Below, piece after piece: positions 1-64,000 of a DNA stretch of 64,000 nucleotides; position 1 is the first letter of the stretch; every line of letters begins with the position of its first letter. The DNA is from Ulota crispa (Eukaryota; Streptophyta; Bryopsida; Orthotrichales; Orthotrichaceae), in NCBI GenBank assembly GCA_963920765.1, contig OY987248.1, positions 9,768,539 to 9,832,538 of the forward strand, in the 5' to 3' direction. A program made the position numbers and the translations under genes. Below the pieces are notes generated by a model. That model had not been told where the DNA came from, did no database searches, and was given only the letters and a program-made list of their open reading frames with translations.

Positions 1-592
1 CCATAACTTTTGGAGCGTAGCTCCAAATGACAAATGGATGATGGTATTGGATTCCTTGGGCCCAAAACAGCTAGATTTGGTTGTTCACACTCCCAATTCC
101 AAGCTACAAAGCATTGGGAAACTTGAATGAAGGTTTAGAGGTGAATGGATGAAAAACTCAGAATTGGGAATTCATCCCAATTTGAGAAATTGACTTCCCG
201 AGGTCTTCCAACGTTGTCAAGGGAGATGGAAAACACTCCTGGCTTCCGTCAATTGGGCTCCAAATGGATATAATCTTGGAATTGGATGTCGCGCACGTTC
301 TTGAATTGGATGGATGTCGCCGTTTGAGATCTTGCCACTATCAAAACGACTTGAAACTTGGGGGACCTTCATAAATCCTTGAGAAACTCTTCCATGAATT
401 TTGGTGACATTTTACTGCCATTTGTCAACCTCCTTTGATTGGGGTGGACTGGTAGCCTAGCAGGGTTAACTATTTGGAATCACGCTCTCTGAAAAGCGGA
501 AGGTCTTGGGAACCTTGGGTATAGACGCACCAAAATGATAATGTGACTTGGACTAGGTGATGTGGCCCTTGGCCATGGCATAGCTAATCTAC
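1..592. other. Left-edge non-coding DNA
   Basis: No gene is visible. The stretch holds several short palindromes (around 11-27 and 160-183) but no long open frame or splice-consistent coding signal. Confidence 0.5.
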
Positions 593-633
593 TCCTAAAC
601 TAACCCTCTCTAATTAGGCTAGTGGGGACTTTT
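593..633 (+). repeat. 41-bp direct repeat, left copy
   Basis: A segment starting TCCTAAACTAACCCTC and ending GGGGACTTTT recurs almost perfectly at 3565-3605. The two copies lie on either side of the CACTA-type element. Because the element has its own 3-bp target duplication, the 41-bp repeat is best read as two units of a pre-existing tandem repeat, one of which was interrupted by the insertion. Confidence 0.8.
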
Positions 634-785
634 CACTAGTAGAAAACTCTATCCAAAACAATAGAAAATCAATAGTTTCTTGTTGTTTTGGGTACTTGCC
701 CACACTATTTGACTAAGTTAACAAAATTTTGTAAAAAACTACCTATGTTCTGTTGATTTGGACACCATTGTTTAAATCAACAAAA

Positions 786-1030
786 ATTTCAGAATCTTTG
801 AAAATCTATTTTGGAATCTTTGAGAATCTTTTGGAAATCGTTGAGCATCTTTGAGAATCTTTTCAGAATTTAAAAAATTTTAAAAATCTTTTAGAATCTG
901 TAAAGAATCTTTAAAAATCTTGGAGAATCTTTTTTATGTTTACGAGAATCTTTGAGAATCTTTGAGAATCTTTAAAGAATCTTTGAAAATCTTGGAGAAT
1001 CTTTTTAGGAATCTTTGATAATCTTTTTGA
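786..1030 (+). repeat. Degenerate GAATCTTTGA tandem repeat
   Basis: The words AGAATCTTTGA and AGAATCTTTTGA recur about every 11-20 bases through this stretch inside the CACTA element. Such sub-terminal arrays are typical transposase-binding regions in CACTA elements, but the unit is too degenerate to give an exact period. Confidence 0.6.
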
Positions 1031-2181
1031 AATCTTTAATTATGAAATTTTTTAAAATATTACATCCTCTTTATAAAAATAGAATCTCTTAGAGTTAATT
1101 AGAGTTGTTTTAGAATATTTTTGTAATTCAATAAAATACTTTAAAATATTTTTTCATAAAAGACTATTAGAATAGTTCAGGTTGTTTTTGAAATCTTTCT
1201 AGAATCTTTATGGACTATATGAAAATATTTTGAAGATTTGAAAAATAAAAGAAGTTTTCAAGAAAATTAGAATCTTTTAGAATTTTGAGTGTGGTTTTTA
1301 TCTTCATTTTTCACAATTTGGTATGATTTGACATTTGTAGCCTTTAAAGTCTACTAAATACATGACCAAAACAACAAAAAATCAACAATTTTTTGTTGAT
1401 CTAAACACTTTTGGACACAACTTCATTAATCCAACAAAATTTTATATAAAAAGTACAACTTTTGTTGTTTTAAGTACCAAATTTTCTTTATGAAAAATGT
1501 AAAAGATGCCCCTCAATTCTTTTAGAAAATCATGTATGTCCTTCAAAGATTTAAAGTATCAAAAATACCTTTGGCTTTTTGCAATATCAACAATGCCTCT
1601 AATATACTAGGAAATTATTAAAAATGCTCCTCAACTATTTTAAATTATCAAATATATCTTTGTGGAGTTTGAAAAAAAAATCTACCTTTGGTTTTGTGTA
1701 AAAATGCCAATTAATCTTTATTCTTAGATTTTGAAAATACCATAAATACTTGTATTTATTTTGTGCCTTTTTAGTGCAATTCTATTTTAAATATTATATT
1801 AAAAATAAAAATCACTACGCAGTTGATGCAATAGTTCTTGCAATGATAAATCTATATGCAGAAATCCTACAAAGGGCTTGAACAACTTGACTATAAGATT
1901 GAGTTTGCAATTAACTTGCCTCTATTTTTAGTAATTTTCATTATCATTCTAGTAGTTACAAAAATTTATTAAAAAAATATGAATTATGAGAACTTGTAAT
2001 AGCCTCAAAAATAACTAAGGGTATAGTTTAATTGATATTCTTACATAAAAGCAAACATAATTTTCATATATCAAATAACACAAGAGCATATTTGCTATTT
2101 CAAAATAAAAGAGCATTTTTGATATTATCTCAAAATAATAGGGTTAGAGTTGATACTTTGATAAAAAACAAGAGTATTTTT

Positions 2182-2438
2182 AACACCATATTCGTTAAAT
2201 TGGGAAAAACAATACATTTTGGGACTTTTGAAGGTTCTAGGTGGTCACCTAAAACCAAGCTAGTAGCATTTTTTTGGGTACATGTGCCTTCACCTAAAAG
2301 GAGGAATTTACAAGGGAAAAATTGTAGTGGCACAAACTAAATCTAATTCCTTCAAATCTGGTTTAAGGTAACATTTTGGGTTTAAAGCAAAGTACAAAAT
2401 GGTACCTCCATTTTTCCCAATTTAACAAATATGGTGTT
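2182..2438. mobile_element. MITE, GTTAAATTGGG family, copy A
   Basis: Terminal inverted repeats read AACACCATATTCGTTAAATT at the left and the complement of AACACCATATTTGTTAAATT at the right. The interior has a GGTGATCACC-type palindrome and a segment related to AAAGGAGGAATTTACAAGGG that recurs in the other copies (39090, 53099, 54899, 63244). No coding capacity is expected. It is nested in the CACTA element, so it inserted later or was carried with it. Confidence 0.8.
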
Positions 2439-3114
2439 TCTTGATATTGTAAATCATTAAGGGATAACTTTAATATTTTGAAACAACTAGAGAGCATTTT
2501 TAATATTTTCCCTACTTTTACAATTCAAATCAACAAAAAAAATAAAATCTTATGAAATAGTTTTGGAATCTTTAAAAAAGATTTTAAAATCTTCAAAATA
2601 TTATAGAATCATTTTCAATCTTTTGGATACTTTGAAATTTTGATTGTATGATTACTTTTTAATTCCATAACTATTCAAATTTTGATGTTTTTTTAAGCTA
2701 GCAAACTATGGAGGTTATTGTAATTTAATAAGAGTTTTGTTTTCAAAAATAAATAAAACTAAATCTATTCATAGAAATGAAGCCAATTCTCACTTGTAAC
2801 AATTATTTTGAGATTTATTTATTTCAATCAAAAGTTATAAACAAAAATCAAAAGGGTGGAATTAAATAATTTTTAAAAATTTCTAAACACCTTCTCTGAT
2901 TTTTACTCATAACTTTTGATTAAAGATCTGAAATCTAAATTTTTTTGTTGGAGGTTAAAGTAGACTACATTAACCAACTTTTTTTAATTCTAAGTTTTCT
3001 GAAAAAAGGCTCTCTATAAGGCCGAGATAGCCTCCAAAGTCTACTGACTTTGCAAAGTAATTAAAAATGTTTATGTTTAGTGTACAAATATACTTTTTAG
3101 CATAATGTGTGCAT

Positions 3115-3310
3115 GTGCAAGTGTAAGTGGTGTAATGGCAATAGGTGTAGATTGAGAGGTCTTCACTGTAAAGCCTGAGGTCTGGGGTTCAACCCTCAAC
3201 CTTGGTGCCTTTAGCCAACTTGGTGGTTGAGGTTGTGCCGGCCAAATCGTTGGTTGCAACTGCTACACCAGCCAGTGCTTGGCCAGGATTCAATTTTTAA
3301 TTTTGATTTT
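3115..3310 (+). mobile_element. Possible tRNA-derived SINE
   Basis: A B-box-like word GGTTCAACCC lies at 3186-3195, with an A-box-like word (GTGTAATGGC) about 55 bases upstream. This is the spacing of an internal RNA polymerase III promoter. A GC-richer body follows, then a T-rich tail beyond 3290. No target-site duplication was found, and the tRNA resemblance is only at the two boxes. Confidence 0.35.
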
Positions 3311-3564
3311 TCAGCATGCTGGTTTAAAAATATATATATTATGAAAAAAAAATTGATAAAAAAAATTAACAACAAAAATCAATTGAAAAATAAGCAAAAG
3401 TTAACAAAAAACAACAAAGAAACAACAAACTCTTGTTGAAAAGTACCCAAATCAACTTGACCAAATCAACAAATGAGATCACTAGTTTCAAGTTGAAATT
3501 CTGTTAATTTTCTATCAAATTTTCTACTAGTGTTTAGAGGGGATCTCAAGCCCTTAGTAACCAA

Positions 3565-3605
3565 TCCTAAACTAACCCTCTCTAATTAGGCTAGTGGGGA
3601 CTTTT
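3565..3605 (+). repeat. 41-bp direct repeat, right copy
   Basis: This matches 593-633. The bases between the CACTA element and this copy (3536-3564, containing GGGGATCTCAAG) resemble those just after it (3606-3622, GGGATCCCAAG). That supports an original tandem repeat with a unit of about 70 bases. Confidence 0.75.
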
Positions 3606-4744
3606 GGAAGGGATCCCAAGTTCCAAGTATGTGTGTCACTCAAACTAACTAAAAACCCCTTGATCTCACTACATCTCTCCTAATGACTTACCAAATGGAT
3701 TAGGGTAAATGGCGTACCGCTAACCATTTGGTTTAACTAATCTAAATCAACGTAAATGGCTATTCCACTTATATTAATGTAATTTCAAAGCTAAATAAAA
3801 CAAAAAATGAATTCAAGACTTCTGGTGCTAAATTTGGAACTCACAGTTAGGTCTTGTGCGTCCGGCGCAAACACAGACTGCAATTTCAAAGACCCTAGTA
3901 TGGGGCGGCATGCATGCACAAGACTGCGATCTACGTCGTAGACGCCAACCAAATGGAAGTACTGGTACGATTTGCAGGCAAGATACGACAGTTTGCTAGC
4001 ATTCTTACAGTGAATTTTCAACCAAAAGTTGAAGTAATATTGTATGTAGATGCTGCTTGATAGCATAGAACATAGAGTACCGTATTCATTCATTTAATTC
4101 AAGGACAAGCATCACTATCAGTCCTTATATAACATAGCTTGTTCTACTGAGAGCCAACGTTTACCGCTGATAGTACACTTGGTTTGTGTGGTTCCTTTTT
4201 TTGTGGTGGAGGGTGGGGGTTGTAGTGGGTGCAGTTTGAAGGGACGTTGCGGATAGACACCTCAAATATGGAGACTCCAGACTTCATTTAGCCGTCTCGC
4301 TTTGTTTTAATTGTCACCCGCTGCAGCTACTTAGTAAAGAGCGCACCAATGTTTTTGAATTCTTCAACATGTGACAACTCTAGTCTACTTGGTTAACTTC
4401 AACTATGCTTACAATTGCATCCGTATAAGTATTATCAGCCTTGCCTATAAGAGAAAGAAAAGATATTGCACATTATCAGAAGTTGATTGGAATCGGTATT
4501 AAGCAATGTACCTTTACTTTTTATGGAATCTGGAGTAGCTATGTTGTCTTTCTTGTAGATTCATGACCCTAGCAAGGTATATATATTTTTTTAAACTAAA
4601 CTAATGAAGGTGACTTCAAGCACTGCAAATTTGGGAAGTTCTTTGTATCTTGGCAAACACGTATAGCTTAACAATAATAAAACTAGACCTCCTAAAGTGA
4701 TCATAATTTTAAAAAAAACCTTCCGATTACCTGAGGGCTTGTCG
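3606..4744. other. No gene assigned
   Basis: A 100-codon minus-strand open frame (3791-4093) resembles nothing I recognise and has no splice support. The base composition is less AT-rich than the CACTA element. Part of it may be the 3' flank of the transposase relic that ends at 4745. Confidence 0.4.
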
Positions 4745-5822
4745 CTTACTTCATCCAACCATGCCTGACTGGTACAGCACCGCCCATTGTTTCTGCCAGA
4801 AATGAGACATAGTCACACGCGTCTTGGAAGGGCCAATTTGAATCCCTTAGCTGCTCCTATCGTAGTGCTCTCTTAACTACGGCGCCGGCGCCATTCCACT
4901 CTCCCTTGTCGTGACCAAACCCGTAGAAGTTCCAGATCATTTGACAGCCTCCCGTAAGAGATGGGTACCTGGTATTTGGGGCACGCGCGGAGGCATTAGC
5001 CAGTTACAAATAACAGCACTAGAAGGGCACATCTACAAAAGAATAATAGCATTATGTTGGGTCATTGAGGTGACATTACCTATCAACAAAATATAGGGAC
5101 CTAGCACCTTTGAATTGAGCCACGCAGCCATCGCTGAAAATGAGGTGCATGTCTGCACTACATTTGTGGTCAAGCAACCACGCCTAGTGCTTCAAGAGGC
5201 AGTGTTGAACATATAGGGTGTCGTGTACTTTGTCATCAGAAATCCAATAGTGCGTCTCTTGCATTAGCATTGGTTTTGCATTGTTGTTGTTCTCCAGGAC
5301 TTCCAATCAATAATCAACTTGAACCATTATTGTGACCTGCGTAGAGTGGTAATACATAGACTGTATCTTGTTCTGAATTTGGAATGAATAATTTTCAGCA
5401 AAACCAATGTGTGTTAGTATTGAACCTTGGGACAATGAGTTCTTAGCCAGCTTTGCTTGATCAAATTGCCAATGGGTGCAGAAGTTGTGGATCACAAAGG
5501 CCTTAAGATTTGGCTTGAGGAAGTCCATGAATCTTGAGAAACTAGTGTGCTGTGTCACCTCTGTGATCCTCTGTCGAGGCTTGTTCAAATCAATCGCTTT
5601 GTTGATTTGATACTCAAATTTTTTCTAGCTCATTTCATGGTGAGGTCCATCAACTCTTTCAAGGTGACATAGGCAAAATGTTTGCACCCTACATTGTTTG
5701 CAAGATCCGATTAAACACCTGCAAGGCCCACAATCAATAATAGGTACGTATGGGAGTTGGACAATACGATTCAATGGCGTCACCTCATTGATCCAAAGCA
5801 TTTGGATGGATGAGCACCTCAT
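4745..5822 (-). pseudogene. Decayed transposase-like gene (GFAENY / SDGC motifs)
   Basis: Read on the minus strand, one frame runs from 5822 to about 5060 with only a few stops. It gives in order a cysteine-rich segment (CGPCRCLIGSCKQC), then HIGFAENYSFQIQNKIQS, then YYHSTQVTIMV, then SDDKVHDTLYVQHCLL, then HLIFSDGCVAQFKGARSLYF. A likely intron with a GTAATG donor follows. The next segment (about 4967-4745) gives MIWNFYGFGHDKGEWNGAG and PFQDACDYVSFLAETMGG. I recall this motif order (DFAENY, DGCxxQFK, WNFFGxGHGKG) from repeated, transposon-like proteins of many eukaryotes. The two aspartates and a downstream acidic residue could be a DDE/D catalytic triad, which is inference. Here the first aspartate is glycine and there are in-frame stops, so the copy is dead. 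Confidence 0.65.
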
Positions 5823-6262
5823 GTTGTGGAATTTAGCCTCCTCTTCTTTTGCTCACAAGACGGACATCCACATCTCTGTCGCACCCCCAAATCGACTGGC
5901 CCCAACATGGCATCTTCCATTAGCACTAAACCCACAAATGCCGCAATGGCAGCTGCAGTGGAATGAAACATAAGCCCCATGTTGAGGGTCCCTAAAAGCA
6001 TTAAGGGCTTGTAGAAGAAAAAAGACTTGGATGTGATGGTGGTAGCAACAGATGTTGCGTTCTTCACCGTGGATCACAAAGAATAGTTGCAGTTTGATGA
6101 AGGACCAAATTTGTATTTGAAAATGAGGATGACCTTGGCGGAAACATTGGAATAATTGTACCTGCCACATCAACATGGTATTCAAGGAACGGGTATTAGC
6201 AGTTGGGCAAATTTGTGGATGCAAAACATTTAGTACTACTATCGGGAAGTAGCGACAGAATG

Positions 6263-6574
6263 GTATTACCTGGTTTACACATAACACAAGTCTATACTAT
6301 ATAAGAAAATATGTAAGACTCTATAATACTACGTGGTGGACGCATGAGACATTTAGTGACAAGATAGTTTTACCTAGTTTACACATAGCACAAGTACATG
6401 GTACATAAGAGAATAGGTAAGATTCTATAGTACTATGTGGTAAGCGTATGAAGCAGTTAGCAAGAATATAGTATTACTTGGTTTCTAAGTAACACAAGTG
6501 TACGCTATTTAATAGAACTAGTAGGACTCTATAGTATTATGTGGTGAACGCATGAGGCACTTACTATGCAATAG
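6263..6574 (+). repeat. 104-bp tandem repeat, three copies
   Basis: Three diverged units begin at 6263 (GTATTACCTGGTTTACACAT), 6367 (GTTTTACCTAGTTTACACAT) and 6471 (GTATTACTTGGTTTC), spaced exactly 104 bases. Each contains ACACAAGT, a TAAGAC/TAGGACTCTATAGTA-like word, and a TATGTGGT-ACGCATGA-like end. No coding meaning is apparent. Confidence 0.8.
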
Positions 6575-7536
6575 AGCAAATGCACGTGTATTTCTACAAA
6601 ATTGCAGTCCTTTGTAGTACTGATAACAACCCTGTCACGGCGTCCAAGAGTCATGGACACTATTGTAGTGACAATATTGTATATCATAGTGTAGTGCGTG
6701 AGCACACCAATGTCATAAGTACGACGTCTATGCGTTTAGAGTGAGGACTTCTTTCATTATAGAGTACTAGAGGACGCAGCAATAGACATGGAGCGGTGGT
6801 TGTTTGCGATCTTAGTACTACAAAGGAGAGAGTGGAACCACTAAAGGTGGGAGGAGGTATTATAGTATCAAAGGAGGAGAGATAATGTACTACATAGTGC
6901 TATTGTACACGTAGGACAGAATGTGATTGTGTTGGTCCGTACTGACGATACAAAACTCAGTCATGTGTCCAAGCCACTTTTGTGGATTGGGTTCTCACCA
7001 GAAATGGGGGTAGAACAAGTACTATGGAACAAGTGGTCAACATTATCCTTGGACGTGGTCTAGTACTGAATGGAAAGAGTAACAATATTATATGATCCGC
7101 TCCTAGCATACAGTGCATGGGTTGGACATGTCTAATAACTATAATACCTTCGACTGCTTAATTGAACATGCACATAGAGAGTGAAGGTCTTTGCAGACGC
7201 ACTAGGAATTTGTACTAAAGCAAAGTTCATTGTACTACTAGGCAAACAATGGTGGAATGAATGACAAAGAAAGCTGCGAGGTCCTATTTGCAACATCAGT
7301 AGCACCAACAAAGGAGGTGGGTGCAGAGTGTGATGACGTGAAGCGCAGAACGACCCCGACATAACGCATTGGCTCAACAAGTGCAGAAACATTGCCCGAC
7401 TTATAGATATCCTAAAACCTCCCTGGGAAACTTGACCTTCACGTTCATGCTAACAATAAACGAAGCACTAAAAATTTACTGAAGCAAGAATACAACATTC
7501 TACAGTTCATTCCAAAATGCTGGGAATTGGGATAGC
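6575..7536. other. No gene assigned
   Basis: Words such as TAGTACTA recur, but no frame is convincing on either strand. The stretch lies between two minus-strand relics (4745-5822 and 7537-8195) and may contain degraded upstream exons or introns of the same element. Confidence 0.35.
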
Positions 7537-8195
7537 CTAGCTCTCCATGAGCAAATGTGCAGCATGTTGTTTGTACAAGCTTTGCCCAAGTCGCTTCTTA
7601 CGAACCTGCTTCCAATTGGGACTAACCCTCGTCTCTTCGGTCCACCATGCGGTGACAGCAACCCATACCTCCTCAGCGACCCCTCCGTTGCGTTTCTTCC
7701 TACAAGGCAGTTTGAAACAAAATGCTTGTCCAGGTTTGGTCTCTTGAAGCCTTTGGGTTACTGATTCCACGTTGTGCTTGTGAGTGCCTATGAGCTTGTG
7801 AAATCTGCTAGAGTTGCAATCCCAGTTCAACATAATTGCTTCTAAAATGGAGCGCTTCCGAGCCAACATTCCACAAGAGCGGGAGATCTCATTGCGTGCA
7901 AATCCATGCCAATGTTTTGCAAAATATTGAGTTGAGCTTGTGCATCCTCTAGAGTTGGGTAATAATCAAGAATGAGCATTCTCACTGTCTGATTTTTGAA
8001 AACCGTATCCATGACCGCTGCTCGGAAGTCCTCGTCTAGTAATTGCTCCAAGTGATACACAAGGTCTCTTGACAATTCAGGTGCATATTGATGGAGTGTG
8101 GAGCGTGATGGGCCCAATTGAGCCTCCTCTATTGCAAGTTGACATCTCTGACTCAATTGTTCACGGTAGCAATGTTGCTTGTCCCTCCACTTCAT
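7537..8195 (-). pseudogene. Unrecognised coding relic, possibly N-terminal part of the transposase-like gene
   Basis: Two minus-strand open segments abut here. The upstream one (8195-7842) encodes a helical, acidic segment including QYAPELSRDLVYHLEQLLDE and MLILDYYPTLEDAQAQLNIL. The downstream one (7869-7537) encodes a basic segment including FHKLIGTHKHNVESVTQRL and TRVSPNWKQVRKKRLG. The composition looks like real protein rather than random translation, and the two overlap in different frames as after a frameshift. I do not recognise the family. Orientation and proximity suggest it belongs with the relic at 4745-5822. Confidence 0.35.
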
Positions 8196-9734
8196 TCTTT
8201 GGGTGTCATGACACAGGCGTTCAACATCTAATCATGTCCGCGGCCCGTGGCACCTCTCCCTCAATGCTGGCATGGCGTCATTGCTGCAATGACGGCTTGG
8301 AGCCCCCCCCCCACTGCACAACTATTCTAGAAGCGCAAAAAAAACAAGGAAAAATTGGTGACAACAAAAACAAAGAAAGAAACAGATGGAAAAGGGTCCG
8401 ACATGGTGACGCCGCTGGACTTTACTCGCTCTCAAAGGAACGGCGGCAAAAAGCCAACTACCAGTAACAGGAATTCAATGAACAAATGAAGTGTAGCTAG
8501 TGGACTTCAGAAGATGTCATCCACCAATGGTACTACATAGTACATGCACCGCTATAGGAGTACTATTCAAGCTTAGGGACAGGAAATTAGCCAAATTTGC
8601 AGGCTGCCATGCTTTTAATTTTAGTAATTATAGAAATAACCAAAAAATTGAAACAAAAAGTGGCCATTTGAGAACTCATTGAACACATTCACATGGTACA
8701 ATCACCTTGCTTAGGAATTTTTTTGTATTTTGCCAATGAAGGGAGATAGGATGCCCTTTTTGAGACAATGTAGACACCATGGAATTCATAGTTTTGCAAA
8801 ATCCTTCTACAAAAGCATGTAATCATGCTCCATAAAGAGCATTCCTGATTTATAGCCCTAACAAAGCTTTTTTGGACCCAAAATAGTACTAAAAACCACC
8901 AAAATGGCAAAGGTAGACATGCAATTGGGGTCAATCCAAACATTGGAAAATCATTTTTATAAATATCAAATAATTACTAAACAATAGTGACTACCATGTG
9001 CATGTTGCATTAAAAGGAGAAGCAAAAATAATTGATTTTGCAAAAGTTATAAGCAAAAAAGAAGCTGTAGAGGGCGAGAGGGACGGAATGTAGTATAGGT
9101 CATTCTTGCAACTATCCATGATTACATTTTTGGAAAATCTAAACACCTGCATCGTACTTGAAAAGGACTGCCTTCTACTTTCAACCACAGTGAAAATTAC
9201 AAAAAGCAGTGCCATCTGGTCACTGGATCTTGCATATGTCTTCTTACATCTACTAGAAGTTCTCAATGTGGATGCGTCAAGTAGAAGAAGAAAAAGTTTC
9301 ATCATCTTGTCAAATTCAATGCAGCATTTGCCTTGTACAGTTGATTGTAATCTCTTGGTTGGTGCAAGAAATGTAGAGAATGTCAATTTGGAACTAAACA
9401 TAACATTATACTAAAACCAATATATTCTAATGCAAGACAAGGGCAACAGAAGTAAAAGAAATAGTAAACAAAGTCAAATGACAATTAGTGCAATTGCCTG
9501 GTAAGTTAAGTTGATGCCAAATGGAACATGTCCAATTCAACTAACTATAAGCATGACATTTTTTAATGGATATGAAATAAACGGTCATCAGAAATCTAAT
9601 GCAACGCAGTTCCTAATTTCTCCAAGGTTAAAGCAAATGAAGTAAAAATCTAGGAATTCCGTGTCCGGCCAAACATGAGGAGCCGCGCGTCACCCAAATA
9701 TAGAGGACTATAAAGCATTTGATTTTAAAGGTGC
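8196..9734. other. No gene assigned
   Basis: Open frames on both strands between 8689 and 9414 overlap one another and show no recognisable motif. A short segment around 8305-8315 is a run of C. Nothing is supported as a gene. Confidence 0.4.
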
Positions 9735-10747
9735 TGAATCCGCCACGACGAGGACCAAGGGCACCCCCTTCATCTCTTCTCCTTTTATCAGGAGGGAACC
9801 TAGTGTTAGCCCAAAGAACTTCTGGAGACTGTTGAAGGAGGTACGCTTTGTTAGGGCGCGCCTTCCTTTGTCATAGCAATGGTGCAATGCAATTGCTCTT
9901 GGTTTCTTTCCTCAGGAGTTTAGACTTTTTGTTAGAAATTTCACTTTGGTAATCAAAACACGGTTTCTGAGGACGTTGGTACTCTACTCTGTTGCAACGC
10001 CGCAAGCACAACGCAGCCGACCCTCACCAAATTGCTCGTAGCATTTGGGAATTGTTGCTCAGCCGCTACCATGTCGAAACTCTAGATCAAGTAGATCAAA
10101 CATAGGACTTGCTGATTAGGGTTTGGAGTTCCCGTTTAGTAGTTGTAGGCTCAAAGTGCGGGTATTGTTCAACCTCAGCTTTACTTTGTGCTAGACTCAC
10201 TGCCAAAGGCTTCATAGCAATGTACTAGTGGCGACAGCCTCTAAGAATGTGGAAGTCTTATGACCAGGGTGGACGTTTAAAGTAACCTCAACTGTTAAAA
10301 TTAATGATGCCTCGGGATCTATTTGCAGGGCGCAAAGCTACCAACTGAGATGACAACGACGCATAGGCAACGAAGATTTGGGTTGCAAGAGTCCCAGTCA
10401 GAAGGAGATCAACAATTGCAACCTCCAACAAACTCAAACTGTGCTGCTGTAAGATTATCTGTCCATACTTACCTAATAAGATTAAATCCAACTTCTTCAT
10501 GAGACAAGGTTAAACACAAACAATGTTTGTGATACTATCAAGATCCAAGAGAAGTAGGGATCCTACTCTTTGTGGATGATGTGTTTGATTTGCAGCTATC
10601 TACAAACTTGTTTGACCATAAAATGTGAATACTGAATAATCAACACACAGACCTAACTTTTCCGTAAGTGATGAAAAAGTGACTTCCTGACGTCCGTGTC
10701 TTTGACCACAAAGACAACCCCTAGTTGTAGCAGCCACCATCACCAGC
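9735..10747 (+). other. Possible upstream exons of the ParB-methyltransferase relic
   Basis: A plausible exon at about 9735-9840 encodes a basic segment with PFISSPFIRREPSVSPKNFW and ends in a GTACGC donor. At 10108-10452 a frame broken by several stops contains WSSRLVVVGSKCGYCSTSA. Both lie on the same strand as, and just upstream of, the better supported pseudogene. The link is inference; neither segment is recognised. Confidence 0.25.
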
Positions 10748-11301
10748 AGTGCTGGTCTAGAAGAGACAGAAGACCTGGAGATGCCGACCGCAAATACCTC
10801 GCTTCCGAAGAGTAGCACCATGGGGTCACCTGCGTATGGTGATGAAGAGGACGTTCTCGACAAAGCTGAAACGGTAAGGAATTCTATCCTGACTTTTAAA
10901 ATTTGAATTGCATAATACTTGATAGCTAGTAAAAATTCCTGCAATTAAAGATTTCTAATACCATTGGCATGGTTTCTACTCAATACAACTCCTTTATGTG
11001 TAAATTGAATGCAGCTGGCAACGCCTCGGGACATCAGCCAACATGGAAGCAAGAGCATCCGCACCCTGGCGACAGATTGTAGTAACAACCAAAAATTGGA
11101 GTGGATGGCGATGAAGAGATGATGGAAGAACATGAACCTGACAAAGACAAGGTGAATTTGCTTGAGAGCGATCTCCACCGTCTCCAGAAGAGGGACGCAA
11201 TCGCCTGCATTGCCGAATTGCGGAAGAAACCTGAGACGCTGTTCCGACTTTGAATTCCATTGATCAGGCTAAACCCCATGCTGATGGTGAGGCTGACACT
11301 T

Positions 11302-11825
11302 GCTTGCAATCTCACCAAACTCAAATATGAGTTTGTACACGGATACAGGGATGGGTCACTAGTATTCTATGTCTCCACCACGAACGAGGCCAGCAAGGGT
11401 ACCAACTTCTCTGATGCGGAGATTGCAGCCTAGGGGGCGTTGTGGCAGGCTAAAAATGCAGTATTTGTTTGATCTCTTGGTGCACACCAAGAGCTACAAT
11501 CTTTAGGAAATGCATAACTCTATGTGTGTGATGGTAACTACAAGCGGCTTGCTTGGATGAACTACATCAAAAAGCAACATCTAAAAGATCCTAAATGGCA
11601 TATCTCTGTCAACTGCATTGTTTTGGAGACAAATAGGCGCAATAAACTAGTGATGCAAGTCATGCACGACATAAATAAGTAAGCCTTGAATCTCCAACAC
11701 ATATAGTTCTTGTATGTCTATCCGCTTTTTCATGTAGTGTTGGCTAATATCAAAAACAAGGATCACCATACTAACTTGTGGTGTTCTTGCTCAGACACAT
11801 AGAAGACTTGCACGTAAAAACAAAT
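11302..11825 (+). other. ParB-like segment of the pseudogene
   Basis: The frame reads LTKLKYEFVHGYRDGSL, then ALWQAKNAVF, then LYVCDGNYKRLAWMNYIKK, then WHISVNCIVLETN, and is joined by a GTAAGC intron to KTNLVHTLYHVQKYG. The core DGNxxRLAW resembles the D-G-x-H-R-x-x-A signature of the ParB/Srx fold (typically VVDGHHRLAA); here the His-Arg pair reads Tyr-Lys-Arg. Stops fall at 11431 (TAG), 11470 (TGA) and 11514 (TAA). Confidence 0.55.
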
Positions 11826-12104
11826 CTTGTGCACACCCTATATCACGTCCAAAAGTACGGCCTTCTCCCATTGGAGAAATTCAAGGTTCTCTTGCATCCC
11901 AGCGAGCTGAAGAGGTGTTCCAAGACGTCCACTCGCAAGACATGGTACACCACACCAGCAGAGATCTTGTCCAGCTTCATTTTCTAGATAAGACTCCATC
12001 CTTTACCGTATTCAATCATTACATGCTTACATTAGCTAATCCACGTAGTTGTGCATCTAAGCCAAAGTGGCCCTTAAAGCCATGTTTATGGAATTGGAAT
12101 GAAT

Positions 12105-12350
12105 GCCGCGGTGGAGCCACCCACCGCGGCCCATTTCTATTTGTTTGATGGTTGCGAGCGAGTGGGCCGCAGTGGCTGGCGCCACCGCAAGCACCCTTAG
12201 CGGCGACGGTGCTCGCGGTGGCGCTAGCCACCGCGGCCCACTTTTATTTGTGCGCTAGTTAGGGGCAAATGGGCTGCGGTAGGTGGCGCCATCGCAAACA
12301 TCCGTAGCAGCAAGGGTGCTCGCGGTGGCACCACCCACCACGGCCCCGAC
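12105..12350 (+). repeat. GC-rich palindromic tandem repeat
   Basis: In otherwise AT-rich DNA, GC-rich units of about 100 bp recur around GGTGCTCGCGGTGGC (12207 and again about 12317) and TGGCGCCA-CGCAA. Individual units contain inverted pairs such as CCGCGGTGG with CCACCGCGG (12106-12129) and CGCGGTGGC with GCCACCGCG (12213-12236). It sits inside the methyltransferase pseudogene between coding segments, so it is probably an intronic insertion. It is rich in CG and CCGCGG sites. Confidence 0.7.
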
Positions 12351-14621
12351 TAAACTTATTGTTGATTGTGATTTGTTAGGTTGCTGTGCGTGGTGCCACC
12401 GCAACCCCGTTGCGTGCATTTGCTATTCATGATGTTTGTGGTTGCAATGGTACCCTTCTAAATATGGTTTCTATTCATGTAGTTGTTCCTAGTGGCAGTT
12501 TGGTACTTCCATTTGTGCTCTTGCAGTTGACATTTGGTTGTCATTCATTTGCACTACAGCAAGAAATCTCATCTGCCGCTAACCTTGATCTTTGAATTTA
12601 TACTGAGAGCACGCCGTTGGATCAAAATTCTACAAAGGCCGCTGCTGATGTCATGAGGGCTGGTGCAAAGGAGATGGAGAGGACACAAGTCTAGAAGATC
12701 ATGAAGCTTATTGCTGCGGCAAACCCTGCTAATGACAAGGAATTTTTGTTAGAGGTAATGTGTGTAGCCTTTACTTTGTTGTTTAAGCAGATCTCATTTT
12801 GACTCATTGATTTCTAATTATCTAATTGTTCTTCAGGTTGAGAAGCACTAAAGCTCAAACGTTGTTCCGGAAATGACACTCAATAAACTGCAAATTGTGG
12901 CTAGTTGTGCTACCACAGCGCATCATAAGACTAAATTTCTCAAGTGGTGGAATTTGAGTATACCATTTAGAGAGTCAAGGCGTTTTCCACCAAAGCCTGT
13001 TGTCAATGAACCACTGAAATCTTTTCTTGGGAAATGTGTATGGTACGCGGGGGTATGTACTTTATGTTTACATCAAACCAATACTCTTCATTTGATTCGT
13101 CATTTGTCTGGGTCACTGATTTAGGTTGTGCATGTAAATTTTGCTTTGTATTTATTGCCTTTTGGATCTTCTAGTATTTTAAGCGTCCATCATGTTTTAT
13201 TGCAAGTTAAAGATGCCGCCGTCAATTTCTATGAGAATGTGTTGAAGAAAGACAACATTCAGGTGGATATGGCTTCGTCACTTGAGCCAAAGTCTCTTCT
13301 AGAGTATATTGAGGGATGGAGACTCAAAATTTGGGACCAAGCGTACTTGGGTGTCCTTTGAAGCTCAAATAGTTTTAAAAGAGGCGACAGCTTTAACAAC
13401 GTTGAAGGTTGCAAACAGGTGGTACAACGGTTGTTGTTTTGGTAAGCTTTGAGTTATTGTCAAAGTTCTTATTCATTCATCATGGGTCTGCTTATTAAAC
13501 TTTATCGGTTGAAGTGTGGTACAGGCCAAATGTCTTGCATTTGTGGTTCATTGGCTAGTGTGTTTTGTGTTAGGTATTGATTGGGAGATATTTACCTCTT
13601 CAGTGGATTGTCTCATAATCATCGCCTGCAAACTTGAGTTTTAGTAATTAGTTGCCTATCTCAAAAGTTTCAGTACTCTTCCATGCATTGATGTTTGGTT
13701 GTGCACATTTTGGCATTAGGTACTTCAAGTATGAATTGGTTAAGAAAAAATCACTTTCTTACAAGTTTTTGCCTCTGTTCCTATCCTTGTGGCTTGACCG
13801 TACTTCATCTAAGTTCATGTTCACTGTTGGCCAAGTGAAACTCTTTACTACCGCTCAATTGGACAGCAGTGCTTGGTTCTTAGAGTGCAGCATTGACTTT
13901 ACACATCCCTCGGAGGTAACTCTTTGCAAATCTCTAGAAGGTGTTGGAGCTATTGACTTGAACCTACCTAAATTTGCCGGGTTGAGTGATGAGGCTAAAG
14001 CAAAGGCCATAGAGAAGCGCACGGCTGCAAATGCCAAAAAAACACTAAAGGAGAAGAATGCCGTGGCGCTTAAGGCTGAGAAAGAAGTAGAGAAGAGGAA
14101 GAAGATGGAAAAGCATGCTGCTGAGAAGGAGAAGGGTCCAAAAGGAAAGGCAAAGGTGATGAAGGCGCTGGCAGATGTCGCTCTAGAGCTTCCTTCTCAA
14201 ACTCCTTTTTAGATTCCTTTTCAAACCCCTTCTTAGACCCCTTCTTAGACCCCGAGTTTGCAAATGCAAACTCATTCTTAGCCAGCTCTGAAGAAAAAGA
14301 GCCAGCTTATTGAGCTTACTAATGACAAGGATATCATCATGCAAGGCTCTTAGGTTATTTCCATAGATGCTATCGTTGATGCCAATGTGCAGGAGTTGAT
14401 CTTGAATGTCTCTATGAGTGACGTGGTGGATGATATGGAGCTTCAGGGTCCAAATAACTACACCAAGGTCATGGACTTCCTTAGGAAGGTGCGTAATTGT
14501 TGTCTTCTTCTTCTCCCTCACTTCAAGTTTGACTATTTTGGAAGTTCTGTTTTTATTTCCTTACATCTATTCCATTACCACCTTTGCCAATTATTGAAAG
14601 GGTGATATGGCTTTTGTAGGC

Positions 14622-14970
14622 TACTGGCAACAAAGGGCGATGCAAAGCAAGGAAGGTGGATGTTGACGCTGTTGTTGACCTAATCATTGTCGATTGCCCG
14701 GAGAATCTTACAATTCCAATGATTTCTACTTCACCAACGGACAAACCTTTATGGAATTTGGATTTAAAACATGATTTTATGAACGCCGCGTTTGCTTTTG
14801 CCGAAAAGCATTTGCACGACAATGGGGTCATATTTGTTGTGCACTCTTTCAGCATTAGTGCTAAGTCTTGTATTGCAGGTTTGTGCAATATGTATGCTAT
14901 GGTAAAGAAGAAGGAGTGGCAGGCAATGAACCGTCTTCACCTAGCTTCTACTGTTCACAAATCAAAGACT
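14622..14970 (+). other. Methyltransferase motif IV exon of the pseudogene
   Basis: This exon is bounded by TTTGTAG before 14622 and GTAAGC after 14970. It is fully open for 116 codons: VDAVVDLIIVDCPENLT, then DKPLWNLDLKHDFMNAA, then HLHDNGVIFVVHSFS. DLIIVDCPE occupies the place of the catalytic D-P-P-Y/W of N6/N4 methyltransferases, with the two prolines reduced to one. The following strand (NGVIFVVHS) matches the usual G-G-x-L/I-x-V-F strand after motif IV. Confidence 0.55.
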
Positions 14971-16007
14971 GTAAGCTCGTTGTATCCTTTACTCCTTCCC
15001 TTATGTTCTAGTTCTTTTTGAATTTGTTCCTCATTCCTAGCGTGATGAATTCTTTGGTTCATTGCAGACCCAGAAGTTTGCGGCTACATTGTTGGTGAAA
15101 GACCTTAGGATGGAAAGGCAATCAAACTTTGGTTTTTGCTATACCAAGGCGTTGGAGAGCTTGGGTACTGACGTCGGGACAGATGACATGCTCCTAAATC
15201 TCCTTGGTTTTAACGGTTTGGCAAAACATGGGTCCATCCTTTGGAAAGGACAGCGGGAAAGGGTGCTCGCTTTTATTAGCTGTTTATTGAAGCTGCTTTA
15301 GCGTATGAAGACATGGTTGTTGACTGTACTATGTCAACTAGTTAGTTTTTACTTCATATCTTTCTATTGGTCTAAATCCATCAGTTTCCTATGATATTGA
15401 TTTTCCTCATTTTTGATTCTTTTATCAGGAGCGTCCATTGCCACTTGCTGTGCAAGTGGATGTAGTGTACTTGCTTTGGAGGCCAACAATGCTATATTTC
15501 AAGCTCTTCTTTGCTCCTTGATCCAGCTTTCACATGCTGCACCTGCTCTAATTGAGACAGAGACACTGCTAGAGAATCCTATGTCTAAGATCCGGATACT
15601 GCTATCATAGTTCCAATGCAGCTTGTGTGCAAGGCTGAAGCTAGTAAGTAAGTGGTTTTTGTAACCTGTATCCTTGTATACCATTCATTTTCATTTGGTA
15701 GTTGATAATGATTTTGACCTTGTGTTTCTTGTGCTTGTTCAGCCAAGCAGAAATGAAGCAGAGGAAGAAATCTAAAAGCAAGACTATTCTTGATGAGTGG
15801 ATTAGCCTAGATAAGACCTTTCTTTATCCATCTTACGCAATGGAAATAGGTGACACTTTTGCAAAATTTGGTACAAAAAAGCCTTCCATGAAACCTCCTA
15901 AGTACTCCGTTGATGTCTTAGAATGCATGGATGTAATGGCAATTGAAGGACGGAGGGATTCCTTGGACCATATTACTTCTGACTCTACTTCTGACTCTTC
16001 ATTCTAG

Positions 16008-17924
16008 TAATACCTAACATTTTGAATTTCATTGAAGTTTAGTGAGGTTATCTCACTTGTGATATATCTATATTCTATGGAGTTTGTTCTCTTATTGTTT
16101 CATTTTCAAAACCTCTTTTCTTCTCCATTTTCTCTTATCTTTTACCCAAATGGTTTGGAAACCTCTATTAAATTTGGATGCATGTTTATATTGTGGTATT
16201 AACTATGACACCTCTATTCCTTGCATTTTTTTTATAAAAATTATTTGTTAACCCTCTTCTTTGCCCTAAACCCTTATCCCACGGTCATAGGCATTAACTA
16301 CATTTGTTATAAACCTGGAAGCATGGTTATAGGTTCCCTTGTATTGTGTTCAAGGAAATAATTTCTCGCTCAAAGGCTTGCCCGCTAGCAACCCTGATGG
16401 TATATTGATTCTAGAACACATGTGTCATTAGTACAAAGACTAAAATAATGAGGAGCCGGCAACCTTCACAAACTATGTACAAATATGGTACTTTTTGCAT
16501 GGAATTTGGGTGTCTAAACGGCAACATGAAAACTTGAGATTTTGCAGATTTTTGGTAGGTGGTATATTGATTATAGAATGCATTTGTCACTAATATAATG
16601 ACTAAAAATACAATTAATTCCTCATTGAGAAGTTTTTTGGAGCTTCATAATGGAATAGAAGGAGTATGTGTTAAGATGCTAAGCAAATGAAATAGAGCTT
16701 GAGATACAAATTTATCAAGTTAGATAAGTTAGGATTGAATGTGAACATTTGGTTGTTGCTGTATGATTGGGCATTGTGTTCTTTGTGTAGAGTGGATCTT
16801 CCAACTCAACTATAAATTAATGATGTAAAGAGGATGGTCCACACTAGGTTCCACATCCTAGGATGCATGACACTTATAACCAACAACTCCCAATTCAAGT
16901 GGTGAGTTTAAGGTTTTGTCAAAAAAAAATTATCAAAAATTCAAGTCCAAGATGAAGCTTAGGGTTTGTCCCACTTGGTGGTGGAATTACTTTTGAGCTA
17001 ATGGATATATGTGGTATGCTTTCGCATTTCTTGTTCGACCAATAATTGTTAGTTATAAGAGTCATGCACTATAGCATCGTAAGTCCCACTTCAATCCAAG
17101 ATTCCAACTTTGTTAAGTTACAAAGAGGAAAAAAAACACACCAAAGACAACCTTGAATACTTTAAGCAAAAACAATTGGGCTTGGGCTTAAAATTGGAGT
17201 TTCTATTTTGCTTGACCCAACTAACACTATATTCAACAAATCAGGACATTCACTACATTTGGAAACTACCGGGGATCAAGTGGTTGAATGCCTAAAAGCA
17301 CAGTGTAGAGATAACCATGTGCACAATTGCTTGTGAATATGGAGGCAAGCATTCTAGAAAATTTTATAAAATTGAAAAACACAAACAAATATGGTAGGAA
17401 AATTTCACACCAAGCAGTGGTGACGGTGGATTTCACAAGACATCAAAGTTTCACAATTTATTGATTACAAGAATGTCATGTCTCTCACTAATTATCAATG
17501 ATTTTTTAGGCTAAACTTCACCCTCCTATTTTCTACCTTTTTATCTCCCTCTCCCCTTTTGAATTTCAAGTGACTTTTTCACCCTCTCTTTCCACGCCTT
17601 TTCTTCTCCCCCCTCTTTTTTGAATTTCAAATTTTAAGCAATTGATAGACACCCAATGTTTGACACCTAATATTTCATAATAAAGAATATTGAACTTTTG
17701 ATGTTAATAAAGAAATACTTTGCTTCAAAAACACTTAAAGCTTTACAAAACAGATAGCAATCAAATCATAAACAAAATCCCACTTTCTTAAACAGCAAAA
17801 ATTCCAAAAAAATGTTACATGCATCCCTAAGCATACAATCATGGATGTGAGAGTTGAAATGGTGAGAATTGCCAAATCCCAATTCTAAGATCCATACTAA
17901 GATATATTCATACTTGGCTCTAAC
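16008..17924. other. Gene-free AT-rich DNA
   Basis: No open frame with protein-like composition is seen. A related sentence, GTATATTGATT..TAGAA..CAT.TGTCA..A, occurs at about 16400 and 16560, suggesting an old local duplication. Confidence 0.5.
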
Positions 17925-18846
17925 CCCCAGAGGACCAACTGTCCCCTTGGTGAACAAATGGATTTCGGGCATTCACCTACATCTAAACTAGTTTTTGTGA
18001 TTTTTTGAAACTTTTATTGAAGGTGGGGAATTCAAAGATCTATGTGGGCATCTAATTTTTTCTTCATTCCAACATTTAATGAAGAAGTTATCAAGAATTT
18101 TCCAAAACTAGGGAGTAAGGGCAATTTGGGTAGGGCCTCTCTTTTGTAAGTGGGTGTTGACTCCAAAGAGGGTTACCTCTTATGGGCACAAGGTGTGGAT
18201 ACTTGGGCAAAGGAGAGTGGAGTGGAAGGTGCCCTTTTTGGGGGATTCCCAACCCTCCATTCCTTTTGCCCCTTGTAAAATTTGGTATTTTAATATTTGA
18301 AGTGGTTTGTGTGCTTGTTTTTTGACCTTTTTTTTCCCCAACTTGTAGTAGACTAAGATTCCTTGATTTTACCATTTGGATTAAATTAATATAGATTTTT
18401 GAATTTTACATAAACCCTCCAATTTTGCCCAGTGTATTTGCAAATTTCATGGCCTTTCAACATTCAAAGATTTTTTGAAGTATGTTGTACACCTCCAGTT
18501 CATTTGATAATACTCCCACATGTACCTAATTGGGTCTTCTACATGGAGCAATTAAACCTCAACTTTGTGTAAAGCAATTTTTTTACTATAAGAGTGGTAA
18601 AAGGCTTTTGAGATTTTTGGGCAAGAAGGAAAAATATTTGTTTTTGTCACTTTAGATGTAAATATCTCAATCCTTTCCATCTACAACAAGCTGATTTTTT
18701 TCTCCACAATTACCTTCCACAGTCTAGGGCAAGATCAGACAATTGGATTTTCATAGAAAACCTGTTTTTCTACCTTTCTACTCATTCCCCTAAAAATGAC
18801 AATTTTTGATGAGTTTCACAGAAAAAAAGGCTTTATCTTTTAAAGG
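17925..18846. mobile_element. TTAA-bounded piggyBac-like element, copy 1
   Basis: The left end reads CTAA then CCCCCAGAGGACCAACTG, and the right end reads GGCTTTATCTTTTAAAGG then TTAA, both degenerate versions of the family termini. The interior is the reverse complement of copies at 23511 and 46668: shared words include CCTCCAATTTTGCCCAGTG, AAATTTCATGGCCTT and GGCAAGATC. It is non-coding and about 920 bp. Confidence 0.65.
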
Positions 18847-19107
18847 TTAAAAATGATAGTAGCAAAGGAAAATTAAATGCATTTGAACACTCCTTTAGAT
18901 TGTATTCACATTGCTAATACCCCTCCTACCACCAAGTGTGAACATACCTTAGTCAACTTAATGACTAGTCACATTCCTAGAAGTTGTACCACTCAATTTC
19001 TAAATTTTCTTGACCTATTAAATTTGAAAATTTCTCAATCAATCAATTATGAGATTTCAATAGGACTTAAGATGTGGAACGTATTGGGAACCACCTTTAA
19101 AGTTCAA

Positions 19108-19871
19108 CCCCTAAGCCTCTAGCTAAGAAAATCTAGCATACCTCCAATATGGAACCTTCACCACATTCCCTCAGTTTTAGAAAGTTGAACAAGTATTCAC
19201 ACAATCCAAACCAGTCATTCTATACCCAACTATAAATCAAAAGTTTAAGGCTAGTTTGATTTCAAATCCAAGTAAATTTGCAAAATCCCCACCGTTGAGA
19301 ATCTCATATTTGTTAATTTGGGTAACAATTCACAATATGGATTTTGGACTTTGATGTGATTTTTTCCCCAAAAAAAATACCTAATGGTTGATCCCATGAG
19401 ACCTTGTCTAGCTATACTTGATGGAGAAAAAACTCCTCAAATGGAAAAAAACTCCAAAACTTATGGTCATCAAAATAAGTGGATCTAGCTGGCTCACTAC
19501 TTTAGAGTTATAAAAACCTTGTCCAATCGAGAGAAAAAAAAGTGACACATCACCAACCTTCTCCCCTATAGATGGGAGTGTGGGCTTCCAACCCATCCCA
19601 TCCAACATTCCTCCATCCACAATGCAGTGTACAATGCCTATATACACTCCCACTAATAGTTTTAATATTAAAAATCGTAAATTCAAATGTTTGGGTGCAA
19701 AATCTAGAGGCTTCAAGAAACAACAAGTCGTTCCAAAAATTTTGTTGGACTTTTAGTTTTATTTGAACTTGAGTGGCAAACCAAAACTTGAGCATACAAT
19801 ACCTTTTTTATCTACTTTTACACCTCCAAGAACCACATTTGGCCATATTGGGCTCTTTGGTCCTTTGGGGG
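19108..19871. mobile_element. TTAA-bounded piggyBac-like element, copy 2
   Basis: The right end TTTGGTCCTTTGGGGG is followed by TTAA (19872-19875). The left end is preceded by a decayed site TCAA (19104-19107) and begins CCCCTAAGCC. The right terminus is clear; the left is inferred. Confidence 0.45.
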
Positions 19872-20579
19872 TTAAATGTGATGATGGAGCACACCTGATT
19901 GATGGAGGAGAGGTTAAGACCTGGAATTATTGAATTGTGTAAGGATGGGATGTGGACCTTCTGGTGTTGCTAAGCTTACTGAACGTTTTCATGTGCCTTC
20001 ATAAAAAGCAGCGACAGGGACTCGTCTAGCAGAGCGTCCTTGTCAGCCCAGTTGGCCCAGACTCATGTATCACGTTGCGCGCCCTTAGAACTTCTTCAAT
20101 ACTTTTAACACCAATTATCGGTATCTTTGACATCAAAATTCAGCTTTTTGGACACCACATTCGATGTGTAGTTATGATTGCAGTGGTATGATACATTTGC
20201 TTGTTTGTGTTCAATGCCTCAAAATCCTCTGCACTTTGATCCAAAAACTTGCAAAAAACGGTAACTTTGAGATATGATTGTTCAGATGGAAAAATGTGAA
20301 AGGATTGAAAAAGGCGACTAACAAATTACTCATGGGTTAAATGCTAGTTAACTTTAAACATTAGTGGAGGAGAATTTGCATTTAGACAAGCCACCTTGAA
20401 GTAAGCGAGCAAAAATAGTATAATTATGGATTGTTAATTGAATTTGCATTTTTTTTAATTTCACATACCAGAAATACTTGTAAGACAGCTTACAATCATT
20501 GCTACAAAATATTACGTTTCACCTCCTCCAAAGAATCTATTTATATAACAAAATACGATTTACTTATTTGGCGATCCTT

Positions 20580-21010
20580 TTACTGTAATATTTTTACTGC
20601 GTGTGTAAATAAACTTGCATGGATAAAAATTTGGTTGGGTAAAAAAATTACATATGTTAAAATTTATGTAGGTAAAAACTTGCATGAGAACAAAAAGTAT
20701 GGGTAAAAAATTGTATGTGCAAAAAAATGCATGAGTAAATAACAAAAAATGTAACAAAATTGTGTGGGTAAAAAATATAAATACTAAAAAATTGCGTAAA
20801 TAATTATTATGTTGTTAAATTTTTTGTGTTGGTAGAAAACTAATAACAAATATTTGTGTGAGAATTTGTAATGTTCCTTTTATTGCATGGGTAAAAAACT
20901 CTATGGGTACAATATTGAACAAAAAATGCTTTGCTACAAGGGAATTTTTTGTAAACAAAGACAAATGTTTAGTGCATGGGTAAAATTTGAAATTAAATTG
21001 TACTAACAAA
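20580..21010 (+). repeat. Degenerate GGGTAAAAAATT repeat
   Basis: Variants of TGCATGGGTAAAAAATTTG recur every 20-40 bases in this AT-rich stretch (for example 20636, 20671, 20700, 20728, 20768, 20890, 20978). The period is irregular. The open frames across it are by-products of the repeat. Confidence 0.55.
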
Positions 21011-21382
21011 AAATCTTGTAGAGGAAATGTTTTGCATAATTGGGCTTGATATTATTTTGCGTCCCATCGGACTGATGGGTGCCTATACTAGTTGTTCAAT
21101 AAAAAAAGATGAAACATACACAAGTTCTAGATGAGAGTGAATCCAACATTGTGAATGTAAGGGTGATTGTCCAAATTTGGACAAAGCTCTTCCTTGATGC
21201 AAGACATGTTGAGGAATTATTTGGCAATCTTGTTGCTCCAAAAGTGGATATTAAGCTAAGAGTTTATTGTAAATCAAATTTCATAGACATGAACAGTATG
21301 TGATTTTTTTCGTATTTTATTCATTTGACAATGTTTATCCATTTCTTGAAATACATGTATATGTGTGTGTATGTATATAAAT

Positions 21383-21628
21383 AGGAAATTGCTAAAGCCA
21401 CAACCTTGGTGAGCATGCAATTTGAGAATTTGATATTTTTGTTTTTTATTCAAGTTGTCCATCATTCATTCAGTCATGACATTATCACCTCCTTAAAGAA
21501 AGAAGGACATTTGAATACAATTTTTTGTTGAACTTTTATTGCACCTTTGCTACTTTTTTTAAGTATTAATGCTTTAAGTAAATCAAGAGTCTATTTTTTT
21601 AATTTCCAAGGTTTTAGCAATTCCCTAT
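21383..21628. mobile_element. MITE, GGGAATTGCTAA family, copy 1
   Basis: The left end is GGAAATTGCTAAAGCCACAA; the right end is GGTTTTAGCAATTCCC, its approximate inverted complement. The element lies between TA-rich microsatellite on its left and the TATACA array on its right. With TA at both borders it fits a Tc1/mariner-type (Stowaway-like) element, though the superfamily is not certain. Confidence 0.7.
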
Positions 21629-21760
21629 CTATACATATACATATATACATATAAACATATATATATATACATATATACATATACATATATACATATACAT
21701 ATATACATATACATATATATATACATATATACATATACATATATACATATACATATATAT
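21629..21760. repeat. (TATACA)n microsatellite
   Basis: About 130 bases made of ATACATAT and TATATA units. It separates two copies of the same MITE, and the open frame across it (repeated Tyr/Ile/Met/Cys) is meaningless. Confidence 0.95.
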
Positions 21761-22127
21761 AGGGAATTGCTAATGCCACACCCTTGTGAGCATGTAATTT
21801 GAGTGTTTAATGATATTTTATTTTATTCAAGGAGTTCATTATTCATTCAATCATGACATTACCACCTCTTTGAAAGAAAGAAGAACAAAAACAAAATTTT
21901 TGTTCAACTTTTATTTCACCATTTCTATTTTTTGGAAGTATTTTTGTTTTAAGTAATTCAAACATCCTATATTTTTAGTTTCAAATTCAAGCACCTCCAT
22001 TTTTTTTTAATATAGCCTTTGAATGAAAGAGGTGAAACAATTTTTTTGATCAAAATAAAAAACCAACATTATATTCTCACATTTCATGCTCAAAGCATAC
22101 CTAGGGGTGTGACTTTACCAATTCCCT
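21761..22127. mobile_element. MITE, GGGAATTGCTAA family, copy 2
   Basis: It begins GGGAATTGCTAATGCCACAC and ends GGGTGTGACTTTACCAATTCCC. The interior matches copy 1 in the same orientation (ATTCATTCAATCATGACATT, then a GAAAGAAAGA-like stretch). It is followed at once by TATCTAGAGAGAGAGAG, again a simple repeat. Confidence 0.7.
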
Positions 22128-23051
22128 ATCTAGAGAGAGAGAGATGGGGACACAAAGATCCATTCCTTAATCACACCCCTCCCACACCATCAATACTTCA
22201 CTAAATCTAAAATTTAAAATTACATATGTTCAAAGCTAACATGAGAATGTATTGGTTTTAGACTAATGGTGAACTTGTAATGATTTTAAAAGCATTTTAA
22301 TTATAATTTGATGCTTTTTCTGAATGATTTTTTATTAACACTTCTCCTAATTTGATTCATGTCAAATTTTAGTGCATTGTGTCCCTCTTTCTATCTACAA
22401 GAGGCTTGCTTGAGTTGAGGCAATTTCAAGCTCTAGAAGGTGGTTAAATGCTAAAAAAGTTGTTGGTGGAAGATTAAAAATTGATGAATATAGTATATTT
22501 GGTAATGCAAAATTGCACTTGGCATGGGTTAAAGGCATGGAGTTGGAATACTCTACATCTCAAAATTTAATGCATGTTTTCACCCTATATAGGCTTTTAA
22601 AATATGTAATTGGTTGTAGATTTGGTGAAAAATTGATTACATAGAGAGGGTTTGAGTGAGGAATGGATCTTTTTGTCCACATCTACATATATATGAATGT
22701 ATGTATAAATAAATATGCATATATATAGATGTATAAGAGAACAACTTTTGATCAATCACAAAATTTAAGAAGATGTTTGAGATGGATTATCAAATGACTA
22801 TGAAAGACGGTCATGGCAAAATTGATTCGTGGTATAGGACCATGATTTATGTGGCTTGGGATAACACAATGTTGTAAGCAATACTAATTCCTAACTAAAT
22901 ATTTCGAGGGAAAAATAGATTTTCATGTACAATACTTCTTAAAATAAAGTTAGTGAGAAATTTTATTGGACAGCTGCAATTTCGTAATATATTGGTGTCC
23001 GAGTTCCTTTACCATTGTGAAGTAAGTCTTCAAGGTTAACAGATAGTGACG

Positions 23052-23140
23052 ACCATTATCCACCATTATCCACCATTATCCACCATTATCCACCATTATC
23101 CACCATTATCCACCATTATCCACCATTATCCACCATTATC
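23052..23140 (+). repeat. 10-bp minisatellite, nine units
   Basis: The unit CACCATTATC is repeated about nine times with no visible substitutions and is flanked on both sides by AGATAG (23041 and 23141). Near-perfect identity means recent expansion. A 10-base period is close to one DNA helical turn. The plus-strand frame through it (repeating IIHHYPPLST) is considered spurious. Confidence 0.95.
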
Positions 23141-23510
23141 AGATAGACAATTGTCATTTATTATCTCAAAGCTTTTTAACGCGTATATACTAAGATTTTT
23201 TATATTTAAATCTCTAGCATTCAATAAGAATGGTATAAAATTTTATGTTTTGTGAAACATGATTTTTTTGGTTTGTTATAGGAAACAAAAATCAACACAA
23301 TTGAAGTTTTTAGATTATTAAAATTCACATGATAAATTTTTAGGAGAAGGCTTCTAATACTTTTACCAAATCAATTTTGTTTTCTAGAGCAATTTGTCCA
23401 TAAAGTTGCATTATTTCATACTATTGTTAGATGAACAAGGAAAAAAAGTTCATAATAAAATGCAAATGTCATTCACTTTTTGGATTACATTCAAAACTTG
23501 TGCTATTTAA

Positions 23511-24442
23511 CCCCTAAAGGACCAAGCCCTTTTTTTTGCTAAAATCATTGAAAACTGCCACTTCTAGGGGATGAGTAAGAAAGTAGTTTTTTTTTTTTTT
23601 GTTGGATTCCCAACCGTAGGATCTTGCCTTAGACTAGAAGAGGTACTTCTTGGGAAAAAAAACCAGGTCATTCTAGAAGGAGAGGAGGAAGATATTTACA
23701 TCTGAAGTGAGAAAAAAAGTTTTTTTTCTGTGTTGTATGTAAATTTTAGAAGCCTTTGACCTCTCTTACATGAAAAAAATTGCTCTATCCAAAGTCGTGC
23801 TTTTAATTTGCCATGTAGGAGATCAAGTTAGGTATATGTGGGAGAATTTTTAAAACAATTGGAACTGCACAACATATGGGAAAAAAATTGTAAGTAAAAG
23901 GAAGTGGAGAATGAATGAAAACACTAAAATGTTAAGAATTTAGTTACTAAAATGAAAATGCAAATCCTGATGGTTATAGGGTTGTAATAAACAATCTACT
24001 TCCTTTGGGGGGTTTTTATTTTCCAAAAATATTGAAATTGAGTAAAATAAAGGACTTCAAAGCTTATTTTAGAGTAGAGAATCCATAATTGCCTGCAAGC
24101 AAAAACTCCTCATAACTTTTATCTCATTGATTGAAATTGAATGATTTGAAGCTCCCTAGGTATAACAAAATCTAAATAACCAATTTCATTTTTTTTTAAT
24201 GTGAATTTTAAAAAAGTTTTTTGGGCTGCCTGGATGTGCAGTCCTCTCCAAATTTTCATAAATTCATGCATGACTTCTTCAATAAATTTTGGAATGAAGA
24301 AAAAAATTAAATACCCACGTAAATCTTTGGATTCCCCATCTTCAATAAAAGTTTCAAAAAAATGCACAAAGTAGTTTAGTTGTAAGTACATGCCCAAAAT
24401 CCCATTTGTCCCTTGAATGAAGGGACAATGGTCCTTTCAGGG
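23511..24442. mobile_element. TTAA-bounded piggyBac-like element, copy 3
   Basis: TTAA at 23507-23510 is followed by CCCCTAAAGGACCAAGCCC; the right end CAATGGTCCTTTCAGGG is followed by TTAA at 24443-24446. The 13-16 bp termini are inverted repeats and the TTAA on both sides is the hallmark target duplication of the piggyBac superfamily. The 932-bp interior has no transposase frame. Confidence 0.8.
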
Positions 24443-25596
24443 TTAACACCTCAAAAATTTTGCTTCTAATTAGGAATGTATGCAAATAGATGTTTAATTT
24501 CAATACTTTGTGTAAGAATATTCCAAAAGTTATAAGAAATCTTTTTACTTCCATCAGTTGCCATTTTTTACTATACGAAGTTGCCGTTCAAAATGTTTTC
24601 TTTGGCAATTGAAACTTTGATGACATTATACCCTTATAAATATAGAAGAATGGTCCATCTTCAATTTTGTAGGTGCGTCTTTACTTGGCCAATGCTTAAC
24701 CTCTTAATTTTTTTAGCAAATCAAGATTCAAGACTATCCTTTGCTAGAAATAACTTGGGTCAAAACATTGTGTAACTAGGGGATTTAAAAGCTCATTTCT
24801 CTTTGAGAGTAAATATGTTTTCCTTACAAATCTTTGTGCGAGATATTTATATTAAAAAAATCTACAATAATTTCTTTGTTTTCTCGCCCAAGAGAGCTCC
24901 ATACTTCAACTGTTGCTTACTATGATAAATGCACAAAACTCTTCATTTTTCATGAGAATACCGGGAGATTTGCATAAGAGGACCTTGTTTTCTCATACAA
25001 ATGTGCGTGAGGTAACTTTGTTTAACTTTGGCTTCAAATCCCCTATTATGACTGTTCATACAATAGAAAATTAGCAACCAGGTTATGTCTATCATGATTG
25101 CATTATTCACCAAAGACATCCAATTTGCATGATAAGTTATATATATATAAATGCAAAACAAATTTGAGAAAGATATCAAGAAATTCAAGGGAAAATTGTT
25201 AGAAGACTAAATTATCAAGAGATTTTCCTCTCTCTTAATTATCATTGTTACATCACTTAAGGTGTCCCAACTTATTTTTTACCATAAAGTTGGATGAATT
25301 GGGAGGATCAACAAGCATCGTGAAGTATTGTAGAAGACCGGCTCCTTCCAATCATTAACCCTTGAACAACGGGAAGGCCCTTTGCGGCCAGTATAATACA
25401 TGGTATTTTTCTTGTATTTGGAATGGATCCACACCTCTATTACGTTTGGGACCAACAAAGAAGTTGGAAAATAGATCAATGCTATTCTAGTGAGCTATTT
25501 GAGATCCCAAATTAAAATTTCTCATTGGTAGCAAAGGACAATTATACGTCAGCATATTTACTATGCCCTATAGGCGTTAAAGGGTTAAGCCCTTAA

Positions 25597-26237
25597 CCCC
25601 TCAAGGCCCATGCACTTTCTTGAGTATCTTAGAATTTGTTCTTGGATGAAAAGAACATCAACATTTTGATAAGTTGCATTAATTTTTTAAAATTGTAACT
25701 ATACAAATTCAAACTAGATATGTTAGAGATCACATAGGAAAAGAAAACACAACAATATCACTTATGGATTGAAAGATTATAACATTTGATCAAGAGGGTG
25801 TTAAAATTGTGAAAGTGATTTGCAGTCTTTCAATCCTCTTTTCACATCTCAAATTTAAATTTGAGGATACCAAAAAAATATGAGTATGTAAAGTACATCA
25901 TGCGTAACCATGATCTATTTATGGCTTCTTAAAATCTACTCTATAATTTTTTGAATTAAGTCTCTAATGTGATTGTTTCTCCAAGTTCTAGTGTACTCTA
26001 GGCTTGTTTCCAAGAGCTCTCAACCCTAGAAAGTGAAGATTTGCAATGGACACCCTTGCATAAAATCTTGATTAGACAATTCATAATTAGTCATTTTCAA
26101 AATTGGACTTTTGATACTAAAACAAGACTTTGACAAGAACTTTAAAAAAAATCATTGTAATTAATCATGAAGAAAATTTAGGCATCCCAAATTACAAACT
26201 AGAAGGGATAGTTTTGGTCCACTTGGACCTTGAGGGG
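25597..26237. mobile_element. TTAA-bounded piggyBac-like element, copy 4
   Basis: TTAA (25593-25596) precedes CCCCTCAAGGCCC; the right end GGACCTTGAGGGG precedes TTAA (26238-26241). The termini pair as CCCCTCAAGG with CCTTGAGGGG. At 641 bp the interior differs from the 0.93-kb group, so it is a separate subfamily with the same kind of ends. Confidence 0.75.
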
Positions 26238-26432
26238 TTAATTGCTTAGGGCCCCAACGATAGAATTCCATTGCTTATGATTACAAAGGCTTCTTTGAGG
26301 CACCGGATCTACTTTTTTGACCTTGCTATAAACTACAATTATGAAGGCTTTCAAGTTATCTATCCCGATGGAGTAATGGCAAGGAAAGCTAGATGTTGTA
26401 CAAGTGTTGCAAGAGATTTCATTGGGTGAAAC

Positions 26433-26495
26433 ACCATACGGGGAGTGGTGGCAAGCATACGGGGAGTGGTGGCAAGCATACGGGGTGTGGTGGCA
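26433..26495 (+). repeat. 21-bp tandem repeat, three units
   Basis: The unit CATACGGGGAGTGGTGGCAAG occurs three times in tandem, the last with one change. It is a multiple of three and lies in an 81-codon open frame (26404-26649), but that frame has no other support. Confidence 0.9.
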
Positions 26496-27200
26496 AGCAG
26501 CGTTTTGCAGGCTGCAACTAGTCTATATCCCTTGCAAGCTTCTTTGTGTGTGCTTTGTAGAAATTTGTTGGCAAGGGTTCAAACATGTTATAGACCCTTA
26601 TTATAGCAACTGTCACCAATTGTGCTGGTCATTATTTTCCGTGAAATAACAATTTGAAGGCCTAAAACTTAACATAAAAAGAAGTGCAATCTTCAATAAT
26701 TTACAAGTGTGTGCATTCACATCTAATCTTGATGCTCACAAAATTTAAGATGAATCAAGGGCTTATAGAATTTTGTAAAAATAATCAAATAGCAACTACC
26801 TACCAAAAAGTGAGATTTTACTATCATATGTTGTTTGATCAAATGTTATAATCTCCCATCTCCCATGGTCACTTGTTCCCAAATTTGCAAGCCTTTTTCT
26901 AAGTAGGTTTTCCACTATTTTTAACATTTACTTTCTGTGGATCATCCAATTGATAAAGATATAGTACATCAAAGTTGTAGGTCTCCCAAAACCCTAATTT
27001 TGTTGAAAATTGCCTAGGCGCTTAGGGGTTAAGGATGTTGTTTACCAAAAGTATTGGCTATAATCATACAAGGAAAATTTAGTACTTGAAGAAATGGCTT
27101 CCTGACTTGAGTTTTACAGTTCCAATGGAATTCATGTGCTACCCAAATGTCCCATCTGTATACAGCACGGGAAACATGTACAAAACAACAACAATTTTAA

Positions 27201-27616
27201 CCCCTAGAGGGCTCTTGGGCCTTTTTGATACATGACTATATTCGTAGAGTTCGTGAATACTAGAAATCAATTTTGTTGGTTTAGGGTGCTAATTGGATTT
27301 CCAACCGCATAGATTGCAGCTTTAGGTATTGACAGGGACCCAAATTTTTATGGGCCTATCTCTCTGTGAATCCAAAGATTGATTGCCAGAAGCACGCCAT
27401 AGAAAAACACATACCGTATGGGGACCGTAGGGGAGATGGGATACTTCAAGGAAGCACCGATAATGTATTTTCAAAATCTAAACACATGCTCGGATGCAGC
27501 TCAAAATTTCCTACAACTCTCTAGTGTACACAAAAACCTGAAATTGCCGCAACATCCACCAAATACTAGCAAAACAGCACATCACGGCCACAAAGAGCGT
27601 TCACGCCCTTCAGGGG
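27201..27616. mobile_element. TTAA-bounded piggyBac-like element, copy 5
   Basis: TTAA (27197-27200) precedes CCCCTAGAGGGC and the right end GCCCTTCAGGGG precedes TTAA (27617-27620). This is the shortest copy, 416 bp. A further right-end-like word, GGCGCTTAGGGG followed by TTAA, lies at 27017-27032 without a matching left end. Confidence 0.65.
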
Positions 27617-27620
27617 TTAA

Positions 27621-29377
27621 AGGGTTAATTAAAGATTTTGTAGCATTATAGTACCGGTTTAGTGCTGTGAATCTTCCTGTGTTTTCATTGGTGGAGCAAA
27701 AAGGCATGCATGCTGGTAAGGGAAAACGGATATACTCATCTGTAAGCACAGTCAACTTCATCGACGAGAGAAGTTTATAATAGCAAAATTACATCCAAAT
27801 GTTTGGTGCAGGTGACGTGTCTTTCAGAGGCACTTGTGGATCCCATCCCATAATTTTACCCTTTTTCGTGTGTTCTGGAACTGCAGGTGTCAAAATGAGG
27901 TAAAGATTGTGCTCAAAGTCGCCCAAAAAGTTCCCTGGTTCCTTGTGCTAATAAAGGATCCACATGGCACATCGTTACCGTCCTCCCAAGTTTGGTACAG
28001 TGGTTCTTGGGTGAGGTCAACACTTAGGGCTAAAATGTTAATCGTTTCCAAATATTGATCATAAACAAGCATTTAGTTTGTATTACTTCTCTCTAATTTG
28101 GTGGTTGCAACTCAAGAGGTGCTTTCCCATCTTTGTTTCTAGTTCACTAACCATACATTTTTCTAGTTGATGAGTCAAAATGGGCATCATTGAAAAGCTA
28201 TCGTTGCTTGTACACAAGCACTTGAACTTGACTCGACTCATGATACACATTTCACGCAAAAGGGGATTGGGACTGTGATCCTATCTAGTTGTTTCTATTG
28301 CAAAGGTTGACGTTAACCAAGCACTACTGTATACTGCACATTTGTGTTTGTGGGGACCGAGGTAGAAAAACTCGACATGATATTACAAATAAGCACAAAA
28401 ATACAAATTTGCCCCTTGTTTTGTAGGGCCATGGTGAATTGACCTCTCATTACCCCTTGCATGGATAAACAGGGGCTTTGCTTTGTCCACTACACATCCA
28501 TGTTTTTGGTTAGGATAAAAAACTCCATAATTTCCAAATAAGGGTAGAAATAATAGTTTTTCTCTTGTTTTGGCATTCTTCAATTGTATTCTCCTTCATG
28601 GTTCTAAATCAAATCAAGATTTTTGAAATCAAACATGACTTTTCAAAATTTCAGAATTCTCTTGATGCTAAATTTCCAAACTCTCACAAATTTTGAAATT
28701 CAAATTTGTATCCTTGGCCCATGAAGTCATAAAGCAGTTGACCAAGCTCTTGGCCCCATTCATCCAAATGGGGGGCAACGAGGACTTAGTTGAGGAGGTC
28801 CGTTCACCTCGGCTGTTTTGTACTTGGTCAAGTTCATTTCCTTTTGCTAGTTCCATTGTTCTATATCAAATGAGGCCCTTTGAATACAAACATGAATTCC
28901 GAACTTCAAATTCAATTTCAAGTGGTAAACTTCTGAACTCTTCCACTCATTACAGCGTGAAAAATTTGAACTTTTCACCCTGGCCCCACAAACACATATG
29001 TTAGCTTTTCAAGCTACTGTCTACTTGATGCTAGGACACACATGTCAAAATAATTGATTTGAAACGAATGAAGAAGTAACTTGTATTTTTGGAAAATTAG
29101 GAGACAACGACTTTTCCCAAGTTTCATTTATTTCCTTTCTAAAGATAACCTCTTCACTATTCTAGGGCAGGAGTTTGAGTTGCCGGTTTATGAACCCTCA
29201 AAAGCTTCATTTTTGATCAAATCATAAAAATGGGTTTACAAAATCAAAAAATATATTTTATACACAAAAGTCAAAGTTGCCACCCGTTTTTTACAAAAAA
29301 AAAGTTTATAGTTTGATGCGGCCTAGCCATGAGGGCTCAAGTGAATTGAGTGTTTCATTGCCCTCGTGCTTGAATAG
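27621..29377. other. No gene; diverged local repeats
   Basis: Segments around 28510-28680, 29600-29780 and 30235-30330 share order and words (TCAAATAAGGGT, AATCAAG..T..GAATC, TTTCAAAACTCT). They look like old diverged copies of one repeat. No frame is supported as coding. Confidence 0.4.
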
Positions 29378-29567
29378 GGGGTTTCAAACATGTCGTTCAG
29401 CACCAAAATTGTTCACGTGAATAAGATTCTTGAAAAACGTGAGCAAGTCACTCAGTGAATGAGCCATGACAACCTCTTGGAAGTTGTCATAGCTTATTCA
29501 CCGATGAATGAAAACTTGTTCACGATCATTGGTTCATTATTTTTTTGAGATATATGAAAACCCCTAA
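29378..29567. mobile_element. Short MITE with TAGGGGTTTCAAACAT ends, copy 1
   Basis: The left end TAGGGGGTTTCAAACATG and the right end ATATATGAAAACCCCTA form imperfect inverted repeats about 190 bp apart. The same kind of end bounds the element at 41037-41362. The (C/T)AGGGG-type start is reminiscent of hAT elements, but no 8-bp duplication was found. Confidence 0.5.
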
Positions 29568-29804
29568 TGAATGGGTTGAGCTACATTTCACGCTTTTAGA
29601 TCAGTGTAGAAAAGCTCCGTTTTTTTTCAAATAAGGGTGAAAGTAAAAACATGTCCCTACTTTGGAGTTGGTCGATTTTATCACCTCCCAACGCTCATAT
29701 CTTCAATCAAGGTCTGTGAATCCAAATGTGAATTTGGAATTCCCATATTTAATCTCCAGAGGATATTAAATTTCAAAACTCTTATAATTTCAAGAATGTG
29801 ACAA

Positions 29805-30103
29805 CATTACAAGGGATTTGGATCCAAGAATGGGCCCCTTCTCCCATAACTATGGAACTTTGGGAATACTTCCATAACACTTCCACACAAGCAATCTGCA
29901 GTAGTATGACATGGCATTAGTGTGACCATGTTAGACATTATTATTTAATTATTGTTTTTGAAAAAAAAAACTTTTTTTTGACTTTTTTTTGACTTTTTTA
30001 AAAAAAAAAAAAAAAAAATTATTATTGTTTTTCTGACGACTAGCAGTGGCATTGGGAACATCCAAACTCACAACCCTTTCTTGGGTCCAAATCCCTTGTA
30101 ATG
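29805..30103. mobile_element. Foldback MITE with 29-bp ends
   Basis: Left end CATTACAAGGGATTTGGATC and right end (30075-30103) are inverted complements with two mismatches over about 29 bases. The centre holds long A and T runs (29958-30030). It is non-coding; superfamily unknown. Confidence 0.75.
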
Positions 30104-30856
30104 AACGGGTTTCACCTAACCTCACATATTCAGAAAGCTTCATTCAAGCAGGGGTGCAGTGAGGGTCAGGGTGAACTGACTCCCTCGTTGTCCTTTTCTT
30201 GGATGAATGGGTGGGAACTCAGTCAACTAGTTTGTGGGGTCAAGGTGAAAAGTTCCTCATTTTCATTTTTAGAATTTTTGGGGGTTTGGAAATTTACCAC
30301 TAGGAGATTGAATTTGGAAACTTTGACTTCACACTTTCAAAGCATGGTTTCCTTCTAATATTTTTGCTGGTAGAGTGACTCGTACCCCACAATGCAAACA
30401 TGCAAAGAAAATTTGGATAGAATTGGATTCAATTAACAACAAGTGCACGTTCATTCACAACATCTAGTAATATTAGTAGCTTTCATCCAACATATGACAA
30501 ACTTGATGCTAACAAGGAGAGAGATTTGACAACTTCATCCATTTTTTCATAGAATTTTTTAGTGTTATAGTCACTAGTTGGGTTCTGAGGTAAGATTTAG
30601 GCAAAAAAATTCAAGAAAGTTTTCCCTAATTCAAAGATCCTAATTTAGTGTAAAACATTGGAGGAAGATGTAATACAACACTAAAAAATAAGGGAAAATT
30701 TATTACTTTTACCCTTGTCTTAGAGTTACAGAACTTTTCCACAATGGCCCAGAAACTTGGATGTGTAGTAGACAGACTCTAGAGGCTCCGTCCATCCAGG
30801 CAGGGGGGGCAGAGAGGGGGTCAGCTCACAGTGGCCTTGTCCCAGAGCTTCAATAG

Positions 30857-31173
30857 TAAGGTAGGAGCACCCATAAGCGTCAAACTAAGAGTTTTCAACA
30901 TGATGAGTATCAATAATTAGCTAGCAAATTATAGTATCCTATTAGGAACAAAAAAATGTTGAGTTTGCACTTTTGAATGTATTATTTGGATACTGTGAGA
31001 ATAAGTTGTGAATTTTAAAGAGCAAACTACCATTGCACCCATAACCACTTTCAAGATTGCATGTGCACAAGTTGTACATCCTTGTAGTTGCATCTATTCA
31101 TTTCCATGAATTTTCCAAGATTTCAGAGGTGACAATTATGGGAACAGTGACGCTTATGGGTGTTTCTACCTTA
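30857..31173. mobile_element. MITE with TAAGGTAG ends, copy 1 (upstream of desaturase)
   Basis: The left end TAAGGTAGGAGCACCCATAA and the right end TGACGCTTATGGGTG..CTACCTTA are inverted repeats. The whole element is similar, in reverse orientation, to 38454-38767. It ends about 1.2 kb before the desaturase start codon. Confidence 0.85.
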
Positions 31174-32382
31174 CACCAGACCTCTTTTACAAATTAGACT
31201 TACCGCGGCTGCAGATTACCAATTAAATTAGGGTAACACGCAGTGGCCCAAGTTACTGGAGAGCGGAATTGCCCAATAATGGAACACAAAAAATCCCAGT
31301 ACAGTTTACTTCGCAAGTTCTCAGCTCCCACCAATAATAAAAGGGGCAGAAGATTCCCCGACGGATGAAAAAGTAACGAACGGCGCACTGGTAAAGGCAA
31401 GCCGGTGCTCCTCAAACCCATTGGAAGGCAAAAGAAAAAGAAAAGGGCAAAGAACGGCAGAGGCCAAGCCCGGCCAGTGCGCTCAGGCCATTCATCTGCC
31501 TCTGGAAATATCGTCCTCCATTTGTGGCGGGGCCCAGGGCGGAGCATTGGAGCCGTCGCCCCCATCGCCCGCATCGCAGGAGACCTAAATCTCGGGGTTC
31601 TCATTCGGCCCCGCCAGGACGACGACGACGACGTAGTAGGGTGCCCGACTGCCCGGTCGGCGTGATAACCGGCCCGGGCCGGCCCGACTTGGTCTCGCCC
31701 TCCAAGGGACGAACCAAGCAAGGGGGACCGTGTTGCTTTGTGTTGCTGGTTGCGTTGTTTTTGCATACATACATATTTATATGGTCAGCTTTCCATTGCG
31801 GCTGCTTTATGTTTGCATCGCCTTCGCCGTCCGCGATCAGCCACCGCCGATCGCAGATGGCCTGCATTGTGTAAGGGCGGTTGTGGCGAAGCGAAAGGCA
31901 TTCCAAACTCCGCGCTCTGGCATTGTGGCGAATGCAGGCGAGGTTTTGCGTTATTGAATACATCGTTTCTGGTCTCCGGCCGTGCGTGTTCAGTTCTTGA
32001 TCCTGGTGCCTTGCCTTGGCTGTTGTGAAATTCTTCTTGGCCACTCGTTGGTCGAGGTGGTCTGACAGACAGAGCGGGGATTTTGGAGTGGAGAAGCCTT
32101 TTCTTTTTGCGCGGCGTTCGGTTTTTGTAGTTGTTAGTTTTTAGTAACGTTTACCTGCTGTACTGGCTTTTTATCTTGAGAAGGTCGAATCATTCTTGCG
32201 TCGAAGGAGCTTCTTCGCTCGTTGCGGACTGTGGTTCAATAGGAGCGGTGCGGTGCAGTTTGCGTTTATTGCATTGGCATTGTGTTGAGAACGGGGCAGA
32301 CAGAGTGTTCAGTGCGTGGACAGGGCACAAGCTGGTCCGTACTATCTGTGCATGACGAAGTGGTCGTGAATCTATTAAAGAA
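31174..32382 (+). promoter_or_regulatory. GC-rich 5' region of the desaturase gene
   Basis: This is the most GC- and CG-rich stretch of the neighbourhood (31400-32050) and lies directly upstream of the desaturase start. A TATA-like word TATTTATA occurs at 31774-31781. If used, transcription would start near 31810 and give a 5' leader of about 570 bases. Open frames on both strands here (up to 188 codons) have arginine/proline-rich, composition-driven translations and are not accepted as genes. Confidence 0.45.
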
Positions 32383-35300
32383 ATGGTGTCCGCGGGTGGT
32401 GGACTCCAGCAGGGTGAGCAATCGTGTCACTGGTTGATTCGTGTGGTAGTGCGTCTTTTACTCTGACACGTTTTCCTTCTTACTGTCACTCTTTATTGCT
32501 CAATCTACTTCCGTTTGTGTTGCATTGCCAGAGATCGCCAATGTAGTCGATTTAATGAGGTGCGTGGATAACGAGACTAGAAGTAGATATTCGGTCATAA
32601 CTGTGTCAGTGTTAGTTCACATTGTCTACTCGAGTCTCCTATCCCTCGCGTTGGTGAAGTTCTTTGTCAATTCATCTCTCACTATGTGCCTTTCATTTTA
32701 GTAATGCCCTGTTTTTAGCGACTGAGTTGGATAATACATACCGATCTTCAAGTTAGCTTTGCGCTAAGAGCCGATTTCGAGTTCTCTTAATACTATTGTT
32801 GGAAGGGGCATATGAAAATGGCCACGTGATATTTGAATCGCTACACCTAAGCACAATTCTCCGTGATGCGCACTCATTGCGGTCGCGGTCGATCTGCACT
32901 GAGGTTTTGAGAAAGATAACTTGAACCACGTAGTCACACGATTGTCCATTCAACAATACTTTCCTTCATCAATCTTTCCTGGAGTTTTATACCGTTCTCA
33001 CCGAATTATAACACTTGTTTCATCAAAGTGAGGCTTCTTTTTCTCTCAACCACCACTTCTTATGATAATGCATGGATATCTTGATAGCTTTTTAAAGTCA
33101 AGCGCCGTATTTTGAATAGTGAAGGCTAATTCGTTTTTGTGACTGATTGATCAGGTTCTCTCGAAGAAAACATCGACGTAGAGAACTTTGCTACTATGCC
33201 TCTCGTTGGTGACTTTATAGATGTTCTGAGCACAACTTGGGATAAATGGAGCCTATCCACCAAATTTGCTTTCAAGCGGCTGACAAGTAAAAAACATGTT
33301 TCGGATGCCTCTTCTGGACAAAACATTCCTTCGGAAGTTCAAAGGGATTCGAATTTAAGGGCGACGTCGGAGATTCTCTCTCAGACAGTCGGGAAGCTTA
33401 GTAGACGGAGGTCGGTGCAGAATAAGAAGCCGGCTACTTACTTTCTGAAGGATGTAGCTTCACACGATAAGCCTCACGATTGCTGGATCGTAATTAAAGA
33501 GAAGGTGTGTATTCACAGGAAAGCTGTGAAATTACTGCTTCGGACTTAAAATTGCAGTGTTAGCTGTAAGGTCAGAGAACTGTTATTCTTACGTGAATAT
33601 CTCATCTGTTTAGTTCCTTGCTTCTCGGCATAGGCAAGCATCCTGTTCAATTTCGGGCCCAATTTGAAGGCGGCTTACCCTGTCAATCTGTAGTAATACA
33701 TGATCTGTGTTTGCCAGGTGTATGACGTCAGCAATTTTGCGGAGCAGCACCCTGGAGGGCTGGTTATTAACACTTATTTTGGTCGAGATGCCACCGATGT
33801 TTTCTCAACTTTCCATGCATCTTCCACATGGAAGCTTCTTCGAAATTTTTACATTGGGGACTTCGTCGTAAGTTGTTTACTTCGCATTTCCGATCTTGTT
33901 TTCATCTATGCCAGAATTTACACTGCGGAATCTGACCTTTTGGTCTTGTGCTATTCTAATATCTTCGCAAACAGCTTTTGTGCTTGGTGACGCACAGTTT
34001 ACTGGAATTTGTAGTGGGAATTTATCGACATCATACCGTTATCGTAGCCCTGATTGAACGTTATTGAATTTGTGGCAGAGGGAAGAGCCAACTCCAGAGT
34101 TATTAAAAGACTATAGGGAATTAAGGGCCCTCTTCTTGAGAGATCAACTTTTCAAAAGTTCCAAACTTTACTACGTCTTTAAAGCAGTTTCGATTGCAGC
34201 TATTCTGGCTGCAAGTATTTCGTTAATCTGCCTGTTCAAGACTTCCTGGGCGGTACTTATGTCAGCCACTTTGATGGGATTGTTTTTTCAACAGTGCGGC
34301 TGGGCATCCCATGATTTTCTACATCATCAGGTCTAATCTTGGCCCTTAGTGGTTTACAATTCCTTACGTCCGATAACGTTTTGTATTTTATCGTCTTCAT
34401 CCTTTGGTGAACCGTTGCTAGCACTTAATGGGTTGAAAGCTTTGCAATTACTTCGACCACCAATTCAATTACCCAGCGTTTGGCATTTCTGCCACATGTT
34501 TCTGATAATGCGCTGTTCAACTGTTGCAGGTTTTCGAGTCACGTTGGCTCAATGAGATTGTTGGTTATGTACTTGGCAACGTCATCCTGGGCTTTAGTGT
34601 GTCATGGTGGAAGACTAAGCACAACATGCATCATGCAGCCCCAAACGAGTGTGATCAAACATACACTCCGATAGATGAAGACATTGATACTCTGCCCCTC
34701 CTTGCTTGGAGCAAGGATCTGCTGGCTACCGTCCAGAGTAAAACTATGTTGCGGGTTCTTCAATATCAACATCTATTCTTCTTAGTTCTTCTGATGTTCG
34801 CTCGAGGTAGTTGGCTTCTGTGGAGCGTAGTATTCAACTTCAGGCCAACGCTAACACTCGGCAGAAAGTTGCTCGAGTGGGGAACGTTGATTGTGCACTA
34901 CAGTTGGTTCATCGGGATCGCATTTTATCTTCTCCCTGGTTGGAAGCCCGTCGCATGGATGGCGGTGACCGAGCTCATGTCCGGTTTCCTCTTGGGGTAT
35001 GTATTTGTACTTAGTCATAACGGAATGGAGGTGTACAACACGTCGAAAGATTTTGTGAACGCTCAGGTACGATAAACACAATCGCACATGCGTGTAGGAT
35101 CTCGTGCACAGCCGAGGAAGCTTTCACATGTTCGCGTAGGTATAGAAGTATGTGCAGGAGCTGCTGTCTGAATTTCAGATGGAAGGGACATCTTTAGGAC
35201 CTCCTATCTGGTAACGAACTCTTGGATCTGGAGGTCTCTATTTTCAAGTAGAGCGTAGCGTTCAATACTGCGGAAAGAATTTGTTTTCGGATTGTACTTT

Positions 35301-35586
35301 AACCAGCGTATTTGTTGCTGTGCAGGTTATATCGACCCGAGACATTAAAGCAGGCTTTTTCAACGACTGGTTCACTGGTGGTCTCAACAGACAGATAGAG
35401 CACCACCTGTTCCCGTCAATGCCCAGACACAACCTTAGTAAGATCTCACCTCAGGTGGAAGCTCTATGCAAGAAGCATGGACTGATCTATGAGGACGTGA
35501 GTATGGCTACTGGGACTTACAGGGTTCTGAAAACATTGAAAGACGTTGCTGAGGCTGCAGCAATTCAGCAGCCAGCTGCCAGTTAA
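32383..35586 (+). CDS. Front-end delta-6 acyl-lipid desaturase/acetylenase, cytochrome b5 fusion
   Basis: This membrane enzyme of the endoplasmic reticulum introduces a double bond (or converts one to a triple bond) at carbon 6 of C18 acyl chains, towards arachidonic-type or acetylenic lipids. Exons: 32383-32413, 33155-33504, 33718-33867, 34079-34330, 34530-35066, 35326-35586, all with GT-AG introns, giving 526 residues, close to the 520-525 of moss relatives. The start gives [10 protein letters not shown] then [17 protein letters not shown], as in those relatives. The cytochrome b5 domain has the heme motif HPGG (138-141) and a second heme histidine (H160). Histidine boxes are HDFLHH (255-260), HNMHH (292-296) and QIEHH (463-467); glutamine starting the third box marks front-end desaturases. 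Hydrophobic spans lie around residues 195-235 and 320-400. By memory it resembles the Ceratodon bifunctional delta-6 acetylenase/desaturase more than the plain desaturase. Which reaction it performs cannot be read from sequence. No break is seen. Confidence 0.95.
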
Positions 35587-38453
35587 CGCAGAGTAGCACA
35601 CATGACGATTCATTTTTGTCTCTTACAGTAACCATCTGTGATAGAGAGGAGAAGATCCTATGCTGTAGCCACCAATTTTCAATTGACAGGAGGCTGCCAA
35701 TTATCTTTGCTATATTCTTGCATTCCCTGGGAGCCGAGCTAGCGTTGGAGTACTGTATTTGTAGCACATTCTAATCAATCTCAGTCCCATTCGGTGAGAT
35801 AATGTGTGCATATTGTTTATGAGAGCGTGCTTCATTGTTTTGCAGCTGAATTGCAAAATAGCATCTTGAGGGCTATTGAACCCACCGCCGTTAGCAGTAG
35901 TTGAATAGAAAATCGTGCATTGAATCGGTTTTCAGCTTTCATCAGAATTTTAGGCGAGGTAAAATTCTTTTTCGATTTTCGTTGTGTTCTAGCGTTGTAG
36001 CAATCTGAGATCAAATAATCCTACTATTAGCAGAATACTTGAAACTAATCAGTTACATAATGACGTAGAAGGGCGCTGTTAGTTCGAGGTAAAGATGCGG
36101 ACATCTTTATTTTCAGAACTTTTTCGAGAACCTCTTGTGTAACAGCTCCTGCATGTGATCCGGTACTGAAATTGTTTGAAAAGCTTGTACTTCATTTTTA
36201 TGGTCGTGTAAAAGGGAAAATCTGGGCGATACGGAAGCCGTGATAAGAACTTTTGATATCAGTACCGTTTGATCATACACGATACGGACATGTGACTGAA
36301 ATCGAGTGATTCCTTTCGTGTCCAATATATAGCTTCCCATATCCAATGAAGATAGAAACTTTCTTGAATATTATAATCTGTTCTTTGATAGGTTCCCGGT
36401 GTTCTGGTTGCCAATCTTACAAGATTTGTATATGACAATAAAATGGACAATGGATACTGTAACAGGCTTTCGACTGGCCACTGTAATGCTAGGTGGAATG
36501 TGAGACTACTAACTAAAAGTGTTCAGGATTGTGTTTTCTCCTCTGAACTGGTCGTACGGTAATTCGTATTTGAGACATTTATTTGGGCATCTAATTGCTT
36601 AAAAGGTCTTCAAAAAAGTTCCCGAATGAGAATAAACACTGAAAGGAAGGAAGATATGTACGGTTGGGTACTTCTAGTACATATGAGTTGCTACGTGGTG
36701 CTATAGTTTCTGGCAAAACTTACTGACATTGTGCAATGAAGTTATGGCTACAGTTCCGCAAATTTTTATTTATGAGAAGGATTTGACTTCAAGTTTGTTC
36801 AAAATTGATTATTTTGATTATTTTGTTTTTTTGACGAAATGAGGAAAGCTCCGATTTTGGTTCTCTTGAAGAAAATTTCCAAAAGCAAATGAATATGTAA
36901 CAGCTAATATTCTATGATTTAAAATTAACAAATTTGATTAATAGTGTGTAAATGAAAAGAATTTGTTTTGGGAAAAGCGCATATTGTGAGTATTTTTGCA
37001 ATGGTAAGAAGATTCTTGGGTAAAAAGGTGTGCAATTGACTCACTCAATATGATGCAGTAACAACTTGGTAATTTTATTTTTTGAGGATTAGGAAGTTAG
37101 CTTAGATTTCTGAGATTTGAAGATGTATTGTAAAGTAGAAATTTGAAGAATTATACGATGATAACATTTGAACAACATATTTTGATCTAACCATAGAATA
37201 TTCAAATGGTTAAATCTATCACTATGTACTTGTACATACTAATTGACCAAAACATTAGAATTTCTTCTAAGATTGATTGAGATTTGTGAATAATTATTGA
37301 CTAACATCATATATTTTTGTACTATTATGTCTGTAGTACCAAATAGTAACAATAGTAGTGTGTTTGGATGTTTTTTAAATTAAAAGTTTTGCTTTTTCAA
37401 TAGAAACATATTGATAACCTTTGGACAACAAAATGTTTGCAAGAAAGTTGTGTAGAAGCTCATACTAACCAATGCTAAAAATCTAATTATTGAAGATCAA
37501 AAGAAAATATACTTGTGACAACCATCAATCACAAATAAAATTCAACACTCTATATTGCAAGGTGATTTTCAATGTGTTTGTAATTATATATTTCATATTC
37601 TTTGAATTAGCATACAATTGTTATTTCAAATGCATTGGTGTTGTCCTTTCTTTTTAAGGTGATCATGAATATAATTATGTTAAAGAATGAAAGGCTTTAG
37701 TTGAGATCATAAATACAATGATGGTAAAGAATGAAAGGTTTACCATCATCAAATAAAATGAACCATCAAACAAATATTTGAAACCTTTTTTACGATACAT
37801 GGTCTTTGAAGTAATTGCAATTTCAAATGATTTTTTAGAAATAATTTGACATGATTAAAACAAGTCTATATGATAGTAAGAAATAATATGCCTTTCTCCA
37901 AACTTTGATCATCTGTCTCAAAATGGTTTCAAGTATGATTTATTATGGAAAGCTAAGCTCAAATGTTTATAGTTTATTTTTATTATCACCTCAAAATATG
38001 AAATTAAAGAATTATGATTGAATTTTTGCTCCAATATAAGAAGCAATAAACAAACTTTAAGTTATTTCTTACAAAACAATAGCAAAAGGACCTATAGTAT
38101 GTTATTGCTAAGAAAATTGTGTTTCAAGTTAGCAATCATGTTTTTGCCACATTTTATACATATGATTAATTTTAGTGAATCTAAATCATTTTGAACTTAA
38201 AAATTAAAGGTCTAAATTTTAAGCATTCTAAATATTTGGGCATTATTTAAGAATAATCACTAAAGGAATGATTTGCATGACATGTACTACAATTCTTTTA
38301 ATAGAATGTAAATCATCCAAATCAGATTGTGTTTTTATTTAACTTCTAAAAGCAAGTGGTAATATTAACCCAATTGAGTAAGTAATCAATAGCAAGTATT
38401 TTGGAAGAAATGCATTGTTTATTTCACCAACAATCTACCTTCAAAAAGACTGC
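35587..38453. other. 3' flank of desaturase and gene-free AT-rich DNA
   Basis: The desaturase 3' untranslated region probably lies within the first few hundred bases; no single poly(A) signal stands out. From about 36500 the DNA is strongly AT-rich with a duplicated TTAAAGAATGAAAGG..TT segment near 37680 and 37722. No gene is supported. Confidence 0.45.
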
Positions 38454-38767
38454 TAAAGTAAGAACACCCTTAAGCGTCACTATCCCCATAATTGTCACCT
38501 TTGAAATCTTGGAAAATCTGTGGAAGTGAATAGATGTAATGACTAAAATATACAACATGTGAACATGAATTCTTAAAAGTGATTATGGGTGCAATGACAG
38601 TTTGCTCTTTAAAAATTCACAGCTTATTTTCACAATATCCAAATAATACATTCGAAAGTGCAAACTCATTTTTTTTTATTCCTAATAGGATCCTATAATT
38701 TGCTAGTTATTTATTAATAGTCATCATGTTCAAAACCCTCAGTTTGACGTTTATGGGTCCTACCTTA
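38454..38767. mobile_element. MITE with TAAGGTAG ends, copy 2 (downstream of desaturase)
   Basis: Begins TAAAGTAAGAACACCCTTAA and ends GGGTCCTACCTTA. Along its length it matches the reverse complement of 30857-31173 (shared words such as CCCATAATTGTCACC and TTTGCTCTTTAAAAATTCAC). The pair brackets the desaturase gene in inverted orientation. Confidence 0.85.
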
Positions 38768-39089
38768 TATAATAACTTGGATAACTCAAAGAAATATTAG
38801 TGATCCTATCTCTACTTCATTGCAAATAAACTCAAAAGAGACTTTTAAATTCCAAATTTGTCCATATGATTGGTTTTCTACTCCGTATTAATAAATGCTT
38901 CAACTTATTGGAAACATTTTGAGAATTCTATTTCAGGTTTTAAACAACAAACGTATCAAAATATGTTGCAAATATGCAAAACCATTTTCATTTGTTCATC
39001 TATCTAAATATTACATTATATTAATAAACTCCAAAGAAGTGATTTGTAATTCTTTGATTTTAGAAATATAATTATGTGTCATTGGAAGA

Positions 39090-39344
39090 AACACCATATT
39101 AGGTAAATTGGGAAAACGGGGGTCCTAAATTGTATGTCATCTAGATCCAAAGAAGTCACTCAAAATCATATTTGAAGGTATCAAATTCAATTTGAGCCAC
39201 TGAGATTTATTCCCTTGCATATTCTTCCTCTTAGGTGAGGGCACGTGTACAAAAAAAAATGCTCAGCTTAGTTGTAAGTCATCATGTACAACCTGCAAAA
39301 GTCCCAAAATGTACCTTTTTTCCCAATTTGTCTAACATGGTGTT
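39090..39344. mobile_element. MITE, GTTAAATTGGG family, copy B
   Basis: Ends AACACCATATTAGGTAAATT and the complement of AACACCATGTTAGACAAATT enclose the family interior (CTTAGGTGAGGGCACGTGTAC, TTTTTTCCCAATTTG). It is more diverged in the terminal repeat than copies A and F. Confidence 0.75.
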
Positions 39345-39507
39345 AAGAAGTTACTTTCCTAGTTAAAGAAATACCCTAAATTTTTTTGCTTCAATGTTCC
39401 AACTACACAGCACTCTCCAAGAAGACCATAATAAAAACTTTAGAATTTAAGCTAAAATGACTTAAATCTGCTGACAATCAATAACACTCAAGCCATGATA
39501 AAAAAAA

Positions 39508-39612
39508 TGGGGATTGATATGTGTACCACACCCTTTCAACTATTCTACCACACCATGGGGTAAATTTTAGATTTCTACCATCAAATAGTTGAATTTGAGA
39601 ATTTTGAATTCA
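39508..39612. mobile_element. One arm of a foldback element (family of 58031-58441)
   Basis: The sequence from GGGGATTGATATG through TTTACCATCAAATAG-like words to GAATTTGAGAATTTTGAATT matches one arm of the long foldback at 58031-58441. The opposite arm is missing, and at about 39612 the sequence passes into the interior of a TTAA element. Confidence 0.6.
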
Positions 39613-40228
39613 GATGAGTGAGAAGTTTTAGTTTACAAATATGGGACTCCCAAACCTCTAATCGTTCTACCCCTTGTAAAATTTGGTGCTTTACTATTTT
39701 GAGTTCTTTGTGTATTTGTTTTTTGACTTCTTCTTTTTTCCAAGTTGTAGTAGATTCCTTGGTTTTCATCGTTGGGGTCAAAGTAATTCAAACTTTTGAA
39801 TTTTACATAAACCCTCCAATTGTGCCTAGTGCATATGCAAATTTCATGGCCTTACGACATTGCAAGGTTTTGCAAAGTATGATTCACACCTCCAATTCAT
39901 TTGAATATCCTCCCACACTTACCCATCTTGGTTTTTTCATGGAAAAAACAAACCTCAACTTTGCATAGAGCAATTTTTTTGGATTTAAGAGCAATCAAAG
40001 GCTTCTGAATATTTTGGGCAACAAGAAAAATACTTTTTTTTCCACTTTAGATATCAATATCTCACTCCTCTACATCTAGAATGAGCTGATTTTTTCCCAC
40101 AAATATCTCCCATAGTCTAAGGCAAGATCTTATGGTTGGATTTCCAAAAAAAACTTTTTTTGCTACCTTTCTAATCATTCCCCTAAAAGTGGCAATTTTC
40201 ACAGAGAAAAGGGCTTAGTCCTTTACGA
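39613..40228. mobile_element. Truncated TTAA piggyBac-like element, copy 6
   Basis: The right end GGGCTTAGTCCTTTACGAG is followed by TTAA (40229-40232). The interior is the reverse complement of 46668-47280 (CCTCCAATTGTGCCTAGTGC, GGCAAGATCTTATGGTTGG). The other terminus is absent, replaced by the foldback arm, so it cannot be mobile. Confidence 0.65.
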
Positions 40229-41036
40229 GTTAATCCTTGAACTACAGCTTCCCTACAATGATGTGGTTGGTGTGGCAAAGTGCTTACAATACCCTTGTAC
40301 AAAATCTTGAGTAGAAAATCATCAATTTTCATTTTCAAAATCAGATTTTTGATGTTGAAAGTAAACTTCAAAAAAAACTCATATTGAAAAAAAAACTGAA
40401 AATAATGATTTGATAAGGTTTTGTTCACCTTCAAAGTTTTATAAAGACCCAAATCTGGTCGCTTGGGCATTTTGGATTTCCACTTGAAGGCGCATGCCAC
40501 TTTCTAAATTCTAAAATAATTGTTATGCACTTACTTTTTTGTCCAAAAGTTCCAAATCTTCTTGCCTTGCCCTCCTCCCTAACTTTAACATTTGTTGATG
40601 AAAATTGATATAAAATCAACAAGTATTTATTTAATGTACAATGTGAAGAAATTAGTGTTGGACAGCCTAAACGCAATAATCAGTGTAGAATTGCTCAAGC
40701 GGATGGATGACATTGACTACTGGATAAAATTGCTAAATCTCCCTCAGAAATACACTACGGTAAGTTCTCCAATTTACGGATGGAAGTTATGAAGAAGAGC
40801 TGATTTTACAGATGAACATCACTTGGTGGATGTTTCTATCTACGTCACTCCTTACCGCTATGGATTCTACACTGAATATTGCATTTAGGTTGCCTTGGCA
40901 ACTAGGTTGCCTTACTCCAATAAGTTATTTCATGACTCATCACTTGGTCACTTGGAGGCACATGCAACTCACTAAATATTTAAATTTTACATGGTTTGAG
41001 ACTTGGAAGTCACTAGTTTGTCTTTTTGTTGTTTCA

Positions 41037-41362
41037 TTAGGGGGCTTCAAACATCAAAGTTTTTAGGTGACTCACGTTACGATTCACCTCAGTGAATTCA
41101 CTAGTGAACCTCACTGGGACTCACCTCTGGACTTCACTCCTAACGTGATTCACGTGAGGTGTGAACTTTAGAACTCATCTTCGTGGCTTCTTGCGGCTCA
41201 TTCATGTGCTCCTCAAACCCCAAAACTTCTCTCGTAGAAATTTCTGCAAACTCATGAGTGTCTCAAACTTTGCGCTTGCAAGGGAACAAAAACAATTCAT
41301 TGGTGCCGGAGATCTTGTGAGGTGAGAAGTTTGAGGGCTAGATTACATGTTTGAAACCCCTA
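41037..41362. mobile_element. Short MITE with TAGGGG-TTCAAACAT ends, copy 2
   Basis: The left end TAGGGGGCTTCAAACATCAA pairs with the right end CATGTTTGAAACCCCTA. The interior contains overlapping TCACGT/GTGAACC palindromic words also seen at 29400-29470. Confidence 0.6.
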
Positions 41363-41913
41363 TTATTGTTGATAGACTATCTAAAAATAATTTATTGCAA
41401 TGATTTTTTATGAAAGACACTGTAATAGCAATAAATATTTATATAGCGTGAAATGTCAAGAAATTAGTGTGGGATAACCTAAACGCAATATTCAGTGTAG
41501 GGTACGTTTCACTTCATCATTGGATAAGATAGCACGTATAACAATTTTAAACTATCAAATGAAAAAAAAAATCTAAAAAATTTCGAAAAAAGCCGGCCAT
41601 ATGTAAGTTAGACTTCGAATCCAATCTAAGCCACTAGTTTGGAGCATGCCGGAAAATGTTTCAAAAAGGTCACAAAAGCCCCCCCATTACCGGCCCGTAC
41701 GAAATCTCAATGCCGGTATCAATTTAACCGAATTCCGGGAATACCTGAAGTGCCCAATCAAGTTACCTTTTGTAGTCAAATATCAAAATTCTTCATGCAT
41801 GATGCATTTGGTCCTAGTTTTATTTATTTATTTTAAATCTGTTTATTTTTATTATTATTTCATGTGTTTTTATTTTTTACATTAAAGATAAAAATAGCAT
41901 GTTAGAATGTTCC

Positions 41914-42317
41914 TACAAGTGAGGTAGCGGCACCCATCAGTGTGACCATCCCCATGGGCATCACTGATATTATAATTAAAAAAGTGAATGCTTATGAGTG
42001 AAATAAGTGATGGTTATGGGTGACAAAGTGATGGTTGTGAGTGACTGATATGACGGTTTTGAGTACCCATCTCACTATTTAAGAATCAACAAGCCTTGTT
42101 TTTAGCATCTCTTACACATGGTTCTTATAATTTCAGTGATTTAGCACTTTGGAAAATACCCACGCACACATAACTATGTGGATAACTTCCCAAAATAAAC
42201 TAATAATTTTTGTTCTCTGTTTCCAATCTAATGATATAATATTTGTGCTTGTCCAACTACCCTAACCATGCTCAAGTGCCTAAACTCACACTTATGGGGG
42301 TGGCTACCTTACTTGTA
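41914..42317. mobile_element. MITE with AAGGTAG ends, copy 3
   Basis: Inverted ends TACAAGTGAGGTAGCGGCAC and the complement of TACAAGTAAGGTAGCCACCC enclose about 400 bp. An internal repeated word GTGATGGTTATGGGTGA occurs near 42009 and 42027. It shares only the GGTAG...CACCC terminus with the copies flanking the desaturase. Confidence 0.6.
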
Positions 42318-43644
42318 AATTGGAGTCTATAATCTTTGTTTCACAAAAAATACATATTTTTTGCTTTCCAACAATATAGATTTTTAGTCTATTTTAAATA
42401 GAAGACCAAACTTAGATTATCATAAAAAAAAATGTGGTTGGTTGATTTTGATCTCAAGTTTGCATAGGCCAAACTAATGGGCTAGCATGCTTTTTCTTTT
42501 TTTTACAACAAAACCAATACAACTCCATTTCACGATGTGGTTGTTTTTGCACTTGTTTTTTGTTGTTCCATAAAAACCACAAAACACAAGATGACAATGG
42601 GTGCAAAAAGGTTTGAATTTCAAAATTACTCTATTGTGTGCAGTTAGTCAAAAAAAGATTTTTTTGTACTAAAGTTGTTGGATCGTCTTGAACTTTTAGA
42701 GGGTGTGAAGTAAATTTATTCCAAACACAAAATGTGCCTAAAATTTTAAAACTTGGTACATTACTTGTAATTTTGCAAAACACTCTAGTATGAATCAATA
42801 TTCTGTAACACTTAGGGACATAATTTCATGCTTTTGATTTTCAAAACTGCAAATAAAACACTCTTTTGACAAATTCTTTGAAAAAATAAAGTGGTATAGA
42901 AAATTAGACTTTGAAAGCTTTATTTAGAAATAATTTAATTTTAAATAAAAAGGTTTTTTTGGAACTTCAGAATTAAGCATTATGAACCAAAACGAAATGG
43001 TGATATAACACACTATAGTTGCTTACTATTGAAACAAAAAAATATTTAAGTGTTTCCACGTACATCAGAGGCACGTTGTAAGAATTCCTTCATGCTCAAA
43101 GAAATTGATGTGAGGAAACCTGGATGGTCACCTTTAGTATTTTATGAGAGGCCTAAATGTGGAATTTACATGAAATTCTGAAGTTTTTATTCTGCTAAGC
43201 AAACAGAATAGAACTGAGAATCTGATCCTTTTCGGATTTTTTGGGAAATAAAAGATTGAAGAATTTTCTATTCCTACAAAGGCATGTTTTTGGCCATTCT
43301 AGTTAACATATAAGTGATGAAACGGTAGTGCATTTATTAGAGTAGTATTTCATGTATACCCATGAATTGGACAAAACGAAGTATTTATATTGATCATTTG
43401 CACAAGTATGCCTTGCTTAGACTTTGCTCAGTCTCACTTGTTTTTTGTCCTCTTTTTTACTATTTGTCTTGTCCAACTTGTCCCTCTTTTTATCTTCCAT
43501 TTTCACATTCCTTTTGCTTGCCTTTTTTTCTCCCTCTCCTTTTCTAATAAAGAATTTCAAATTTCTTGTGACAAAAAAAAACTTTAAACTTTACAATAGA
43601 ATTTTCTTGGAGCAAGTTTGATAATATCCCATCCAACCTATTAA
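42318..43644. other. No gene assigned
   Basis: Overlapping small open frames at 43362-43621 (leucine/phenylalanine-rich) are produced by a CTTT-rich stretch in all three frames and are not credible. Nothing else is seen. Confidence 0.45.
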
Positions 43645-44991
43645 CCCCTAAAGGACCAAGGGTGTTTTTTGAGAATAAATCTCAGAAACTGTCAACTTTT
43701 AGTGCATTGCCCAAAATTGAAATTAAAAACCTTTTTTCTCAATTTCAACCATACAAAAATGTGCAAAATAGATAAAATAATTTGTGCAAAAAAATTCAGC
43801 CCATTTGACCATGTGGATTGTAAGATTATAATGTTTGAAGTCAAAAAAACTACTTTTTTTTATTCCTGCAAAACAAGGTCAGCTCACTTTGACCCTTCCT
43901 AGAGTAAAATTTTGCTCTACACAAATTTGAGCTTTTTGACCATTCACAAGTATATGATGTTAGGTCCACTCATGAAAATTTTCAGATGCAAAAATACAAT
44001 CTAGCTTGTTCTAAATCATCATACAATGCAAAGAAGTTAAGCAAATTGGCAATATATTAGTCATTCTTTCATGGTTTCTTGTGCAATGAGGAAGTCTTTT
44101 ATTTGAAATCTAAACTGTGAAAAATTAGAGACAAACATTTGGGACATATGAAAAAAAGTTTCAAGAGCTTAGGATTTATAAATTGAAAGATAACATGACT
44201 TGAAGTTAGAGGATTTTTTTTTCTTCTTGAAACTGCTTGAACATGGTTAACAAAGTTTGACTCCCTTCAAAATGTGATGTGAGAGCTCATTTTTTTTTGA
44301 CAATTGTACACCATGTTTTTTTAATAACATAAGGTACTTGCTCTAAAACCATCACTTTAAGGGCTGTTCTGGACTTTCATGGGCTTTTCAAGACATGAAG
44401 ATTTTCTGCCTAATTTTCCATCAAAGAGGAATGGATGCTCAATGTAACCCAATTTTTATTTTATTTTTTGAAGCATTATTGAATTGTTGATGAATTTTCA
44501 AAGTTTTTTGTAGTACGCACCTATTTGTAATCCTAGGTCTCCCATAAAGCGTCCCCTTGCAACTTGTAAAGAGATCAAGTGAATAGAGGAATATGATTGG
44601 CTCTTGCTATAAAATACTCTTTCTCTTTTAAGACTAAGAAGGGTTCATTCAAGAACCATCTCAAATCCATTCTTGGACTGACTATGGAACTCTTTAAATG
44701 TGAGGGTCGCAATTAGAGCAGACTACCTTACTTGGCAAATTTCAAAAGTTGATGAGAGTTTTAGCATAAGATTCTCCAAAGATGCCCAAACTACCCAAGC
44801 TGCCCAATTTCTCTTGGGGAACATGACTTTTGAACCGGGCATATAATTGGGGAAAAAAATACATTTGCACTTAAGGAATACATATCTCCACCTTGTGTAA
44901 TAGTTTTGAGAAAATCAAATAAAAATTGACTCCATATGACCCTACCCGAGTTCTCAAGTGGCTGTCAAATAACCACTTGATCCTTTAGGGG
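43645..44991. mobile_element. TTAA-bounded piggyBac-like element, copy 7
   Basis: TTAA (43641-43644) precedes CCCCTAAAGGACCAAGGG; the right end CACTTGATCCTTTAGGGG precedes TTAA (44992-44995). At 1347 bp this is the longest copy. Part of its interior (GGGCTTTTCAAGACATGAAG and the following 200 bases) recurs in diverged form at 60880-61440. No transposase frame is visible. Confidence 0.8.
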
Positions 44992-44995
44992 TTAA

Positions 44996-46667
44996 ATTAC
45001 TACTTCTTGCTACTATCTCTTGCAAACGTCATTGATTTGTGGAAATCAATTTTTTTTTTAAAAAATAATAGAACACTTCAATTTAGGAGGTTTTGCAACA
45101 ACAAAGACTATAAGTAAATCCTTAAACAGGAGACATAGTGAAGCTTAGAGCTTAAATTTTCAAACATTTGTGTCCTGAATTTTATTCAAAATAAATACTT
45201 GAGTTTGGGTAAAGGAAAAAATTGTCCTTCTTAGGTTCCATATATTTAGGACTGAGTTGCAATCACAAACTCACATATTGTATTAAACTCTTACTACATT
45301 ATTTTCTTCCATTGTGTTTACTTAATTCATCATGTAGTCTATTTTTGTCTTTATTACCTCCCTCTTATTCAACATACTTGTTGTTTGACAAATCAATACT
45401 TGCATGAATTCCTTTTGCTAATCATTCGTACTAGCTAACCTATATTCCAGTACTCTCAATTCTTTTCAATTGAGAGGTTGTGATATCTAATTATGTTGTT
45501 TTCCTTCTTGTGCAAATTGGTTTTATTTTCAGATTGTTTGATTTACTATTGCTTTTATTCCCTAAAAATTTCCTTTAGGCAAGCATAAAATGTTCTAGGA
45601 TGAATTAAAGTTTCTTAAAGCAAACATAAAACATGAAGATGTTGTAGGACTCCTTGGAGCAAATTTAAAAGAGCTTAAGAAGTTGATGCAAGTTTAGAAT
45701 ACCTCTAGATGATTTGGGTTATTTGGAGTGCCCCAAAACATACCATGACAAACTTATTTCCACATTTCAATCACTTTATAGTACTTGACAAATCAAGCAA
45801 AAACATATGACTTATATAAAAAAGTAGATTGTAAGACAAGTTAGCTTAAATAAAGTTTGAGTAGTTTTAGGCAATTCAACATTTTAATTATAAAGTTTAA
45901 AAGAAATCAAAAAATATAAACTCAAACTCACTATTTTTCAAAAATCTCTATCGATATTGTTTGCTACAAATTAAACCAAAGAATTTGTTAATTCTAATTG
46001 CCTAACAACAGAGGTGACGATCTAATAGATTGATCATTGCCTTACTTTGGGTTATTTATATGAACTTTTTATGATTTATTTCTGTATAAAGTTTATATTC
46101 TCTAAATTATAATCACCATGTTTGAGAATTTTATTGCATGAAATAAAGTGCAAAGGATTCAGTATTTGCTAAGATTTTTGTAGCTTACAATTAAAAGATA
46201 TTTTTGATGTCTTCATCAACAATGTATTGTGTATTTTGTACTTAAAAATCAAAGAGTCCTTCCAAGCCTATTATAAAGATAACTAAATTCGAAAGATAAA
46301 AAGCAAATTCTTTGATGAACTTTAAGAGGCAAATTGCTTTAATACTTGTGTAATATAAACAAATAAATAGTTCGATCTCTTTATTGAAAAAATATCCTAT
46401 AATCATGCATGTGAATGGAGTTGTTGCCATTGTATTAATGATCTAAAAACTGTGTAATAGTTAAGATTAAACAAACTTAATGTTAATCTTTAATTGCTGG
46501 TGTAGACTTTAGTTTTTTCTTTAATTTATATTTTCCATACTTAATGCCCGCTACGACATCCACAAATTATAGTAAGAAAACAATCTTTGAAAGAAAGATT
46601 GCAACCTTTGTGAACTCTTGAAATTCTTGAGAACAAAAAAATCATATGATTTACAAACTTTCATTAA
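44996..46667. other. Gene-free AT-rich DNA
   Basis: Only short low-complexity frames occur. No repeat structure or splice-supported coding sequence was found. Confidence 0.45.
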
Positions 46668-47609
46668 CTCCTAAAGGACTAAGCCCCTTTTTTTTTTGTG
46701 AAAATCACTTAAAACTACCACTTTTGGAGGAATGAGTAGAAATGTAGGAAAAAAAGTTTTGTTTGGGAACCCAACTACAAGATCTTGCCCTGCACTATGG
46801 GAAGTACTTGTGGGAAAAATATTAGCTCATTTTAGATGTAGAGGAGTGAGATATTGACATTTGAAGTGACCAAAAACATTTTTCCTCCTACTCCTTAAAA
46901 ATTTCAAAAGCCTTTGATCTCTCTTATATCAAAAAAATTGCTATACGCAAAGTTGAGGCTTATTTTTTGCATGTAGAAGATCAAGTTAGGTATGTGTGGG
47001 AGAATTTTCAGATGAATTGGAGGTGTGAATCATAATTTGTAAAATCTTGCAATGCCCTAAAGCCATGAAAATTGCATATACACTAAGCAAAATTGGAGGC
47101 TTTATGTAAAACTCAAAAATCTAAATTACCTTTACCTAAATGATGAAAACAAAGGAATCTTTATCTACTACAACTTGGAAAAAAAGAGTCAACAATCAAA
47201 TACACAAAGAGCTCAAAAAAGTAAAGCACCAAATTTCACAAGGGGCAAAAAGAATGGAGGTTTGGGAGTTCCATACTTATTTGCACATTAAAACTTTCAT
47301 CTCATCAATCAAAGTTGAATGATTCAAAGCTTCCCACATATGCATAAATCTAAAAAACCAATTTTAGAGTTCTTTTTTTAAAGGAAATTTTTTAAAACTG
47401 CTTAGACAGCTTGCCTTTCCCTTTATTTCAGAAATTCATTTTTAACTTCTACAATAAATGTTGGAATGAAGAAAAAATTAGATGCCCGCCTAAATCTTTG
47501 AATTCCCCATTTTCCACAAAAATTTCAAAAAATCACATAAAGTAATTTAGTTGTAAGTACATGCCCAAAATCCCATTTATCCCCCAAAAAGACAATGGTC
47601 CTTTAGGGG
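46668..47609. mobile_element. TTAA-bounded piggyBac-like element, copy 8
   Basis: TTAA (46664-46667) precedes CTCCTAAAGGACTAAGCCCC; the right end GACAATGGTCCTTTAGGGG precedes TTAA (47610-47613). It is 942 bp and matches copy 3 (932 bp) end to end in the same orientation, so both descend from one short master element. Confidence 0.8.
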
Positions 47610-48256
47610 TTAAAACTTCAAATTTTATTAAGGTACAAATCACATAAGTATAAACTTATACGACATTTTATTTGTTTATTTTTGGATATCATGTTCATAT
47701 TTAAAAGATTGATATTGTGAAATTTATTATATTTGAATTCAAGACACTACTCGTGAACTCGAATATAGAAGTTTATATTCATTAATTTGCTAATTAGAAG
47801 TCGTAGAATTGGTAGAAGCTATACAACACTTGGATGCCCATTAAAAATTAAAAATTATCCAAATAGCTCAAACTTTACCCCATGTTTATCCAATGGTCAT
47901 GCATCTCAATAAACAATCTCAGATTCTCATATGTTAATCCCTTAGACCAAATGGGACTTGTTTTATTTTAAATGCAAAAACGTATGAGTTCAACACAGAG
48001 GAATCAAAGGAAGTCTGTCCAAACTCTTCAAAGTACACTTGAATACTAACAGAGTAATAGAAAATCTGGCACCTACACCGACCAGGCCCCTTTCTAACAA
48101 CTCAAGTAATCAGAGCATCTTCCGCGTTGCCATCGACCGTCTGACACAGTTCAAGCATGCACAATAAGTGCTCCAAGCCCCTCAAAATTCTCTCATGCCA
48201 CTCCATCCTAGAGTGTCAACTCAATGGTCTTTCAAAATACTCCGTACTATACTATA

Positions 48257-48411
48257 CATTTTCAGCTAAGTGAGCTTTATCATTTTCAGCTAAGTGAGCT
48301 TTATCCTATATTTTCTTTGGTGAATGGTCAAATGATTATTATGGACATATTTGAAGAACAAGAGTGGAGAATAGTGGAGAATAAGAACAAGAGTGGAGAA
48401 TAGTGGAGAAT
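48257..48411 (+). repeat. Two short tandem duplications
   Basis: A 24-bp unit (CATTTTCAGCTAAGTGAGCT...) is duplicated exactly at 48257-48304. A 29-bp unit (AAGAACAAGAGTGGAGAATA...) is duplicated exactly at 48354-48411. Both look recent and lie downstream of the minus-strand cupin gene. Confidence 0.85.
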
Positions 48412-48818
48412 AAGAATTATGAAGGCTCCTCAAAAATAGATGTAATCTCTTAGAGTGTCAAGTTTGAAGTACAGCGCTGGAGATGCTCTCAGAGAGCACA
48501 AGAAAAGAAGCCCCCAGATAAGAGCAGTGTTCATAGGTGTACCTAAATATAGCAGAGCAGTGTTCAACTGTTCACAAGTGTAGCTAAATACAACAAATAC
48601 TCCTACCAAAACCTTCTTTTGTTGCTACATAGTAAAAAATGTGAATATCTTAGTGTCGAAGTTGAATTTTTACCAGCTTTAGCAGTATCTTTTTAACCAC
48701 TTATGAAAATCACATTTGGGGATCACTGGATAGCAGCTGCTCTCTCTTGAGTGCCTGCAGCAAAATGTCATCTGACAGGCCCAGGTCCCTGTAGCAGAGA
48801 TCCGGGGCAGAAGCGGGA

Positions 48819-51670
48819 TCAGCAGGCACACGGATTCTCCACTTCGAAAACAACGCCCTTGCTGCTTTTGAAGAAATAATTCGGGTGATCCACCTCCTGC
48901 AAATTCATGCAGCACCACTGAAACATTGGAGATCCTCTGACAAAGTTCCGAACAACCAAATTGCCTGCAACAAAAGCTCTTCCAAAGGTAGAGATTTCTG
49001 CTACAGCAGTGCTTCTCTGACAAACCCTTACTCTCTGAACTGAAAATTCCTCTGCATAACTAGGGACCAAACAAGCCAAAAAGGTGTAAGTCTTGAAAAC
49101 TCGAGCAAAAAAGCATTGAGAAGCTAAGACCGGATACAGACATATGAGAAGTGGGTATTTGAGCCTTCATAATGGAGTGCTAGTTTTGGATCATGGTCAC
49201 TACGGAGCCCTGCTGGTAGGCAAGACTTCAACGTACTAGATCTTTCACATTTCCGTTCTTGCAGTAATCATAAGGCATATTCTTCATAAGTTCTATTCAA
49301 ACATCTGCTTTCAAATTCTGTCACTAGAATAGCATTCACTCTTACAGAGCAATGACTCAAAAAAGGCTCCAAAGCAAATTAGTGTTACACATTTGCAGCA
49401 CAAAACATCGGAAAGAGGCACCTCACACAAACAAGAATGCGAATGAAGCACAAACATCATTATGTGCAAGGAAATGATACAGAGAAATAGAAAAATGTTC
49501 AGGGTTTGGTAGGGTTGGCATAACACAACTACGCTCAACCCTCTCTAATGACGCACTCTGTAATTGCACATCTGTCATGTTGTTTACACGTCAAATTTTT
49601 AAAGCGTCAATCTGTAAACAAGCATGAGAGTGCTTATCTCCTGAAATAGTGACATTAGAGAGGGTTCATTGTACACAAATTATGAACACAAGGTCGGTGG
49701 AGGCTTACATTTGTATTGCTAAGCTCGAAGTTGTAGAACTCCATGTACGGTTGTTGGAAAAGAGGGGCAGCATGCCATGTGCCCACATGTAGCTTCAAAA
49801 AGCGTGAACCATCAACCCTAAATAGTCGGATGTCCTCTACAGCAGGTGGCATATACTTGTAACCATCAGCGTTCAGAACCTCTGAACATTTGTCAGGATC
49901 AACCCTCTCCGCAGCTCCAAGAATGGTAGATCCAGCCACTCCAATATACCATGGTAAACCATGCAAAGAACCCAAACACAGAGTCGTGTTCGCATGATGC
50001 GTGGTTGCATCAAATTGCCACGTTCTGTTCTTCAGCCGCATCAAATAAAACCTGAAGCACAGAAAAATACATCAGCAATAAACCAGGAGCACATTCATAC
50101 AAAGAGCTTTCCATATCATCCATAAAAACTGCAGTCCACTTAACCGCTACATTAAACACCATATTTGTTAAATTGGGAAAAGGGATACATTTTGGGGCTT
50201 CTAAATTTTGCATTTGTTAGAGTATTTTGGCAAATCAAAGTAAATTTTATGATAAATCCTTCAAGATCCTAAGTCATCGATGTAAGATCTTGAAGAAAAC
50301 ATCATAAAATTCACTCTAAATCACCAAAATACTCTCACAATTGCAAAATTTAGGAGTCCCAAAATGTATAATTTTTTTTCCCAATTTAACAAATATAGTG
50401 TTTATTACCATAAACTCAAGCTTTTACATTGACCAGTTCGAGTGGTCATCTTGCAAAAAAACAGAATTCAAATGGTGCCAAATTTAATATCACCAGAATC
50501 AAATGAAGAACGGTTCTTGTATTGGTCAATAAAAAAACAAAGTGTAAAACATAAGAAAGTCCACACATCCATGACCTACTCAGAACTGCTGAAAAAGACA
50601 TGAGGCTTCTTCGTCGTCGTTTAGAGGTTAAATCATAAGGAAGAATAAAGCAAAAAAGAAAAACCACATATCTCAAACCCTACCTACTCATTTCTTTTAT
50701 GAGAACAGACTGCAAAACCCTGATTAAATATAAAAGCCAAACAGACAGTCAGCAATATCTGATGATTTCATAAAAATCACATCGAAACTTAAAAATTGCT
50801 TTATCCACTCAAGTAAGACTAAAAAAACATACCTGACAAAATGAAGAAAGTGCAAACACAAGATGGCAAACTGATATCGCCGATCTAAACTTTCAGTAAG
50901 AAACGAAACCCCCGGGGAATTGAGATTTCAGGTTTTTGAAAGACCAATTGTGTTTGGAGAAACATAATTGAAACAAAGAGCCGAATTCCACATCACCTGA
51001 ATCAGTGATTGAACATTGCGTATGTCGGTCAAAAAATAAACAAAATCACACAAAAGAGAGAGAGAGAGAGTCCCTCTATGACCTACTCAAAACTGGCAAA
51101 AGAAAAAAAAAAGGGGGCCCAATGTGGGCTGTTTGTTCCTTTAGAGGTCATGGATCGCACATGAAAAAATTGAGCACCTCTGCAACGCATTCACCGAAAT
51201 ACAAATACATTTACCAATGCAGACATTATAAAGAGCACCGAATACCCAAAAAAAAGATTGTGCGCATGAGTGGCAGGGTTGAAATTGAAAATTCAAACTC
51301 GTTTGATGAGGGTAAACAATAGCAGAATTAATTTGAGATGGGAATTGAGCAGAGGTCACCAGTACCGGGGAATGCCGCGGCTGAGTTCGAGCTGCGCGTC
51401 GTTGGGACTGAACGGGGTGCCATCGGGATAGGGGCAGATAACTTGGCCGTAGGGGGCAACGGTGTCGGCGTTGAGGGGAGTGACCTTGAGCAGCACGACG
51501 CGAGGAGGGCACGACGGCGATGGCGGAGCCGGGGCGCCGCTGCAGCCGGAACTGCACCGCGCCAAGGGCGTGGCCGCGGCTCTCTCCAGCGCCCGCCGCA
51601 CCCCGCGCTCTCTCTCACCTCTTTCGCGGGGTATGAGAAGAAGTGGAGTTTTTTGGCGGGGAATATGCAT
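48819..51670 (-). CDS. Ureidoglycolate lyase-like (AllA family) cupin protein
   Basis: Exons on the minus strand: 51670-51366, 50051-49709 and 48896-48819, joined at GT-AG sites, give 241 residues. The conserved part starts near residue 58: VVLLKVTPLNADTVAPYGQV, then FSPNDAQLELSRGIPRFYLM, then DATTHHANTTLCLGSL (H120, H121), PWYIGVA, MPPAVEDIRLFRVDG, GTWHAAPLF (H195) and FYNFELSNTNEVDHPNYFF. This is the pattern of plant proteins annotated as ureidoglycolate hydrolase/lyase. The bacterial AllA enzyme splits ureidoglycolate into glyoxylate and urea, but genuine ureide breakdown in plants uses a different enzyme, so the substrate here is open. The first 55 residues are Arg-, Ala- and Ser-rich and could be an organelle targeting sequence; the exact start is uncertain. 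The ATG lies about 35 bp from a TTAA element (51706). Intron 1 carries MITE copy C. Confidence 0.85.
50155..50402. mobile_element. MITE, GTTAAATTGGG family, copy C (intronic)
   Basis: Ends AACACCATATTTGTTAAATT and the complement of AACACTATATTTGTTAAATT. The interior differs from the other copies: it is itself a long near-palindrome around ATTTTATGATAAATCC and GATGTAAGATC. It lies in intron 1 of the cupin gene. Confidence 0.75.
50450..51110. repeat. Diverged direct duplication in intron 1 of the cupin gene
   Basis: The stretch 50455-50600 (GAATTC, ATCACC.GAATCA, TTG..TTGGTCAATAAAAAA, CCATGACCTACTCAGAACTG) recurs in the same order at 50980-51100. The second copy has gained a GA microsatellite at 51055-51070. 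Confidence 0.6.
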
Positions 51671-51705
51671 GCTCAATAGTTCATTGTGGGAAGTTTAACC
51701 CTTAA

Positions 51706-52612
51706 CCCTTTAAGGACCACGCGACCATATTTTGGTCGCTGGGAGTGGATTTTGGCCTCCAGGTTGAAATCGCTCAATCATTTGGAATTTGGTCTTGAAG
51801 TACGCGTGTGATCATAAGAATTTTGCATTCATCTAAAAAAATAACAATGCAATCGGGTATGTGAGTTGACAAATAATGACGTTTATATGGTATGGCTTCA
51901 AAATACGTATCCATTTTTTGTCAAAAATGGATCAAAGCAACAACACAATACATTAAACATCCAAGAAGAATGTCAAATTTCAATTGCACAATTTAAAAAA
52001 AATTCAAATTGCTCAAGAAATACACTTGTATTGTTTTCCTAAATGGTAGTAGTATAATTGTAGTATTTGAAGATCAACTAAAATGGTGTTGTCATTTTGG
52101 TTTTAAAATATGTCATCCAACAATGAAGGCCAATTCTTGATGGTTTTCACCAATTGGATTTTCCAGAATAATTATCAAATTTCTTGTAGAACCATTTTAG
52201 GATAGCAAAGAAAGTAGGTTTTTTGACCCTTTTTGTCCACTTAGCTACACCTTGTGATTGCTATTTTTGTCTATTTTTTGTGAAACTAGTCTTGTTGGAA
52301 AGGTGGGAAACCCTGCTTTCTAGAAATGTAAGGCTCTTTTCAATCAAAGCCTGCTCGAAGAATTAATATTAAAAACCACACAAGCATGAAACACTAGAGA
52401 TTTTTAGCACACGGCTCACTCAATCATTATAATGTTTCACCTCCAACGGTAGATCTAGCTGAAATTTTGGTGCTTTACAATAAACAAGGTGTACTTCTCA
52501 TTTGTACGGTTGGGTTATTGAAAATGGGTCCATATTTGAGTCAATTCCAAATCTAAGCTTATAGCCCTTCTTTTCAATGGATTCTGTGAAAATGGGTGTG
52601 GTCATTAAACGG
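51706..52612. mobile_element. TTAA-bounded piggyBac-like element, copy 9
   Basis: TTAA (51702-51705) precedes CCCTTTAAGGACCACGCG; the right end GTGGTCATTAAACGG precedes TTAA (52613-52616). It is 907 bp, with an interior distinct from the copies at 23511 and 46668. It abuts the 5' end of the minus-strand cupin gene. Confidence 0.75.
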
Positions 52613-52993
52613 TTAAAGGACAGATGGATCACCGTGGCTTGCCCTACGTGTAGCATTCTACAGTGTTTTGCACATGGGCACCAATAGTATTACTTCAAAA
52701 AGTTGGAAAAGTCAACAATGCATGGTGCCTTCATGAAAATCGCAAGAAGGGCAACTCGGGAGCTAACACTATGTATCACAATTTTGGTTACAAAATAAAA
52801 TGAATGTATCTCAAGAGGAAATTTTTTGCCTTCCATGATGCACTATGCTTTTATGATCACTTTTGAAAAAAAATCAGATCAAAATTGGTCTTTTTTTGGG
52901 ATATAGAATTTTTTTCGGAGGCAAAGGATGTTTTTTGTTTGTGCCAACGTTTACAAGTTAAAAAGGGTGGTATTTTTTTCAACATACAATGTA

Positions 52994-53802
52994 CTCCCTC
53001 TATCTAAAAAAACCCCGCTTATTGACTTTTTCTTTATCTAAAAAAAACCCATGTTTGTATGTTGACGTGATTTTTGTCACAAAAAAAAACCTATGAACGG
53101 GATACTCATTAAATTGGGCAAAACAAAGGTACCATTTTGTACACCTCAGTCCAAAATAGTCACCCTAAACCAGATCCAAAAGTATAAAATTCAGTCTAAG
53201 CCACTAAGATTTTTTCCCTCACAAATACTAGAGCTCAGTTGGGGGCTTGCTTTGGGGTGATCACCCCAAACCTTCAAAAAGTCCCAAAATGACCATTTTG
53301 TCCCAATTTAACAAATATCCCATTTATGCTTATCTCTAAAATAAGCATTAACTACTTGGCAAGTTTGGTGATAATTTTTGGGCATTTTATGTGCATTGAT
53401 TGCTAATGTTAGCATTGCAAACTTGATTTAGTGATTTTTGTTTGCAAATTGTGTCTATCATTAACTTAGAATCATCAATAGTATCAACATTAAGATTTGG
53501 TTTTTTGATAGATGAGACAACTTGGACAACTAGGCTAACTTGTTCTTTACTTACAATTGCATTGAAAAACTTCATATCAATTTTTTTTCTAATTATTGGC
53601 AACAATAACAAAACACTTGAAATTTCAAAACTTTGACACTAAATCCCTTTCCTTTTTAAAAAACATTAATTCTTGAAAAAATTTAAATTGTGTTTGGAAC
53701 AGTTTAAACCTACTATACAATATCTTCCAATTACAATTTATTGATAATATTTCTTAACCCCTCACAAATTCTCAAACACGGTTTTTTTTGAGACAGAGGG
53801 AG
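52994..53802. mobile_element. Mariner/Stowaway-like element with CTCCCTC ends
   Basis: The left end CTCCCTCTATCTAAAAAAAC and the right end TTTTTTTTGAGACAGAGGGAG are inverted repeats flanked by TA (52992-52993 and 53803-53804). CTCCCTC(C)GTCT starts are typical of plant Tc1/mariner-derived MITEs. A second internal copy of the TCTAAAAAAAACCC word lies at 53035. It contains MITE copy D and a 64-codon open frame of unknown meaning. Confidence 0.75.
53099..53321. mobile_element. MITE, GTTAAATTGGG family, copy D
   Basis: Ends GGGATACTCATTAAATTGGG and the complement of GGGATATTTGTTAAATTGGG. The outermost bases (GGGAT) differ from the AACACCAT of copies A-C yet still pair with each other. It is nested in the mariner-like element. 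Confidence 0.7.
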
Positions 53803-54898
53803 TATTTGCAAGATAAGCTTCCGTCAACATTAGGAGTGAAGTCCATGAATTATTGGGGTCATTCCAACCAAAATTTCAACTTGAATGGTTTCAAGAATGG
53901 CCGTAAGCACAGTTGTTATAAGAATATAATGAAAGCCTATTCCCTTGTATGCAAAGGGCCTTGAGGCCAAAAAGTTGAGATTACTGGTGTAGATTTTGAA
54001 CTGAAAAAAAGAAAAGGGGGATAAAGAAAGAGACGAAGTTAGTGCCATTGATGTTTTTATTCCATCCTATAGGATTGACTATCTCGAAGTAATATTTTTA
54101 ATCAAAAAATCATATCTTAGTAAAGTTTAACAATGGCCCTTGGGCCAAGAATGGGCCTCCCATTATTGGAAAACCTAATTTTTGAAATTCTAAAAGTGTT
54201 GAATTTTTCTTTTTAAAATATTAAATTATATTTTGAAAATTTGACCTTGACTATTCATGTAAAAGCCATGGAATTGTTTTCAAAAATCCACCAATGGGAA
54301 GTCAACATAGGGAGTGTCAGAGGCTAGTAACCAATCTTTACTTGTAATGTAAAGTGGCTTGATTTTTTTGAAGAATGATTGATGAGATTTGGCTTTTAAT
54401 TTCACAATGTTTGTTGTTTGGTATTGCTAGTAAATCAAATTTAGTGTCATTTCTATGCTTGATAATGTATTGAAATTAGTGAAGTATAACTTTATTCATT
54501 TATTATACAAGGCAAAACATTGTAGAACCACAACATAGCTTTTATTGAATGGTTTTGGTTGTTTTTGATGGTGATTCGAAAGATACACCTAGTATGTAAC
54601 ACTTTAAAAATTTATATAACTCACAAAACCTTCAGTAAATAAAAACATAACTTGTTCATAATATCACAACTTTTATTGGTGTAAAAGTGAAAAACTACTC
54701 CATAGTAGTGAATAGAACATTACTTTATTTCACAAATCCCAAAGCTTCTTTGCTATTATTGCTAAAATCATGTTAAACATGTATTACCTTAATTTAGTGA
54801 TGAAGTTTCTGGTAAAATAAACTCGTCTTTTTCCCTCTCATGATCAAATGACAACTTTGTACCATGGTTGAATACAAATACAGCTAAATGCATTAAAT

Positions 54899-55152
54899 GC
54901 GTTATTTGTTAAATTGGGAATAACAGTACAAAGTGGGACTTTCAAGAATCCAGGTGATTACCTGGATTCCAGCGCACAACATTTTTTCTTTTGTACACGT
55001 GCCCTCACCTAAGAGGAGGAATTTGCAAGGGAAAAAATTTTAGTGGCTCAGATTGAATTTGATACCTTTAAATCTGGTTTAAAGTAACTTTTTGGGTTTG
55101 AGGTGAAATACAAAATGGTACCTACGTTTTTACCAATTTAACGAATAACACG
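54899..55152. mobile_element. MITE, GTTAAATTGGG family, copy E
   Basis: Ends GCGTTATTTGTTAAATTGGG and the complement of CGTGTTATTCGTTAAATTGG. The interior shares GAGGAGGAATTTGCAAGGG and TGGTTTAAAGTAACTTTTTGGG with copies A and F. The outermost bases again differ but match within the copy. Confidence 0.75.
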
Positions 55153-55683
55153 TTATTACCTCAATGATGCTTTTCTCCATGTCCGACTAAATAACATACC
55201 TTTGTACTAAGGTTGCTCATCATTCATAACCAAAAGAAAACATAAACTTGTACTCATGTAAGAATCAAAGATGTTAGATATAATAAAGAGTTACAACATG
55301 CTAGCTTGTGTACATTTTTGAAATAGTCAAAGGGCAAGGAGTTTGTACTTTTGAACATAAATTGCACAACGGCTAGTTTAGAAATGAGATAGCCAAAGGT
55401 TTATCGTGTAAGTTATACATTAGACTTTATTTTGTGTCTTCATCATGAAACGAGGAGACTCCCTGCCACGATTGCTGAATAACGTCAAAAATATGTGCTT
55501 GCCTAGTGTCAAGGAATAACCAAAGGCAATAAGACATAGCAAAGTCTAAATCTGAGATTTGAGGCGGGTCAACCTCAGAAAGGTCGCCTCTCCATCCAAT
55601 GAGTTTAGATTCAATTTTATTTCAGAATCCAAGCCTCCCGAGAAGTAGTGCTGGTGCTGGACGACGATGGCGGCGATCGAAGT

Positions 55684-58600
55684 CTAGATGGTGACGGTGA
55701 AGGAGATGGTGGGCGCGGGGTCACTAATCCCGCTCAACGCGAACGCGCCCGTGGCCGCGGCGCTGTACGCTTTCGTGGACGGCGTGCTGGTGGCGTTGAT
55801 GGCGCGCACATTCTTCACGCCCGGGAACTGGTCGCCGTTGTCGCCGCGATCCTCGTTGAGCTCCAAGTCCCGGCGCCCGTCCGCCTGCACCAGCGCCACC
55901 TTGTAGTGCGTCTGCTCGCTGTCGTTCGTCTCCAAGGTGTCGTCGATGTGCCACACCAGCAGCCCGTCCCCTGGCAGATCCGCATCCCTCCCCACCGCGT
56001 GCCGGTTCTCCAGCAGCCAGTACTCCGTTGCCGGTGCCCCCGCTTCCGTGAGCTTCACGACGGAGTGGCCTGTTTTCACATCCGGCAGGGATACTTTCGT
56101 TGTTCTCGAGACCGTAGTGACTGTCACCCACTCCTGCTCTACTTTGCACCACGCCGACGGCGGGGACGGGTTGCTCTCGTCGCCGTTGTACGACCCTGCA
56201 GCCATGGCGCAAGTAACAACAGTTCATTATTTAGCAGGGATGGCCATATGGCGCAATCTGGCGATTCTCAAGTGCGCAAAGCTGGAAAAAACTCGGAGTG
56301 GTATAAGTTACATTGGGTTTTCGTGAAATTCCGTCACGGTAACAAATTTGACTTTTAAGGCCCGGTTCGGACTAGGGATCAGACGAAACACAAAAACTGG
56401 CACTTCATCCCAAAGCATCCAGTCACTAGGTGAGCCATTACAAGAGTGTTCCTCTACTGTACAAGTTTGGTACCACCTTTAGGATAAGTCCTAAAATTTC
56501 ACTATTTCGTTCACTAAAGCAAACATATTAGTTGGTGACATGACAAGTTGAAGTACCGGACAAACCCCCAAGTAAACCCCCAAGTGTGAATCCTTCGGTG
56601 GACAAAACTAATATTTCAACCAAGGATGTCTGAGATAATTTCATCTGTGTGCTAGTATGAAGCATGGTACATGGAGCTTCTTTGGCAAAAAAAACCTACA
56701 TTTCTCACTTTTCATCCGATTTTTGTAGTGCATGCATTGGCTATTCCTTATATAGCTACACCATATTTAGAAATTTCCATAAAATTTGTCAGTTTTTATC
56801 TGATTGATTTAAATTTCAATCGGTTACTTTCACATTTTATTTGGTATTTTTTGAATTTCATTTGGCTGATTTTCTATTGTTTTTCGGATTCTCCCCGTAC
56901 ATTGGCCTGACCGGGCTTAATCCATGCAGATACCCAGGATAGGTTCATCCTTTGGAGCTCTTTCCAATAAGATATCACCATGAAGAAAATTTAGTCGTAA
57001 CAAGTTAGAGAAAAAGCAAGTTAAATCTTGTGTTGTGAATGCATGGCCAGTTGCTCACCCGCGGCCATGAGGCACCAGTTCCCAATCCCAGCCGAAGAGT
57101 AATCCGTGTCGTACAAGTCCGGCCAGTTGAACGCGAGGTGACCCAACTCGTGTGCACAAACACCGAGTTTACAATCCCCAGGAACCGTAAGATACGGGTA
57201 GAGCGTCACGCCGTCGTCTTGCATGGGAGCCGACATGGCCCACTTGTGCGACCAGATGTCGTTCACGTTCCCCGTCCGCTCCGCGCCTTGGCCAGCATGA
57301 ATGATCACCAGTGTCTCCACCGTGCCGTCCCCGTCATTATCGTACTTGGAGAAGTCTATGGTTCTTTTGGCGGCGTTGGCGGCGTCCGTGGCGAGGTTGC
57401 TGGCGTTGGGGGTGGTGTAGCCGACGCCGTAGTAGGAGTTGGCGTAGTAGGTGATCGGGTGCGGCATTCGAAACGGCCCCGCTACCTCGCCCGTAATTCG
57501 CACAATCTTGTTTGAAGCATCCTACGTACAACAAATCCACATTCCCCCTACCACCTTAGCAAATTCACACACTTGGAACAATTGATATTCCAACAAAGAT
57601 TACATCTAGATCTATCCATGTTTTTTCAGAACTACAAGCGAATCTGAAGTTGGAAAAATGAAAATCCAATATTGTCCCACGGAATTAATGGTGGCAGATG
57701 TTTTAACAAAGGGGCTCCCCAAAACCAAACATGTATGGTGTACACACAATTTTGGCGTGAGGAATAAGAGGGCTGCACTAGGGGCTAAATAAAGCCTCAA
57801 GTCCACAAGCAACAAGTCCATGAAGTTCAAATACAAAAGCTCTTGCGCTCACGACTAAAAGAAAATTGATGAAGTTCAAAATTGAAGAATATTAAACTAA
57901 CATCAAATTCAGTGAGTGTATTAAATTTGAGAATTTAGACGTTTGCAGACATTCATCTATGGGTGTAAAATCTGTTCATGTACCCTAAAAGGTATGATGA
58001 AAGTGAGAGACTATTCACATGTTAATATTATGGGAATTGATATGGGCACACCGGGGCTTGATATATGCCCACCCCCTTGCGAGGTGAATATTAGATTTTT
58101 ACCATCAAAAAGTTGAATTTGAGAATTTCGATTTCAGATTTGGATTTAGAGACCTTGATTTAGTCTAGAACCATAAACAAGATTGCAATTAACTAACACC
58201 CAATGAAAAAACTTATCTTTTTTACAAACAAAATTAAATAAAGTAATATTTTTCCCCTAACTGAACTTTTTCATTGGGTGTTGTTTAAGTGCAATCTACT
58301 TGATGGTTCTAGACAAAATCAAGGTCTCTGAGTCCAAATCTGAATTCAAAACTCTCAAATTCAACTTTTTGATGGTAGAAATCTAAAATTTACCCCGCAG
58401 GGGTGTGCATATCAACCCCTGGTGAGCCCACATCAATTCCCAATATTATAATTCTTCATCTATCAGTAAAACTAGCTGTATACTTAAAACCATCTGGTTC
58501 CTTCAGAGACATAGATACATGTGTCTTTCTTAAATTTCAATAAGAAAGGTGCCGATTGAGTACAGACCTGGTAGAATTCGTTGACACTGTTGTTGCCTAC

Positions 58601-58997
58601 GCCGAACCAGAGGTCTTTGAAATGACTTGCGGTTTGAGAGGATGTGAAACGCGAGTCCGAGAAGTCCACCAGGATGACCGCCACGTTAACGGCACCCGTC
58701 AGCTTGGCGCGCACGCGTGGCGGCGACGTCGATGTGGCTGAGCCCGAGAGCGAGGGTGCGTGAACCAAGCCGTCGTTGAGGTATGGCAATCTAGGCTCTT
58801 TGAGACGCAACAAAGTGCGAAGGATGGGGAGTTCTTCCCCGCCTTGTTCTTTCAGCTGCTTGAACTTGGCGATGAGCACCTTCAGGAGATCCGGATGCGG
58901 CGCCACGAAGCAAGGCTCGTCCATTGAATGCATCCGAGACGTAATGGTTGATTCCAGACGACGTGCATGGTTGCAACGCCTCACGGCTTGTTCAGCC
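55684..58997 (-). CDS. M6-family zinc metalloprotease, 5' end not found
   Basis: Three minus-strand exons (58997-58568, 57521-57059, 56195-55684) join in frame at GT-AG sites and encode about 467 residues. The first exon gives CFVAPHPDLLKVLIAKFKQL and VNVAVILVDFSDSRF and ends NEFYQ. The second gives ITGEVAGPFRMPHPITYYAN, the acidic segment KYDNDGDGTVETLVIIHAGQ, and HELGHLAFNWPDLYD followed by GNWCLMAAG across the splice. The last gives TEYWLLENRH, GDGLLVWHIDD and a C-terminal beta-rich stretch ending SFTVTI. HExxH, the PDxYD segment and a conserved Met are diagnostic of the M6 (immune-inhibitor-A-type) peptidases, mostly secreted bacterial proteins. The first exon starts with one base of a split codon, so an upstream exon, expected to hold a signal peptide, is missing. 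Exons are GC-rich against AT-rich introns. Bacterial ancestry is plausible but unproven. Confidence 0.85.
57643..57792 (+). mobile_element. Ty1/Copia retrotransposon fragment (RNase H end)
   Basis: A 49-codon open segment plus stop reads SEVGKMKIQYCPTELMVADV, LTKGLPKTKHVWCTHNFGVR. The pattern PTxxMxADxLTKxLPxxKH is the C-terminal end of Copia polyproteins. No LTR or upstream reverse transcriptase remains. It lies in the M6 gene intron, in antisense orientation. Confidence 0.75.
58031..58441. mobile_element. Long-arm foldback element in M6 intron
   Basis: Most of the 411 bp is one inverted repeat with arms of about 180 bases: GGGAATTGATATGGGCACAC at the left, its complement at the right, and TTCATTGGGTGTT with AACACCCAATGAA near the centre. 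It is flanked by a 7-base duplication AATATTA (58024-58030 and 58442-58448). A transcript across it would form a long hairpin. Single arms occur at 39508-39612. Confidence 0.85.
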
Positions 58998-59311
58998 CTG
59001 CACCCAACGAATATAATCTCAGCAAACTTTGTAAAGTTCCATGTGTTATCTCAGGAAATCTTCACATTTTCCCTGTGAGTTGTTAAATATTTCTGTCTAT
59101 TTCTTCTATGATTTTCCGTGTCTCACATTTCCCTGTTAATAGGGAATTCATATGCAAATCCCGCGACAAGAGTTTGCTGAGAATTCTTAAACATGTTCAT
59201 CCAATTGGAGTAACTCAGACTTCAGAGTGCCGAACTCTGAAATCTCACATTTGAGTGCTCCGAGCTATTGAGAGCCAACTGCTCTTATGGTAAGAGGCAT
59301 GTTAATAAATC

Positions 59312-59651
59312 TAGGAAAAATTTCATGGATATCCTTGAAGTTCGCAATATTTACATAGATACCCTGCTATTTCAGAAACTACAAAAATACTCTTAGACCA
59401 TAATTTTCAGGCATTTATTTGTTGTGCTTGTAGCCTTGTACTTCCTTGAGTTCCTTCATAATCAATGTCGAAGAACGGAATGTAATGCAACAAAAAAGAA
59501 GCAGCATGCGCACAAAGGAAGAAGGGAAGTGGCTCACGCAACAAAACAACCGCCTGAAGATTTTGGTCCAAGAATATTTGTGTAATTTCTGGAAAAACAG
59601 GGGTATTTATGTAAATATTGCGAACTTCAGGGGTACCCATGAAATTTTCCC
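59312..59651. mobile_element. Foldback element with about 110-bp arms
   Basis: The left arm (GGAAAAATTTCATGG..CTTGAAGTTCGC) and right arm (GCGAACTTCAGG..CATGAAATTTTCC) are inverted copies over about 110 bases. The element is flanked by ATAAATC at 59305-59311 and 59652-59658, a 7-base direct duplication. The minus-strand open frame 59407-59838 that crosses it is therefore doubtful. Confidence 0.85.
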
Positions 59652-59658
59652 ATAAATC

Positions 59659-60879
59659 AAGAGTAACAAAAAACCAAATTCGTAGCGATGTCCGATATAG
59701 AGCAGTGAGCTGCAAATTTTTCGGTACTAGGGCAAGAATTACGCACTCGTGGAGTTCCAGTGGTTCCGAATTCGCGTCGTTATGCACCAATCCTAGATCC
59801 TCCTTCCCATTTATCTGTAAACACTTCTGATCAGCCATTGACGCTGCCTGGTCTTCTCCAATACCTCAGCTTCCTGGATTTCCAGCACCTTGATCAGTAG
59901 CTAATCGCAAATCACCGAGATTCCATCAAACACAACAAACTCTTTTCCCTGTAGAGGTTTGCATATGAATTCGTTGTGTATTATACAAAACGTAGGGAAA
60001 ATATGTTGTAAAAAGGAAATGTGACAGAGGGAAAAATCATAGAAAAAATACACAAAAATATTTAACAATTTTTTTTGAAGTGAACAGTAGCAAGCAGGGA
60101 GAACCACAAATTTGTGAATACTTGCAGGAAAATTGTGAAGGATTCCTGAAACTGACAGACGGAAATCAACAAACTTTTGCTGTGAAACTGGCAAACAACA
60201 TCAGTTCAAACAGCATAGTCTAGTACAGTAACATAAATCCCCAAAAGTCAAAATTTTAAGAAACTAGCACTGGTCCAGTTGTTCATTACAGATGTCAGAT
60301 CTAAAACAGTCCCCTAGTTACCTTGAATACTAGTGAGTAGCTAATATATGTATTCAGATATCCATGATCACCTGATCTGATTCGGATTTAAGTAAGAATC
60401 TGGCACCTGGTAAGTGTATAAATTACAGTACGTTGACTAAGTTCTATGCAGCGTCGCCGTCTTTCTAGAAGACCTGAATCGAATCCTGCAACTGTCTACC
60501 ACAGTCCCCAAAGAACTAGAATTTATTCTATTGATCCACTGTCTGCAAATGCATCCCTCGGTCTCTAGATTCGACTACAATTCGGAGCTAGAAGTATGGT
60601 TTAAATGAGAGCTGGACTCGGAGCTGGTTCCGTTTCGCCGACCTGCTAGCTGGCATGAGGAGAGGCGTTGTAGTCGCTTGTCGTGTCAACTACGTAGGGT
60701 GGCATGCCATCAGTGCAGTTGTGTCAAAATGTACAAAACACGCCCACAACTCCTCACCTGTATGTGTACCCGACCCAGGGCGGACTGGCTGGGCGAGACT
60801 TGCGAACCTCACTGCATGTTTCTAGCGTGCCCTCTTTTCTTTCTCTGTCTCTAAGGTAGTTTGCTCGAAAAAGCGACGC
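59659..60879. other. Upstream region of the M6 gene, no exon identified
   Basis: The missing 5' exon of the minus-strand protease should lie here or further right. I looked for an ATG followed by a hydrophobic signal peptide and a GT donor in the right phase and found none I would defend. Donor-like GTGAGG and GTAACT sites exist at about 60755 and 60320 on the minus strand, but their upstream frames lack a start or contain stops. Confidence 0.4.
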
Positions 60880-61440
60880 TTTAAGGGCTTTGCCTTTTCA
60901 TGGGCTTTCCAAGATAGAAAGATCTTTTGTCTAATTTTGAGACAAAGCGAAACAAATGTCAAATGGAACACAATTTTTTTCATTTTTTTTTGGACACTAG
61001 AAGAAAAATGATTGTGTTCTAAACAACTAGTTCATATTGCAAATGTCCTAAATAATTATACAATGACTCAAACACTGTTGTTTAGGACATTTGCACTCAT
61101 TGTGGACCAATTGTTTATGACATTTTTTTCTTTGAGAGTGTGAAGTATTATTGATTTGCTTGTGGATTTTCAAAGCTTTATGTAGTAGTAGGCACTTGTT
61201 TGGGACCTGTAGGTTTCCCAAAATCCGTTCGCTTACAACTTATAAAGAGATGAGGGAAATCCAAGGAGTATGATTGGCTCTTGTAATAGAATACACCTTT
61301 TCTTCTATGTCACTAAAGAGGTCCATTCAAGAATCACTTCATATTCATTCTTGAATGAATTATAGGGTCTCTTTTGAAGAAAGGGTTGCAATTGAACAGA
61401 CATAATAATTTACTTCACAACTTAAAGGCTAGTTTCATTG
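60880..61440. mobile_element. Fragment related to the 1.35-kb TTAA element interior
   Basis: The run GCTTTAAGGGCTTTGCC, CATGGGCTTTCCAAGAT, then AGAGATGAGGGAAAT..GAGTATGATTGGCTCTTG, matches the interior of 43645-44991 (44363-44700) in the same order and orientation. It contains an added hairpin with arms GCAAATGTCCTAAA (61039-61052) and its complement (61081-61094). No terminus is present. Confidence 0.55.
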
Positions 61441-61505
61441 AATTAGTGCCACATTTAACTAAATATGGGATACACATGTAACTATGAACCTTTTATATTG
61501 TTTAA

Positions 61506-62133
61506 CCCTTTAAGGTTTGTGGTTTTGGGGGCGGGCAAGAGGTTTCCTATTCTAAAGTCAACACAAATGAGAAATGGCCTAATTGTGATTTGTAGTGAAG
61601 ATTTATCCATACCATTGGAATGTGATTTGATGCTTACACCTTCACAATAAATTTGGTGGCAATTGAGGGTTCTTTTGTTGCAAATTATAATAGAAGATCT
61701 CTCAATCCATATATGGTTGAATGTGAGCATGCATACAACAAGCTACCTTTGCCACCGTATTTCTTGCTGAGGACTTCTTTTTTGTTCTTATAAGGCCAAG
61801 TTTCTCATTTTTTACCATCAAGAACCATATGGAACTTCAACCTGTCAATCCACAAACTTGTGTGTGTTAGTGTAAATGCCATTCTCTTTTGCATTTAAGG
61901 TTGTCTTTCTCCAACGATTTGCATATTTTCAACTCGCATGTAGGCAATTTTTTCAACCCTTGCACCACATGCCAACACAAATCTTCATGGAATTTGTCCC
62001 ATTACATTCATTTCTGAATTCCCCATACATGTCCCCTTTCATCCATAACCAAATTCATTGTCAAATTTTGACTACCAATGCAATGATAATGTGTTTAAAT
62101 TAACCAAAAAGTGGTTGACCAGACCTAAAAGGA
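61506..62133. mobile_element. Possible TTAA-bounded piggyBac-like element, copy 10
   Basis: TTAA (61502-61505) precedes CCCTTTAAGGTTTGTGG, like copy 9. The right end ACCAGACCTAAAAGGA precedes TTAA (62134-62137). The left end is good; the right is weak. Confidence 0.45.
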
Positions 62134-62137
62134 TTAA

Positions 62138-63243
62138 CCCAAGAGATTTTTTGATATTTTAGATATATTTCTTCAAAATTTTGCATATTTGAACATATTT
62201 TTGGATGTTTTTTTGTAAGCATTTCCCAATGTTTTGCAAACCATAACAATTTATATACTAATTTGGATAATTCATAATCTGTTAAATGTGGCAACTTGTG
62301 AAGTTTCTAACGTAATCGTAACGAACCGCAGAGATATCCCAAGATCATTGAGAACCTTTTCAACACGGGATCTCTGTGAACATACATAGAGTCTCTCTTG
62401 GTAAGCGGTGGATTGAACTCTACACCTCCTAGAGAACTCAATTCTATACTTTCTGCCTCTTATACAGTCTTGCATTCATGGTGTGCAAGTGTCCCTTCAG
62501 GCTATATTCAGATAATAAAGAATTGGGTTATACTTCATGTAAAAGTGACTGGCTCTTGTATTTATGTGAAGCGTCCGTAAATCTTGCCCGACGGTCAATT
62601 TCTTTGATTTCAATTTTCATGTTGCGCACACTTTCATGCATCAGTAGCGACCAAACTTTTGTATATTTTCTACCAATTCCCAATCCTCTGTTCGCAGGGA
62701 AGTCCACATTCAACCATTTTTTTTTCCATTTTTTTTGGGGTACCCAGATACTGCACTTAACAAAATACTGTTATGATCGAAGTAACAAACAAATTGGCTG
62801 ATAAAATATTGAAGTCATTGTGCATAATATCGACCATGAGACAGACACCAGACAAAAGGTGCAGATTTTGAAAGCGATTTTCATGCTTGGAGTATTGCAA
62901 TGCTGTGACGGAGTTTGCAAGATTGCCTTGGGGCCAAGCTTCATGTATGTTCATTCTCAACGAAGAAAAGCTGTACTAACCGTTAACTTACCTGAAGAGT
63001 GCGAAGGGGGACTGTCAGTAGAAGTGGGTGAAGTGGGCCAGCCCCAGAAATCTCTGCGGAGCTAATGAGTGCTAACTTAAATAATAAACGAGCTAATGAA
63101 TCACCTTCTTTTTGCCATTGAATCTGCCAATCTAATTCATCATAACATTTGTAATGATCTACTTTTCGAAGATCCCATTGAACTACAGAAGCATGCAAGT
63201 AACATGGGTCCAGATAAGCCCCACTATATAGCTTTTTCTTTTG
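62138..63243. other. No gene confirmed
   Basis: A minus-strand stretch ending in a strong donor (CTTCAG then GTAAGT, at about 62990) could be the end of an exon, with a frame giving [15 protein letters not shown], but no start or partner exon was found. Remaining open frames are short and unrecognised. Confidence 0.3.
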
Positions 63244-63500
63244 AACAACATATTCGTTAAATTGGGAAAAACGGAGGTACCATTTTGTTCTCCACCTTAA
63301 ACCCAAAAAGTTACCTTAAACTAGATTTGAAGGTATCAGATTTAGTCTGAGCCACTAAGATTTTTTCCTTGCAAATTCCTCCTCTCATGTGAGGACACAT
63401 GTACCAAAAAAAATGCTATGAGCTTGGTTTTAGGTGATCACCTCAAACCTCCAAAAGTTCCAAAATGTACTATTTTCCTCAATTTAACAAATATGGTGTT
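63244..63500. mobile_element. MITE, GTTAAATTGGG family, copy F
   Basis: Ends AACAACATATTCGTTAAATT and the complement of AACACCATATTTGTTAAATT, 257 bp, the same length as copy A and similar to it throughout (AAATTCCTCCTCTCATGTGAG, TTTAGGTGATCACCTCAAAC). Confidence 0.8.
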
Positions 63501-64000
63501 TTTGATTATGCCTATTCCTTGTACTCGCTTTAAAAAACATAGGATTTTGTGTAATGAGTTTTTCATATTCATCAACTTTAAGTAAAATTAATCACAAAAA
63601 TCTAAACATTTATCGATCCAACCATCAGGTAAATTAATTTGCAACCCCTCCAATACCCAAATTCTTATGCATCATTCACATATCTGTAGGCTGTAGCTGC
63701 TTCAAATAGATCATTTATCATATATCATTTCTCTTTCTCTTAGTTCACACTGATACACAGAACCCATCTCATCCAAATCGGGAATTCCGTTGTTGATTTC
63801 CGCCTCCTCGACAGTTGTTGATTCACCGATCATGTTCGGCATCAACATCTACGATAGTAGTTTTTTTGTTTGAGGACATTGCATGCATGGTTTGCAAAAG
63901 CAGAGCGCAGATCAGGGACGACAGGTTTTAGGGTATAGGGTTTGATCGTGGCAAGTTTCTGAAAACTCATACCATTCAAAGGTTTTTGAAGCGATTGGCC
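63501..64000. other. Right-edge DNA, nothing assigned
   Basis: The GC content rises after about 63760, which may mark the approach of a gene beyond the window, but no coding segment is recognised. Confidence 0.3.

Follow-up and report, generated by a model that had tools for sequence, protein, structure and literature searches.

A decayed, transposon-borne gene with a degenerate DNA methyltransferase fold in the moss Ulota crispa

DNA-modifying enzymes are turning up on a growing number of transposons, and the benefit to the transposon is mostly obscure. A transposon gene joining ParB and methyltransferase parts has been published for a brown alga, and others from green and red algae are cited with it (PMC12477816); the idea of such a gene is thus not new. 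Another line of work describes plant transposons that encode repeat-binding anti-silencing proteins, VANC (PMC5735166). The locus described here lies in a window of 64,000 nucleotides from Ulota crispa, the whole stretch of DNA analysed, and holds a gene that is best explained as an accessory gene, now decayed, that belongs to a large DNA transposon of the cut-and-paste kind. New here are its catalytic degeneracy and its setting, an element with a transposase unmatched by any Pfam model.

The window gene lies on the plus strand and has a probable early exon at 10341-10427, the conserved upstream coding piece LPTEMTTTHRQRRFGLQES, which was found by tblastn of an open frame from another copy, L010 (52% identity, E 1e-5). 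Exon a1 (11086-11430), conserved among copies, encodes an acidic N-terminus followed by IPLIRLNPMLMVRLTL...FVHGYRDGSLVFYVSTTNE, with a stop at 11251-11253. Exon a2 (11518-11682) opens with YVCDGNYKRLAW (11521-11556), a ParB/Srx-like core at the level of a motif, which reads VCDGNHRRLAW in relatives. Exon b (RHIEDLHVKTNLVHTLYHVQKYGLLP..., 11793-11984), present in family copies, is followed by a long intron containing a GC-rich tandem repeat of a 107-bp unit in 2.2 copies (12107-12346). Exons c (EMTLNKLQIVASCATTAHHKTKFLKWWN..., 12858-13061), d (KDAAVNFYENVLKKDNIQVDM..., 13185-13349) and e (13712-14212) come next, the last including a basic Lys/Glu linker around 14000-14160, and then exon f (VISIDAIVDANVQELILNVSMSDVVDD..., 14354-14488), again present in family copies. 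Exon g (14620-14970) encodes the motif IV strand VDLIIVDCPENL, with DCPEN replacing the canonical DPPYN, and the next strand GVIFVVHSFS; its motif-IV-like peptide DLIIVDCPENLT is at 14677-14712. Exon h (15068-15340) reads TQKFAATLLVKDL... and then, frameshifted, FIEAALAYEDMVVDCTMST, the helix and motif I strand. Exon i (15429-15643), GASIATCCASGCSVLALEANNAIF, ends the methyltransferase domain and aligns with GTTxxAAxxLxRxxIGIExD, and exon j (15743-16007) encodes a C-terminal tail with stop TAG. The peptides and plus-strand linker quoted in a sequence-only reading of this DNA were all located in separate exon-sized open frames on the plus strand, EDMVVDCTMST at 15307-15339 and GASIATCC at 15428-15451. 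The copy is broken by in-frame stops between exon pieces and by a frame change before EDMVVDC; it appears stop-free in exon-profile scoring because the profiles were seeded with its own open frames and the stops fall between these. Nine exon pieces scanned against Pfam gave no family at the cut-off, and a search for a second gene copy within the window found none.

The gene belongs to a family of at least 134 loci in the 275-Mb genome. Its 120-residue exon g has at least 138 genome matches at E<=1e-3 (150 of 183 candidates scored), and the exon order is repeated, in whole or in part, in 20 further copies, so the existence of the gene is far beyond chance. All ten profiled exons are kept in 14 of these 20 and only four in copy L014, while, of 16 copies displayed, 14 have AG as the acceptor before exon h and two have AA. 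The proposal of an intron-containing multicopy pseudogene is thereby borne out, whereas the expectation of intact relatives elsewhere is not: every near copy checked over the gene (21/21) is broken. The family falls into two subfamilies, about 20-35% identical. In the family alignment (A5), the first row, locus L039, is a reading that runs across two introns and one stop. No relatives were found in viral contigs with two single-exon queries, or in prokaryote genomes with exon g as the only query.

Purifying selection acted on the gene in the past. Median dN/dS is 0.14-0.27 in six exons (0.14 in c, 0.19 in both d and e); exon j is weakly constrained at 0.43, with 184 of 186 pairs below 1. These values leave out pairs saturated at synonymous sites; pairs with finite dS numbered 32 of 120 for a2, 55 of 171 for c, 36 of 92 for d, 51 of 189 for e, 94 of 210 for g, 121 of 189 for h and 186 of 210 for j.

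Profile comparison identifies the C-terminal half as homologous to the beta-class N6/N4 DNA methyltransferases, in which motif IV precedes motif I, the order suggested earlier from the letters. Against 13 phage beta-class enzymes hhalign gave a probability of 95-96% (E about 1e-8), and 85 and 91 with single subfamilies; the reversed profile gave 0.5, and 100 shuffles, run in default mode with columns of fewer than four rows removed, scored at most 8.5 against 60-64 for the real alignment. Column shuffles with -glob 0 were aberrant, reaching a probability of 99.6 and a score of 130, and that control was left out. The aligned span was 60 columns untrimmed and 187 trimmed. At E<=10 the profile had two PDB hits only, both N6-adenine DNA methyltransferases that align with it in the same order at motifs IV and I. 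The suggested match to PF01555 thus holds by hhalign and does not pass the Pfam cut-off: one of 22 family members matched at E 0.11, and the curated cut-off was never reached. Seven sub-threshold PF01555 hits exist genome-wide; two (C8:9968292 and C2:32943976) lie 464 and 278 bp downstream of a family exon g, and the other five are not beside exon g copies.

Of the proposed ParB-methyltransferase fusion, the methyltransferase half therefore stands; the N-terminal part is ParB/Srx-like at the motif level, and membership is not established. A 13-residue stretch aligns with the GHxR/GNHR core, and only the motif VCDGNHRR fits. Alignment to eight phage ParB domains scored 14.7 (probability 0.3%), below the 16.9 reached by column shuffles. 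Two of 18 members matched a PHROG ParB-like family (best E 0.17) and none a Pfam ParB model; PF02195 had no hits in the genome, and the N-terminal part had no ParB hits in the PDB. One family sequence used as query against phages and plasmids returned nothing credible as a ParB relative (best E 2 and 0.1).

The catalytic tetrad of beta-class enzymes is (D/N/S)PP(Y/F/W), and their S-adenosylmethionine-binding motif I is DPFxGxG, which is present in the aligned beta-class rows. The tetrad is kept in none of 29 copies (21 plus 8 read), and the fourth position of motif IV is aromatic in none of them. DPPY is replaced by, for example, DCPEN or DIPEG, the variants being D[CY][PLSQ][EK]N or D[IVM]P[EKD][GN], with [DN]ILEG in two distant copies. 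DPFxGxG is likewise absent from all 28 copies read (L038 left out), which have DCTASTG and its variants instead, the first glycine being replaced by S, A or D in every one. Both replacements occur in both subfamilies. We infer that catalysis has probably been lost, although some enzymes tolerate unusual motifs.

The earlier suggestion that the gene is transposon-borne is upheld by the ends of the elements and their target duplications, by comparison with an empty site, and by the linked transposase gene. The elements are 12.5 to about 14.4 kb long, with imperfect inverted termini and ends CA..TG. The 3' terminus CTAGCAACCCTG (16385-16396) is found with at most two mismatches in the window and in all 20 near copies fetched; it is followed by the target-site duplication ATGGTATAT (16397-16405), whose partner copy, C7:9719906-9719914, lies directly before the 5' end of the element. 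That end is 48.6 kb before window position 1 and the 3' end is at 16396, the element having grown to 65 kb by insertions. Target duplications of 9-10 bp flank all five elements with both ends read: 9 bp in the window element and L014, an exact 10 bp in L025, a 9/10 match in L011 and, in L010, which has three repeated 5' ends, an exact 10 bp at the two outer ends and 9/10 at the inner. The joined flanks of the window element match a neighbouring host repeat unit without gaps across the junction (83% over 133 bp). A subterminal motif, ACCTATRACC (one mismatch allowed), occurs 6, 1 and 3 times in three elements where 1.4-1.7 sites are expected, a modest excess. At eight far-subfamily loci the near-family 3' terminus is absent from the expected end; one of the far subfamily, L038, has a single two-mismatch match, which lacks the preceding repeat of the near family. 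These loci therefore look like different element families carrying the same gene pair.

The second gene of this pair is transposase-like, with DDE-like and SWIM-like motifs, and lies head-to-head with the accessory gene. At 75 of 134 loci the 25 kb on the 5' side of the gene hold a transposase match in opposite orientation, against a mean of 0.9 and a maximum of 4 in 200 random placements; at 57 of the 134, no transposase match lies within that distance. The divergent linkage is present in both subfamilies. The transposase matches no Pfam family. A CAGGG terminus had raised the possibility of hAT, which was dropped given the 9-10-bp duplications and the lack of a Pfam transposase match. MULE target duplications are 9-11 bp, a range that those seen here fit; MULE membership was nevertheless dropped because the MULE domain PF10551 does not match the transposase. 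PF10551 has 74 places in the genome; compared by eye, none of them falls on a listed place of the transposase.

The reading we prefer, with somewhat better than even confidence, is that the degenerate methyltransferase served its own element as a putative DNA-binding factor with sequence specificity and did not methylate. The N-terminal part and the degenerate fold would bind the terminal or intronic repeats of the element, and this binding would oppose silencing by the host or promote transposition; the terminal and intronic repeats hint weakly at such a target. A DNA-binding role, perhaps anti-silencing, is thus favoured over active methylation, as judged from the motifs. An N6-adenine/N4-cytosine methyltransferase, active now or in the past and marking the transposon that encodes it, a role proposed for the Ectocarpus Sola1 gene, would account for the fold and the purifying selection, and the domain pair is the same as described for that published gene (PMC12477816); it is rather unlikely given the loss of the tetrad in 29/29 copies and of the first motif I glycine in 28/28 read, in both subfamilies, and the modification system envisaged by the sequence-only reading is contradicted by the same replacements. 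Somewhat less probable still is a protein that has no part in silencing and is a structural partner of the transposase, for example the subunit that binds the termini in the transposition complex. The tight divergent linkage in both subfamilies and the candidate binding sites in the terminal repeats would suit it, but they fit anti-silencing equally, and many transposons need no such partner.

A reading that does without a transposon, with either a domesticated host gene family or a viral or bacterial gene that became endogenous, would explain the multi-exon structure and the selection. It is very improbable: the target duplications alone largely refute it, and the termini, the empty-site comparison, the transposase linkage and the lack of relatives in viral contigs (two exon queries) or prokaryote genomes (exon g only) also stand against it. 

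As to how a DNA-binding accessory factor arose, it is conceivable, and no more than tentatively proposed, that a ParB-methyltransferase gene was captured by an ancient plant transposon lineage whose transposase lies outside the superfamilies known to Pfam. Selection would have maintained the gene after loss of the catalytic site, and the dead enzyme would have become a sequence-specific DNA-binding anti-silencing factor with a VANC-like role from a different fold. A selected fold whose catalytic motifs are gone is a natural separation of function, making 'marks its own DNA' against 'only binds its own DNA' directly testable.

Among known enzymes, beta-class CcrM (PDB 6pbd) shares with the family the IV-then-I order, the block of helix and strand ahead of motif I and the GRxxLALExD strand after it, whereas CcrM-type enzymes have DPPY and DPFxGxG, both replaced here. 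As described in print, the accessory gene of Sola1-1_Ec32 and the cited green and red algal proteins likewise lie on the strand opposite the transposase, with ParB-like and N4/N6 methyltransferase parts, in a giant element; by that description the moss family differs in its many exons, degenerate catalytic motifs, motif-level ParB likeness, 9-10-bp duplications, CA..TG termini and a transposase with no Pfam match (PMC12477816). ParB-methyltransferase-type transposon genes would extend from algae to a plant genome. In fungal DNA transposons encoding TET/JBP proteins, a DNA-base-modifying enzyme family has likewise been captured by DNA transposons, although the enzyme family is another and the transposons belong to several other superfamilies (PMC12730594). 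VANC of the Arabidopsis VANDAL transposons is, like the protein discussed here, an accessory protein of a plant DNA transposon with a transposase gene, and its targets often occur as tandem repeats within noncoding stretches of the element, as the window gene has a tandem repeat in an intron; VANC has DUF1985/DUF287 domains and no methyltransferase fold, so that the likeness would be one of role only (PMC5735166).

The methyltransferase-like gene is a long-selected accessory gene of a DNA transposon and encodes a methyltransferase fold without the canonical catalytic residues. Its decayed plus-strand copy occupies window ~10.7-16.0 kb, and the peptides picked out by the sequence-only reading are all found in place as exon pieces of one multi-exon gene. 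Conserved open frames run from ~11.1 kb to a stop at 16007, with a further conserved piece at 10341-10427. Exon order is conserved across 20 further copies from the same genome, of which 14 keep all ten profiled exons and the others lack one to six. In the searched genome (274.8 Mb, 157 contigs), scoring 150 of 183 candidates for exon g (window 14620-14970) alone yielded at least 138 matches with E≤1e-3; subtracting 4 fragment rows leaves at least 134 loci, which bears out the expected multicopy family. The gene's long intron holds a GC-rich 107-bp tandem repeat (window 12107-12346), parts of which recur in L009, the nearest copy.

The proposed methyltransferase relation is upheld by profile homology. 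A search of all PDB sequences used 22 aligned exon pieces drawn from both subfamilies, the near copies (window copy and 20 fetched relatives) and the distant ones. Its only matches at E≤10 were CcrM (E 0.0084) and 5hfj, an adenine methyltransferase of DpnA type (E 1.7). Each of them is collinear at motif IV and at the helix-strand block preceding motif I, with individual pieces weak by themselves. Comparison by hhalign with 13 aligned phage beta-class methyltransferases gave P 95-96% (E ~1e-8), with P 85 for the near and P 91 for the far subfamily alone. The untrimmed match was carried by 60 columns around motif I, and 187 columns aligned once those with fewer than four rows were removed. The reversed alignment reached P 0.5, and 100 column shuffles scored at most 8.5 versus 60-64. 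A whole-genome search with PF01555 returned only seven matches, all below the cut-off, two of them just downstream of exon g in family copies.

The N-terminal half is plausibly ParB-related. The ParB-like core noted earlier stands as a motif, FVCDGNHRRLAWM in exons a1-a2, which resembles the GxxR core of ParB/Srx domains; profile comparison with eight phage ParB domains aligned exactly this core at a score of 14.7, within the range of shuffles (up to 16.9). No ParB match was found in Pfam or the PDB; PHROGs gave a weak ParB-like match (2 of 18 members).

At motif IV, the catalytic tetrad of canonical DPPY type, the 21 near copies read D-(C/Y)-(P/L/S/Q)-(E/K)-N and eight distant copies D-(I/V/M)-P-(E/K/D)-(G/N), with two reading NILEG/DILEG; all 29 lack the aromatic found in DPP(Y/F/W). 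Motif I, which binds S-adenosylmethionine (canonical DPFxGxG), is DCTASTG or a variant in the 28 copies read (L038, a distant copy, left out), its first glycine replaced by S, A or D and its proline by C, Y or A. Because these replacements are common to two distant subfamilies, they point to a loss of the catalytic residues before the subfamilies split and not to separate decay. An active methyltransferase with unusual motifs is possible; the absence of the canonical tetrad and of the first glycine of motif I from every copy read speaks against the active modification system suggested earlier.

Selection was assessed by pairwise dN/dS, using only pairs with measurable dS. Median values are 0.16 (a2), 0.14 (c), 0.19 (d), 0.19 (e), 0.22 (g) and 0.27 (h), with 0.43 for exon j, and thus indicate purifying selection on the protein, methyltransferase exons included, for most of its history. 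Decay followed in every near copy checked, so the intact relatives expected elsewhere did not appear among them. Of the 20 near copies fetched, 19 have stops inside profiled exons; L014 retains four of ten exons and has a stop between profiled parts. The window copy, correctly recognised as an intron-containing pseudogene, has stops and a frame change. With L011 used for polarisation, the changes between it and its nearest relative are mostly transitions (178/221 and 171/211), with C>T/G>A as the larger class.

The transposon-borne option is confirmed by shared ends, target duplications and a transposase-like partner gene. The 3' end CTAGCAACCCTG, at window 16396, is common (within 2 mismatches) to the window copy and all 20 fetched near copies, and flanks diverge beyond it. 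Upstream extension of three copies showed common sequence reaching back to a 5' end that starts CAAC or CAAGG and holds GCTAG within ~2 mismatches, which repeats the 3' end imperfectly in inverted orientation. The elements as cut measure 14,220 bp (L011), 12,481 bp (L025) and 14,248 bp (L010, maybe up to ~14.4 kb, as its 5' end is tandemly present three times). Target duplications are a perfect 10 bp in L025 and at both outer repeated ends of L010, 9/10 at the inner L010 end and in L011, and 9 bp in L014.

The best transposase match on the window's chromosome (C7:9723205) lies on the expected strand ~45 kb before the window. A stretch fetched at the predicted 5' end holds ATGGTATAT then CAACGACGCTTGCGTGCAAGCCTAGAGTGG, and a second ATGGTATAT begins at window 16397, directly after the 3' end. 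No other single test in the analysis is as strong as this recovery of a predicted duplication where it was predicted. The host sequence there is tandemly repeated (unit ~160 bp, 83-85% alike; window 16397-16650 and ~3800-3915 of the fetched stretch L041), and a short match by itself might be deceptive. The joined flanks, however, align gaplessly across the junction to an adjacent host unit at 83% over 133 bp, which shows both halves to belong to one insertion. The element spans C7:9719915-9784934 (65,020 bp) with both ends kept. Since full-length relatives measure only 12.5 to ~14.4 kb, insertions presumably account for most of the excess. Within the window, 633-3533 interrupts a repeat continuous in L026 (window 1-633, 3533-3833) and is probably a nested insertion; parts of it recur in L018 and L024. 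Elsewhere in the window a dispersed repeat occurs four times (17921-18851, 23506-24455, 39613-40234, 46663-47622; 71-85% identity) and also in flanks of several fetched copies. Long palindromes at 50153-50404 and 58023-58448 (80-81% self-complementary) are perhaps foldback elements.

The element's other half is an opposite-strand gene with a DDE-like region (VYDSRY...FMADSAMANW...TCLLHW...) and a SWIM-like CxC...CxH end, both labels being motif readings; a Pfam search of the protein gave no match. The DDE-like region has at least 151 genome matches (150 of 172 candidates scored). Of the 134 methyltransferase-like loci, 75 have a listed opposite-strand match no more than 25 kb away on the 5' side of the gene (median distance 9.7 kb), against a mean of 0.9 and a maximum of 4 in 200 random placements. 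In any orientation the count is 77, leaving 57 without one among the matches listed. By eye from the match lists, all eight fetched distant loci (L032-L039) have a partner match, so the gene pair probably predates the subfamily split. These loci are ~20-35% identical to the near family in the methyltransferase part and are linked to the same transposase type, but apparently lack the near family's 3' terminus, and so look like a different family of elements that carries this gene pair. PF10551 (MULE) occurs at 74 places, none coinciding by eye with the listed partner places. With no Pfam family, these motifs, this copy number and 9-10-bp duplications, the partner possibly represents an undescribed transposon superfamily.

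The protein would have acted by binding its own element's DNA, candidate targets being terminal repeats, for instance (GCTCACAG)n, or repeats within introns, for instance the 107-bp array. Such binding would oppose silencing or aid transposition.

A transposon-borne ParB-methyltransferase gene is a kind already known, because a 21.5-kb Sola1 element described from the brown alga Ectocarpus encodes, opposite in strand to its transposase, a 1104-aa product joining ParB to an N4/N6 methyltransferase (PMC12477816). No plant or moss case was found among the matches listed in largely open-access literature at title and abstract level. Several lineages of fungal DNA transposons are reported to carry TET/JBP genes (PMC12730594). 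VANC proteins of Arabidopsis VANDAL elements are described as stripping methylation from their own elements, their targets often being tandem repeats, intronic ones included (PMC5735166).
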